DNA of 64,000 nucleotides from Lineus longissimus (taxonomy: Eukaryota > Nemertea > Pilidiophora > Heteronemertea > Lineidae): the NCBI RefSeq assembly GCF_910592395.1, contig NC_088310.1, forward strand, positions 5,091,501 to 5,155,500. The letters are read 5' to 3'. A program made the translations under genes and the position numbers. Shown here in pieces: positions 1-64,000 of the stretch (position 1 is the first letter of the stretch; each line of letters starts with the position of its first letter). Under the pieces are notes generated by a model, which saw only the letters and a list, made by a program, of their open reading frames with translations, was not told the origin of the DNA and ran no database searches.

Positions 1-2384
1 TGTGTCATACTCCAGAATGATATCCAGCGTTCATCGATGATGCTTTAGTTTCAAAACTCCAAACAAAAGTGGCGTTAGATACAGTTTTAGAGATGTGGTG
101 AACAACTGCAATGTGTATGGTACGTCGATTCGCAAGATAAAGCACAACATCTGGCATTGCAACCAATTTGCATGCGCCTCATCCAAAATGCATTTATCTC
201 TTTCAGGGCCTTCATCCAGTCACACCAACATGAGGGCCTATGCATTTGGGTCAGTAGGCCATCCCCTGGTTTATGGCTTATAAAAAGAAATTCAAACAGG
301 AAAAAATCTGGTAAATAAAAATGTTACTTCTCAAAGGACAAAGATTGCATACATGTAAGTCATGCGAGTCAAAACTATAGAAATATCAACATTGGTTTTT
401 AAATTTCCAGTGGTGAAAATCATGTTTCCTTCAAGTTCAAAGGTCAGGCCAGCCCCTGAAAATGAAAGTGAACATAGATTAATTGAAAATATTGAATCCA
501 AACTGCATCTCAACACTGTCTCATGACATCATACCGACCATGGTCGATGAGCCCCTCGGTTTATTTCGTAGATATACTTTTTAAAGTTTCTGAAAGTGTA
601 GGGAGACTATTCATTTTGATTTTGACTATTGTTATGCCAGCAGACCTGTCAAACGAATAATTTTCTTAACAGGGCCTTATGATTCATCTCATACATACAC
701 ACCTGGCTATCAAACGAGTTGAATTCTGTCATTATTTGCACATGACCATATTTATGTGGCTGGTAGAACTTTTAATGAGCCTATTTCACTCTTTCAGAAC
801 ACTAAATTAGTAGTTACCCGAAACAGAGGCTAGCATATCAGCTCTACTTTACACTGTATTTACAACATAAATTTGATATCAACTATCATCCAACCAATAG
901 TTTATAGTATAGCGGACCTCAGTTGATCTGTTTGACCAGCGCTACAATAAGTGTTATCACTGATGACACATAAAACAAGGGAGATCATTACTTTCAGCGG
1001 CACCTGTCATTGTGTCTGAAACAACACATTAGGTCATTTTGAACAGATGGAAGCGACCACTACTAGGTCTTGTTATCACTGCGAAGATACAGTACCAGGC
1101 TTTACAGCTATTGTGTTAAAATACTTATTTCATAGGCTGATGTTATGACTGGCTCTACTGGTATATGAAGGTCTATTTACATGTATTTTAAAGCATTTAC
1201 AACAAGGCCCTTCATTAGCATAACTTGTACAACAGTGAACGATGGAGAACCACACGGTAGGCCTATAGTGCTCTACAACTCTCCAGGCAAGATGCATCTT
1301 AAATGTGCTGCAATTTTCAGTCAACCTTGAGTCAATTCCCGATGGATTCTTTGCTCTAAGATGAATTACAGTGACTACTACTATAGTACTGGTCTCACAG
1401 TAGGCACAATGTAGACTTCATTACCAATGCACGAAAGAAACATTTTTCTGGGTCAGGTTGATTTAACATGAAAATAAGATATCATATCTAATTAGCAGTT
1501 AAAGTAAAATTAGAGTAGACACTGACCCAGATCTGGGCAAAAAGCCAACGTGAGTTTCAAAAAATAAACAGTGTCCAACAAGGAAGGTGAAACTTAAACC
1601 ACAGACTGTGGCTTCTTGGGATTTGAACTTGTAATTCTGCTATCTCAGGAAGAAAAACTTTGGGACCTACCACATAGCTTGGCAAGGCAGAACTCTAGAA
1701 CGAACATCTTGCATTGAGCAAAAATGTTCACATCCTGAACCTAATGGTCTACAGTGTGAACAACCCCCTTAAAAATGTATCCAGTATGCTAAGATGCAAA
1801 AGCATCAATCCCAGTCAATGGTCAAGATGGAACTTTCAGTACGATTTATGCTACATACATGTTTTATGCTACATACATGAATTTTTGGAAACACTTCTGT
1901 AGATTCCAAAAAATGTATGTCTTCCGTAGGCTTATACATTGTAATGTTTATAAATATGATGATCTCTGGTTCACAGCTGAAATTATTGTAGGCATACAGA
2001 CGCACATCACTGATGTCATTTGCACCTCGAGTGGAATATGCAGCGACAGCTGGGACATTCTACAATACTTGGATTGATCGAATGAAATAGAATCATTGTC
2101 GAATCAGATTCAGAATAATGTCGAATACAAATTTGCATTATCTTTTCTAACTTGTGGTTTATTTTTTAGTTTGCAAGGCAATGAATTCAAAATTAGATTG
2201 ACATTGTTGACAGAAATTGACAATTTCTAAAGAGCAAAAAGTGGAACTGGCAGTGACTGAATTCTTCAGTCTGGCCAAACTGACTTTCTTCTTAAGTTCT
2301 TGATGCTCTTTGGGTTGCATGATAGAGGTCAAATCAGATGGCCTTGCCATCTTCAAGTAAAGCTTTCATCACTTTATTTCTTAC
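1..2384 (-). other. EHD intron 1 (partial); no further exon seen
   Basis: This AT-rich stretch lies downstream of the EHD exon donor. Open frames on both strands are short (under 75 codons) and none resembles the conserved EHD continuation after RARLAK. It is most simply the first part of a long intron. Confidence 0.6.
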
Positions 2385-3302
2385 CTTGGCTAATCTTGCT
2401 CTCTTGATTAAATCATTTAGTTTCCTGAGAGCGGCATTCCGGGGCAGACTCTGGAGATCGCCAAATAGGTCTTTCTCCTCTAGTTCGAACAGCTTACGAT
2501 TTTCATCGTGGTGCAAGGCTTGATCCCAGAATGATCCGATGTAGACCCGTACAACTTCTGGCGTGTCGATAACTTTCCCAAGAGACCACATGAGAGCACC
2601 GTAGACTCGCATCAACTGCTGGTGATCAATGCCATCTGCCTTGTTCAAGATAATACGTATCTTATCATCATAATTTTTCACGGCTTCTATACACCAACGG
2701 AACTCGTCCGAAATGTCAAGCTTGTGCGCGTCAAATAAGAGTATGATTCTATCGACCCGTTCGGCAAACCATTCCAGGACACCCGTGAAATCGTACCCTC
2801 TGTTGACCCGTTGTTTCTCCCCCGATAACACGCCAGGAGTGTCAACGATTGAAATGCTTTCGAGAACTTTGTTATTTAGATGCGAACACTGAAAACGATT
2901 AAGGAAAGCATTTCCGAATTTCTCTAATGGTCTGAACTGCTTTTTAGGATCAACAACGAGTGCATTTCCTGGAATTATTCCGTCTTCGGTTTCAGTTTTC
3001 ATTATCACAATAAATCGATCCGTCGTTGGCTCTGGACCGATTCGAATACCTGGGAAATCTTGCTCTAGTAAGTACTTGATAAATGTGGTTTTACCCGTTG
3101 AGTACTGGCCTATCAACAATATCATGGGCTTGGCATCAAAATCAGGATCATCCAAAGCAGGGGAGTGAAAATCATGAAATTTGTAACTGTCTTCGAGAGG
3201 AAGTAGTTTGTGTCTGTACAGCCTTTTTAGACCATCTACAACACTGGCGTACACCTCTGGAACCTTTTTCCGGCTGTCATCCCCTCCCATCCACTTCAAC
3301 AT
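2385..3302 (-). CDS. EHD: EHD-family dynamin-like ATPase, first coding exon (gene continues off left edge)
   Basis: EHD proteins are dynamin-like ATPases that oligomerise on endosomal membranes and drive recycling and tubule scission. The exon encodes 306 residues that read as the EHD N-terminal helical segment and G domain: P-loop GQYSTGKT (residues 65-72), switch I EPTTD (91-95), DTPG (154-157), NKAD (220-223), and the conserved stretches HSPALDDPDFD, LFDAHKLDISDEF and SLPRNAALRKLNDLIKRA. The start is the ATG of MLKWMGG, matching the family N terminus. The open frame runs 16 codons further to a stop at 2334, but AAG|GTAAGA at 2385/2384 is a strong donor exactly where family similarity ends, so the extra codons are intron. 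Family members are about 530-550 aa, so the second helical part and the C-terminal EH domain are missing here. I found no further exon in 1-2330. Paralogue (EHD1/3/4) cannot be assigned; invertebrates usually have one. Confidence 0.93.
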
Positions 3303-3577
3303 CTTGAAGTTTTATTGTTTTTTGCTTATTTTACGGTAAAAAGCGGTGTAAATCGGCAGTTTTTCAGAGCAGTATATGTACGTGTGTATCTGCTCAGTGC
3401 ATTTGTAATGTGACTCACCCCACCGGAAGTCGGTACGTCCCACACCTACTACCCACGCGATTTGTTACATCCTTGATGTACACATTGAGGGTTGTCGGAG
3501 TTCTTCTATATAGTAACAACAGGTGACGCCACCATTAGTTCATGAGTTCCTGTACGCGGGAAATACGAATGCGCACG
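3303..3577 (-). promoter_or_regulatory. Presumed EHD 5' UTR and proximal promoter
   Basis: This is the interval between the EHD start codon and the foldback insertion. It is richer in CpG than the surroundings (for example ccggaagtcggtacg near 3423 and acccacgcgat near 3452), as expected of an invertebrate housekeeping promoter. No TATA box is convincing. The role is inferred from position. Confidence 0.4.
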
Positions 3578-3659
3578 CGTGGATATGGCAAGCCAAAGCG
3601 GAATTTATTCAAGACTTTAGAATTACTATTCAAGAAGTTAAATATAAGTTCAAGAAGGA

Positions 3660-3912
3660 AATATATGTTCAAGACTAAAATATGTTCAACCTTGAATCAA
3701 ATGTTTTCAACCTTGAATAAGATATGTTCAACCTTGAATCAAATATGTTCAACCTTGAATAAAATATGTCCAACCTTGAACAAAATATATTCAACCTTGC
3801 ATAAAATATGTCCAACCTTGAACAAAATATATTCAACCTTGAACAAAATATATTCAAGACTCACGTGACCATATTCAAGACTCACGTGACCATATTCAAG
3901 ACGCACGTGACC
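3660..3912. repeat. 21-bp tandem repeat array, left arm of foldback
   Basis: Units such as ttcaaccttgaataagatatg recur every 21 bp. Because 21 is a multiple of three, all frames stay open and give spurious repetitive peptides of the CSTLNKI type on both strands. The last units switch to tcacgtgaccatattcaagac. Confidence 0.9.
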
Positions 3913-4139
3913 ACAAAATTGATGACGTAGAATCTGTGGTACTTCTGATGCGTTCTGTTTCACGACATGATTGATTGCCTGTATAGCCTAAACACCTGTC
4001 AAACATGTGTCAAAACCTCGTGCGAACAATTCGAGCTCCGAAACGCAACACAAGTACCATGGGTTCGGGAAAGTCCGGACGCGGGTTCGGGAAAGTCCGT
4101 AAAGCATCAAAACATGAGCAACTACGTCATCAATTTTGT

Positions 4140-4440
4140 GGTCACGTGCGTCTTGAATATGGTCACGTGAGTCTTGAATATGGTCACGTGAGTCTTGAAT
4201 ATATTTTGTTCAAGGTTGAATATATTTTGTTCAAGGTTGGACATATTTTATGCAAGGTTGAATATATTTTGTTCAAGGTTGGACATATTTTATGCAAGGT
4301 TGAATATATTTTGTTCAAGGTTGGACATATTTTATTCAAGGTTGAACATATTTGATTCAAGGTTGAACATATCTTATTCAAGGTTGAAAACATTTGATTC
4401 AAGGTTGAACAAATTTTAGTCTTGAACATATATTTCCTTC
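4140..4440. repeat. 21-bp tandem repeat array, right arm of foldback
   Basis: This is the reverse-complement counterpart of the left-arm array, with two extra 21-bp units (about 4251-4334). It includes three cacgtg hexamers at its inner end. Confidence 0.9.
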
Positions 4441-4586
4441 TTGAACTTATATTTAACTTCTTGAATAGTAATTCTAAAGTCTTGAATAAATTCCGCTTTG
4501 GCTTGCCATACGTGGACTTGTTACTACTACATGCAATAGTTTTTTATAAAAGTGATGACCCCTGTAGGATTTGTGAAAGGGGTCCT

Positions 4587-4610
4587 GGGGGGGGGGGGGG
4601 GGGGGGGGGG
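4587..4610 (+). repeat. Poly(G) run of 24
   Basis: Twenty-four consecutive G residues follow ggtcct. Such a tract can form G-quadruplexes and is prone to length error in sequencing. A shorter gggggg plus gatattccca motif is repeated at about 4624-4637. Confidence 0.9.
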
Positions 4611-4654
4611 ATATTCCCATCGTGGGGGGATATTCCCAGCCTTGGGCCTCTGTT

Positions 4655-4790
4655 AGCCAGTATTCATACTGGTGATAAACCATTCATTGGGAACTCAGGT
4701 GAATGCGATCATATCTGTCTGATCTGAGGAATCGGATATGGATTCATACTGGTGATAAACAATGTAAACTCAAGTGACTGTGGTCTTCTG
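4655..4790 (+). pseudogene. Relic of a C2H2 zinc-finger array
   Basis: attcatactggtgataaac occurs at 4662 and again at 4742. Both translate as IHTGDK, the linker between tandem C2H2 fingers (consensus HTGEKP). The spacing is 80 bp against 84 bp for an intact finger. Between them a second frame gives a degraded helix-like LSDLRNRIW just before the second IHTGD. Frameshifts and a stop interrupt every frame, so this is at most a decayed fragment. Calling it a zinc-finger relic is an inference from two linkers. Confidence 0.4.
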
Positions 4791-4802
4791 AGAGATGTTA
4801 TT

Positions 4803-5450
4803 TCATCATCACCATCATGTCCCACAGCCATGCGGCCATTGAGGCGACCCTAAGCTAAGCTGTTAACGATGCGAAACCACACTTCTGTCCACGGCGGGAG
4901 GGATCAGGTCACTGGCATGGTCTTTGTTCCAGTCCAGTGCGACATGTCATCCATCCAAATTCTCTTTTATTTGGACGACCGCGTCGGCGGCTACCCTCCA
5001 CTGTGCCCTGCAAGATGGTATTTGCTAGTGTTCCCTTGGCTCTCGTGACATGGCCGAACCACCCCAGCTTTTTCTTGTTGGCAACGGTTGGAAGGCTGTC
5101 GAGATTCCCGATGTACTGGGTGACCCGTTCTCTTATTTGGATGTTGGTGGTGTGGGATGTATAGTGGATGTTGAGTAGTCTCCTGTAGCAGTTCAGTTCA
5201 AATGCATTAATCCGTTTCTCGATCTCGCCGTGTTCATGGTCCACGATTCTGCCGCATACAAGAACACTGAGATTACCAAAGACCTCAGAAGGCAACCCTG
5301 CCTTACTCCTACCGATGTGGGGGAAGCACTCGCTGTAGCCCTCTCCTACCTGAACAATGCTCCTCGATGCTGCATTGATGATACAGGACTGATGTTGTGC
5401 TTCCTTAGAACTGCCCATAAACCTTCCTGACAAACCTTAGATCACCAGAA
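4803..5450 (-). mobile_element. 3' fragment of a non-LTR retrotransposon (RTE-like), decayed
   Basis: On the minus strand the translation contains EIEKRINAFELNCYRRLL, then KLGWFGHVTRAKGTLAN and GTVEGSRRRGRPNKR, the C-terminal signature after the reverse transcriptase of RTE-type non-LTR elements. The expected upstream FLYAAESW motif is present only in the neighbouring frame, so there is a frameshift near 5240-5250. The rest of the reverse transcriptase and the endonuclease are absent (5' truncation). The 3' end runs into a catgatggtgatgatga tail (4803-4819), as in RTE elements that end in short trinucleotide repeats. It is inactive. Confidence 0.8.
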
Positions 5451-5730
5451 GTCGTGTTGTAGGCGGGGTTATTGACTGTTGATTTGTTTTTTGAACCTCG
5501 TTCCTAACAAACAAATTGAGAAATTTTATGGAATTCCTGGAGTCGAGGTTGGGAGGAATGTCTCCCCGGCGTTCAAACATGCAAGAGGGTGGAAGACATG
5601 AGGAACCGCAGAATGCCTCAGCTCATACTGGAAGTTTACTTGTGGTCTCCAACTCCAAAAGATATTTTGGACGATGATGTATCACAGAAATGAGACAAGA
5701 ACAACAGTTATTATTTTAAAGCATTGAAGT

Positions 5731-8700
5731 TTATTTACCTGGAATTAATAAATATCCCCATGTAACCTTTACCATAAAGAAAATAGACCAGATAAATAAT
5801 GACATGCTTCAAATTGAAAATATTCTGCCATTTACATCATATAGTACAATAACATGGAACCTAGACACAGCCAAGTGAAGAAGCCATCACGAAAAGCTGG
5901 CTACAATGATTAACCCTCAAAGGACTTAACCACAAGGTTAGGTGTCATGCACCGAGACTTTAGCTCATGGATAAAAGTTGTATTGACACTTTCAAAGCCC
6001 CTGAGCAGTCTCCACTGGAAGCGGCCATCAATATCAGCCAGATCAGAATGACCCAAATTCTGACACTATTCCACTTCAAAACTCTTCACCCTCTCGTTCT
6101 TGATGGTTAATAGTCAGCCGAAGCCCTTCTCACAAAAAGGTCGCGTACAGACAGACATGACACAAAAAACATCATGGAAACTGGATCAGGTTTCAATTGA
6201 GTTTCAAATTTAAAGGGGAAGTAGATATGCCAGTCTATGCGCTCTCCACAAAAAGTTAAAAGACCGCATTCAATAGATTTGGCAATGCAAATTGTAAGTT
6301 ACATATGACCATTACTTAAACATGGCTTCCCTCAACTTCAAAAATTTACAAAGCAGAGTGAACAAGTACAACAATCTTGATTAACTGTGATAATTAAGAT
6401 GATGACAAATCTAACATGACAGCCAGCACAGAGGTACAAAGGTACAAATGACAGAAATAGGGAAATATATGTAAAAAAATCAGTTCAAAATCGATCCCCT
6501 GACTTCAACCAGACATAGAGACGTGATCCATGTATTGTTTATGGCAATATTTACAAAAACAATCGCTTACAACTAATGCAGAATACTACACTTAAATCAA
6601 ACTACATCATACAATGTACACAGTTACAACCAACATCCTTCCACCTCTTCGTCACACCTTACAAGCATAGTGTCATACATGTAGCATAACACAAAATGTT
6701 TTCTCTTGAATAATCTCTCATTTATTTCCTAAATTTAAGCTGCATGTGAGGGAAAGATGGATTTATTTCCAGAAACAGACTTCGTTCATTAAAATCCATC
6801 AATCCTCTCGAAGCTAAGCTCCAAACGTGATCCAACACTAATGTAGAAGAGGTACATGTCTACGTATACTCTAAAACCACAAATAGGAATCAGCCTGTCA
6901 AATTCCTTTCACAAGCAAAGTCTGAATCAGTAGACTGTACTCAGCAAAACAAAACAGCCACATTTCCTTCTGGTCATTCCAAATTTTAGAATAGAATACA
7001 TGTACTACTTTGAGGAAGGGTGGCAGAAGTTCAAGAAATTTCCAGATTTTGTATCTTGTCACACATGAGCATAGGTAAGTCTACCACTTGGTGACTTTGG
7101 TTACTAATCAATGTGCATGCGTAACCAGATGCAAAATCGGGAAATTTTATCCCGATTCTGCCGATTGTGGTGTTGTTTCAAAGTCCTCAAAGGTGTTTTA
7201 CTGATGCACTGACAATATACTGACAAATGCCTCAATTATTACTCATAATCATGGTTTTAGAGAATTTGCATAATAGACTTGAACAAGTATCACAGATTCA
7301 TCATTAAATTATTTAAAGGTTAGAAAATCAAATCTGTGAGGTCTCCATGTAGCCATGAAAACGGAAGCAGAAAGCCATACATCCATGGTTTTGAAAACGT
7401 CTGGTTTGCAAAGTTCAATAGGCTCCACATGCCATATTGACACCCTTACCCAACATATATTTGCACCCAGGTTCAAAGTCCATAGATGACAGTATGGGGG
7501 AAAAGGTTAATTTCATTCTCAAGACTTAATGACAAGTCGTGAACATAACTTGTACAAATTTGATGGAAGTAGCATGCAAATAATATACATGTACATACAA
7601 CTCGAAATTGAATTCAACATGCTATTATTCAAAGACCCACACACTTTAAATAAAAAAAGACGTCACAAACTTTACACGCAGCAGAAGTTACAACTCGCGC
7701 TTGTTATTATCCCAATCTTATCCAAATTGGTAGGGAGCAAACTAACTGAGGAAAACAACAAAACAAGCTGAAGAAAGTAAGAAAATGAACTGATGAATGT
7801 ACTTGGTAAGAAAGTAAATGGTATGTACAAGTTCCCACCATCGTCCAGTCAATTACAAAACTTTAGGCTCTCATTTACACGCATATTCACTGTCAGCACA
7901 TCGAGCTGAAAATTGACAATATCCGTAATGTTCTTTAAAAATCAGCGATGGCAGTCCACAAGTGCCCCATCTATTAAACTGACATTGATTTAATTTAACA
8001 TAAACAATGAAAATATCTATTCATACATTCTGAATAAGATTTTCAGTTAAACGTGAAACAGGACACGCAACGGACAAGTGGCCTTGCAGATATGTTATGA
8101 CCTCATGTAATGCAGTAATCATTCAATCTAATAAATTATTGCAAGAACTTTTACAAATATTCACAATTGATAATGGATATTTTTTTCAATTCGTGCATGG
8201 GTATTGCTACAAAAATGGTTTGAATTTGCAAAACTAGATGAAGCTATTCAAGCAGTGGTCTGATGAGTTTTTTCATTAAGACTTGTTTTTGATGAAATGA
8301 TAATACTGAGGAATGATTCAGTGAAATAATCATAGTGCTATACATATAACCACTGGTTGACGATCAAATACTTTGACAAAAACCTAGGAACAAAATTACA
8401 TCTTTAAACCAACAACCCAAGAGTTTTCCAATGGCATAGTAGCAGTTCACACATGTTCTCCTAAGCAAAGCAACTTGTTTAGATGTAATTTTTTTACTAC
8501 TTTTACTTCATAACTCTGGAATCTCTATCAAATCCTTTATCAAGCCTAGTTTAATGGGGAATGTGTAAACTTACAAAAAACCATACCACAGGTAATAATC
8601 TTAAATTTCTTGAAAAAAAGCTTTGATTTCAACTTAGCTTAGGGTGTTTGAAGCAAGCAACAATTCATATGTCCATCCAAAAATGCGCTCCTCATTGACG

Positions 8701-9384
8701 GAGCAAGGTCATCTGCAGCTTTCTACAGGTAGTTTTAGGCCCAGTGACACAAAGATCTGGTGAGCCACGTATAAAAGTTGCAACACTGATATACAAAACA
8801 TAGACTATAAGATAACAGTCGAACAAGCTGTGTTTCATACAAGAGTCGATCTACAGATACATTTGGTTACAAGTGCAGTTAGAAAACACACCTTTTCAAA
8901 CAAAATTTCAAGCTTTTTATGCATTAGATGAACAATTACTATAAAGTGAACGCTCATGGATAACACTTTTGGAACCCAACTCTCAAATAAATCTGAGATA
9001 GGACACTAGTCGTAGGCGAGATTCTTCAGCTTGACCCGGTTGTTCTTCATTAGCAAATTCGGCATCATTTAGCATCATGAAAATTTAAGGCTTACAGTAT
9101 GAGTTCAGCTCAGGCCAGAAACAGTTGGTTCCGTGTTTCAAATCAAAGACCTCTTATTTCGCTACTGAAAACATTTCCATGTGTCCATCCATATGAGACA
9201 GATTTTCAATTTTTTTCAAAACAAATGCATTACTAGTTGATTACCATATAACATTGATGTTTCAAAAGACTTTCCTTTTCAGCAAAAACACATTAGAAAA
9301 GAACTTCTAGAAAATCTGCTCGCCATTTCCAATAAGTGTTCATATCAATTCCAAAATATGCAAGAAGAATCATCCAATCATGAT
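5731..9384 (-). other. Inferred long 3' UTR of the EML gene
   Basis: This is about 3.6 kb of AT-rich sequence directly downstream of the EML stop codon (9385-9387). The longest open frame on either strand is only 80 codons, and I see no splice-bounded exon. The first reasonable minus-strand AATAAA cluster is at about 5731-5755. A long 3' UTR is the simplest reading, but an untranscribed spacer with an earlier poly(A) site is possible. Confidence 0.5.
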
Positions 9385-12300
9385 TTAAATAATCTCCCAT
9401 TGCATGAGCGCAGTGTCCTTTCCGCCAGCCGACAACAATCGGCTATCATCGTACAGGAATTTAACGTTTGTCACATGACTACTGTGACCGCTGTAGATGT
9501 GTGCTGTAGTCTGAAAAATTGAACAAAAGTTAGTTTTTAGTAAAGCGCTTACAAGAACTGTATATGTTGGATTCATCAGATGCAGCTTGCCCAAAGCCTT
9601 CAAGAGTACCAGAATAGCTGACATTGGGCACCTAAATAGATATTATGATAAAGTCACATACCTTTGGTTGACAACATGGGTAGGAGAATAGGTTGACTTT
9701 GCCATAGTCATCGGCACTAGCTAGGACCTTCTGCTGATGGGACCTGGCACAGGCATTCACATCGGTACCATCAGCTCCCTCAGGCCAGATACCTGGAAAC
9801 AAAACCACGATACATTTTCAGACTGTAGTTTGATAGGTGGGTGCGGCAAACAATAGAAGGAGAATGATATTGTCATGATAAGGGTGTTGGTATCCCAATA
9901 GTCAGGAGGTTGTACGCTTTGCCACTTGGTAGTGCCACATCCATTTCACCTCAGTGTCCTTGAGTATTCAGACACCTGACACTCACTGCTTCACTCTACA
10001 AAGTAGTATGATTTGGAACCCGTATTAAATGAGAAAATGATAAGACATGAGCAAAAATGCCATCTAGGGCTGGTAGAAGCAATATTTTGAGTAATTTTGC
10101 AGACTGCACCATAAACCTGGAAATCATTCCGCTCGAAACAGCTCCAGTGAAAGCCCAGCTGACTTAATAGACTGACCTGCCACTGTGAATCCTAGCGTAC
10201 AGCTTTGTGTTTTCCATTTCACGTCTCTCATGTTGGAAGCAGATGGCACCTGGTGACAATTTGAGGATGACCCTGGAAGAAGACAAGCAGTACTTTTGTA
10301 CAAATAATTGATTAACTGGCATGAGTGCACTTCTGATTAGGCGCAGAAAGGCCTCAGGTCGTTTGTCTTAGCTCATGGACAGCCGGAGTGTAAGTCTTCT
10401 TAAGGCCCCGCAATTCAAGGCCAACCTGGCTACGTCTTCTGAAGTTTCCCAACTCTTAGAGAATAGACCTTCCACAGCACATGATATACGTCCTGGGGTT
10501 CCATCGACCCTGATCTTTCAAGCTCCTGGACACCATCATCTTGCCTCTCACACCACTGTTTAGTGGAAATGTGTCGAATTTCAGCTCATGAGTACAATTT
10601 TTCAAAATTCAACTAAAATCCTTTAGCACTTACAGTATAAGATTTCATAATCCCCTGAGTTTGACTGTATGAACTGACTGTCCTCTGACCAATCTAAGTG
10701 TGTAATGAAACTAGAATGGCCAGTGCATTTGCCGACTCGGCTGTACTTCCTGCCACCTTCTGTGGTCTGGTACACATAGATGCTGTTATCTCGTGATCCG
10801 ATCGCGATGAAACGACCATCTGAAAGTGAAAAAAAATCAATTTTGACTGATAAGAACAGGCACGTAGTAAAAAAGACACCAAAGAAGCACAAGATTAGAG
10901 ACGAAAATTGTTGAGAACAGAACAGTGCTCTGTAAAAATTGTAAGCTGTCCAGGATCATCCCACCAATGATAACGACAATTTCTAAATATGACACACAAT
11001 TGTCAAAAAATAGCTTACCAGGGGAGTATTCTAAACATTCAATCTGCTCATTGCCATCTGTATGGACAGCAATAATTTCTCTAGCAGTTGTGTCAATGAC
11101 CAGCCAACGACCTGTCTGGGTACCAATGGCTACAATGTCACCCTCTGGGTAGAAACATGCGGAATGTGCCATGTCCTGCAAGAGAAAATATTGAATTAAT
11201 TGAAAAAGGTTGAAATGGAATTTAGAGAGAACATTTTCTTTTTCTTCTTCTGCATTCGAAACTTTTGAGATGCATGCCAGACAGTCCATTTTCAGTAATA
11301 GCCCAAACGTTGCAATACATGTAGGCCCGGCATACACTGCTCGACTGCCACTCATCCATCCAACTGAATAAATCTGAATTTCTCTCCTCAAAACCAACAC
11401 ATTAAGTTTCGTTACAATAGAGTCTTACGTTTAATTCCTTTGACCAGACGACAGTATGAGTCAGTGCATCCCACAGGTAAACGTGGCGATCGTATGCACA
11501 TGAGAGGAACTGGTGCTGGTTGGGGTGGATAGCTAGACCCCACAGCTCATCTGTGTGACCCTGGAAAAACAGATTATATTTCGGTAAAGCTTTATAGGGT
11601 TTTTGGAACATAAATCAAGCAAGTTGGGGAGGAGGTTATCTGAAAACTTCCCAAAAGTTTGACTCCAACTCCAAAACTCCAATGAGTTTGTAGTTACACA
11701 GTGAATCTTCAGAATATCATATACCCGTTACACATGATACCCAATCTTACCTGCACAACAGGGCTGAATTCCAGATCTAGAGTTCCCTGCAAGATGCTAT
11801 TCTTCGTCGTCCCAGCCAGGATCATGTTGCCGCGCCCTTGAGTGAGTGTCCTCACAGCACCATACTGTTCAGCAAGCTGAAGGAAAAAAATACACCACAA
11901 TCATTAACAGAACCAAAATAATCTACAGTGCTTTCAATTAGACTTAAAACAAGGTTCTCTGCACCTGAGCTTAAGGAGCCACAAATATATGTGACCTACC
12001 AGCTAATTTACTGGTGGACTTCCGATCAAATCCTCAGCAATAAAACTAACAAAATCGGCCCCTTGGATTTAGGAGCCATCTCAGAAATCCAACACTTACA
12101 GTGGTTTCTTTTTCCATCCGGTTCCAGCTAGAGTCCCACTGGACGATCTTTCTATCCTTGCCACCTCCCGATAGCAAACTGCCGTCTTTCAATATCAACA
12201 TCGAGAAGATGCCACCATCATGGGCACCGTTCACGGCTGTGCCGATCTTATTGGTCCCTGAAATGAACAATAAATCAACTACATGTACCAGTATATAAAC

Positions 12301-13564
12301 AAGAGTAAACTTCCATCTTATTCACTGACGGAGAGTAACCAATAGAGGGCACAAGAAGTTCAACGCGATGGTGCCATCTTCCACTTCAGAATCTGCACCA
12401 CTGCCAAAGACAACACCAGATGCCAAAATTTTGTGCCTATTTGTTTTGGTGGATTATGAAATTTCTCATGAAACTGCTTACCTCTTGGCCAGACAAATAT
12501 GTTGCCATTGGAATCACCAGTTATCACATCACCATTCTCAGCAAACGTCAGACACAGCACATACTTGGGTTTGTCATATTTCTGGAGAGAAGAAACAGAC
12601 CTTATTATAGATTTGCACTGGCTCCGTAAGATACTATCGACAACACAGAGCCATGAGCCAAAGAGAGCAGTGAGGTTGCCATGGCCTCAAATTTGACCTC
12701 CAACCTCCTCCTTGCTCTTTCTTCCAACCTCAGGAACCCACATGCCCAGAAAAAACTCTGCTCACCTCATATACACCTTGTTTCTTGTTGATTGACCCAT
12801 TATCCAAGGTGAAGAAGGCAAGTTGACTTTTACCACACGTCACAATCATGTTCTTTTCAAATGGATGGAATTCTGCGGCTAATACTGGTTCTTGGGAGCA
12901 CTGGAATGATAGGTAAAGGTCAAGTCGTTTTGTAAGATTCTCAACTCTTTCTCTTTAAAGAGAGGTTTCAGTGTGTTTTGCATGAACAGCTCATTACACT
13001 TTAGACATGACTGAATTGAAATTAACACCACACTGTTGGATCTCTGTACTAAAATTGAGATGGTTGAGTGGAGCTCAAATTCTTCCTCAAAGTTATTTTC
13101 CAACTAATTCAATCTCAAGCTCAATCCTTACCTTGGTTTCTGTGACCTTTCTACCTTTGTCTCCATTTTGCCAGTCCCATATTGAAAGGATGTGGTCATT
13201 GCCCTCATCTACAGCACACAGGTACATACCACCATCCTGAGAGTGGAAAACAAACAAAATTACAACTGAGAAGGGGGTCAACACCAATTGTTGAATATCT
13301 GGAACATCTTTAATGAGAATTATCCAATGATCATGTGAATAGGTTGCAACAATTCTAAACAATTTGTGAATGTTTCCTTGCACATATGGACATGTGATGT
13401 CACCACTTGTCTAAAATGAATTAAGGTCACAACTAGACTTTCTTCAGAAGTTTAAAACTTACCGCTTTTGAGAATGAAAGACAGCAGACGGCCCTATCGA
13501 AATCTCCGAGGCCAATGATGTGCATGGTTGCCAGGCTGACTGAGTTCCATACTCGAACATGCGG
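9385..13564 (-). CDS. EML: EML exons encoding WD40 tandem propeller
   Basis: Twelve exons with consensus sites and consistent phases encode the WD repeats. Recognisable blocks include PHVRVWNSVSLATMHIIG, GGMYLCAVDEGNDHILS, AAEFHPFEKNMIVTCGKS, LTFAENGDVITGDSNGNI, AHDGGIFSMLILKDGSLL, GHTDELWGLAIHPNQHQ, GTQTGRWLVIDTTAREI, GHSSFITHLDWSEDSQF, SGDYEILYW and GHSSHVTNVKFL. The protein ends 13 residues after GGKD, without the long C-terminal tail of EML4, so it is closer to EML1/EML2. Confidence 0.93.
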
Positions 13565-16500
13565 CTGAAAGAATACAGGGTATGTCAGAAATTAGTACAG
13601 ATGAATAGTTTCTGCATTGGATCTATTTGGCATAGACTGGTTTCAATCGAAAGCTGGCTATCATGCATTTGCTTGAAATTGATATGGTCCTAGGTAATTT
13701 TGCATACAAGCACGCGGTCACAGGCCATGCAAAATGTTTGGGGGACTTTTTCTTGTGCATGTCAACAACTGCATATTGGGTCAGGTAAAAATCCAGCAAT
13801 GAATGCTGTTACAGAAAATAATTGTCATTCTATGTATGTAAGATGTAGGTTTTCACAGTTTTCATTTCATGATGAACAGCTTGGTAAAGTAGGACACCCC
13901 AGCAAATGCATCTGGTACACCTAACCAGAACCAGAAAATGAACCTGCTTAACTGTACTTCCTGAACCTGCTGACACACATGGGGGAAACGCCCAGGCTGT
14001 CAGTCAATGTCACTTTTTACCTTTCTTACACCCAATTACCTCCTTGGAGATGGAGACAGATTGCAGACACCACACCTAATTGACAACCAGGCCAAGGATA
14101 GGGTTCGCTGGAGGAAGCTTGTTGCTGCCTGATGATGATGAGTACCCAACCAATTCATTATTCTACAGCCATTCTCTGGAGTATGGTTGTCCTAAGGACC
14201 CCCCCCCCCAAGTCAGTTTCTCCAAGCTATGTGAACGTGGTACTTTCTAATCAACTAATGCATCTAGAGGCATGCTCTACACCTACCTGCCGGTGAAACT
14301 AAAGACAGGTTAAAGGCATCTTGTTTGAAATTGCATTTTTAAGCTGAATTTTATAGACAGGGCACTGCAACATCAGATTTATTTATACAGTAGTTTCAAT
14401 CACTCAAAAATATGATATTGGCTTTATTTAACTGTGTGCTAGATTGGACAGCTGGTTATAATTACAGCTTTTATTGAAGCAGTAAGCACTGGGTGGGTTT
14501 GAAAGCTAGTACTGGTCTATCGCATATACAGCAAGTATAAATTCGCTACCAAATAATAATACCTGAGGAACTTGACAATCCTACAAGTGAAACAGATTAC
14601 AATTCAACACTCACATTTGAATAAAGTGATTCAACCAACACCTATGGCAGTGATGGACAGGCTGCATGCAGTCGGATGTGCATTTTAATCGAAAGAGTGA
14701 TGTTAAATTAACAAAACTGGATAATTTGCACACAATTTTGATAAGGCAGTCAACATAAAATTTATAGATTAAAACTGAGAATTAGGACGATGACCTTGCA
14801 ATACACCATGATGACTACTGATTGTTACTCCCTTATTTCATTGAAAGTAATTTGTTAATGACACAATTAGGATAACACCATGAGAACACCAACAGGATGT
14901 TATTTCAAATTACCTGAAGACAATTACACTTGATTTTGTTACAGCCACTGTTATATTACCGGTAACCCTAAACCCGATAACTCAGGTGTTGTCTGTGAAG
15001 TGTATATTCCATGTATCCTTTTCAAAACTGATCAGTTTCTATTCTGAAACACCTCAAACTTAACATATGGACATAAAATCCTTTGAGAATTCACTTTTGA
15101 CACATTTCATACCAACCCAAGAGTTTTAATATCAATAGAGGCAATCACCAAAACCTCTGTGGTCAAAACAAAGCTAATATATAGTCCATAATGAAAATAA
15201 AGCATTGTAACCAGGGGGTTTAGAATCTACAACAAAGACTACCCCTTGGAGGACAATTACCGAGCAAATATTGAACAGTAAGAAAAAGATGCTCACCAAA
15301 AAGGAAAGATGACTTCATTCAAAATCACCCTTCCAGTATTTTCACCCTTCCAATAATTTCAACGTATTTTAGTGCAATTGAAACAGAATGTAACCATTTG
15401 CCTCAATACAAGTCTGAAAATTGTCCTCAAAGGTTTTTAAACAACATTCACTCTTCATAAGCAGAGTTTGATTGCGACGCCATGGAATATCTTACCCGAT
15501 TTGACCTCTGAGAGCAGGGTGAAGAAATATGGATTACTTGAGACCGAAACCAGAAATAATAATGTATTTTTGCAACCAAAGAATTCTGTCCAACAGGTAA
15601 TTGTGCAAAACTTGACACTTGTGCACATCAAAGTAGTGAAAAAATTCTATTTATCACTGAAATGAACATGCAAGTCAGTATGGGTTACAGCAAATAGCAG
15701 GTCTGCAACAAAACAATAGCTTGGGTATTAGTTGAACCGAGGATGAGATGCAGGGTGTGCAGAAGGCAGCGCTGCCTACCGCATGGGATCACAATTGGAA
15801 ACAGTTCCATCATGAGAATGATTATTTTCTTCATGATGACACTATGAGATGTTATTTGCAGGGCAAATGCTTGTGCTTTTTCCCCCTAAAAGTCTTGTAT
15901 TCTTCCCCATAGGAATGAAAAAGTTATACCAATTTCATCATAGCCAACAAGAACACATAAATATCCAAAGGATATTGTATGCATTAGTATTGGTTTCCAC
16001 CACCACTTGGTTCCGGTAGTACTGCTTGAAGACGATAGTTGGCAGTCTTCAAACATTGAAAGAATTGTTTACACTTTATGCATAGAGCACCTCATTCTGA
16101 ATTCCTTCCAAAAAACAGCCAAGCTTGGGTACATTACTTGTTGTTAACTTTTCTTCACAAAATCACAACCTGACAGGGACTGAACAAAGTTAGAACTCAA
16201 GACAAATATCAAAGTAGGCAGCGCTGCTATAATCACCGACTCACCAGGTATAAACTAGGATCAGGTTGCGTGGGCTTGCGTCTGCTGCTGGGGCTTGTCC
16301 GATGTGCTGACATCTAACACAAAGCAAGACACAGCGAATGGATAAGGCAACATAGAATACCCAAGCATAAAGTAAAAAAACGGAAATGAATTTATCGGAA
16401 ATGGACTAATATTGAGTCGCCACAAGAGCACATGACTTTTATCAAGAGTAAATGGCTGTGGTACTGTCAAACACACTAACTTTGCCACCTGAAGGGTTAA

Positions 16501-19500
16501 TATCGCCACCCGTTTGACACCCCTAAAATATCTGCCTGAGCAGATAAGAGGAATCAAAGAAGGATATTTGTTGTGACGAAATTCCTTTTATCACAATGAA
16601 AATACTGTTTATTGGCAAAGTCAGCATTTTTACAGTACAGACAAAGATACTCTTTCTGACAACAATTTTAAAGAGATTGCAAGTTACATGTAAGTTCTGC
16701 CCACATCTCAAGAACAAGCTACTGGCAATAAAGGAAGACTCTTAATGATTGTATTAAAGAACAATGTATATGAATGTAGAATTTGACTTAGCGCATGGCC
16801 CTTGTTTCTGCTAGAGTGTAACATTGATTGAAAGTGTGTGGTGTAAAATAATGTTGTCTCTGAAAAATTGAACTGGACTGTCTATGCATGTCATGGAATT
16901 TGAATTAAAGCATGCTGTAAAACTAGATATCTTATAAATTAAAGTGAATACCATGAAACAAGCTATTGAAGTGTAGAATACAATCAACATGGACTCTAAT
17001 GACTTCCATGCGTCATCTCATGATTTATCTCAGATTGGCCCTGGTCTCTTTCCCATTAGCTGAACCCCGAATAATGCTGGCGAACTAAACTTGGTGAAGC
17101 TTCAGTAAAAAGTAATGGAAGCAACTGATAATGATGCTGTGAACATAAATTAACAATGCAACTTATTAATAGGGCATGAATTTTCAGAGTGCAAATAATC
17201 TACACCACAAAAATAAAAGAGAGGACAAAAGAGAGACAAAAAGACGAGAAATTCATCGTGTTCAGTCGCCCAACCATTAAAACTTCAATATAAGTTAATG
17301 AGTTGAAACATTTTCATGCCAAAGAAGCATGATATAATCTACAGGCAAGCATGTTATTTCTCAATAGAGTATCAACAAATTCGAGCAGGAGAATTTATCA
17401 GGATTAGGTTAATCCAGATTAGAAACAAATCGATGCTGTGAATGAGATGCACATTTTTCAAGTCCCCATGCCAGTTATGTACACTATCCACTGTATACAC
17501 TGGCATCTGTTATTGATTTCAAGCCCTCATCTCAGGAACTACAGTATCTTTTGGCACAGTCATCCCATTTCAAGGAGCTCATATTTTCAATCCTACTACC
17601 ATGTTGAAGCCTGTCACCAAAGCTAGGTTAGTCTAGAAACTTTTGAGCATCCTCCACAATGCACTCACCTTCCCGTAGGCTTTATCATGGCCAGCCACCT
17701 GACCTGTGGCTATCGTTATCTTGTCTGGATGCACTGCCAAACTGAAACACAAATCGGATTAAATAACAAGCCAAGAAAAGTCTCCCAATGCTTGTCGCAT
17801 CAGAATTGGAAACATGTCAATATAGCAACATGCATGACTAGCTTCCTCTTCTTCTTCTTCTGCTCTTAGGCAATAGCTGCAGGCTAATAATGAATCCAAC
17901 TTCGGCCATGGAGGAGTCCATCAAAAGGTCCTCCTGTTCCATCATGACAAAGATCTAAGATTGCAATACAAAGACCATTTTACGAGCCCTATAACGGACT
18001 GCCTGGACTCTCACATGATAGAAGTGTTTATTTGAGCAGGTTCTGGCAGGAGATGGGCTCTACACTGAATAGCGGTCTGAAGTCTCAAGTTTTCGCAAAG
18101 CCAAGTTAGGATCTACGCTGTCTGGTCTATTCAGGGTGTGGGCCAGGGGTACCATGCACTGCCAAAACCTCGTAGTAATGAAAGAGTTATTAAACCTATG
18201 ACCTACCACTTGACGTCATCATTATGTCCCAGGTAATGCCTCTGCATCTGCTCCTCACCATTATACAATACAACCACCGAGGCAATGAAATAAACAATCT
18301 CCCCAGTGGGTAGGAAATGGACGTTGGACCGGCAGTCACGCCCTCGATAACCATACCTGAACACTGGTCAAGGAATTTCTATAATCTAGAGACCAGAGTT
18401 TGATGTTCACTGCAAGAACAAGTAGCTAGCCAGTTTAGAGTTGTGGACGGGAAGTTGCAGCTTTGTAGGACAAGCTTAGTGACTACCAATTCCAAAAAGG
18501 ATACACCCATTCGAGCTTGAGTTTTTCTGTGGAAGCCTGGCCAGCTTTAGTGACATCGTAATTCTCGATCAGTTCCGTTGGCGCATGCAGGGTGACTGGC
18601 CTGCCTCTCATGAACAGTTTGAGATAGCCATCCTCTGAAAAGGTTTATAAATGCTACTGTTAGTAACTAAGTAACAAAAAAAGAGCAGTAGATCTTGGCA
18701 GGTTGCTACATGTAAGGCGGAAAATGGACTTGTGCTTCATAAAATAAACAAAATCCTTTAACCAAAGATGGTGTTCGTTAAAGGCTTGGTTGTGCAAAAT
18801 GATTATTGAATATGGCCTACAGTTTTACAAAAGATTGGAAAGAGAGCAGCCTTATTGCTGTCTTAAAATTCAAGGCGATCGCTTTTCAGAACATGCATCT
18901 GCAAACATGCCTTCATTTACAGCCAATGTTTTCATAAACAAGCTCGGCTGACTTAGTCAGCTGAGCTAAAAACCATTCAAACTTGTGAAAATGTCACACA
19001 AAAATCACTGGAAAAGTGTTAGAAATCCTATCCCCATTAATTTCAATTTAGCACACAGTAAAAATGCATACATATTGCCTGCATACGCATGCATTCCTGC
19101 AGTGATTAATAGCACATCATTCAGTCATTACCAAAAATATTTTAAATTCATTCATTAATGCAAAATTCTGGTTCTAATTCTAATTAATATACATCAGTTC
19201 AGGCTTGAACTATACATTAGCGTAACTAAGTTCAAATAGTTTGTTCTGAAGCTCATTTTTAGTGGGGAGATAAATGTTTAGTTTGATGAGAGAAAGTAAC
19301 TGTTGTTAGTCTGCTATGCTATTCTTTACAGGGACTTTCTACAGGACAGTTAGTGACGACAGATTATTTAGTATCATATAATATCAACATGATGAAATTT
19401 GACCTAAGAAATCAGAATCATACTTTACATTTCCATTTGAAATATCTCCATGATGACGTTGATAATCACAATGTTAGTAAACTGAACTCTAACGTTTAAA

Positions 19501-22500
19501 GGGATGAAATGTTAAGGAAGGTAGGCCTATGAGAGCTAACTTTGTTTTCAATGCAGCATCAACAGTAAATGACAAATAAGTTTCAAGACATCTAACAGGT
19601 GTGCATACCTCAAACACTGGGCACTACTGACTAATTCTTTGCCCTGAGGAGAAGTCCATCAAAGGTTACTGAAGTTTCTTAAATGGGGTATTATGTCTCC
19701 TTTGCATATCGGCACCAGTTTCAACGATACTCGAATTTACATCTCTTTCAAAGGAACCAATGAAAGTTTAGGTTAAGTTTTCAGGATGGATCCTTTTTGA
19801 AACTTCTCAAAGTGCTCCTCAACTTATTTGCCATTTACAGAATGGGTGCATGCACTCTAAAGGTGGAGAAAGTGCATAGAATGTAAAAGATATCACACAA
19901 ACTGATCGTTCAAAGCAAACTACTTACTAAGCACTAAAAGAGAAAATATCATGAATAAAGCAATGTAATCAAGCATGAAAGCACAACGTGACAGTCAATG
20001 AGACAAAAATCATAACGAAAATGATTACTATTGATGATTACAATCTCATTTTCAGAAATGTTTGATCAGGTCTTTTCCCAAAGAGGGAAGAAGCCATGGT
20101 GATATCTTAGAACAGTGAACATGTTTGTGATTTCTGCTGCACATCAGACAAGAAGCTCATTCTGACTATTACTTTCTCAAATTCTCTAAAGTGGTGGTGT
20201 GCATGAAGCAAATTTAGCAAAGCCACACTTCGACACGGTAAATCACACCAACTTCTTTACCTACCTTTCATGAAACCTGGCTCTTTATTACTGAAAAATA
20301 AATTTGAGTAACCTGAAGTATTTTCAAGGCATAGTGTTTTGCCATCATTCCAAAATCAGGCAAGGTCCTGAGTAAACTCCCTTCAAAAGATGCAGATGAT
20401 TCAAGACGAGTATGCATGAGTAGTGAGGTTGCTGGACCAAAGATGTCAGCACTATAAGCACGAAACTAATCCTGACGTTTGTTTTGGGTATCGGTACCAA
20501 GGCATAAACTATACCTGACTGAGCAGGACAACCATAATGTAACAAAAGTTCATGAATGAAACCCCTCCACCAAATGACCCAAAATAGAAATGAAATCGCA
20601 CTCCAAAGTACGTTAGTTAAAGACCAGGATTTATGCTATTTTGAGTGAAATACGAAGTGTGGGCAACAACCCAAAAAAGATAAAACTCGAGGATATAATA
20701 CCAACAGAATATCAGCACCAGATCAGCAAGCACGAGCCATAGCAAGAGTAATTAGGCTTCTTTGATTCTTGCCTTTAAATAGGTAACGCAAGTCTGGCCG
20801 TAAAGTGTGAACCAAATACCAGGGAAAGAAATTCAAAATGAGGTCTGCTCACCATCTCTATATAACCCCGTATAAACTATAACTACTAATATATGGAGTT
20901 AATCCATATTCCAACATTCAAGGGACCTGCAGTACTTTCAATTCCGAGGAACCTGCAGTTTTTTCTAATTGCAATACCCAAGGCACCTGCAGTCCTTCCA
21001 ATACAGCTTTTAATGCGTCCCTGCAGACCTGGCTTTAACACAGCAGAGAAGGCACACAAAGTCAGTTACAGATTTTGCTATCAGATGGCAGCACCATAGA
21101 TTTCCTCACTGACCCAGGTGGTTCAGTTTTTGCACAGCACCCTCCAAACAGAACTGCACCACAACCACCACGACCAGGGATTCGCAGGTCCAGGAAAAGC
21201 TGCAGTAATGGTCAAAACTAACATCCCTAGTCGTGTGCAACATTTTCGCAGCACAGGACACCATTACCACAGGGAGCTTGTTATAGATACACTTCATTTG
21301 CACATTCTTGAATTCGATCAGTCAGATGTGTATCAAGGTGCCTGTGATGATGCAGTAACCTTGCACAAATGTAGTACATGACAAGGGATATTACTTCTGA
21401 AAAGGATAAAGTCAACTAGCATCCTAAAACTACTAGTCGCATCTATGATAGATTTAAACCAACTTGAAACACATCAGTACAAAAATTGTCATGAGCAATA
21501 CACAAGTTAATGCTGCCCCCACTACTATTTTGAGGGCAATTTTTGCAGTTTGAAAAATAAAATCAAGCAGTGTTCAGGGTTATAATGAGACGGTGATACA
21601 AACCTTGGAAATAGCATCTGCATGTATCTGTTTAATGAGCAGAACAAGGCGGTTAGTAGGTGCATTGAAGAACCGAGGGTGCCTCAGCACTGATAGGGAC
21701 TCAATGCCTGGTCTGGCCTAATGCGCCAGAGTTGTCAGCTGTGGCATTGATGGTTGTATCATGATGACAGCCAGAAAATTCCCAACAATCAGCAACCATA
21801 TTGTTAAAATGCCATGAAAGAATTTGATTAGGGGTTGCTCATAGGCACCACCATTTTTTCAAAATGAAGCGAGTACCAATTTCAACGTTAGGAGTCTATT
21901 CTTTGTTTTCAGAGAATATCCTCCCACCCTTGAAGTTGGCATTCACGTCACTTTGCAGGAGTTCGATTGGTTTAGAATTTCCAGTTCTAGCCAAATGGTG
22001 GTGCCTATGGTTAACCCTTAACTGCTCCACGTGATAAGCCCCCTCAGTTCTTCTTGGTTAGTTGAATGCTATTAGTGATTATACCTCTGACGATGAGAAA
22101 TTGACTCTCGTTTGGTGGGTGGGGTTTGTTTGCTGGGTAAGCTAGTCACTGATTCCGAACGTCTAGAAAAAAATCAACAGAAAACATTTACAGATGAATG
22201 CAACAAAATAAAACTAAACAACAATTTGAAATTACGACAAAGCATGCCACGGTACACAAGTAACACACAAAATCAGATTTCGGAGATGGTTATGGTCATT
22301 CTGAAAGCAGTTTAAGCAGCCCCCCCTTTAGCATGAGTCAAAATCATGATAAAACCTGTTTCTAAAAGTGTGCATGCAGTTATTATTGTGTTCCTGCAAA
22401 GGGTCAATATTCTTGATTTTCTTTCATAACGAGCAATTCAACTGGGAATCGCCCCTCTGCAGTATCCTTGACTTAACCTACCTATGTAGGGAATGACAAA

Positions 22501-25500
22501 ACATAGTCCCATTCCCTCTCTAACATCATTTAGTTTAATGGTTCTGCCAAACATATTCACTGACGGACAGGTTGACTATGTTGAGGACACCAACAGGACG
22601 TCCCAATACGGACAAGAGTAGGGTTAGGATTCAGGAAGGTGATTTAGCATGTGGCATATTTGTTATAATATTTTGGGCTGAATATATGTAGCAGCAATAT
22701 ACAGCTGGGGGGCATACTATCCCACACACACCATGTTCATCACCATTATTGCCCTCCAGCAACAGGGTTTTCATAAACTGATCAATGATGACTGAAAGCC
22801 TTTCTTGTCTAGTCAGCCATGTCTGAGTGGGATGACTAGTAGAAGCACTATATTATATTCTTAGACAACATCTGGTGAGCCCAACTTGCAAAATCGATAT
22901 GAAGAAGGTATACACATTTTGATCTCATCTGTTTTGTATTTTCTTTCACAATGGTTTCTATCTATGTTCCACGCATATCTCCATGGTTGGTATTATACAT
23001 TATAGCAAGTCTTAGACAAACTAACCAGATTAATTCTAGCGATATATTTTGAGGAAATGTCCAACAAAAGACAACAGTTTGATATCAAACAACAACAGAG
23101 TAAAGATCTACTGAAGCAAATAAAAGTAAGACTATAGTATAGTAAAGAACTAATGAATGAATTCATGATTCCACTGCCAGTTTTCGATTACGTACTTTGG
23201 TGCCGTGCCATTTTGGTCGGCTGCATTGGCAGGTATGGAGGCGGAGGCCCATTTTTTCATCGAAGGTGACCCGGTATTTCTTGGCGATCCCTTCGGGGAA
23301 TGACGCAGCGAGATTGAGATGCCATCTGCAGATGTTGTACGACGAGCAGAAGCTGATGGCGACGGCCGGTGTGCGCTTTTGTGGACTATGCTTTTCACCG
23401 AGGTTTTGGATGGCAGAAGGTTATTCTGTGAGGCTGTAGAGGAGAAGAATGCAAATAATTAGCCAGGGAGCCTAAATGGTTTGGAATAATCTGGATTAAC
23501 ATCATAATTGCACAGTGTGCAAGGGAATACTCTCACCGTATAATTGAGAGGGTCGTTTTTTATAAACCAGAACACCAGTACTGGGTCATTACGGAGTAGT
23601 GAAAATAACTGTTGACCGGCTACTGTGAAATATACTGGGTGCCTGCCATTACTCCTTGCATCCCACTAGAACTCATTTTAGTCTGAACAAAAGCTGTATA
23701 TCAACCTGTAGCCAGGCAGCTCTGGAACATTAAATTATTCAGGTGCTGATCAAAATAGATGGTTAATATCCCATAACTAATTTCCTGCCCCTGGATGGTA
23801 TACTGCAGCGCAGGTTTCCCATATTTATAGTCTAAAGAAAAATTATATTTGTCAAGCGCATTGTGGTTGTCTATGTGAAAACAAGATAGCAGCTGCTGCA
23901 ATAGATCACATTGATTCTGTAAATCCAGACATATCAGACTTAACAATGTATTTTAACACTTTAATTATTTTTGATCTCATATTATTATGGCATGTATGAT
24001 GACAGTGAGTGCTGAAGCTGCATGTGGACCATATGCAAGTAAACCATCTGGACCTGTCATATATTGTGCCATTTTGCAGAAGGGCTTGAAAGCTGAAATA
24101 GGGACCGACAGGACCCCGTTGCTTTCAAACAAATCTGTTCACGCTAAAAATGATGAGTTCCCTCCAAAATGGCAAAATCATTATGCAAAGGAACTTTCGA
24201 TACTGCATTCACAATACCAAATTTTACACTCGCAGTTTCGATATGAACAGTTGCAATCCTAAGTTTCCTGAGCCAGAATCATTGCTCTCTCAACTGCTTA
24301 TTAAATGCAACAGCCGCATCTTCAGGCTATGTCGATGAGTGCAATAAAACTTGCAATATTGTTCAAACTACCAACAAGTACCTCGGCTACATGATAATTA
24401 CAAATATGGATCAACATATTTAGTAGAACAACCAATTTAACAGACACTGGGAAATTGCAGCCACACATAGAATTTTTGATTCTTCACAACATTTTACACT
24501 CTTTATTCGTCAAATATGAATGCCAAAACAAGAACTACTTTTTGCAAGACAATACTTCAGAAGAAAACATACTACATGTATTTGCATCTGAAGTTTGAAG
24601 ATACATGGATTACTCTTACCTTTGTTCAAATGACCTACAACAACTTTTTTATGTTGAAATTTCAACAATATCATCAATGCCCATCACCAAAAACAGAATT
24701 CTATTTTCCCTCACCAATTCAAGTATCAAACCAATTACCCGAGAGAACAGGTGAACACTACCAGGACTTGAAACTTTTTGACAAAGTGAGCGTATAACAA
24801 TATTGGAACAATATCAATTGGGGTACATCTAACACAGGAAAAGATAGCCAAGACCACTATCTGCTGGTAGGGGCACAGCAGATAGTGGTCTCAACCATTT
24901 GCTCTCCAAATTGGTAGTTAAACCAGAACCACTTCCATCTTATAAATGAAAACATCAAATTGACAAACACCAAATGCAAGGGATAGACATTAGCCAAGCA
25001 ACTGCTGCAACAAAGATACCGTAAATACTCATCTAAGAGGTCAATGATCAGGCCCATGAGTTGCATGAGAGTCATAGGCTTGATCACTGACCTCTTAGAA
25101 AGGAGGTTAGAGTATTTCCATGAATAGATAGATGGAGGGGCAACTAAATGAAAGAAAGAGAAAATGTACCCAAGCGCAGACAACTTTTAGGATGACAATT
25201 GCATACTCGATGAGGTCAAGGTCAAGATCGACCAGTTTTTTCACAAATATTTTCAACCAAAAACATTGAGAATGTGACATTCTACATTCATTTTTTCAAA
25301 ATGGTCGCAAAATTAATCATGATTTAATACAAGCAAATGTAGCTGAAATTAGACCCAAGAATCAGAAGCACAGAATTGAACAAATCTCGATAAAAGCCGA
25401 AGAAACCAGTAAATCGTCACTAACCACGGTTTTCATGTTTTTTGTTACCTATTATGGGTACATTTTCTAACTCTGCAAACAAAAACGAAAAGTCAGACGG

Positions 25501-28500
25501 GTTACTGAGAGAAAGCGCCCTGGTGAAGAACGAGTGAACAAAAAATGAGAAAAAAGTATGAAAAAATGGGACAAAAGTGGACATACTGTATACACATTGC
25601 CTAACCAGTGTGAACTCACAAATTTCAGTTCGTACCGATTGCAGTGTTGACTTTGTACATTTAGACAATGAAATTTGTAAAATTTCGTTGTATCCATTTT
25701 TTTTTATACCTCACAAACACTAATACTACAGTGCATGGATTGATAATAAAAAATTTTCCAAAAAAAATCCAAAAGATTCGTCTCGTCAAGTCCATCTTGT
25801 ATTCCAAAGAGAAAAATTGTGAAGATCATAGTGTTTCTCACTTTAGTTTACTAACTCAAAGACATTTTTATTGGTGAACTTTGAAGAGATTTTTGGTGCA
25901 ATGTAACCAAGAGGAGATGAGAAGCTTCATGAGCCACGGGAAAACCTTGATCCTGGACGGGTAACAGATAAACCTAGGGCGACCATTACCAAGAACCTGC
26001 AGTCACCGAGGCAAAGAGAGTCTACGTCATCTAATCCAAGCAGTCTCAAGTCCAAGCTAAAGAGCGCAAGCATCAGTTCTTAAGTGTTGAATCGAATCAA
26101 GCCTCAAGTTTTCTCTCAGTTACACTTTAGTATAGCACTCCTCCCCAACTGAGTCAAATCTCTAACCCGATTATTTGATGGTTACATTCAAGATTCCCCA
26201 AGATCACCATATTGATGCCAAGCTACGTGCTGACATGCGATCAACATAAAGCAACGACAAGCAGGGCTCCCGGCCTCCAGCCGTTCACCTCTTGTCGCAG
26301 GCACAAATACCACAAAGGAGTGTGCAAGAACCAATTAAACACGCCCAACTGATGCTTGCTGCTCAGATAGCCACGCCACCTAGTGTCGGGGTAAAGAATC
26401 CTCTACTCACATTCCTCATCCATTATCTCAATCATTGTCTCAGCAACCTCGAAATCGAGGTCAGGGTCATTCACCAAGCCTTCATAAGTATAATCCTCCG
26501 CGTCAGGACTAAGAGTCTTGGAAAGACGTCTTGGATGCACCTCAACAGCTTGGGAGCGTTTCTGTCGAAAGTCGTCACCATCTCCGCTACCTTGGCTGCC
26601 TTTCCTCAAGGTCACCTTCATACCTGATCCACTGCCTTTAAAGTCGCAGTTGTTTGGTTTGGATTCGACCTTGTAGGACGTCTGGACAGTGATGAATTCT
26701 TCAGTCGGGGAGAGAACATCGGACGGCGTGCTGGGGGACATACTACCAGAACTGCTCTTCCCTTTTGAAGGATAACTTCTTGTTTGTCGTTTCGGTGTCT
26801 CTGGCCTCAATCGTCCAGGAGTAGTTGTCTGTTTTGCTGAAGGTCTCTGTGGTGCTAATTTCAGGGGTAACGGTTCTGATCTTCGAAGGTTCTCTACTGA
26901 TTTGGATGCCCGCATTTGGTTGCGACGCTCATTGAAGTTTAAGCGCTCCACACTATGGGATCGCAATGGTGAACTGCCCACTTTTTGTGAGTTACGACTC
27001 CGGTTATTATCACCAGGGTGAGTCTGCCGATAGCGATCAGCTGTACCCATAGATGGACGGACTGGACTTCTTGATCTTCCAGACGATTTTGGCGGCATCT
27101 TCGGGCCTACCATACCGCGATATTTTGGTTTTGGCGCCGACATTGGCGCTGTGCTTAACACATCTGAGGTTTCTCGCGTAATTGCATGGACACCTGTGTA
27201 GGGATTTTTAGCATGCAGCAAATAACATTTACAATTACCTTTTGTGTTTTCGAGTACGGTCATACGTCGGATGACGTCAGACAGCGCACTCTTAAGGCAT
27301 AGAATCTCATCCTCCTGCTGCTCAACCTTCTTCTCAAGGTTGGTGACCCGGTCCCTGAGTTCTTCATTCTCATGGGATATAAGGCCATCTGAAACGATAG
27401 AGAAAGAAAGGATTCAGTAATACGGGCGGAAAGAATCTACATGTCTGCTTGAACAACAGCCATTTAAGAGCAATGAAATTGACACTCCAAAAACATCCCC
27501 ACTTCGCATGACATTCCAAATTAGAAGCACTGCAGTTCAAAACCAATGTCGAACACCTGCATCATATACATAAACTACGACATATATAAACTTTCCCATC
27601 GAAATCTGTTCCGAAATCGACAACTACCTGCAGGTCCAGGAGGGAATGCCCTCTGAAGAGAATCTAAAGGTCCAGGCATGCTAAATGTCTCTAACTTCCA
27701 GAATCAACCTAGGATGCTGAGCAAGAATTAACCTAGGATCGATGATGAACAGAGGAGATACATGCTTCCAGAGATGTCCTGTTCCTGTCCAAATACAGTA
27801 TACATGTACATGGTCTTGACAACAGTTATTGATCCGTTCGAATCATTATTTGAGCGAACAGCTGTTGGGATGGATTCTATGGGCGGTTTATTCAGCAAAT
27901 AGGCCTAGGATGTGTAGCTGGCTTGGCACGTTCAATAATGAATAGGTCCAACGTGATTCAGTCCAGTACAATCATCATCAGATGCTGTGGGCAACTCCCT
28001 GTGATTAAAATATGGTGTGGCATGCAGGACCACAGGTTGTTTGCATGAGAGACCATCCCAAGATGAGCGTTTGTAAAAGACCTGAGTTTACATGGGTGTA
28101 TTTTACTTGTAAATTTCATTGATGTGAATAAGATCCAGACATTCACAACTTGGGACAGATGACAGCCCCAGTGGCTGAAATTTATTACCCATAATTATTA
28201 ACAACTTTTTTAACAACTGTTTTTGTTGTTTTTTAATTCCAAGGTTCTATTAACAATAATGCATAATGGCTGTATGTAAGGCACCAGGCCAATACCCAAT
28301 TATATATCACCACATGGCTGCGCCTGTTTTTGTTGCTATGTTATTATTTTTGCTTTACCGAGGAATGGTGTGCATGTAGCCGTCTTCCAAACAGCTCAAA
28401 GCAATTATGAAAACCAGGCCTATTACAAAATGTATTACACTGTTTTACAGTTTGTTTATCAAGGGTTGATACTTCTTGTCACTCGTACATACAGTAAACC

Positions 28501-30697
28501 ATGAAATTTTCACAAGTATTTTATTTTGGTGATTCTTGCACTGTCCAACACAAACCTAAAGCTTGAAAATCTCAACTGTAATGCGTAACATGATAATCAA
28601 AGGGAAACTATAGGCATGAGCTAGGTAGGTCAGATTAAGTTACAAGAAGTTGCCAATAGGGGTCTCTTCAATCTCACAGCAAATCATACATCAAAACGAC
28701 ATAAAATTTCAGGCTGATGAATGTAAGAGGCTTACAGTACCAGTATTTTATATGAATTCACATAAATTGAGCTTTGCGGAGAATATGTATAGAATTGCAA
28801 GGAAACGCCACAGCAATCAATATGATTTCACATTGGTCAAAGCACCTGTTCATATTGAATGAAATATTACACTTCTTGAACAAAGTGACATGAACTTGCA
28901 ACCCTGGATCCAGGTAGACCTATCACTAAAATAAGGCCCAGGTCTGAACGTATTGAGTTGAGAGTTGAGAGCAAAATCGTCATGGGAACGCAACTTATTA
29001 TTTTCTCCAGAGAGAGAGAGAATATCTTCCCATCATATGAATTGCAAAATGGCTAAAAAATATCGATGTACTTTCCTACACAGTAGAGTAATATTGGTCC
29101 ATTTTCATCTACGCATGTCACCCAGGAATAAAATCCTACTACATAAACGTCGATTTCGGTAATTAGTTGATGCAAATTGGTAGGAAAATGCCCACAGGAG
29201 GATTGTTTGAGATACCCTCGACATGCTGATAGCTCATTTTGGATAGTAATACTGTGTACAGGTTGTACGCGAATGAATGCAACAACTATTATAATCTCAC
29301 TGTTGAAGACATTTCAGGTGATAAAGAGTGGAATTGTCTTGACCTTTTTGCCGTTCACTCATGAAGCGCCAAGCTATGTCCCAAATCAATCATCACTAAT
29401 TACAGTAGAACCTCTCTATTAAGGACACCCAAGGGACTGACAAGTGCTGTCCTTTTAATAATAGAGGTGTTCAGATTAGAGAGGACAAACTGAACAGAAA
29501 CTACCACTGTACCAGTTTGGGACCAAAACTGGGGTCCTTAATAGAGAGGTGTGTGCTTAGGGAGGTTCCACTGTAGTATCACAAATATCATGAGTAGTCT
29601 TGCGTTGTCAAAGACTTGGATCAAATGCTATTAAGCAACGTATGTGTTTAGGCGATCCGCATAGGATTTGGCCAATTGATTGACTCAAAATAACCTGCCC
29701 CAACTGGCTTGGAGTTCGCCTGCTCTCTGAGCTTATCGGGAACGAGGTTACTGACTGTAGAGCAATAGCAATGATTATGATTGTACAGGGCAATAATGAC
29801 ACAAGTGTGCACATCAGCCACAAATATTGAAAGAATGTGTAGAACCAATGAATTATAGATAATGACCATCTACTTGATGATGGGCTGGTTCATCCACCAG
29901 TCAGCTATGCACTCACAATATCAACTTGTCTACTTAGTTGCATGTACAGTCATGACAGTAGAAAGGAACCACGCAATGATGGACTGTCAAACAATGCTGT
30001 CTGACGTTCCCAAATCTAAATGACTGGGTCAGAATTGGTCCAACTCAAAACAGCATGATTTTTTCATCTGAGGTCAAAACTAACTAATGATTTACAGCAT
30101 ACATGCAGGATTTATGGGGATGAAAAATAAATATATTTCCGAATACCATAAATCGTCACTTCTCTGCCCCTAGCATCAAATGCAGGCAATATAACAACCC
30201 ATGTCAGCTAATGGGATAAACCAGTTCATCCGCAGATGAAACCAAATTTATTAGCTATTAGCTGCAGAATTTGTTAACAGGCAGACGCATATATGACCCA
30301 CATTGTTTCCCACGAGAGGATATCAGTGCTTCAAATATATTTCCTCTTAGTCTTAACTGCGATGAAAGGATGTTGATAACTTTAAAATCTAGACACTTTG
30401 ATAAAATGAACTCAACTTTGGCTTTCAAGAACTAAAAGTCCTGGCCCTTTACGACTAACAATCAAACTTGCCTGAAACAAAAAGATGCCAGAATCCGTTA
30501 TGTCACGATCATCACCTACCTTTCTGCTGACTCGGTGGCGGTGGTGTTGCTCCATTGGCGTTAGTTTCGTCAGTTCCGTTGTCCTCGTGAAAACTAACCG
30601 ACTTACTCACTTTCCCTTCCGCTTCGAGACCATTCATTTCTAGCTCATCTAGCTCTGGCTCTGGAGATTCCAAATGAGGGTTTGATCCATGCTCCAT
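9385..30697 (-). CDS. EML: EML (echinoderm microtubule-associated protein-like), core gene
   Basis: EML proteins bind microtubules through an N-terminal trimeric coiled coil and a C-terminal tandem beta-propeller. Exons in transcript order: 30697-30520, 27388-26411, 23433-23196, 20290-20265, 18634-18505, 18356-18207, 17741-17669, optional 16313-16245, 13564-13463, 13236-13132, 12900-12766, 12581-12482, 12257-12100, 11876-11751, 11560-11429, 11175-11019, 10819-10634, 10272-10177, 9792-9662, 9510-9385. All phases agree, giving 1131 aa with the cassette and 1108 aa without. Order: acidic N terminus, coiled coil (about 60-105), long Ser/Arg/Pro-rich basic linker (to about 470), HELP region (LKLEWVYGYRGRDCRSN), then WD repeats ending GGKDTALMQWEII. 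The linker is longer than I recall for vertebrate EML1/2/4. Propeller motifs such as CCQP and NDDVKC look EML1/2-like. The start is the ATG of MEHGSNPH, with an in-frame TGA just upstream. Confidence 0.92.
13565..16244 (-). other. EML intron; holds a small RTE-like relic and a C-run
   Basis: Apart from the relic at 14038-14141 and a run of C at about 14199-14208, this intron shows no coding exon or clear element. Confidence 0.6.
14038..14141 (+). mobile_element. Extreme 3' end of an RTE-like non-LTR retrotransposon
   Basis: The plus strand translates to DNQAKDRVRWRKLVAA followed by a stop, the typical last residues of RTE-type polyproteins, and then a tgatgatgatgag tail. It is a short, heavily 5'-truncated insertion of the same general class as the one at 4803-5450, in the opposite orientation. 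Confidence 0.6.
16245..16313 (-). CDS. EML: EML optional 69-nt cassette exon
   Basis: The segment is bounded by TTTGTGTTAG| and CTG|GTGAGT and has exactly 23 codons, MSAHRTSPSSRRKPTQPD then PSLYL. It lies in the 4.1-kb intron between ITIATGQVAGHDKAYGK and PHVRVWNS, a phase-0 position, so it can be included or skipped without changing frame. It inserts a basic Ser/Pro-rich loop into the first propeller, where family members vary in length. Confidence 0.6.
16245..18634 (-). CDS. EML: EML exons encoding HELP region and start of first propeller, with cassette
   Basis: Exons 18634-18505 (DGYLKLFMRGRPVTLHAP), 18356-18207 (YGYRGRDCRSNVHFLPTG, IVYFIASVVVLYN) and 17741-17669 (LAVHPDKITIATGQVAG) give the conserved HELP/TAPE segment that packs the tandem propellers. 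The donor after 18505 is the non-consensus GTATCC, but phase and homology fix it. A preceding 26-nt micro-exon (20290-20265, NKEPGFMK) joins the linker to this block. Confidence 0.88.
20291..23195 (-). other. EML intron; contains a short minisatellite-like block
   Basis: Three imperfect copies of a unit containing ggnacctgcagt lie at about 20909-21004 with spacing of roughly 30-40 bp. Nothing else is recognised. Confidence 0.5.
24851..24891. repeat. Perfect 16-bp inverted repeat with 9-nt loop
   Basis: agaccactatctgctg (24851-24866) is followed by its exact reverse complement (24876-24891) across gtaggggca. It could be a foldback footprint or a structured RNA. No flanking duplication is evident. 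Confidence 0.7.
25022..25112. ncRNA. Pre-miRNA-like hairpin (candidate)
   Basis: ctaagaggtcaatgatcagg at 25033 pairs with cctgatca-like sequence to 25098: a 22-bp stem with one mismatch and one G:U pair around a 22-nt loop. It is extended after an internal bulge by aatactc / gagtatt at the base. Size and shape suit a microRNA precursor. A decayed palindromic transposon is an equally good explanation. Confidence 0.3.
26411..27388 (-). CDS. EML: EML exon(s): trimerising coiled coil plus basic linker
   Basis: The exon starts after TTTCAG and encodes DRVTNLEKKVEQQEDEI and LCLKSALSDVIRRMTVLE, matching the short N-terminal trimerisation coil of EML1-4. It then carries a ~260-residue linker full of SP, RS and TP motifs (SGRSRSPVRPS, KGKSSSGSMSPSTPS). 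It ends in an acidic stretch, DPDLDFEVAETMIEIMDEE, and the donor GAAT|GTGAGT. A GT-AG segment of 45 nt (27194-27238) sits between coil and linker. Removing it keeps the frame, so it may be retained coding sequence or a very small intron. Confidence 0.85.
27194..27238 (-). other. 45-nt in-frame GT..AG segment (possible exitron or mini-intron)
   Basis: On the minus strand it begins gtaattgt and ends ctacacag. It is 45 nt, contains no stop and encodes 15 residues (NCKCYLLHAKNPYTG). Splicing would join ENTK-G-VHAITRE. The coil exon of EML relatives ends at about this point, which argues that the site is an old intron position; the tiny size argues against efficient splicing. Confidence 0.45.
27389..30519 (-). 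other. EML intron; holds a Tc1/mariner-type MITE
   Basis: No exon is recognised. The only clear element is the MITE at 29403-29573. A short (ga)n run occurs near 29010. Confidence 0.55.
29401..29575. mobile_element. Short MITE with TA target duplication (Tc1/mariner type)
   Basis: The element, 29403-29573 (171 bp), begins cagtagaacctctctatta and ends with the near reverse complement ggaggttccactg. An inner pair (attaaggac / gtccttaat) extends the inverted repeats. It is flanked by TA on both sides. CAGT termini and TA duplication are typical of Tc1/mariner-derived MITEs. It has no coding capacity. Confidence 0.75.
30520..30697 (-). CDS. EML: EML alternative first exon 3 (proximal)
   Basis: ATG to AAAG|GTAGGT, phase 1, 59 codons rich in Glu, Asn and Pro (MEHGSNPHLESPEPELDE to ATPPPPSQQK). 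An in-frame TGA lies 11 codons upstream of the ATG. It contains a Ser/Lys patch KVSKSVSFHED that could be phosphorylated. It is the nearest of three candidate first exons to the coiled-coil exon. Confidence 0.75.
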
Positions 30698-33600
30698 CTT
30701 ACACCTTGCACCAGTGTTCAAATATCAAAATAACGAGGATGTTTCCTTTCAAATTCAACCCGTTTCACTTCAAATTGAGTAGGTTTCACTTCAAATCTGC
30801 AGGAAATGCATAAGCAATGTATCTTGACTCAAAGAGCTCATGATATTGAAACTATACACTGCAGTCTGTTTTAGTTCAAGGCCGATTTGCAAACAAACCA
30901 CAGGAAGGGGAAGACTAGAGTTTGTAGGTACTCTATGGCATTAGCCAGCAACATTCTCACCAAGTTTATTGGCAAAAAACATTGGAATACCTGAGAAACT
31001 GCGTCTTGAACTTCCTTCTTCACTTGTGCTCACGTTTGCAGGCCTGATTTGACTGACTTGCATTGTATACTACAGCAAACAGAGACTCCCACAAATTTGA
31101 AGCGAAATAAACTCCAGGCAAGAATAGTTTGACTGCAAATGCCAATATCGAGTGAAACAAATTGGATGAGCCTGTAAAGTGGTCCTTCAATTACTTCAAC
31201 AGTAAAGATGAATGCTGTCATCTGTTTTGGGAAGCCCATTTAGTTGCCCATTTAGTCTAGCTTGAATAGCTAGAAGTGGCCGGTAGTAAACCACATGCAG
31301 AAAACTTGCATTCTGAATCCTGTGACCTTGAATGTAGGTCAAGGTCAAAATAATTCCAGGACAGAGGCAGAGAGGGATTGGATAGATGGGCAGGGGTAGA
31401 GTAGTGTGAACATTTAGCCTGCAGTAAATCAAAAGATGTAAGCTTATATGAAATCGGGGAAGATGAAAATACCGGTGGCAATTTACGAGCACTATATCCA
31501 CAGTTCTCCCAGCAAATCTAAAACTCAGCTATATGTATGAGAGTAGTCTCAATATATAACTTTCTAAAGTCCAGGGATTATGTAACAGAACAGGCCAGAC
31601 AATAGCTAGTTTAAACACTATTAACTGACGTATTGTTGGTCAAAGTAAATACAGACTGATTACATTAAGTTCTTGTCTCAATACAATCGCCACAATCCAT
31701 ATTCAATACCTGCCCCAAAAATAAGGAAAGGCATAAGATTTTGTTTATTCTTCATATCAAGGAAATCATTCACCGTAAAAGGACTTCTGTTTCATAACCT
31801 GGCGACCTGCTAAATAGCCGATCCAAACTTAGGAGCAGGTCCATCCACATGCTCCTCCCCTTGCATTATTAAAGAAGGACCTGCGTAAAATCAGTTGGTC
31901 ACATGCCCTTTGTGTAGCTGTTACCATTTTATAAGGGGGAGGGATAGGAGGGAGCAAGGTATAGGGCACCTATCCTCCATCCCCCCTCCCCCCCCCCCCA
32001 CTGTAATGAACATCACCTACAAAGACGTTATTTGAAGGCCTACAGTTGAACTGAAAGTTGAAGGTAATGTCGCAAAGGCAACCTCTTCAATACAAGGTCC
32101 ACCGTTGCAAGAATACTAAAGATGGGAAATATGGCTTTCGATATGTCCAAAAACGAATGACAGCATCCAACTGAACCTGAAAAGTATCGGAAAACAACAT
32201 GAAATGCAGGCAAAAATAGGCTACCAGTATTTGAATGACGGCACTAAGACAGCGCTCAGCTATTCATGCCCCTACTATGAATAGCGGAGTGCCCACTTGG
32301 TGATGCCTCCCAAAGAATGCAACAGGAATTAATAAATGGAAAAGGACCACTCGATAACAAATGTTTCAGTCGAAAGTTGTACCGAAATCATCCAAAAGTT
32401 ATTGAACACTGGTGAAGTGCTGATAGCGATAGACCACGGATCGTGAACAGTATGAACGTCTCCTGTACTGTAGCGTATAGTACTCAAGAACTGCAGTCCG
32501 TGTGTATAGTGGCTACTGCAGAATGAATGGAACTTCAGCCACACACATGTGCATCCGACCTGTTCTATATAGCCTATTTATAGACCCGGCCAGATTTTCA
32601 ACAAATTTCAACAATTGGCTAATTTCTATAGGCTGCTCTACTGAACTCAGCGGAGAGCTCGATTATACATAATTACATAACTCGGCTGTAATAAGGTTAA
32701 AGTTTTTATGGACTGATGAAAATTTATGATCCATGATGCAACAGTGTTATATAACTATAAGGAAACTTATCGATATTTGTAAACAAATGTAATCAAGGTA
32801 TATTTTGTCAATATCAAATTAATTGCAATTATTTAATATAGGCCTACAAGTTGACTCGATGAAGGTAAATTTAAAAGCAAAGCTAAAGACATGGCTGCTG
32901 TAGGAAGACTTCTAAATTTTCAATTGGATGTAATGATAAAATCATCTCGACAGTTGAAATACGCGAACTGTTTGGATGTGCTGCCCTCTTGGAGATTTCT
33001 GAAAAACCATGGTCTGCTAGCTTGGTGAACTGCTGTCAGAACTCGCTTCATGCATGACCAAAAAGTTCATTCACATCAAGGCATTCACATAAGATTAAAG
33101 GATGGTCTCCTCTGGCTCTACGTGTATGATGTAGATGAAAACCTTGTAGTTGTATGTCAAGATGTTTATCAACCATTCACCTGCCAGACTGCAGAACATT
33201 AGTCGATGCCAGAGGTGATATAGGCAGTATGTACTATCATGACTCATCAGTTTAAACAAGAAGCGGAAGAAGCTTTCCTGTTCCAATCAATCTTTCAGAA
33301 AAGAAAAAAACCCCAGGAAATTGCAGAACTAGAAGTGAGCTCAGGGCAGCCTACAAATGTACAACAAGGCGATGCCAGGCATAATATTTTGGACATTGAG
33401 GATGCTCTGTAGCTAGACCATCTGCATGTGGATGGATGTTCCTTCATCTCAATCACTGTTCCCAGGTCTGGGTTTTTGCAAAAATTGCTTGCAGCATCTT
33501 GACTTGAACTTGAAGTTGGTCTCCCGAGCAAGAGCCTACTATATTATCACCGAGTTGCTCCGCAGCTCACCAGGACCCCAACATGCATACAAAAATCAAC

Positions 33601-34966
33601 TGACCAGACCACCTGAATTCTGAGTCAGAGGCATTGAACAATTCATGTATGGTGTGCTCTGGACAATATGAACTAGCGAACAGATCATGTACAAATTATC
33701 AATTCTATGATAAAACCCAGAATATCTGCTTGGTGATTGGCCTTAAATCTCCAATAATTCTTCATATCAGACAGTGTTACCTGGGAGATGAGATACAACC
33801 ACTCACCAGAGAATGATTCACACAGCTGCTCAAGTCAGAATGATCAGATACAGATGCAGATTATGTATGGCTATTTGACCCCTTCACAATGTCTCCCAGG
33901 CTCTTGCGAGGATAGACCACATTGTTTTAAATATGACTGGCCTGGGATCGGAGTCACAGTCTTTTTTCATCAATACTGATTCACAACGGTATAGCCACCT
34001 TTTCATAGTAGTTCAAACTAACCTAAACATCATCGATTCCTTTCCAAGGTATCATGGTGGCTTGGCCAATTTCCAATATTTCACCAGCTGCCATAAGTCA
34101 CGAAATAAACTATCTTTTTCAAAGCAGTCTACCTATGGCCAATAGACTGTCGGGTGTTTATGTAATGTAGCATCCACACAGGTGGAGTAAGAATGAGCCA
34201 GTTTATATTTTCTAATTTAGTGGTCTGAATCACCGACCGAATACAACTTGTTCAGATTCTTCAGCATCACTGACATGACTGACTGATATACCTGCACAAG
34301 AACCTGAACTTTCAAATGCATACATTGAAGTATTTTGAAATTTAAATCCTACCATCAAACTGAGTCATCTCAGTGCTTTCTGTACGTTTAAAAAAATACT
34401 ATCAATGAAAGTGAAACTCGATTCTATCCATCATCGGCGATATCTCCACTGTATTGTTGCCAGAGGCGATACTTATGAATCACAGATTTGATTCAATATG
34501 GAGACCACACATCTCATTACTCATTGCAGAACGATTGACGGATTGGGTGATCAGGAATTGAACGACTGAGAGAAGATGCTAAACTATCATGACTATGGCA
34601 TCCTTAACCATTTAACCACTGCTGTTATGTCACAGCAGGCTGATGCCGATCAAAATAAAATGAATGGAAAAGCCAAACCAAGTTACTCTGGCAGCATTCC
34701 AATGCGAGGTTCCATGAGACAAAATGTCAGAGACTGTTCATGTAACTGACAAATTTGTGGGAGGCATTTATGGAACAAAAGTTCTCTGAGATTGAGAATG
34801 CCACTGGTCACATCTATTCAAAATTTCATGCACCGAGGACGATCTCAATAAGGGATGTAATTTGTCAGCCTCAGCGGTGTCTTAAGAGTCCTGAGGTTGA
34901 TGGGGGAGGGGGGGGAGGGGGGGGTGGTTGACATGTTGTCTGCACAAGAGGACTCTTTCTTCTTAC
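30698..34966 (-). other. Between EML first exons 3 and 2: promoter/intron sequence
   Basis: No exon is recognised. It must include the promoter of first exon 3. A pyrimidine tract with a long C run lies at about 31975-32000, and a TGACCT..AGGTCAAGGTCA cluster at 31323-31347. Confidence 0.5.
34895..34930 (+). repeat. G-rich tract just inside the intron after EML first exon 2
   Basis: gggggaggggggggaggggggggtgg lies about 40 bp 3' of the first-exon-2 donor on the transcript strand (C-rich in the RNA). It is low-complexity. Confidence 0.7.
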
Positions 34967-35066
34967 CTGTAACAGGATCAGGTCCATCATCGTGTTTTCC
35001 CGAAGAACAGAAGAACATGTCCTTGACAGGACGGAGGAATCGTGCACTGAGACTATATTGGCTCAT
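34967..35066 (-). CDS. EML: EML alternative first exon 2 (middle)
   Basis: ATG followed by MSQYSLSARFLRPVKDMF and ending KHDDGPDPVT with GTTACAG|GTAAGA, a consensus donor in phase 1. An in-frame TGA lies five codons upstream of the ATG, so this is a first exon rather than an internal one. Joining to the coiled-coil exon would read DPVT-DGLISHENEEL. It encodes 33 residues. Confidence 0.6.
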
Positions 35067-36395
35067 GTGAGCCACAGATCACTGCAGATCAGCGGAAATA
35101 TTCCCTTGGAAGACATATGCTAAAACTGAACACTATTAGTAATTATTCCCCAAAATCAACCACATTCCTCTAAACACAGATCCGATGTTTTGTGCAGTAT
35201 CCACAGATGCTAATATTGCTATCAAGCCACATAACACAAGCTCTTAACATCAGACGCTATCAGAATATTCCAATGACTCTGTTAGCATGGACAGGCGGCA
35301 AGCTCCGTGGCTAGCCACTGTATGCTCAAGCTAATGCTAGTGGTGGCATGTACTCGCAAGATTGTGTACAGCAACTGCAGCTTATGCTATCTAATGTAGC
35401 ATTATTGACGATCTGTTCAGACCTGTGGAGCGATTATTCGTAATGACTTGAGATGAGATAATCCTAGAAGGAGTCAAATCCCACAGGTCTTCATCATCAA
35501 TTCAGTACATGCCAATTGATTATTAACCCCTGGTGAAACTGATAGTATAATGAAGAAACAGGCCAAACCTGATACAGCAGCATGTTCATGCTTTGAGTGC
35601 ATGGTGAGTCTTTTTGGCCAGCAATTTTTTCTTGTCACAATAACAAGATATTCTTCCAAAACCCCAAATTAGATAATGACAGTTGTATAGCCTAAGAGGT
35701 ACGTGGGGGGGGGGCTCATTCATTTTCTCGGATCACAAGGACCAAGGGTCCAGGACCAAGAGCAAACACATTCATTACATAATAGATAAAGGAGTAAGGC
35801 GGAAAGAAGAACCCAGATGAAATGAACATAAACCCTGACAATTGTTCCTCTGGGTACAGTAGCAGCGGTTGCCATGGGAACCACTGTGTGTATGTTTCAA
35901 GGCTAGCATCTCAAGTTGAGGTTGGGGAGAAGAAAGAAAACAAACCTAGTTTGACATAAGGATGGTCTGGATCAAATTATGTTCTACAAGTGCATGTTTG
36001 ATACATACATGTATCAGTATCACACTAACAATTCATCAATTTTCAAAATTCATGAACATTTCAACAGATGTCAACCTATATTTTTCCATAATCTAATTTT
36101 TATCAACCTACCAGAAGGAGGTGAACCACCTCTCACAGTCGAGTCATGTGCACATATATGATAGATGTACTTGAACATCAATATTTATCAATACTAAACT
36201 TTAAAGGTGTTTATTTAATCATGCCCGCCCCAAAAAGAATGGTTAAAACTTGAATATAGGTTTGATGCCATGTCACTTCCAGTCATATTGGTTCCAGGGA
36301 TCCAGAAGAGGAGGCATATGTATAGCAAGTATAGAAAATAAGTCCTTGAGACAGCCAGCCAAACATCATTTATTGTCAAGTGTATTGCCAAAGCT

Positions 36396-36776
36396 TTAAA
36401 TTCCTTCTGCATGGGGCATGAAACCCATGTGGAGCACAAACTCTTCAAAGAGACCTGTCTGGGACAAGGAAAACGTCTGAATAATGATGGCATGGAGAAG
36501 AAATGAATCTCTGTCTGAGTGAAAGACACCATATTTTCTAGCAAAGGCAAAGGAGAAGACTTCCTGCGCTGTCTTGTCTTTCGGGTACAATTGTGCCCAG
36601 TCTTCTGTGTTCAACCCTGGATAGATCCAAAAAGTTTGGGAAAGTGGTGCCAAATATGCCTTTTCATTTTTTTTAGCAATTGGGCTTAGATGAGAAGTTG
36701 TTTGCATCTGAAAAGTACCCTGAAAAATGATTGCCAGCCTCTGAGTTTGATGCACCTCATGCATGTCATGCACCAC
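36396..36776 (-). CDS. Unidentified reading frame, possible terminal exon or decayed gene
   Basis: The minus-strand frame encodes about 120 residues of ordinary composition: LAPLSQTFWIYPGLNTED, WAQLYPKDKTAQEVFSFA and FARKYGVFHSDRDSFLLH, ending FVLHMGFMPHAEGI. The first ATG is at MHEVHQTQ. A minus-strand AATAAA lies 180 bp downstream at about 36211-36216, as for a last exon. Upstream in the same frame, similar-looking sequence (KKLQQCWNLQRWT) is cut off by a stop, suggesting either an intron or a pseudogene. I do not recognise the family. It lies in EML intronic DNA on the same strand. Confidence 0.35.
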   Translation of the reverse strand: MVHDMHEVHQTQRLAIIFQGTFQMQTTSHLSPIAKKNEKAYLAPLSQTFWIYPGLNTEDWAQLYPKDKTAQEVFSFAFARKYGVFHSDRDSFLLHAIIIQTFSLSQTGLFEEFVLHMGFMPHAEGI

Positions 36777-38511
36777 TCCTTAAGTCCATCTCTGCAAGTT
36801 CCAACATTGCTGAAGTTTTTTAGGGTCTTGTCTTTCTACTGGAGTGGCGGAGGAGATAAAAATAGGAGAATCTGTTGAAACTGCAAAGTAATTTGAACTA
36901 ATTTGCTGAAACTGATGAAAGATGGAGGGCTACCTTTCAGAGATGTCTACTCATTCATGAAATTGAATTTGAGACAAAATCAGCACAGCTTACACCAATT
37001 AGATACACCTGAAAAGTGTATTGAGCATAAATCAATATCTCAACAAAGCACCTGTGCCATGCATGCATTATACTATTATACAACATTATCACCACACAAG
37101 GATTTAGATGGAGTGAATCCATTATGATGTCCAATATGGTGACATACAGTGCACATGTACACAACTCAAAAAGATAAGTTTAGTGATGACACATTTTGAA
37201 AGAGATGTGACATTATACTGCAGATGGTTGAAATCATGATTTTCACATCACATCACATACACTACAGATAATGTAATCATTGCACATAATTTTATCACCA
37301 CTTCATGTGTTGTAATTGTATCGCCATTTACGTCATGATGTTTTAAAAACCCTTCAAAAAGTGGCGATGTTACGGTATCTATGAATCTTCTGACTTCTCA
37401 CAACGTCAATGTGGCGATACAATATCAAAGTTAGACCAAAACCTATGCGTGCATGCATTGTCTCAGCCTCCAGCCCCTTCCATCCATCAACTTTCATTAT
37501 CAAATATTAATATTTGGCAGTCTTCCAACCATGACCAAACCATAAACATGGGAAAGAATAAGACACGTGCCATACGATTAAACTACTGTTGTAGCACACA
37601 ATACAGAAAGCGAATTACAGTATTTAGACGACATTACAATAGCTGATTACTCAACCGTAAAGGGAAGTCCAACAATGGCCACTTGTTTACATTTGACAAT
37701 CACCCACGTGTATAAAAAAACTGAAATAAAAACTAATGTACGGGACTTAACTATCCCACATTAGATTGATAACATGCATTAGTAACATGGCAATATATTT
37801 GGACAAGAAAATAAGATATTTACCCATGATATTCATTTATCCACATAAAATATTGCAGATTCGTAAAAATCTTTCTGCTTCATTATCCGGGCACCTGACA
37901 CATCGATGTGTAAAACGTCATGCAATTTGAGCACTTCATTATTATACCTTGCTTGAAAGATACAGGCATTTATTTGGATCAATATTTTACAAGTACAAGT
38001 TAAATGTATATAAAATATTTATAAAGCCCATCATTCTTGTTGTACAGGTACCTCTTTATAGGGTGTATCGAGGTCGAATACAACGAGATTAAACTCCAGT
38101 ACATTTTCCGATGACGTTTTGTACAAGTGGTAAACCCGCGAACTTTTGACTTTTTGGCAGACGATTGTCTCATATTTCTACCAAATTCTCTCAATATTCT
38201 TTTTTATTTTCATCAAGTGCCAATACAAACTTGTTCGTAACTACTGATGGTTAATTAAAACGACAAAACCGGTGCAAATTAACATTGACATTGTAATGTA
38301 TCATAGTGACAATAGGCCTACTTGCCCCAGAAGTTGTCGTCTGCTAAAAAAATTAAGAAAAACATTTCTGTCTGATCATTGCAAAGACAGTGACAGTGAG
38401 ATCTGCTGAAGACTGTCATAAGTATGACTGGTTTTTTTACTGTTTCACTATTGTGTACACCACAGTGATTATTCATACACCTATTTTCTGTTTGTATTCC
38501 AGCAGCTGAGA

Positions 38512-38703
38512 ATGGCATCCATGACCATGAAGAATGCTTCATCCATCCTGGGTGGAAAGAGCAGCCAAGTTGGCCAAGCTTCAGTTGTTATGCCCAGCAT
38601 GAAGTCTAACCAGAAAACCAAAATGAAGAAGCGCCCAAAATCGAAAATGGAGAGGGAGAGACATGTCTTGACAGAAAGAAATGGATGTCTCAGTCATGCA
38701 TTG
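38512..38703 (+). CDS. Candidate 5' exon of the bHLH-HMG gene (uncertain)
   Basis: The frame MASMTMKNASSILGGKSS continues to a Lys/Arg-rich stretch, KMKKRPKSKMERERHVLTER. The ATG lies 13 bp after a TTCCAG acceptor-like site. In-frame joining to the exon at 40705 needs the weak donor TTG|GTTGGT. The better G|GTATCT at 38707 would be out of phase. It may instead be a separate small gene, or non-coding. If used, the downstream protein would be 822 aa. Confidence 0.3.
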
Positions 38704-40113
38704 GTTGGTATCTCAACTCAAGACTCAAAGTAGAACAAGTAGAATTTGGGTTTCACTTTCAGTGTAAAAAGTCCTAATTTTAGATGCAAGAATTGAAATG
38801 AAATAGAGTTTTGACACTCATTGATTGATTATAATGAGAAATTGGAATATTGTCATAATTATGATAGCAGTGGCAATGTTAATGCAGTTCAATGAAGTTG
38901 GGGCGTCCCTAATTCAGTCATGTCAGTCGATAAAAATTGATACTATATGGTGCTGCCATCTGATCTTTGCCTTGGTGAACCAACTGATTACTAGCAATTG
39001 TCTTCATTGAGATTTAGAATTTTACAGGAACATGTATTTAGATGAAGAAACTAAAGATCACTGTGAAACTATGACATTTTCAATCATTGCCTCAAGCATA
39101 ACTGTATAACATAGCATTAAAGCAGTCAAATAAGTTATCTTAATTAATATTTGAGCCATCACCTTTCCTCCTACTATTCTTCTAATACAGCTTCTTTGTG
39201 ATTTCCGTCAATCTGTAAGTTTTTGGGTTCTCATATATCTCTTTATATTGGTGGGTTGTTCTTTTTTGTGAACTTAGTCCCAGGTCAACTGCCAGCAAAT
39301 ATGACCTGTGATTAACTGATCATCTATTCATAAATCTAGGCCATCTATTGCAGCATTCACTATTGTGATCATCATGGTAACTGTGTTACCATGAAATATT
39401 TTCTATAGTTTATTGTCAATAAAGTTATTTCCCCACATAAAACTGATTAAGTTCTGGGTTATCAGTACCACATGTTTCAGAATGCAGTATGCATGAAGTT
39501 ATATCATGTATCATCTACATTAATTTTTTTTTAGACTTGTGAGCATCTTCGAAGAAGACGAAGGTCAGCCTAAGTGCCAAGTTGCCTACTTGTAGCACCT
39601 TAAAAAGCTAGATATCATAACTTTATCCAAAGCTGGCCTTTGAGCCTCCTTTCCCTTGGGTTGTCTAAGGTTGGAGCCATGTGACTGAGGCACTCTGCAT
39701 TCAGATATTTATCAATTCCATCTGGAAAATCTGTCATTCTGCCTTTTACCTGTCAACCTGTACATCATAATCCTTTTCTTAATCTAGGCCTACTAGTTCT
39801 ACAAGCAGTGTATGAGACTCTGATACATCGCTAGTCATCATAACAGAGTTCTCATTCATTGTGCCTACTGATGACAGCTTACATTTACACATGATGCTAA
39901 GCCCAGGAGATCAAACTGACCACCACCAACCATGAGCAGCTTGGCACTCTCCCACCAATACAACTAAATCAAATGGCTTAGCAAGAAGCATTTTTAGCTC
40001 ATTGATGCCACATGCTCCCTTAATAGACATCAAAGAATTTACAAGACACTCGGCACTCGCTACATGTATATGTACTTCAATCAAGTGTTTCTAAATGAAA
40101 GTATTCAACTTAC

Positions 40114-40234
40114 CCCTCAGCTCCTCTGTCTCTGATGAAGTATGACTTAATTCCGATAGAGAAAGTCCATTGACAAGAACCTTGGGCTCCATCCCAGGCT
40201 CCATAGCTGTGGTGATGTCTGTTGGGTTACTCAT
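40114..40234 (-). CDS. EML: EML alternative first exon 1 (distal)
   Basis: An ATG opens a 40-codon frame, MSNPTDITTAMEPG to SSETEELR, ending CTGAGGG|GTAAGT in phase 1. That is the phase needed to join the EML coiled-coil exon (27388), giving EELR-DGLISHENEEL. An in-frame TAA lies about 13 codons upstream of the ATG. The gene link is inferred from phase and strand; 12.7 kb of intron would separate the two exons. An unrelated minus-strand gene is the alternative. Confidence 0.6.
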
Positions 40235-40686
40235 ACTGTGTAGAGGGAATACACCCAGTGATTAATAGTCGGCAGAAGAGTAATTCATGGAATAGTGCCC
40301 CTGATCTTGAATAGCTCTACAAGAGCGCTGTTACTATTTTGAGCAATCCACCTTTCATAGCTGCAGGCAATGGAAATGAAGTAGTGATCTGACACTTGAG
40401 TCGATATCCTAGTGATCCATTGGAGATCCACGTGGTGTACTGTCAGAAGCGGTTTTATCAGAAAATTTAGGCTACTTAATGTAAACGAATTGATAATGGA
40501 ACAAATAACATTTTTATATCTTTAAGCATATTGATAAAACATTGAATAGCAGTTTATCTTGATAAAACTAAGTTGCCCTTCAATGAGTTTAGTTTAGATT
40601 TTAAAAAGTAGGGTAAGCTTTTTTGTCTTCATAGATGAAGAAAAACGAAACTGATATCGGTAATATTATACTTTATAGAAATCCAT
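40235..40686. promoter_or_regulatory. Putative bidirectional promoter, EML distal exon / bHLH-HMG gene
   Basis: This 452-bp interval separates the start codons of two divergent reading frames. It contains a CACGTG E-box at 40429-40434. No TATA box or recognisable AGGTCA direct repeat is seen. The promoter role is inferred from geometry. Confidence 0.45.
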
Positions 40687-43600
40687 ATGCTTGATATTTT
40701 ACAGGGTAGACCAAATATTCTGCCCAAAAAAACGAACAAATGTAGCAACAGCCAATATTTCATGTCGCCTGAAAATCGCCGAAGTACTAAGAAGTCTGGT
40801 GTGAAGAAGGAGCATACACCTCGCACAATGAAAAAAATGCAAAAGCAACACAGGGATAATGAAAGGTAGGTACACATTGATTCAAGAAACAGGTAAGTCA
40901 CCGCAACCAGCTTCTGTTTCTGCAAAAACTTACTATTTCAAAGAAACAAGTTTTCGGTTTTTGAGGAATTTTGGACTATTGAAGGTTTTGGATACACATT
41001 ATATTTAGTCAATTATAAGTTTAAAACAAGAATGTTTCAAACTGAACTTAAAGATATTGAGTCGAATCAACCAATCATTAAGAAATGGTCTTAATTGGTT
41101 GTCTTTTCAGGAATCGCCATCAAGGCATGAATGCTATCATCCACGATTTGTCACTGATGGTGCCTGGTCATGGACAATTTGGCAAGGAAACAAAGGTGTG
41201 TTTTGGCCAAAGGACTAAGAAATACGTTGTTATGAATATCAAACAAAAACCAATTGGTGACAAATGTCAACTTGGATCTTCATTGGCATTTCTGAATCGT
41301 TCGAACCATCTTCATCAAAATTAGCTAGGCATAAAATGTTCAAACTGTAGCGGAGTCAGTTTAATATTCAGGGTTGCAAAATCAACTCAATATTTTTACT
41401 CAATTGATTAGTTGTCTGCTGCAGCTATTTGTGCATGCTGTAGGACTCCCGCTTCTGTTTATAATTACGGATTAAAAGATCCATAACACCCAAATAAATG
41501 TATTGATTTTGTCTTCCAAGATCTTTATTAGCAGATGGTGACATCTCCTGGGACTTGAGATGAAACTGGTCTTAAGTTTCTCAGATAGGTCATTTGGAGA
41601 TATGATATAAAAATCTCTCATCTGCAAGCAGCTCTTTTGAAAGAAGTAACTGAAATGAACAAACATATTTTGTGTTTTCTAAGAAATTAGAGTTAGTAAA
41701 TTTGTATCCTTTTCAGATTCACACCCTGAAGAAGCTGATCTCCTACATCTGCCACCTTGAGGAGTATACTATGAAGTTGGTCACTGAAATGGGCCTGGAG
41801 GCAGATTTTCATGATTTGTTGCTCAAGCCTTATCTGACGGAGAATGATAGTTAGTACTCTGTATCAATTTCCATTCCAAGATACACTAGTTAGCTTTTAA
41901 AATGGGGTAGGATGGGAAAATGTTGTCTCCGAACCAAATTCAGTTCAACAAACCTTTTCAAATTCAATGTCCTTTCAGTAGAGAATAACAGATATGTCCC
42001 AGGAAGAAAGCGCCAAGCGGAAGACACCCTGTTCCGTGAAATTGAAAAATGCAGGAAGTTGTCGTCTCCAACCATCGATTCAACTACTATAGAGGTCCCA
42101 GTGGGACAGCTTGGTCAGGCGTTTATCCAACTCGAGAATGGGAAAATGGCTCCTATTGGTACAGTCCAACAGTCAAGGGATGGGAGTAACTATATCACAA
42201 TACCAGAGATTGTGACCACTTCAGCAGTAAGGCCGTTTTGTTTTTGTTTCTTGCTCTCACACATTGTACTTCAGGGAGGTGGATCTTCAAAAAGAAGGAT
42301 GTCCTTCAGATGAACTTCTTGTTCATTCGATGGACTGGAAAGAGTTTTAGTTCATGAAAATCCACACTGGTCCATCCAGAATTACAATCATGGGTTCTCT
42401 ACATCAGATATTTGCTCTTCCCAACCTATTCTCTGATACTTTTTAATTTTCCAGTTGTACCGAGGAGGAACCATCCTGATACCTTCAGTTGTAGATCTTG
42501 AGGAATTCCAAGCTGGTCACAAATATAAAGACCAAGAAACCATGTGTGTAGCTACAAAATCCTCAAATGATAAGATAAAACCCCAGACGCCCGCAGCATT
42601 TGGCAGTCCAGTTTTGATCTCGCCCTTTGGCTCACCACAAGGACCAAAGACACCTTTCCTGAGGAACACCGGAGATGCGACCCCACTTCTATCTCAGTCA
42701 AGCCTATCCGTCCTGAGCAGTCCCGTCTTGAAATCGCCGTACAGTGCTTTTTCCCACAATAGCGATTCTGGTACACCATCCAAGATGATTGACTCGACTA
42801 CCATGACGACTCTTGCATCCCAGTTGGAGCTATCTATGCAATTGCCGGATCAAGAGGAGGAAACGGAACAACCTACTCATCTTTCACCTACGAATTACCT
42901 CTCTGCGCTAAGCCTGATTAGAAACTCGCAACAAGACGTCGCATCCTACGCCGCAGAGTTCTCGGACGATTCCGTCCTCGATGATGATCCATTGGATGAA
43001 CCCGTCTTTTACGGATCTTACAAAAAGAAGAAACTGAAGCAAAAGAAGAAGAAGAAAGTGCATTCATGTCGGAAACCCGCTACTGTCAATCATCCGTTCA
43101 TGTTTTATGGCGTCGGAAAATACGTGAATGAGAATCGGAATAATGTGAGGAAGTCTAATAACAGTACCGCTGCAAGCTTGTTTTCAAAAGGTAGGTTCGA
43201 AGATGTCATCAAATCCCAAGAACAAATTTAGCAAACTGGACCTTGATTTTTACAATTTATTGAATTGAAATTAACTTTTTACACTTAATCCATAATTTCA
43301 GACATTGGTTCTGTCAATTCCTCCAAATCATCGTATGAATGGAAGTTCCATGACAACACTGCAGAGCTGATCCACAAAAGGTACAATAATAATCAAGCCG
43401 AATTTTTTCACCAGTGAACATGTATTAGGTACTTTTTCACTCATATTCTCCATCTTTTTAAATATTTTCAATTATGGCATGTATGGTATTGGTTATATTC
43501 CAGCAGTGCTGAAAGCGTAGCATCCTTGCAACCAACTAAGCTCGATCATAGAAAGACATCTTGGATGAATGGATTCATGATGTTTAGCAGGATGCATAGA

Positions 43601-44941
43601 AGAGACTTCATTGAGTAAGTTCCACTCAATAGATTCCTAAGGGGAAAGAGAGCTTCACTGTGCCTGTGGCACTTAGCAGAAAAGAAGAAGCTGGACTTAA
43701 ACTGTTTCAATCAATATCACTTTTTGACTCAGATCAGCAGATAGGTCTCCGTCAGCAGTCTAAAAGAATACAAATATACATGTACTCCTAATCTGCACAA
43801 CCTGGCTCGCTCGGCATCCTGCCAATGTTAAAAGCTTGTGGGCTCTGTCACACGGCACTCTGCTCTTCCAATCTATTAATCATCTCTAATATCCTTTGTT
43901 TCAGTGTTAACCCTGGTACCCCAACTTCACAGATCAGCAAGCTGCTTGGCCAGACTTGGAGGGGGATGAACACTGAGCAACAGCAACCTTACAAGTAAGT
44001 TTCCATCGGTTTAGAAAAATCACCTGGTTATATTGTTAGCCTGCAATTACACTAGTGCTTGAGCATCAGTCGACCAATTAAATTGAAGGCCATTTCAAGG
44101 GAACAGTAGATTGTGATTTGTTAAGTAACATCAGAAATTGCTGCTTGAATTCTCAGTCAAATGACTGTCTTAAAAATTGCCCCAGAAGGTTAAAAGTTAA
44201 CGATATTGACTGAGACAAACCAGTAAAGTTAATGAGTTTACATGTATTTCAATCCTGAAATAGTTGTTACAGTGGCACTAGAGCAAAAATCATCATGGTG
44301 TTTTCAGACTGAAGGCGAAGCTATACGCAAATGACTTGGAGAGAATGTATGACGTCTCCCCAGAGATTCCCTTAACAGTCAAGGATGAAGACAAAACTTC
44401 CAGCACCCTGTTTGAGCGGAAGATGCATGGCAATGGCAAAACTGTCCCTGCACTGTTAAGTATGCAAAGTGAAAATATTGAATCATGTCGTGATGGATCA
44501 GTTTCTATCAAAAGAGAAATTGTACTCGATGAGGAGAGGAATGGCCCAGAGTCTGACGAGACCAACACTGCCTCCGAATGTGAATTTGCGACTGAATCAA
44601 ATCAGGATGCAGTGACTGGGTCAAACGATTGCAGCGGTATTCCCAACTCATGCAAAAATGATGAAATTGTCTTCATGGTAAATGGGAACCGCGAGTTTGA
44701 TTATAGAGTGCGGATAAAGATTGAGATGTCAGATGAGGAAGAGGCCAATGTTCCAAGCTTTCCTTTCACTGATTTTGACTCGGAAGCGGTGGTTCCAAAA
44801 AGTATTGAAACAGTGAAGTTAACCGTTCCTTCAGATTCACCTATCGACCGCAGCGTTCCTGATCAACCAGAACCGGTGACAGTAGGACCGTCTGAAGCTC
44901 ACGATGATGGACAGCGGGTTCCTAACGCACCATGTAGGTAG
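40687..44941 (+). CDS. MEIOSIN: bHLH plus HMG-box transcription factor, MEIOSIN (BHMG1)-like
   Basis: Vertebrate MEIOSIN partners STRA8 to switch on meiotic prophase genes in germ cells and combines a bHLH with an HMG box. Exons: 40687-40865, 41111-41195, 41717-41849, 41979-42226, 42455-43190, 43302-43380, 43504-43614, 43905-43994, 44308-44941. All phases agree, giving 764 aa from the ATG at 40687, which has an in-frame TGA 48 bp upstream. The bHLH is at about 50-110: basic HRDNERNRHQGMN, helix 1 AIIHDLSLMVP, helix 2 IHTLKKLISYICHLEEY. A polylysine nuclear-localisation candidate (KKKKLKQKKKKK) lies mid-protein. The HMG box is at about 505-568 (WMNGFMMFSRMHRRDF, ISKLLGQTWRGMNTEQ, PYKLKAKLYAND). 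An acidic tail follows. If 40705 is a real acceptor, the first exon would instead start upstream. Orthology is inferred from architecture. Confidence 0.8.
40705..41849 (+). CDS. MEIOSIN: bHLH-encoding exons of the MEIOSIN-like gene
   Basis: The bHLH is split over three exons. Basic-region residues before AG|GTAGGT at 40865 include His55 and Glu59 (protein numbering from 40687), the canonical E-box contact pair. The arginine at canonical position 12 is kept (Arg62), while position 13 is His63. The loop (PGHGQFGKETK) spans the exon junction at 41195/41717, and helix 2 is entirely in the third exon. Confidence 0.82.
42455..43190 (+). CDS. MEIOSIN: Large central exon of the MEIOSIN-like gene (disordered, Ser/Pro-rich, NLS)
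   Basis: This exon gives 245 residues, low in hydrophobics, with repeated S-P and T-P sites (SPFGSPQGPKTPFL, LSSPVLKSPYSAF), an acidic stretch (DDSVLDDDPLDEPVF) and a run KKKKLKQKKKKKVHS. A FMFYGVGKYVNENRNN block follows. It is most likely an intrinsically disordered, phosphorylatable activation or linker region. The donor is AAAAG|GTAGGT. Confidence 0.8.
43504..44400 (+). CDS. MEIOSIN: HMG-box-encoding exons of the MEIOSIN-like gene
   Basis: Three exons encode the HMG box: WMNGFMMFSRMHRRDFID, then VNPGTPTSQISKLLGQTW and RGMNTEQQQPYK, then LKAKLYANDLERMY. The conserved Met-Asn near the start, the central Gly-x-x-Trp and the PY motif before helix 3 are all present. The acceptor at 43503 is a cagcag pair, so NAGNAG splicing could drop one serine. 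Confidence 0.85.
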
Positions 44942-45640
44942 CAGTCAACTTCGAACCGAGATGGAGAACCGATGGAAATCTTGTCATATGGTTTAGCGCT
45001 GAACGACGCTGAAGAGTGAGAGAGTTGATCTCGTTGATAATGCAAATCCTATTGAAAATAAGCGATTCTACATGTACAGTATATAGATAAGCATGTTCCC
45101 TAATATGAATTAAAGGGCTAAATGATTAAGACAGCACAACCAATCATTGAGAAGAAATCTTGAGAAGAAATCATGAGAAGAAAAATCCTTAGATAATTAT
45201 CTGCTACCCAGACAGACATCATGTTTTCAACAAAAAACTAAAATCAGGATTTTTTAGGGTTGTCAACAACAGTTGACAACCATTACCTTTTCAAGCGAAC
45301 TGGTGCATTATCAAGCACTTCATCATGCTTGGTGGTAAGGTCACAGATCAGAATCAAGAATCAAGATGTAGAAATTGTTAACTATTGTTAGGGATTCAAG
45401 CCTAACTAGATAATATTTTCATTAATTAGAGGTGTTAAAAACACATTTGAAATACATGTAGTGCGAGTGTCCCAGGTGGATCTTGAAGAAGTGACAAAAA
45501 TTGCCACACAATCTGTTTTTATGTCTCCTATGTTTTGTTATGAAGTAATTACATTTACAGTTATAACTTGTTACATTTTATATCATGTTTATATTTTCTA
45601 TCCAGCATTTTTGAAATAAAATCATTTGAAGTCAACATCT
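44942..45640 (+). other. 3' UTR and poly(A) signal of the MEIOSIN-like gene
   Basis: Downstream of the TAG at 44939-44941 the sequence is AT-rich and non-coding. An AATAAA at 45615-45620 is the likely poly(A) signal. Three tandem copies of ttgagaagaaatc-like sequence lie at 45147-45187. Confidence 0.65.
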
Positions 45641-45761
45641 TTGTGAAATATTTTCTTTGAATAATACAGCCAGAAAGAGTTAATAGAGCTGTACTAGTTC
45701 AATAGGTACAAATTGTGTAAGAGCCATGAAGCAAGAAGAAGAATGTATGGATGATATTTCT

Positions 45762-46307
45762 TTTATTTCTTACAAAAGTTTACATTGAGAGATGAATCTA
45801 TTACACTGGCTACTTTCTTATCACAGTCAAAGTTACAAACCTACACATACATTTAATGTACACCGCCGCACACAGAAATTCCAACCCAGCCCAAACATAA
45901 CACAAACAACACCGGTTCATATTATTTCACCCCAAAATAAGTGGAGAGCAGTGGAAAAGGTTTTGGTAGTGTACATGTAGTAGTTTCAAATGTTCAACCA
46001 TCCACAAAAACATACTGGGTAGAAATGAATTGTCCAATATTAGTATCTTTTCAAAAGTAATGTACTCTATCCCTTAATTCACCTCTCATGTTGGATTTGT
46101 ATGTACTTGCCCAAAACTCAAAATGCTTCATTTTTCCTAAATGTGAGAGCCTAGCAAAAAACAAGCATTTTCAGATAAGCTTTAAATTTAGCATCCATGA
46201 AATAGCCATGTCAATACATGAACTGTCATTAAAAGGTTAGATGGCAGCACTGTATAGTATAATGGTTAGAGGAATCGGCAGCACCATAATTTCACTCATT
46301 AGGCAGC
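45762..46307 (-). other. PPP1R21: 3' UTR of PPP1R21
   Basis: This follows the PPP1R21 stop codon (46308-46310). A minus-strand AATAAA at 45762-45767 is the likely poly(A) signal. It places the two convergent gene ends only about 150 bp apart. Confidence 0.65.
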
Positions 46308-49300
46308 TCACTTGCCCTTCTTGAACTTTGGTCCCTGAAAGAGCAAGTTGATATTAGATACAATGGCAGTCACCTGTGGTCACAATCTCAATTTCAACAT
46401 CTGCAACTTCGAGCAGACTGAAACAGCACATACTTGATACTTAGCGTATTGAGTTGCATGAACACCCATTGGTTTCATCTTTGATGAGGATATCATTGTA
46501 AGGGAGTCAATCTCCTCTCCTTGCTGTGCTAGTTTATCATTCATACTGGCGATGTGTTCACTCATTAGAGTCTAAGACTTGGGTGCTCCAACACATCAAT
46601 ACTCGTGGCCCTGCCCGCCCCACCGAGTCCACCTACCTTTGCATTGAGCTGCATCTTTAGGGAATCAATTTCCTCTCCCTGCTGTGCTAGTTTATCATTC
46701 ATACTGGCGATGTGTTCACTCATTAGACTGAGGTGGCTCTCATAACTCTTTGTTGTGGTCTGCAGCTCATCCTATCAAAGAAATCGATATTCTATTCACT
46801 TTGATTTTCTCCATTGTTTTGCTACCGACTATTGTCTCAAATTGTATACCAAAAGTGTACCAATGAGCAGCCAACTCTTCTGGGTTTGTCAGCACAACTT
46901 CTCTGCCTCATAGTGAAAAAGACATTTCATCCAAGGTCTCAAACAGCACAGTGAGTTGAACCCATCACTCTCTGGTCATCAGTCTAGTAATTTACCTTGA
47001 GTTGCGCATTTAGTTGATTGGCTGTGTCGACCTCTTCTTGTAAGCGTGACTTCACCTTCTCAGCAATGCTCAACCTTTTATGCAGCGCTCGGCACTAAAA
47101 TGAGAATAGCCAATCTTTATTCATAAATAACACCAAGACCTCATATTTCCTGGTCTGAATGAATGCACAAATATCATCTGGTGGAAAACTTTTCGTATAA
47201 AATAAGAAAATAATCTTCGAAGGAGTTTTTTTTCCAGTGTATATGTACAAGGTACATGTATGTACAAGTTTCTTTGAGGGTATGGTATAACGTCTACAAT
47301 ATCCTTTAATCCGACAATATCCATTTGCAGAGTCAATATATCTTCCTCCCTCTATTTTCATTCCTATTAATTCATGAAACGAGGGCAGACAATATGAGCT
47401 TATTTGCATACCACAGTAAACAATCCCCCACGTTCTGCACTCACCCTCCTGTGTCACACATACTTTTAATATGCACTTATTATAACTTCAGGTGAGAACA
47501 AGTCAATAGGGTCAGTCAGGTCGGACCATGGTGCCGGTTAAGTGCAGCCGGCATCATTCTCAACCAGGTCAAATTGGCCAAGTCCAATAGGTAATTGGGT
47601 AGACAGCCAGTGCAAGTACATTATGCAGCTAATTACCAAGGGGGAACCCTGAAGGAAATATTACATAATGGGGTGAAGTAGTAGGAACTTGTGGGGCCTT
47701 GACTTAGATTGGTCTATTGTGAGGGTAAATAAGCTACTCAAATTAGGTCAACTGGACTAGTCCATGTCTGAGGGTTAGAGCCATATATCACCATCAGACA
47801 CTGTTTATGAATGGGTTTATTGGGAGTACCCTCAACATTCTTGTTGTTTTTGTTCTGTTTAGCATTGGTTCTAAAACTTCATGAGAAAAATCTTCATATT
47901 AGAGGATATCATATTCCATTACGCATTACGATCAGAGATGATAACACAATGGAACTATTGAATACTTGATATCTCTATATCATGTATCATGAAAAGGCAA
48001 AGACTACTAGGTTGGTTTGATAGGTCAAAATATGTAAGGATGGTCTAGATTCTCAACTCTTCAAGTTGGATAGGGTCAGAATATAGAGAATTTGGACACC
48101 TGGAGCTGAACTGGACTAGTTCGAACACAACTTTAGCCATTGGGGCAAGAAGGGGGACACAGGCAGTGACATACATTACAGTCAGTGACGAAAATGGCCC
48201 CAAATCTCCCCAAACATGGTTCCAAATGATAGTTAGATGAGTGTTGTGTACAATTTAGTCTCTAACCTTGACCCTGACCCTCTCAAGGGTAAATATTTTC
48301 CCTGGCTTAATCCTTAAAGTATGTCAGTACCAGCAACAATTGCTACATGTATGTTGTAATATTGAATTCTTTTAATATTAGTAATTAGATTTACAGTTAT
48401 GTATGTGAAAGTCCTTTAGTCTTGTGGTATTACCCAATACAGAACCAATAATATTGGTAAACATGATCTAACATTCATGAGATATTACAATGTCAAGGGT
48501 CAAGGCCAAATTATGGAATTGGAAACTATGCCAAGCTGCCCTATTTCCAAGTACCCAGCACTGATAGATGTAATATCAAGGTTAGGATTATTCAAATATT
48601 GGTAATCTGATGTCACAGTTGGGATAACTGAAATCCAGAGCAAACTGGTGCAGCAAACACCAAAGTCTACAAACTTTTCATTCCAAAAGACACATCATCA
48701 TATTTGTAGGTCACAGTCACAACTTTTTTTTTGGACTCATGGCCAGAACACCTTGTGATCATAAGGTGAACTTCATTCAGTAAATATTTTTCAATCATCA
48801 AATATGAACGAAATGGAGGCATCATACTGGGTGTCCCAAATTTTTCATCCTCACAAATTATCTGGTCTGTGGACTTTAAAGCATCACTTTGGTTTTCACC
48901 AGCAATTCGGCCCGGAGACAAGGACTTTTTATCAACGCGAGCCATAAAACTAAGAACTACCAAACTTGCAATAGACTGAACGATTAAACGAACATAACCA
49001 AAAAACTTTTGAGAGAACATGACAGACGTGACGATGCCTACACATCTTTACAAGAGTGAGGGGAGGGGCAATACCTTGCCTCTGTCCATTAGGAAGATGT
49101 TGGGAAAACAACCCACAAATCGACATGCCAGACAGAACATCAACATGTGTGCAGCTGCCGAAAAAGCTCCATTTTGGAAGGGGGGAGGTGCCAAATCAAG
49201 AAATGCACACCACCACCAGGAGACAAAAATCAAACTTACCTCTGCGTAGAAGTTGACAGCCTTACTATCTGACATCTGCAACTGAGTTGACAATTCTGCT

Positions 49301-52300
49301 ACTCGGTTTGTAAAATGCGATTTTATCAACTGTTCCCTCGTGTCTTTCTCATCATCCGTCACGTTGACGGTTTCTAGTCTTCCAACCTGGAAAAGCAAGT
49401 TATTCAAATTATTTTACAAAATCATCAACTTTTTTAGATACAGAAATTCAATTATCTCCTGAGCAACTGCTCATAAACCTCCACAATGTTTTATTCTTGA
49501 AACTTACCAGACTCTCATCCACCAGTTTAGCTTGTTTATGTTGGGTTCCATGGCCAGTTTTAGCGGCCTGCACCTCAGCAGCACCAGCTTCAAGATTGTC
49601 TTCTATAGAACCTGTCAATCGTGCTTGCTGTAACTTGACCTGTCGTTCTAAATCTGCTATCCGCTGAAAGAAAGCGAGGACAAAAATTATAAACAAGGAC
49701 TCTCACAATGATCAGCCAGTACTATATTATTTTGCATGTAAAGTTGATTTATCAATTCGAAAGCGTTCTTGTGCTCAGTTAATTTGAACATGTCACAAGA
49801 TGACTGACAGACTGGAACCACTCTCAATAGCATTATCCTCACTCTCATTCCTAGCTGGGCGATAGGCTTCCGTGAACAGAAGACAGTACAATATTAACCT
49901 TTTGTTCCTTTTCATATTTGATCTGCAACAGTTGAGCCTCGAGCATCCAGTGTTCTTTGTCCTGTTCTAACTTGTTCACTTTTTCATGGAATTCTGTCAC
50001 CTGTTGGGCAAGACTATCACGACTCTCTGTCGAACTCAACAACGTCCGTCGGTTTTGTACTGCGACTTTATATGGCACAGATTCTGGGCACGGCTGAAGA
50101 GTAAGAAAACATATCATAGAACAGTCACTTTGATACACAGTCCACCAAGATAGGCGGTCAAATTTTAGACGGCAATTCCTGAGATTGGGAGACATTTGAA
50201 ATATGGGTTCAAGCACTGCCCTGCCCTTAAATTCGCAGAGTGGGGGAATGGGCTGCCACTGGGCAAACAAGCATGGCAGAACCGCGGAAATCAAAGTAAG
50301 AAACTAAGTGATGCTCTTCGGCTCAATTAGAATTATTCAAGTATGATTTTCTAACTTCTGCTTGGCTACTTACTCTATTTATGAGCTGCATATAACTTGA
50401 CGCATGCTGCCTAAACCCAGCCACAGCAGGACATGACTTAGGACCCTCGTCAGATTCATTGGTCGATATACTACTTCCTCTTGTCCTGTAACCAGCTGTC
50501 TGTCCGAAGAACTCAAAATTACCAGCGATAAATGTGGACAGCTGAAATGTTAGATTCAAGAAGTGAGATTTTGGTACCTCAGTGACAAAATTGTACGGTA
50601 ATGTATTCGTTTGTTTGTAAACAAACTCATTCCTTGTACCATGTCTACTGGGACAGAGTCTACAATTACATAATGTAAATATTTTCTCACCTTCCCTGTG
50701 GTTGTGACTAGAGAGATCAGAGAGGAGACAACACATTCATCAGTCGTCTTCAATTTCTGTGTAGCTGTAGGCAACTGATGCTCCAGGGAGACCTTGGAAT
50801 TATAATGCTTTGAAACCTCTGAAATCGGAATGTGACAATTATAAAAGGCATATTAGGATTTGATAAGTTACATAGGTAAGTTACATAAGTTAATATTAAG
50901 GCTCTCTTTTTTTAATTTCATTCCAACTTACCTTTTACCGCCTCATGGAAATCTGCAGCAGCTTCAGACAAAAGGCTAAACATGCGCATTTGGTTTGCTC
51001 GCAGGTGATCACAGGACTTGCTGCCTGAAAATAGATAGGAATGATATTTCACAAGTGTCATGAGAGTTGGAAGAAATTTTGCCTAGACTTATGGGGTCCG
51101 GGTGCAATCTTTTCTGGGAGAGGGCAAGTCACAAAGCAGCTACGATTTGAATTGAACACCATCTCCTCCAACATAGCACTTTGATATCCGTGGATGTTCT
51201 TCAGTGGCCAAGATAACAATATTTGCACCACAAGAAAATTATGGAGTAACTTAATCTAAACTAAAGTGTGGATTATCCTGCAAGAATCTAGCTAAACAAA
51301 ACTGCTGTTTACATATTTGATACAAAGGAAGGAAAGTAGAGAGAGTAATGTCATGTCAACTTACTCTGAGCTGCCAGCAATGCAACGTACGTTTCAACCT
51401 TCTCCAGAGCGGCCACGAATTTCTTGAGAGCAGCATGCAGCTCCATGTTCTTGTCCTTGAGAGTTGACGTACATGATGACACCAGACATTCCTCTTCAAG
51501 ACTGAAATTTGGACGAAATACAATCTAATGAGATCCCAGAAATATTCAGATGGACACTCTGACCACCATGCCTAATATTTGACATGCAAAGAAACATTCT
51601 GTTCTGCTCTGGATTCTGGGCCTACTTGATGTTGAAAAACATGCATGATGAAGGTCATGAGAAGCAGTGGCAGGTCAATAGGCCTACTTCTAGGCCTGAG
51701 AATAAATATCTGAGTTTGCTATAGGTACTATGCAAGGTACCAGGTAATATTACATTCATGCCTAGTTGCTATGTAGCTTGGGTGTCCTGTCATGGCAATT
51801 CGTGGCTCTAGGTCATCAGTTCAGTCATACACACAATGCATCACAAAGTTTTGTTCCTAGTTGGGATGAACTAGACATGGAAGTGATTGGTACAGGTTTA
51901 ACGAATGGCCCAAAGGAAAAAGAGAATGCCACTAGAGTTCAGTGAAAGCAATCAATCATCTCATACAATTATAACCAACTAATGGGTTTGTCGCAGGCTG
52001 GGATATGAGATTTGGATAATTATTACCCTCAATTTATAGTTTGGAATTAGACCTACCTCAGTAACTGGTAGGGATGGAGTTTGTTGACATAAGTCACATA
52101 TTTATGGAACCGATGAGCAAATTCTTGTAAACCAGTGGCAGTTTCCTAAAGAAAAAAGATAAAAAATAACTTAGGAGCAACACAGCAATGAAAAGGATAA
52201 TGTCTTTCCTAGGACATCAATGTTCATTGTGCTCAAAAAAGTAACACAAGTCCTGAATCAAAATCAAAGTTTGGAATCCACTTACTAGAGTTGTCAGTGC

Positions 52301-55121
52301 GTCGTCATTTAGAGTCTCGTGGAATGATTTGAAGGCGGAATCAACAGCACGTAGACAGGAGGCATTTTCATGTAGTATCTGACAATACTGAAATGAAAAA
52401 AAATGATAAGACTAGAACCAAAATCACTTCGGACTCTTCACTTATCCACATCGACAGCGGCATATATATTCACAGTATTCTTACTCAAGAAAAAACAAGT
52501 GTCTTTTATGTCATGGCCACGCAGAGAGCATTTTACACTCGTCAGGTCAAACTCTGCTGCCCTGTTAAAAACTAGCCTGCTATCAAAGTATTTTATGTCA
52601 CATTTTTTTTCGGCTTTACAACATACACAGAGTTACCAAGGAGAATTTGAATTCCACTTGACACAGACTACTGAGAAATCATTTGCACATAAAAACACAT
52701 GCAGTATTTGCTGGTCTTAGTGCTTGTGTACAAACTTACAATTTTATTAACCGCACTGAGAGGTTCGGAAATGCCATCTGAGGGGTAAATGCTGGATCTT
52801 TGTTCGGTGTAAGTGTGGAAGTTTGAGAGGCCTTGGGTCAACTCTCGTATATGGGTCGCTGCCTGACCAATCAGCTCCTTGGCATGTAGCTGATGCTTTC
52901 TGTCATGGGTGGGGATGTTTAGCGCATTCAAATCACGATCCACTGAAAAGAACAGGATATACTTGAAATAATGTACGCCACATTACTTTTGCTATGACAT
53001 GTCTGTAGACACACAAGTACTCTTGTATTTTCTCATGCCACTACATTTGGGCCCCCATTCAGGTGATCGACCAAGTGACTCAGCCTCTGACAAGAGGAGT
53101 CCACCAAAACTAGACTGGAGCACTATTAAAAGATCAGAAAATTTTTCTTCTGATCATTTTTGAATTCAGCTTGAAGAACTTACATGTATCATTGAAAGGT
53201 AACTTGTCCCTGATGATCTTGGAGGCTGTTTGGAGCCTGCCACTGAGGTCTCGCTGAATGGTACACAGTTGTTCCTCACTGAAATAAACAATCCAACAGT
53301 TACGTTTTCAATGCTACACAAACTCAAAGCACCATTTAAATACCATGTTTAGGTAATTCACACTGACCGACTGAAGTGAACTTTACTGGCAGTGGACTTA
53401 CGCATTTTCAGCCCGGAGTTTGGCAGCCTTGACTTCCTTATCTTGCGTCTGCAACCTCACCTAAATGAAAATGGAACAGAAAGTCAGAAGTTTTGCATAC
53501 CGAGTATCTAAATGCACCACATAGCTATTCAATCTTCGACAGCAAACTTCAAAACCCTGATTTTAGTCAACTGCCTTACCTCGAGCATAGCTTTATCTTC
53601 CTGCAGCTTGTCCACCAAGGCCTTGTTTTTCTGTGTGGTGGTATCAAGTATCCGCTGATGCTGACTAGCCTCGCGTTCCAGCACGTCAAGTTTATCGCGG
53701 AGATCCATCACAGCCTGGCGATGCTCTTGGTCAGATTCAAACACCTGAAATACAAAATTTTACACATCGATCTTCAAAAGATTGGCCCTTGAATCCTAAG
53801 CAATCAAAATACCATAAAGAGTAAAACTTTCAGACCCCTTTATTTTTGGATTTTTAAACAAAATAAAAAAAACTAAAATTTTCACGACTTTTTTGGCAGA
53901 CTAAGAAATTTCTTTTCAAAAGGCATCAAGAATACTGCCAACATGATTTGCTTTATTTTGAATTACCTGTTTGTGGAGCCGGGCATTTTCCTCGATCTTG
54001 CTCTGTAATTCTTCCCCAATGACACTACTCGTAGAAGGGTAGTTAGTGGGCGGTGGGTCAGAATTCTTGTACTGAAGAAGGTAAATTTAAGACCTTCTCA
54101 TTGAAACATCAGGATTGTTATTGGCGGTCATCATGAAAATGGAATCGAGTTGGAAGGCTGGGGCCAACACTTCTCACATCTTTCAGCATCACACCACTTT
54201 TGGTGTGGAAATGAAGCCGTTGACTTTCTTTCTCCATTAACTTGACAATAGTGGGTGATGTCAGGAGTGCAGAAAACGTCTCCAAAACACACAATAACAC
54301 AGTTGCAACCTTTTTTTACTTTCGCTCTAAGATAGTTTAAGTAGAGTAATGTGGTTTCTACTGCAGCACCCAGTGGCTCAGACTTACGCCGGTCACAAGC
54401 AACAAACCTTATTTTTCTTTCCCTTTGCCTCCGTCTCATCAAGCTCTTCCTGGAGAACAACTACCCGCTTTGACAGCTGCTGATTCCTGAACGAGAGACT
54501 ATCAATCTCCTGTTCATATTTCCTTATAGTCTGGTCTTTCTGTTTGATACCATCCTGCAATGAACAGAAATGTGGTCTCGAGATATGGGCATAAAAATTT
54601 AATGTTTTCAATGGTCAATGTAAAAAAGTATGTATAGGCAGAGAGAATCCTTCAACTTGCTTAGAGAATCAGGCACAAAGCTGGAAGAGGAGGCATTTCA
54701 CTGCCAGTAATCTTTTACCTTCAGTTCCTCGGCCTTTGTCTGCTCATCAATGACAGCCTTCTTCAACACTGGTAACTGAGAACGCAACTGAAAATAGACA
54801 ATTGATATGATGATGATCTGATTTATCATGGTTTTCAAGGCTCACTGACACTGGCACTATTCAGTATTCTTGGAAATCAGAACTGCCACTATACTACCTG
54901 TGATACTAGTATATTGTATGTGTAATTGTAAAGCCTTGGCTAAGTTATTGAACTGTTGAATAAACATTGCAAGGACTCCATAAAAATTTGGAGAGTGAAA
55001 TGTCAGATCAGATGTCATCATGATCTGGTCATTCTCAGATTCTGGGCACCACTTTTCTTCTGTTTATTACCTTTGAATACTCAGCAGCAAGCTTTTGGTA
55101 TTTGCCCTGCAAGTCTGCCAT
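46308..55121 (-). CDS. PPP1R21: PPP1R21 (KLRAQ motif protein, early-endosome coiled-coil protein)
   Basis: PPP1R21 is a coiled-coil protein of early endosomes, linked to endosomal sorting and named as a PP1 regulatory subunit. Exons in transcript order: 55121-55071, 54787-54719, 54554-54408, 54071-53967, 53744-53580, 53460-53402, 53278-53184, 52942-52740, 52387-52286, 52145-52057, 51501-51365, 51024-50932, 50818-50691, 50541-50374, 50093-49899, 49663-49508, 49386-49240, 47094-46996, 46771-46637, optional 46571-46434, 46334-46308. All join in frame: 789 aa without the optional exon, close to the ~780 aa of human, or 835 aa with it. Hallmarks are MADLQGKYQKLAAEYSK, LRSQLPVLKKAVIDEQ, SLSFRNQQLSKRVVVLQ, NFHTYTEQR, NRRTLLSSTESRDSLAQQ and DKEHWMLEAQL, with a basic GPKFKKGK end. 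Two donors are weak (GTTAAT after 49899, GTTTGT after 54408) but fixed by phase and homology. Confidence 0.94.
46434..46571 (-). CDS. PPP1R21: PPP1R21 duplicated C-terminal exon B (extra copy)
   Basis: This 46-codon exon is also phase 0 (AAGTCTTAG| acceptor, CAA|GTATGT donor). Its first part, LMSEHIASMNDKLAQQ then GEEIDSL, is identical in protein to exon A, and then it diverges (TMISSSKMKPMGVHATQY). Only a 65-bp intron separates A and B. Over about 66 bp the copies differ at three positions, all silent third-base changes. B can be added after A or replace its end; both keep frame with the last exon. Confidence 0.65.
46637..46771 (-). CDS. PPP1R21: PPP1R21 C-terminal coiled-coil exon A
   Basis: This exon encodes DELQTTTKSYESHLS, LMSEHIASMNDKLAQQ, GEEIDSLKM and QLNAK in 45 codons, phase 0 at both ends. 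It matches the conserved PPP1R21 C-terminal coil directly and is the copy expected in every transcript. Confidence 0.88.
47095..49239 (-). other. PPP1R21 intron with an internal open reading frame
   Basis: This 2.1-kb intron is the largest in the gene. It holds the 117-codon frame at 48667-49020 described separately. No repeat family is recognised. Confidence 0.5.
48667..49020 (-). CDS. Unidentified 117-codon ORF nested in a PPP1R21 intron
   Basis: It runs from ATG to TAG on the host strand. The N terminus is a hydrophobic helix after an aromatic/basic start (MFSQKFFGYVRLIVQS then IASLVVLSFMA), which could be a mitochondrial signal or membrane anchor. Next come KKSLSPGRIAGENQSD, CEDEKFGTPSMMPPFRS and a charged C terminus, KKKVVTVTYKYDDVSF. 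Codon use looks ordinary and the start region has several CpGs. I recognise no family. It could be a nested intronless gene, a retrocopy or chance. Confidence 0.3.
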   Translation of the reverse strand: MFSQKFFGYVRLIVQSIASLVVLSFMARVDKKSLSPGRIAGENQSDALKSTDQIICEDEKFGTPSMMPPFRSYLMIEKYLLNEVHLMITRCSGHESKKKVVTVTYKYDDVSFGMKSL

Positions 55122-55469
55122 AGTGTTATCTAAAAGCAAAACTGTGACTTTTCGAGATTTATTTTGTTTTTGACGCGTTTTTTGTTGATTATTTTGGGAT
55201 AAATTGTGGGAGGGTCATCAATTGTCCATATTTAATCTCACGCATTTCGATTTCACAAGCGGCCTGAATATACGTGATGTGTACATTTGATAGTGCTTAC
55301 AAGCACAAGGTGCGAAAAACGTCCAAGAAAATGCGCAAGACTGACAGATCATGTGATCATCCAATATGTCAGCGCCCATGGTTTTCCAAGCCGGGAAAAT
55401 ATCACGTTTCTTTTCACTCATTTGTGAACTAAACAAACCCTTGAATCAACACTCAAAGCTGTCCTATAA
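55122..55469. promoter_or_regulatory. Bidirectional promoter region of PPP1R21 and TMEM223
   Basis: It is 348 bp between the two divergent start codons. It contains CpG-bearing words (gacgcgt, cacgcatttcg, cagcgccc) rather than a TATA box, as in shared housekeeping promoters. Both 5' UTRs must lie here. The role is inferred from arrangement. Confidence 0.6.
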
Positions 55470-56658
55470 ATGATGGCTTCACTTCACTTTTCCCAACCTG
55501 CTTTTAAAAACATTTACAACAAATCAAAGTATTTTGGGCTTCTTTCCAAATCCAGTTCGCGATTCAAGGTCTTCCCGTTGAACAACAACGTGCATTCTAG
55601 CATGATACATTTCACTGGATTGTCACGATCTGCGAGTCGTCTATTGACTACGAGAACTATACTTCATCATGGTCCAGCAAGCTCAACGATTTCAGGGAAC
55701 AGTGTCGGGCAGCATCCTATGAGATCGAGAGTTGCAGTGCAGTTGCGGGCATCAATCTTTGGTGGCCAGAATGTGGAGAAAAATGTAGTGCCGATTTTGA
55801 ATGGATGCTTCAGAAATACTTTTCAGCATAAACACTCATTCTCGACGTCCTGTGCAACGCTAGCAACAAGAAAGGCCAAGAAACGAAGGCAGGAATTGGA
55901 AGTGTTGCCCTTTGAAGTGGACGTAAATAACGTCACTCAAGATATCCCAGTCTACACCAATGATGGTCAGAATCGGTTCTTCCTGCTGGTTAGCTTTTTT
56001 GGAGTTATTCAGTTTGGATTCTGGTCATATGTTGCCCACTTTGCCTATACAACATTGAGAGATGCTCCGGTGAAAGAAGAGCAAGATGAGGAGACTCTTC
56101 CATTCTGGCGGAAAGTCAATCTTGGGGGAAACAAGTACAGATTTGGTACTGCTTTGCTGTCCATTACAGTTGGTAAGATGTCATGGCTAAATCTCAAAAT
56201 GAAGATGGACAGCTAAATGAAGAGATTTTTATTGTGTGCCAAATCCTAATCAGTTTATTTGGATTTGTGGTACGGTACGGTACGATACGGTACGGTACAT
56301 TCAGCATCAGTTTGTCTTCTTTTTACTTCATCAATTCTTATTTTGTGTATTTCTTTTCTTTTCAGGATATGTGTTGCTGTACGCCTCCATTTTCTATCCG
56401 ATGAGGGCAGTTAAGCGCCTTACTCTCATGCGAGGAGGAAGAACGGCAAAAGTCACGACATACGCTCCATTTGGAGCATACAGAAGCTTCACAGCAAGAG
56501 TTGAGGACATCCAGAGTATGCAATCGCGGGCCGAAATGAAACAACATATTTCTTTAAAAGTAAAAAACCGCCGCATGTTTTACCTCCTGGACAGCAATGG
56601 AAAATTTCTAAATACTCAAATATTTGACTTTATTGTGGGGCTGAAGAGACGGTGGTAG
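55470..56658 (+). CDS. TMEM223: TMEM223, mitochondrial inner-membrane protein
   Basis: TMEM223 is a two-pass mitochondrial inner-membrane protein implicated in cytochrome c oxidase (COX1) biogenesis. Exons 55470-56172 and 56366-56658 join in phase 1 across GTTG|GTAAGA and TTTTCAG|GA, giving 331 aa. Family features are QDIPVYTNDGQNRFF, a first membrane segment at about 170-193 (LLVSFFGVIQFGFWSYVA), KYRFGTALLSI, a second segment at about 224-246 (GYVLLYASIFYP), then KVTTYAPFGAYRSFTARV, LKVKNRRMFYLLDSNGKF and NTQIFDFIVG. The first ~145 residues are basic and Ser-rich without acidic clusters, as for a mitochondrial presequence, and are longer than in human (about 200 aa in all). ATGATG offers two adjacent starts. 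Confidence 0.92.
56269..56298 (+). repeat. Pentanucleotide microsatellite in TMEM223 intron
   Basis: ggtac-type units (ggtacggtacggtacgatac) repeat about six times with one substitution inside the 193-bp TMEM223 intron. Confidence 0.8.
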
Positions 56659-56970
56659 CTTTGGTCAATACTTGACTGTGGCCCTGCTCAGTGGACTGAT
56701 CATTACTCTCCAAGAAACTCACCCCTGGTCTGTGTGCACCACTGTTCTGACCGGCAATCATTAAGCCGAAATGTCTGCACTGTTGTATGTATCGGGAGAT
56801 TGTGGTGCCATCTTTGGTAACGAGAGGCCCAAGGGCCTGGCACTGCTGAAACACTTAATGCAAACACGGTTATCTTTGCCAGCTAAATATCTCTGTGTGC
56901 CAGTTTGTACTAAAATAAGTGGTGATTGTATGGGATATGTTAATGATTAAAGTTAGTGTATTTGGCACAA
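56659..56970 (+). other. TMEM223: TMEM223 3' UTR
   Basis: Non-coding sequence after the TAG at 56656-56658, with an ATTAAA variant poly(A) signal at about 56945. Confidence 0.5.
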
Positions 56971-56999
56971 AAGTCTTGACAAGTCTATTGTCCGATGCC

Positions 57000-57026
57000 C
57001 CCCCCCCCCCACCCCCCACACACACG
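57000..57026 (+). repeat. C-run followed by (CA)n
   Basis: A long run of C interrupted by single A residues passes into cacacacacac. It is low complexity just downstream of TMEM223. Confidence 0.85.
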
Positions 57027-57230
57027 CATTGTGACTCTAAAGGTATATATATGAACCGAAGACGAACGTTTTAAAGAAATGTTCACAGACAAAGAATGTG
57101 TACGAGAGGCCTATTTCTCATCTGGTGATGTAGTTCCCCGCAGTTGCTCCAAGTTTATTCCGTCGCAATACCAAAAAATCTATTCATGCAAAAGGCCTAA
57201 AAACATGCTCAATTTCATAGGAAAGCGCTG

Positions 57231-57323
57231 TCTGGCGGCAGAGAGTGGAACTGAAATCTTCGTCCAAAGCTCTCAGTTCTTCTTTCTACCGCGAGATAGC
57301 GCCACTGTCACCTAACCAATTTC
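57231..57323. repeat. Palindromic dispersed repeat, copy 1
   Basis: It reads tctggcggcagagagtggaa ... taccgcgagatagcgcc, an imperfect palindrome with arms around a loop containing aatcttcgtccaaag. It is followed by actgtcacctaaccaatttc. It shares arms and right flank with copy 2 at 58031. Confidence 0.65.
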
Positions 57324-57329
57324 GTAGGT

Positions 57330-58030
57330 CTCACTAGCCAGTGGTGATCAGGTCGGGGTAGTTCTTCAATCTCGAGTGATTACCATGGATACAGATGGGC
57401 CTACTCTATTCCTATTGCTACCAGTTCAAATGTAAATGTCCGATGTTTTTTGTGAAGGGGTAGCTCTGACGATTATTTTAGGAAAATACCAGTTTCCTGT
57501 GCACTTACGCGGTGAGCAGGCCCAGCATGCTATTTATAGCTCAAGAGGATGTTGACATCGACTGGTTCCTGTAAGATTGCACATGTTCTCAAGGTAAAAT
57601 TTCGATGTCAAAAAACTCAAACAAAAGCCGCAACGACAGCCTATTTTTATATAAATGATTGAAATAGTCGTCAGTTGGCTTCTCAAGGTGATGAATTTTT
57701 TTTTCACCATCCTTGTTAATCCTGAAGTTAGAAGACATAGCCTAGAGGTGAATTTTTTCAAATTTTCGTTAACATACAGGGTGTCTCATGCATTGCGCTG
57801 CATCAGTCTATGCGTGACTGTATGTCCAGACGTTGAAACTTGGACAGATGTATTTTACAAGAGACAAGCTATTCAGAAATGTATGGGTTTGTGTGAGAAT
57901 AAGGTACTGCCAAGTCTACAGCCGCTGGAACAGGGGTATGCATGAAATGACGTCGCGTCATTTTTGGAGGCAGGTAGACCTGGCCTCCGCACCGGCTACT
58001 GAGACCGTACTGTGGACGACAGTAATGCAA
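57330..58030. other. Intergenic spacer between the two palindromic repeats
   Basis: No gene or RNA is recognised. The longest open frame is 96 codons (57655-57945) and has no recognisable motif. Confidence 0.5.
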
Positions 58031-58125
58031 TCTAGCGGTAGAAAGTGGAACTGAGAATTTTGGACGAAGATTTCAGTTTCATTTTTTGTCGCAAGAGAGC
58101 GCCACTGTCGCCTAAGCCAATTTCA
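58031..58125. repeat. Palindromic dispersed repeat, copy 2
   Basis: The arms tctagcggtagaaagtggaa and gtcgcaagagagcgcc and the right flank actgtcgcctaagccaattt match copy 1 in direct orientation. The loop (gaattttggacgaagatt) is inverted relative to copy 1. Confidence 0.65.
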
Positions 58126-58384
58126 TACTGTGTGTGGGTCCTGCAAATGATTGGTTTTCATGCCTTTGGAAAGTACTAAATCAGTATCAGACAAAGGGAA
58201 TTTGATAGAGATAATGATTTGCTTTAGTTGTCAAGACAGGTTCAGCGATGGATGGAAGGACGGACACCATTCGAATAGTTACTTGACTAGCTCAAAGTCA
58301 GCCTAGCTAAAAGGTCAATTGATTTGTCACACGGGTAGTACAAATAAAACTCAAAGACAACGTTTTGGTTATATGAAAAAGTTT

Positions 58385-61300
58385 TTTGTTTATTTATCAT
58401 TATGTACATCTGTACAAAGGGTTAACAACACTAGAACTACTTCTCGTATGTCAAGTTTATAAGAGAGAATTCAACAAAGCATTCCAGCTAATGACTACAG
58501 CTAACTTGTGACATTGACCCATCATCAGTTTGAGGGGGCATCCCAGCGTTAACATCTGCAACCTCTCATAGACAAAGCAGAAAAACTTACAATACAGAAT
58601 ACAGAAATCCACCTTATTCATAAAATGGTTTGAATTACGTACAGAGTGAAATTTACTGATAGTACATTTCCCTTTTTGTTTTAAAACACGAATGCTCTGG
58701 TTAAGCTTTTAATAATACTTATAATGAAAATCATTTGTTCATATTTATCCCTCCTGCTGATGGGAATCAGAAGTCAAATATAGGAAAAGAGAGGGAAAGT
58801 CTCAGATAGAACATTGTAAAGCTTTGAAAAAATCTCTACACACAAACCATGAATTATTATGCATAGATGTTTAAAATTACCACTTTTCATCATACATGTA
58901 CAGTGTTCTCACACTAGCTTCACAGTGACAAACAACAAAACTATTTCCATAGTTGACCATGGCACATATAATGCAAGCTTCTGCCTGTGCCTAGTATAGG
59001 AAGTCGAGGCCGATAAATTTGACATGAAATAAATTTTAAAATATTTTGTAAAAGCTCTTAACAATTCCATTGCAAAGCTGAGGAACCTTAGAAAGAAATC
59101 TGTATACTTCAGTCCGCCTTTATGCCAATACTTTTATAAGGGTAGGCTTTTTGGATTAGAAGTTTTTAAACTAAGCACCATGAAGACATATTAGTTTGTC
59201 TTCATTAAATGACACAGTTGTTACAAATGTATGAACAGATTAAATGAAGAAAGGCAGCCGAGAGGTCCCGTCATGTCTGTTCCATAATTAAACTTTACTA
59301 TAATAATATTCCACAAATTTCCTTCTCTTCAATACTGATTAGCCCAAAAATAAACATGATCATTAAGCACCTGCATAATTTCTCAAAGAGTTATTTTCTC
59401 GCACCTTTGAATGAGAAAATGAAAATGTTGAGCTAAAGGCCTGCTTAGGCTTAGTACAGAGCACTCTGGTGACTAAATTGAGAGCAACAGTTTCAGTTAA
59501 ATGGATTGAAGATTTCCACTCATGTGGTCGATTATTACACATTTTGACCAATCAGGAATGCAAATGTTTATGTCACTCTCAGTTTGTAGAGTATATCTTT
59601 TTCAAAGGTGTGCATCATGACTTGAGAGACATCTCTGAACTGAGACCAACTCTGAACTGAGAGACCACCTGTGAACTGATCAACCTTCTCTCTAAACTGA
59701 GAGACCTACTCTATGAACCGACAGACCATCTCTGAACTGAGAGATCTCCTCTCTGAAATGATACCTTCTCTCTGAACTGAGAGACCATCTCTCCACACAG
59801 AGTAAGATACCTCTCTTAACTAAGGGACCTTCCTTGAACTGAGAGACTTCCTCTCCAAACTAAGAGACCTTCTCTCTGAACTGTTTGCTCACAGTGAATT
59901 TTATACCAAGGAACAACACCTGTGGTAAATTGTAAAGTGCAAATAAAGAGCTTCCATTACAACATTCTATAATGCCAAAACATGACAGCATCACAACTTT
60001 TTCTCTGTTGCCTGTTTCAAATGGGTTACATCATCATCGAGATGTCTTCAAACACAGACAGCCAGTGAATACAAAATATTAATAATTATCATACGTGGCT
60101 TGCATTTTAAGTTTGTGTCAAATAAAACAGAAGATATCGAACAAACATGGACAATTTTGGTCTCAGATGTTTTGATACTGTTTGTTATTTTGGCAAGTTT
60201 TCTGCAAGGAAGATCAATATTGAAAATCGGTAGGCTATAGATCATTCCCACAAGGATTTACATCATAACATCATCAATAACATCGTAGTGGAACAGAGGC
60301 TCATGCCTTGCGACATCAGGGGTCTGGTTCGACTCTGTGATAAACATATTCCTCATACAACATGGTGTGGAGGTACTGTGTGATAAAAGACACACCTGTC
60401 AGTCGATCGGTCTATAACTTTATCTAACCCACCGCAGTATCTCTAACCTCACCTCACCCCTCTAATGCCTCTCGTTAAGTATGTTCCTTCTTGGCTTCAT
60501 ACCCATCTACCTGACGGGAGCAACAACTCAATTGCATCATCCTCATTAATAAGATAACATGACTACCATATTCATGAAACTACTGCAGAGTAAATTAACA
60601 TGAATTTAGTACACGACACAGAATAAATTTTCCACACATGGGGTAAAGTCAGCCCCATGAATTTAGAAATAAATGCAAGAATATAAGATAGTATTGTATA
60701 CATTGATGATCATGATCTCCGGGACTCCCCTGGTACTGTATAACAAATGAAGAGATCAAATCCAAAACCCACTTCTCTTTGAGTTAACACAATTTTTCTG
60801 CAACGATCTGAATGGTTTTTGGATTGAATGACTTTCAATGGGATCTTGCAAGTTCTTCATTAAAAAAGTTTCGGTCTTCAGATCCGGTTTACTGTTACCT
60901 TCAATTAACACACAGACTCTTCTTTTTTGGTCTCTGCATCCGAACTCTTCAAATCTAAAAGCTTGAAATCTGATTTTGTGCTTTGGTTGTGATGATGTAC
61001 TATGTTGTGCTGTACTGCATTAGTGAAATGCACTATAGTCTTTATCCTTCTGAACTACTGCCCAAAGTAATTGCTGAAATCAATCTTGTTCGACAGGAAG
61101 CAAGTTCGTAAAGCCTTGCCAACGTGTTTGCAATTGAACTTCAGCCATAATCCATTACCGCAAGAAAAAGATTCTCCTGATAAGAAGAACACAAAGCACC
61201 TAGAATACTACAAAGAAAATTTTCCAATATTTTGGGCAGTGTCTGGGCTGGCATACAAAGTATTCACAAACTAATTTGGCAGTAAAAGGTAATTAACAAG

Positions 61301-64000
61301 TGATTAATAAAAGGAGTCTGTGAATTACTACGGCAATAAACAGTTCCTCATACAGAGGTGAGGAATCACGTACAATTAAAAACTTTATAAAATTTGAGAA
61401 AAATTCTAAAATTTGGGAAGGGAAGATGTGAATTTCTTCAAATTCTCAAAGGGATTGATACCGAGATGCATCACAAGATGAAGATTATCTCTCACTCTCC
61501 TGCTTGTGTACAATACCCAAGTCAAGGTCATGAATCAACGCATAGGAGCCCCTATGGTATCGTCCATTTCATCGATGGATAATGTTATTCCAAAAACATA
61601 ATTCAAAAGAATTAAATGAATGAAGCAAATAAGAATCAACTAAAAGAAAATGTGGATGAATAAAAATCGAATTGTATATTTTTCAAGAAATGCAATAGTA
61701 TGTACTGGTTGGCATCAATGCTCAGGTCGGCGAAAAACTTGACTTCCCTCCCCATTTATCATAACAATCCAACTTTTGACAAAATAGTATAGAATTTACA
61801 TTATACAGCACTCTTTCACTCTCTGAATAGGTGTATGAAGAGTTAAGATGCAAAAGGCACTAAATCCACATCAGGACTTTTGAGTTTGAATTCAATAGAA
61901 TTTTGCGGGTTTGCAAATAACACTTCAGTATTCAGATCCCGGGTACTGTTAGCTCCAATCACCCAGTCGCCTCTTTTTTTTCAGAATGGCGTTAGGAGGC
62001 TTTTTCATCTAAACTCTTCATATGCATTACACCCTTTTTAAAGAAGTACCGAGTTGCCCAACAGGGCCTGGATTTACCCTTCAATTTAACCAAGTTAATA
62101 GCAGCTTTTGAGTCGAAGCTGCTACTTCTAATCGATTCAATTGCACCTTTGTAGTTACTTTTCAAAGTATCCATTTTTGAGAAGAAAACAGTTATGAACT
62201 GAATATATTTCATTCTCAAACAACTAATATTGCAAAGGTAAAGTGATCACTTAAATGCATTCTGGCTGACAGACAGGTTCATCGTATTATTGCACTGCTC
62301 CTGGATTAACCAGCTGCCTGCCTAGTACAATTTTGGTAACTCAAATTGAAGCCTACATTTACCTAACTTTGAGAACTACGTCAAAGCAAAGAATTAAACA
62401 AAACTTTTCCTGAAAAACATGGCTGAAACACACTTATTTCAGCCAAGAGCGAAATGAACTGCATACTTCTAAAAGGGTAAATAGAAGTAGAATTTAACTA
62501 AAATCGATTTTACACCATCCTTGAAATTGAAATAGAGTAAATAAACTTCTTCTCTGATGATAAAATTAAAAGCGAAATATAAAATACCGTATGATGTCCC
62601 AATTTCTAACTTTCCTTGATGCAACCAATTACATATCATTAAGTCTTAGAATGACTTGATACCATGGAACATATCACACCAGTAATAGTCAAGTAACTGA
62701 CCCCTCCCTATTTGGAAGATTAAAATCAAACCATTATAGCATACTGAAAAATTCTAAAAAAAAAAATCTAAAGTTTCATATGAAACATGAAATTGTCACC
62801 AAACCCAAGACGTTGTACAACAATATTGAGGACAGCAAGACCAAAGTTTCGAAGACCATGTCAAGCATAGTACCAGGAGAGGGAATCCTCCACCAAATGC
62901 GACCAGTTGTAAAATTGTCTACAGAAATGCAAAGTTATCTACAAGCTACAAATATCATATTGACATTGTAAGTATATGACACTATTAGGTCTACTTCATT
63001 TCAAGTCAAGGTTAAGAGTCTGTCCAGGTTTGAGACACAGAAGTTGTACCGCATTTACCATGGATCGATTCGTTAACTTTGACTTTTAACATGGAGATTG
63101 AAACCAAACCTGGTAAGAATACACCCCTGAAATATCATTCATCGTATAAAAATGTTATGAGCAATAAAATCGCATCATTAATGAAAGAACTAATTCAAAT
63201 CATTCTCATTGACCAGAACTACCCAGTGCGAACCTGACCATTGAGACTATGCCACAAAAACCTCCAGAGACCCTAGGTCTTTTAAAATCACCAATCCTCC
63301 TTTAAATGACACTAGATACAGCTAACACCGCGTTATCTTGCTGCCTCTTCACCTTCTGCGCATGTCAAAGTGGCATCAAGTCCACAGCCAGGCAGTTTTG
63401 CATCATAAGAGAAATGAAACCCCTGTGTAAACCCCAATTCTGCATAGTGACAACTAAAACTCCTTTTTTTCATTTTGTAATGTTTTCTTATAGATTTGTA
63501 CAAAATATATATTCGACCTACTCAACTAGAGTGTGTCTCAAGAAGTCTGACAGAACAGCTGTACAGGAGATATAAGACTATGTACAGTTATGTACGAAAC
63601 TTCTGGCAAACTTCAAATGAAACCACCGATGGTTTAGGCCACTAGTATTTTATTTCCTGGTTTATGGGACAGCCAACCTGAATTTTGGGATTTTCAGATC
63701 TGACAACCATGTGAACATGTCATTGAAGTTTTAAGTTTTCTACAAAGTTGCAATGACGAACCCGCCATGACACATTTTTTCACATATTCCTTTAAAAAAG
63801 AGAGTTTTTAACCATGTTTTTCCCAACGAGAACTGCCTCAGAAACCAACAGACAAAAACATGTGACCTTATGACAGTTTAAACATGGTGCACATGCCCAT
63901 ATATTCATATAGCTGAAGATGCACCAATTTACAAACATTCGACATTTTTAAATACTTCACACCATTCTCACCACTCAGCAATGTTTCACAACCGACAAGT
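58385..64000 (-). other. AT-rich non-coding DNA, possibly a long 3' UTR of an off-window gene
   Basis: No coding exon is recognised on either strand. A minus-strand AATAAA at about 58390 resembles the end of a transcript running in from the right, comparable to the EML 3' UTR. This is speculative. A minisatellite (59621-59883) and a weak duplicated segment (60869 and 61924) lie within. Confidence 0.35.
59621..59883 (+). repeat. Minisatellite, unit about 25-30 bp
   Basis: About ten degenerate copies of gagagaccttctctctgaac follow one another with variable spacing (for example ctgaactgagagacc at several positions). The copies are diverged, so the array is old. Confidence 0.8.

Follow-up and report, generated by a model that had tools for sequence, protein, structure and literature searches.

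Does the transcriptional switch that starts meiosis in vertebrates also exist outside them? The question is raised by a gene in a stretch of 64,000 nucleotides from the nemertean Lineus longissimus (the window). In the portions of the literature available to us, the way in which germ cells commit to meiosis is regarded as less conserved than meiosis itself (PMC6392498), and what we found describes STRA8-MEIOSIN for mammals and meiosin for zebrafish. MEIOSIN, earlier named Bhmg1 (PMC11273298), combines bHLH and HMG domains (PMC9604137), and in the mouse it works with STRA8 at CNCCTCAG promoters (PMC6392498, PMC9604137), again according to the parts of these sources available. An earlier note on this DNA had read one nine-exon gene with both domains here and had likened it to MEIOSIN.

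Nine exons with GT-AG borders give a single open frame of 764 codons on the forward strand, ending with a TAG stop at 44941 and covering the span that had been proposed, 40687 to 44941 (Table 1). The alternative acceptors of exons 4 and 7 are equally good, each costing the protein one residue, and all four combinations stay open. In 200 simulations of a 6-kb sequence, no forward-strand ORF of at least 264 aa, the length of the exon 5 frame, ever occurred. As a start codon, the ATG at 40687 remains provisional because 26 of the 30 relatives with a located bHLH start carry 21 to 107 more residues before the bHLH than the window protein (the other four carry fewer), because an AG resembling an acceptor lies nearby at 40703-40704, and because neither an N-terminal profile nor inspection by eye found an upstream coding exon. 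The string GLPFRDVYSF in ORF 36897-37124 recalls the N-terminal PF-motif of the relatives; we judged it a chance resemblance.

Table 1. Features of the bHLH-HMG gene and its neighbors in the window
Feature	Positions	Strand	Remarks
Exon 1	40687..40865	+	ORF 40639-40866 vs hold-out profile E 4.2e-10; 5' end provisional; 3' end within bHLH basic region
Exon 2	41111..41195	+	remaining basic region, helix 1, loop; E 7e-8
Exon 3	41717..41849	+	bHLH helix 2 and short tail; E 1.3e-4
Exon 4	41979..42226	+	acceptor 41979 or 41982; E 0.0048
Exon 5	42455..43190	+	long Ser/Pro/Thr-rich linker; E 0.13 alone
Exon 6	43302..43380	+	WKFH motif 43340-43351; no match alone to hold-out profile
Exon 7	43504..43614	+	acceptor 43504 or 43507; HMG box start; E 1.5e-20
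Exon 8	43905..43994	+	HMG box middle; E 4.4e-14
Exon 9	44308..44941	+	HMG box end, C-terminal tail, stop TAG; E 0.43 alone
bHLH, residues 54-103	40846..41761	+	exons 1-3; PF00010 E 2.4e-7
SSPTIDSTT motif	42062..42088	+	SSPT in 25/33 rows, window included
HMG box, residues 508-561	43565..44329	+	exons 7-9; PF00505 E 3.4e-10
Possible polyadenylation signal AATAAA	45615..45620	+	consensus match only
EHD-family ATPase gene, part	2337..3311	-	Pfam EHD_N E 5.2e-17, Dynamin_N E 1.9e-17
EML (echinoderm microtubule-associated protein-like) gene, part	10626..12686	-	Pfam Beta-prop_EML / Beta-prop_EML_2 best on three ORFs
PPP1R21 gene, pieces; right neighbor	46568..54614	-	Pfam KLRAQ, PPP1R21_helical or PPP1R21_C
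TMEM70/TMEM186/TMEM223-family gene	55470..56655	+	PF06979 on two ORFs, E 9.9e-13 and 6.4e-27

We evaluated the model with a profile of 32 homologues from which the window protein was left out, run against all 3,459 ORFs with a length of 12 aa or more in the six frames of the window. Eight ORFs matched at E ≤ 5, all on the forward strand and collinear, and they correspond to exons 1-5 and 7-9. Six of them scored between E 1.5e-20 and 0.0048, with exons 5 and 9 at 0.13 and 0.43. The spliced protein matched the same profile at 302.6 bits, and with its open frame the gene is intact, as the earlier note had supposed. Pfam placed an HLH domain in the N-terminal part of the protein (30.9 bits; cut-off, 20.7) and an HMG box in the C-terminal part (40.6 bits; cut-off, 25.4), which bears out the domain reading. 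Judging from sequence, the bHLH and the HMG box are parts of one conserved gene, because an HMG box occurs in all 24 homologues scanned and a bHLH in 22 of them. The single gene could also be a misreading of two adjoining ones or of a decayed copy, which would fit the weak matches of exons 5 and 9 taken alone, the missing match of exon 6, and the unsettled 5' end. That reading is hardly credible against nine exons with canonical borders in one open frame, a collinear profile match, and both domains in single proteins of other species.

The invertebrate origin suspected earlier is confirmed. All 31 named homologues among the 32 are molluscan, brachiopod, or annelid, and in a tree the window gene clusters with the homologue from Lingula (95/97). 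A focused protein search matched 31 of 53 candidates, of which 30 were named, all lophotrochozoan, and one was unnamed. No vertebrate protein appeared among these 31 matches or the 4 of another search, both of which need shared 5-residue words. A profile search with a five-row alignment returned zero matches, missed its own rows too, and was set aside as uninformative. For the Lingula homologue (762 aa), AlphaFold2 gave a model with a mean pLDDT of 48.3, in which the low-pLDDT linker is predicted to be disordered. When this model was used as a Foldseek query, HMG boxes took ranks 1 to 43 of the best 50 of 65 matches; among those 50 there was no bHLH structure and no match at E ≤ 0.001. Most relatives are labeled "uncharacterized" or "hypothetical" in the databases, several are called "Sex-determining region Y protein" in UniRef, and the database name of the Argonauta relative points to MEIOSIN/BHMG1. 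We found no literature that treats any of them as an invertebrate MEIOSIN; a source on Schistosoma does no more than cite the mammalian genes, and one on sea urchin gonads contributed little. The domain pairing is thus less isolated than the earlier note held when it named MEIOSIN and STRA8 as the only cases, since relatives are in the databases. The window gene is a lophotrochozoan bHLH-HMG gene, most likely of the MEIOSIN kind, whose relatives are already deposited and mostly unnamed.

The two domains were compared with known families. Numbered by alignment to Myc and NeuroD1, the basic-region residues H5, E9, R10, R12, and H13 of the window protein are identical in 28 other rows compared. 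We take H5, E9, R10, and R12 to be the E-box or DNA-contact residues of the bHLH basic region, and their retention in the window and these 28 rows makes DNA binding by the window bHLH plausible. Among solved structures, the bHLH matches NeuroD1 at E 1.8e-4 and Myc weakly. The HMG box carries MN-FM, a motif of HMG boxes with sequence specificity; its best match among solved structures is SOX5 with the family profile (E 4.5e-13) and HMG box-containing protein 1 (HBP1) with the window protein alone as the query (E 5.9e-8). By sequence, SOX and HBP1 factors have the HMG box closest to that of the window gene. A SOX gene was nevertheless rejected because a bHLH is present, as it is in 22 of the 24 relatives; SOX and HBP1 proteins are not known to have one. 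Neither Pfam nor the two protein searches pointed to a different bHLH or HMG family spanning the protein as a whole.

If the gene is neither SOX nor HBP1, is it MEIOSIN? Vertebrate MEIOSIN (BHMG1, Gm4969) likewise holds a bHLH and an HMG box in one protein, the domain order is alike, and an EML gene lies nearby in both. The comparison is one of domains, names, and linkage. In the window, EML is the nearest gene identified to the left, 28 kb away with none identified between; its three ORFs gave E 4e-14, 2.2e-23, and 2.8e-9, each under the curated cut-off for a full domain. On the right, PPP1R21 domains were found on 6 of the 10 ORFs scanned. The available parts of two sources list human BHMG1 at 19q13.32 between FBXO46 and SIX5 (PMC10449981) and EML2 within the QPCTL neighborhood of 19q13.32 (PMC5897035). 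Human EML2 is near BHMG1, yet the two are not adjacent. DMPK is another neighbor at the human locus, EHD2 maps to 19q13.3, and PPP1R21 and TMEM223 map elsewhere in the human genome. Further sources on 19q13.32 added little, and a literature search on the vertebrate paralogon turned up nothing related. Vertebrates have several EML genes, and a rough estimate from gene counts gives a probability of about 1 to 3% for a single link of this sort. The EML linkage is modest evidence of orthology. By architecture, database names, and this linkage, the window gene is very probably the MEIOSIN (BHMG1) orthologue.

Two other origins were weighed. An independent bHLH-HMG fusion in Lophotrochozoa, reaching the MEIOSIN architecture by convergence, would explain why neither protein search reached a vertebrate sequence, and an HMG box nearest SOX/HBP1 could have been joined afresh to a bHLH nearest NeuroD1 and, weakly, Myc. 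We consider this improbable, given that the domain order equals that of MEIOSIN and the one predicted for STRA8 in the accessible text (PMC6392498, PMC9604137), and given the EML linkage and the names that annotators gave to two relatives. Descent from STRA8 instead of MEIOSIN is more improbable by far. STRA8, like the window protein, has an HLH followed by a predicted HMG box (PMC6392498, in part), and an approximate human STRA8 sequence showed a weak, nonsignificant resemblance, ranking 8 of 1,000 for the bHLH (E 3.8) and 10 of 1,000 for the HMG box (E 6.5) against 999 of its own shuffles. However, passages of the literature describe the STRA8 HLH as being without E-box determinants (PMC7810945) and the RB-binding LXCXE as kept in vertebrate STRA8 (PMC10600341). 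The window protein, in contrast, has intact basic-region contacts, a clear HMG box, and no LXCXE, which is scattered in 6 of 33 rows, and we rejected STRA8 as its identity.

Would a MEIOSIN orthologue in this lineage also control meiosis? Under our preferred explanation, the gene encodes a lophotrochozoan MEIOSIN orthologue, a germ-cell transcription factor that starts the meiotic program, and as a whole we regard this as likely. The protein would be a nuclear transcription factor that dimerizes via its HLH; its intact basic region would read DNA, and the SOX-like, sequence-specific HMG box would do so at the opposite end. Germ cells would use it to turn on the meiotic program, probably without depending on a STRA8 like that of mammals. 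A genome may have MEIOSIN and lack STRA8, as zebrafish express meiosin in late germline progenitors before meiosis (PMC12289312) and stra8 was not found in the zebrafish genome (PMC6365411), according to the available parts of both sources. The sole expression evidence that we found comes from scallop gonads and concerns a gene named BHMG1. In the Yesso scallop, it is among the core genes of a module biased toward the male gonad, and the text omits it from the hubs of a 49-gene male network (PMC6708199). Its identity is an NCBI name, and that protein lies outside our 32 homologues. The earlier note's step from the gene to "this meiotic switch" is one that we infer: a germline role for the window gene is somewhat favored, and action at meiotic entry itself falls a little short of an even call.

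The strongest competitor accepts descent from MEIOSIN and assigns the gene another or wider job, for example as a testis-biased regulator of later spermatogenesis or a general factor of sex differentiation, with the meiotic-entry role a vertebrate specialization. Scallop gonad expression, higher in males than in females, would suit whatever role the gene had in spermatogenesis; the linkers differ greatly from species to species (column identity averages 21% across 24 rows); and retinoic acid, the trigger of mammalian MEIOSIN, need not apply. Even so, we hold it to be unlikely. As far as the available text goes, Meiosin serves as a marker of preleptotene spermatocytes in the mouse (PMC11059408), and with the premeiotic expression in zebrafish (PMC12289312), a shared entry role is simpler.

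Returning to a MEIOSIN that acts at entry, the bHLH-HMG pair in the window gene, molluscs, brachiopods, and annelids suggests that the switch may long predate the vertebrates. We tentatively entertain, while leaning against it, the idea that MEIOSIN governed meiotic entry in early bilaterians, either by itself or together with a different HLH partner, and that vertebrates later added STRA8 and control by retinoic acid. If so, the invertebrate form, with both DNA-reading domains intact, would be the ancestral switch, and bilaterian meiotic entry would have a common transcriptional origin. The lophotrochozoan gene thereby opens the question of whether MEIOSIN is older than STRA8, and its conservation in molluscs, a brachiopod, and annelids offers a candidate switch in animals with readily sampled gonads.

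Two minor observations concern the remainder of the gene. The WKFH motif of exon 6 occurs in 12 of 33 rows, including that of the window, and an ATTAAA is also present at 45109, 3' of the gene.

At 40687-44941 on the forward strand, where the earlier note had proposed a nine-exon, MEIOSIN-like bHLH and HMG-box gene, the exons join at canonical GT-AG borders into one open frame of 764 residues, with a one-codon alternative at two acceptors. Pfam recognised two domains in the protein, an HLH (residues 54-103) and an HMG box (residues 508-561), both scoring above the curated cut-offs. The coordinates and both domain calls of the note were correct. Two introns interrupt each domain, the bHLH spanning exons 1-3 and the HMG box exons 7-9. 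The gene is real, and the note had read it well.

All 3459 six-frame ORFs of 12 amino acids or more were searched with a profile of 32 homologues from which the window protein had been left out. Eight ORFs, corresponding to exons 1-5 and 7-9, matched at E ≤ 5; they share one strand and follow the order of the profile. Six had E values from 1.5e-20 to 0.0048. The ORFs of exons 5 and 9, mainly linker and tail, gave 0.13 and 0.43, and exon 6 alone had no match in this search. The spliced protein scored 302.6 bits, with the alignment starting at profile position 84. The start of the bHLH could be placed in 30 relatives; 26 of these carry 21-107 more residues ahead of it than the window protein and four carry fewer, yet no upstream exon turned up, either with an N-terminal profile or by inspection. 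For this reason, the ATG at 40687 is provisional.

A plain protein search returned four homologues from 8000 candidates: Lingula anatina (brachiopod), Owenia fusiformis (annelid), Liolophura sinensis (chiton), and Pecten maximus (scallop). When words were restricted to the consensus bHLH and HMG box, 31 of 53 candidates matched at E ≤ 10, of which 30 came from bivalves, gastropods, cephalopods, a chiton, Lingula, and the annelid Lamellibrachia; Owenia brought the total to 32. Vertebrates, arthropods, and other phyla were absent from the matches of both searches, which proves little because the search tool needs shared five-residue words. Among 24 proteins scanned singly (E ≤ 0.05), the HMG box was detected in all and the HLH in 22. 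Between the domains, SSPT occurs in 25 and WKFH in 12 of 33 rows (the homologues plus the window protein), and the window protein has both. In a tree of these rows, made from the columns of bHLH, SSPT, and HMG, the window gene joined Lingula with support of 95/97; as both were flagged as long branches, the grouping is a hint, not proof, of close kinship with brachiopods.

The literature searched, mostly without subscription papers and bioRxiv preprints, yielded no invertebrate MEIOSIN, and a published account may lie outside it. Within the literature searched, only a Yesso scallop paper (PMC6708199) names such an invertebrate gene, as BHMG1 and not as MEIOSIN, and its main text uses "meiosis" 0 times. 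We assume that this gene is the orthologue of Pecten P0004, one of our homologues. Relatives of the window gene are present in databases and are not recognised as MEIOSIN in the literature searched.

The AlphaFold2 model of the Lingula homologue is ordered in two places. One is the bHLH, with two helices (152-183 and 196-221) and two further short ones extending to 242; the other is the HMG box, with three helices (658-676, 682-695, and 698-720). Confidence is low elsewhere, with 582 of 762 residues at pLDDT <50. In the basic region, numbered from Myc and NeuroD1 alignments, the window protein shares H5, E9, R10, R12, and H13 with every one of the 28 rows compared with it. We take these residues to be the E-box half-site contacts, and the sequence predicts that the contacts are kept, with His where Myc has Arg. 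The HMG box resembles those of SOX and HBP1 and shares their MN-FM motif. Such boxes form the sequence-reading class, as opposed to boxes that bend DNA without preference. Because the E-box contacts are kept and the HMG box is SOX/HBP1-like, the protein would most likely be a transcription factor that works as a dimer, a flexible linker joining its two domains, each of which reads DNA sequence.

MEIOSIN has bHLH and HMG domains in one protein (PMC9604137). The window protein has the same architecture, which we counted for MEIOSIN identity, as we did the annotators' names for its relatives. In contrast, the basic region of STRA8 lacks E-box determinants (PMC7810945), whereas that of the window protein keeps the contact residues. 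When an approximate STRA8 sequence was compared with shuffled versions of itself, it came 8th (bHLH) and 10th (HMG) of 1000, with E = 3.8 and 6.5, which is not significant. STRA8 binds RB through an LxCxE-type motif, and an LxCxE-like motif is missing from the window protein and from 27 of 33 rows. Pentapeptides of this kind (LLCDE, LMCDE, and LLCPE) occur near the C-terminus of three Mytilus homologues (P0008, P0024, and P0025) and one from Saccostrea (P0011), where they could be chance. Architecture, names, and linkage would make the window gene a probable MEIOSIN; its role as an invertebrate meiotic switch is a plausible hypothesis. In zebrafish, late germline progenitors express meiosin (PMC12289312) and the genome yielded no stra8 (PMC6365411), so MEIOSIN can exist without STRA8. 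By analogy, it is reasonable that an invertebrate MEIOSIN would be partner-independent or have another partner.

Among the ORFs scanned, the gene order is EHD (-), EML (-), window gene (+), PPP1R21 (-), and a TMEM70/186/223-family gene (+). Pfam-supported EML pieces end 28 kb left of the window gene. Published tables place human BHMG1 between FBXO46 and SIX5 at 19q13.32 (PMC10449981) and EML2 in the neighbourhood of QPCTL, within that same stretch (PMC5897035); the QPCTL list also includes LOC388553. By our own estimate, the chance of one such link is 1-3%, and the EML linkage supports MEIOSIN identity without proving it. We take LOC388553 to be the BHMG1 locus number. We likewise place human EHD2 at 19q13.3, EHD3, EML4, and PPP1R21 on 2p, and EHD1, EML3, and TMEM223 at 11q12-13, positions expected if one ancestral segment was duplicated in early vertebrates.

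Further features of the window
Feature	Position	Strand	Remarks
Inverted repeat, 274 nt	3584-3857 and 4237-4510		Arms 98% complementary, 379 nt apart; apparent 21-bp tandem units; palindromic minisatellite
Retrotransposon-like ORF	4912-5436	-	Looks like C-terminal part of reverse transcriptase, by eye
Coiled-coil ORF	26406-27413		By eye; may be EML N-terminus
ORF left of window gene	40094-40261	-	ATG at 40234 (MSNPTDITTAMEPG...), acceptor-like CTACACAG just before; no Pfam family
Presumed PPP1R21 N-terminus	55038-55214	-	No PPP1R21 Pfam match on ORF

The ORF left of the window gene, less than about 500 bp away, perhaps belongs as a spliced 5' exon to a gene running leftward, which may be the EML gene. 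If so, the two genes would stand head-to-head and may share a promoter. The presumed PPP1R21 and the TMEM70/223-family gene (55470, +) are also head-to-head, a few hundred bases apart.
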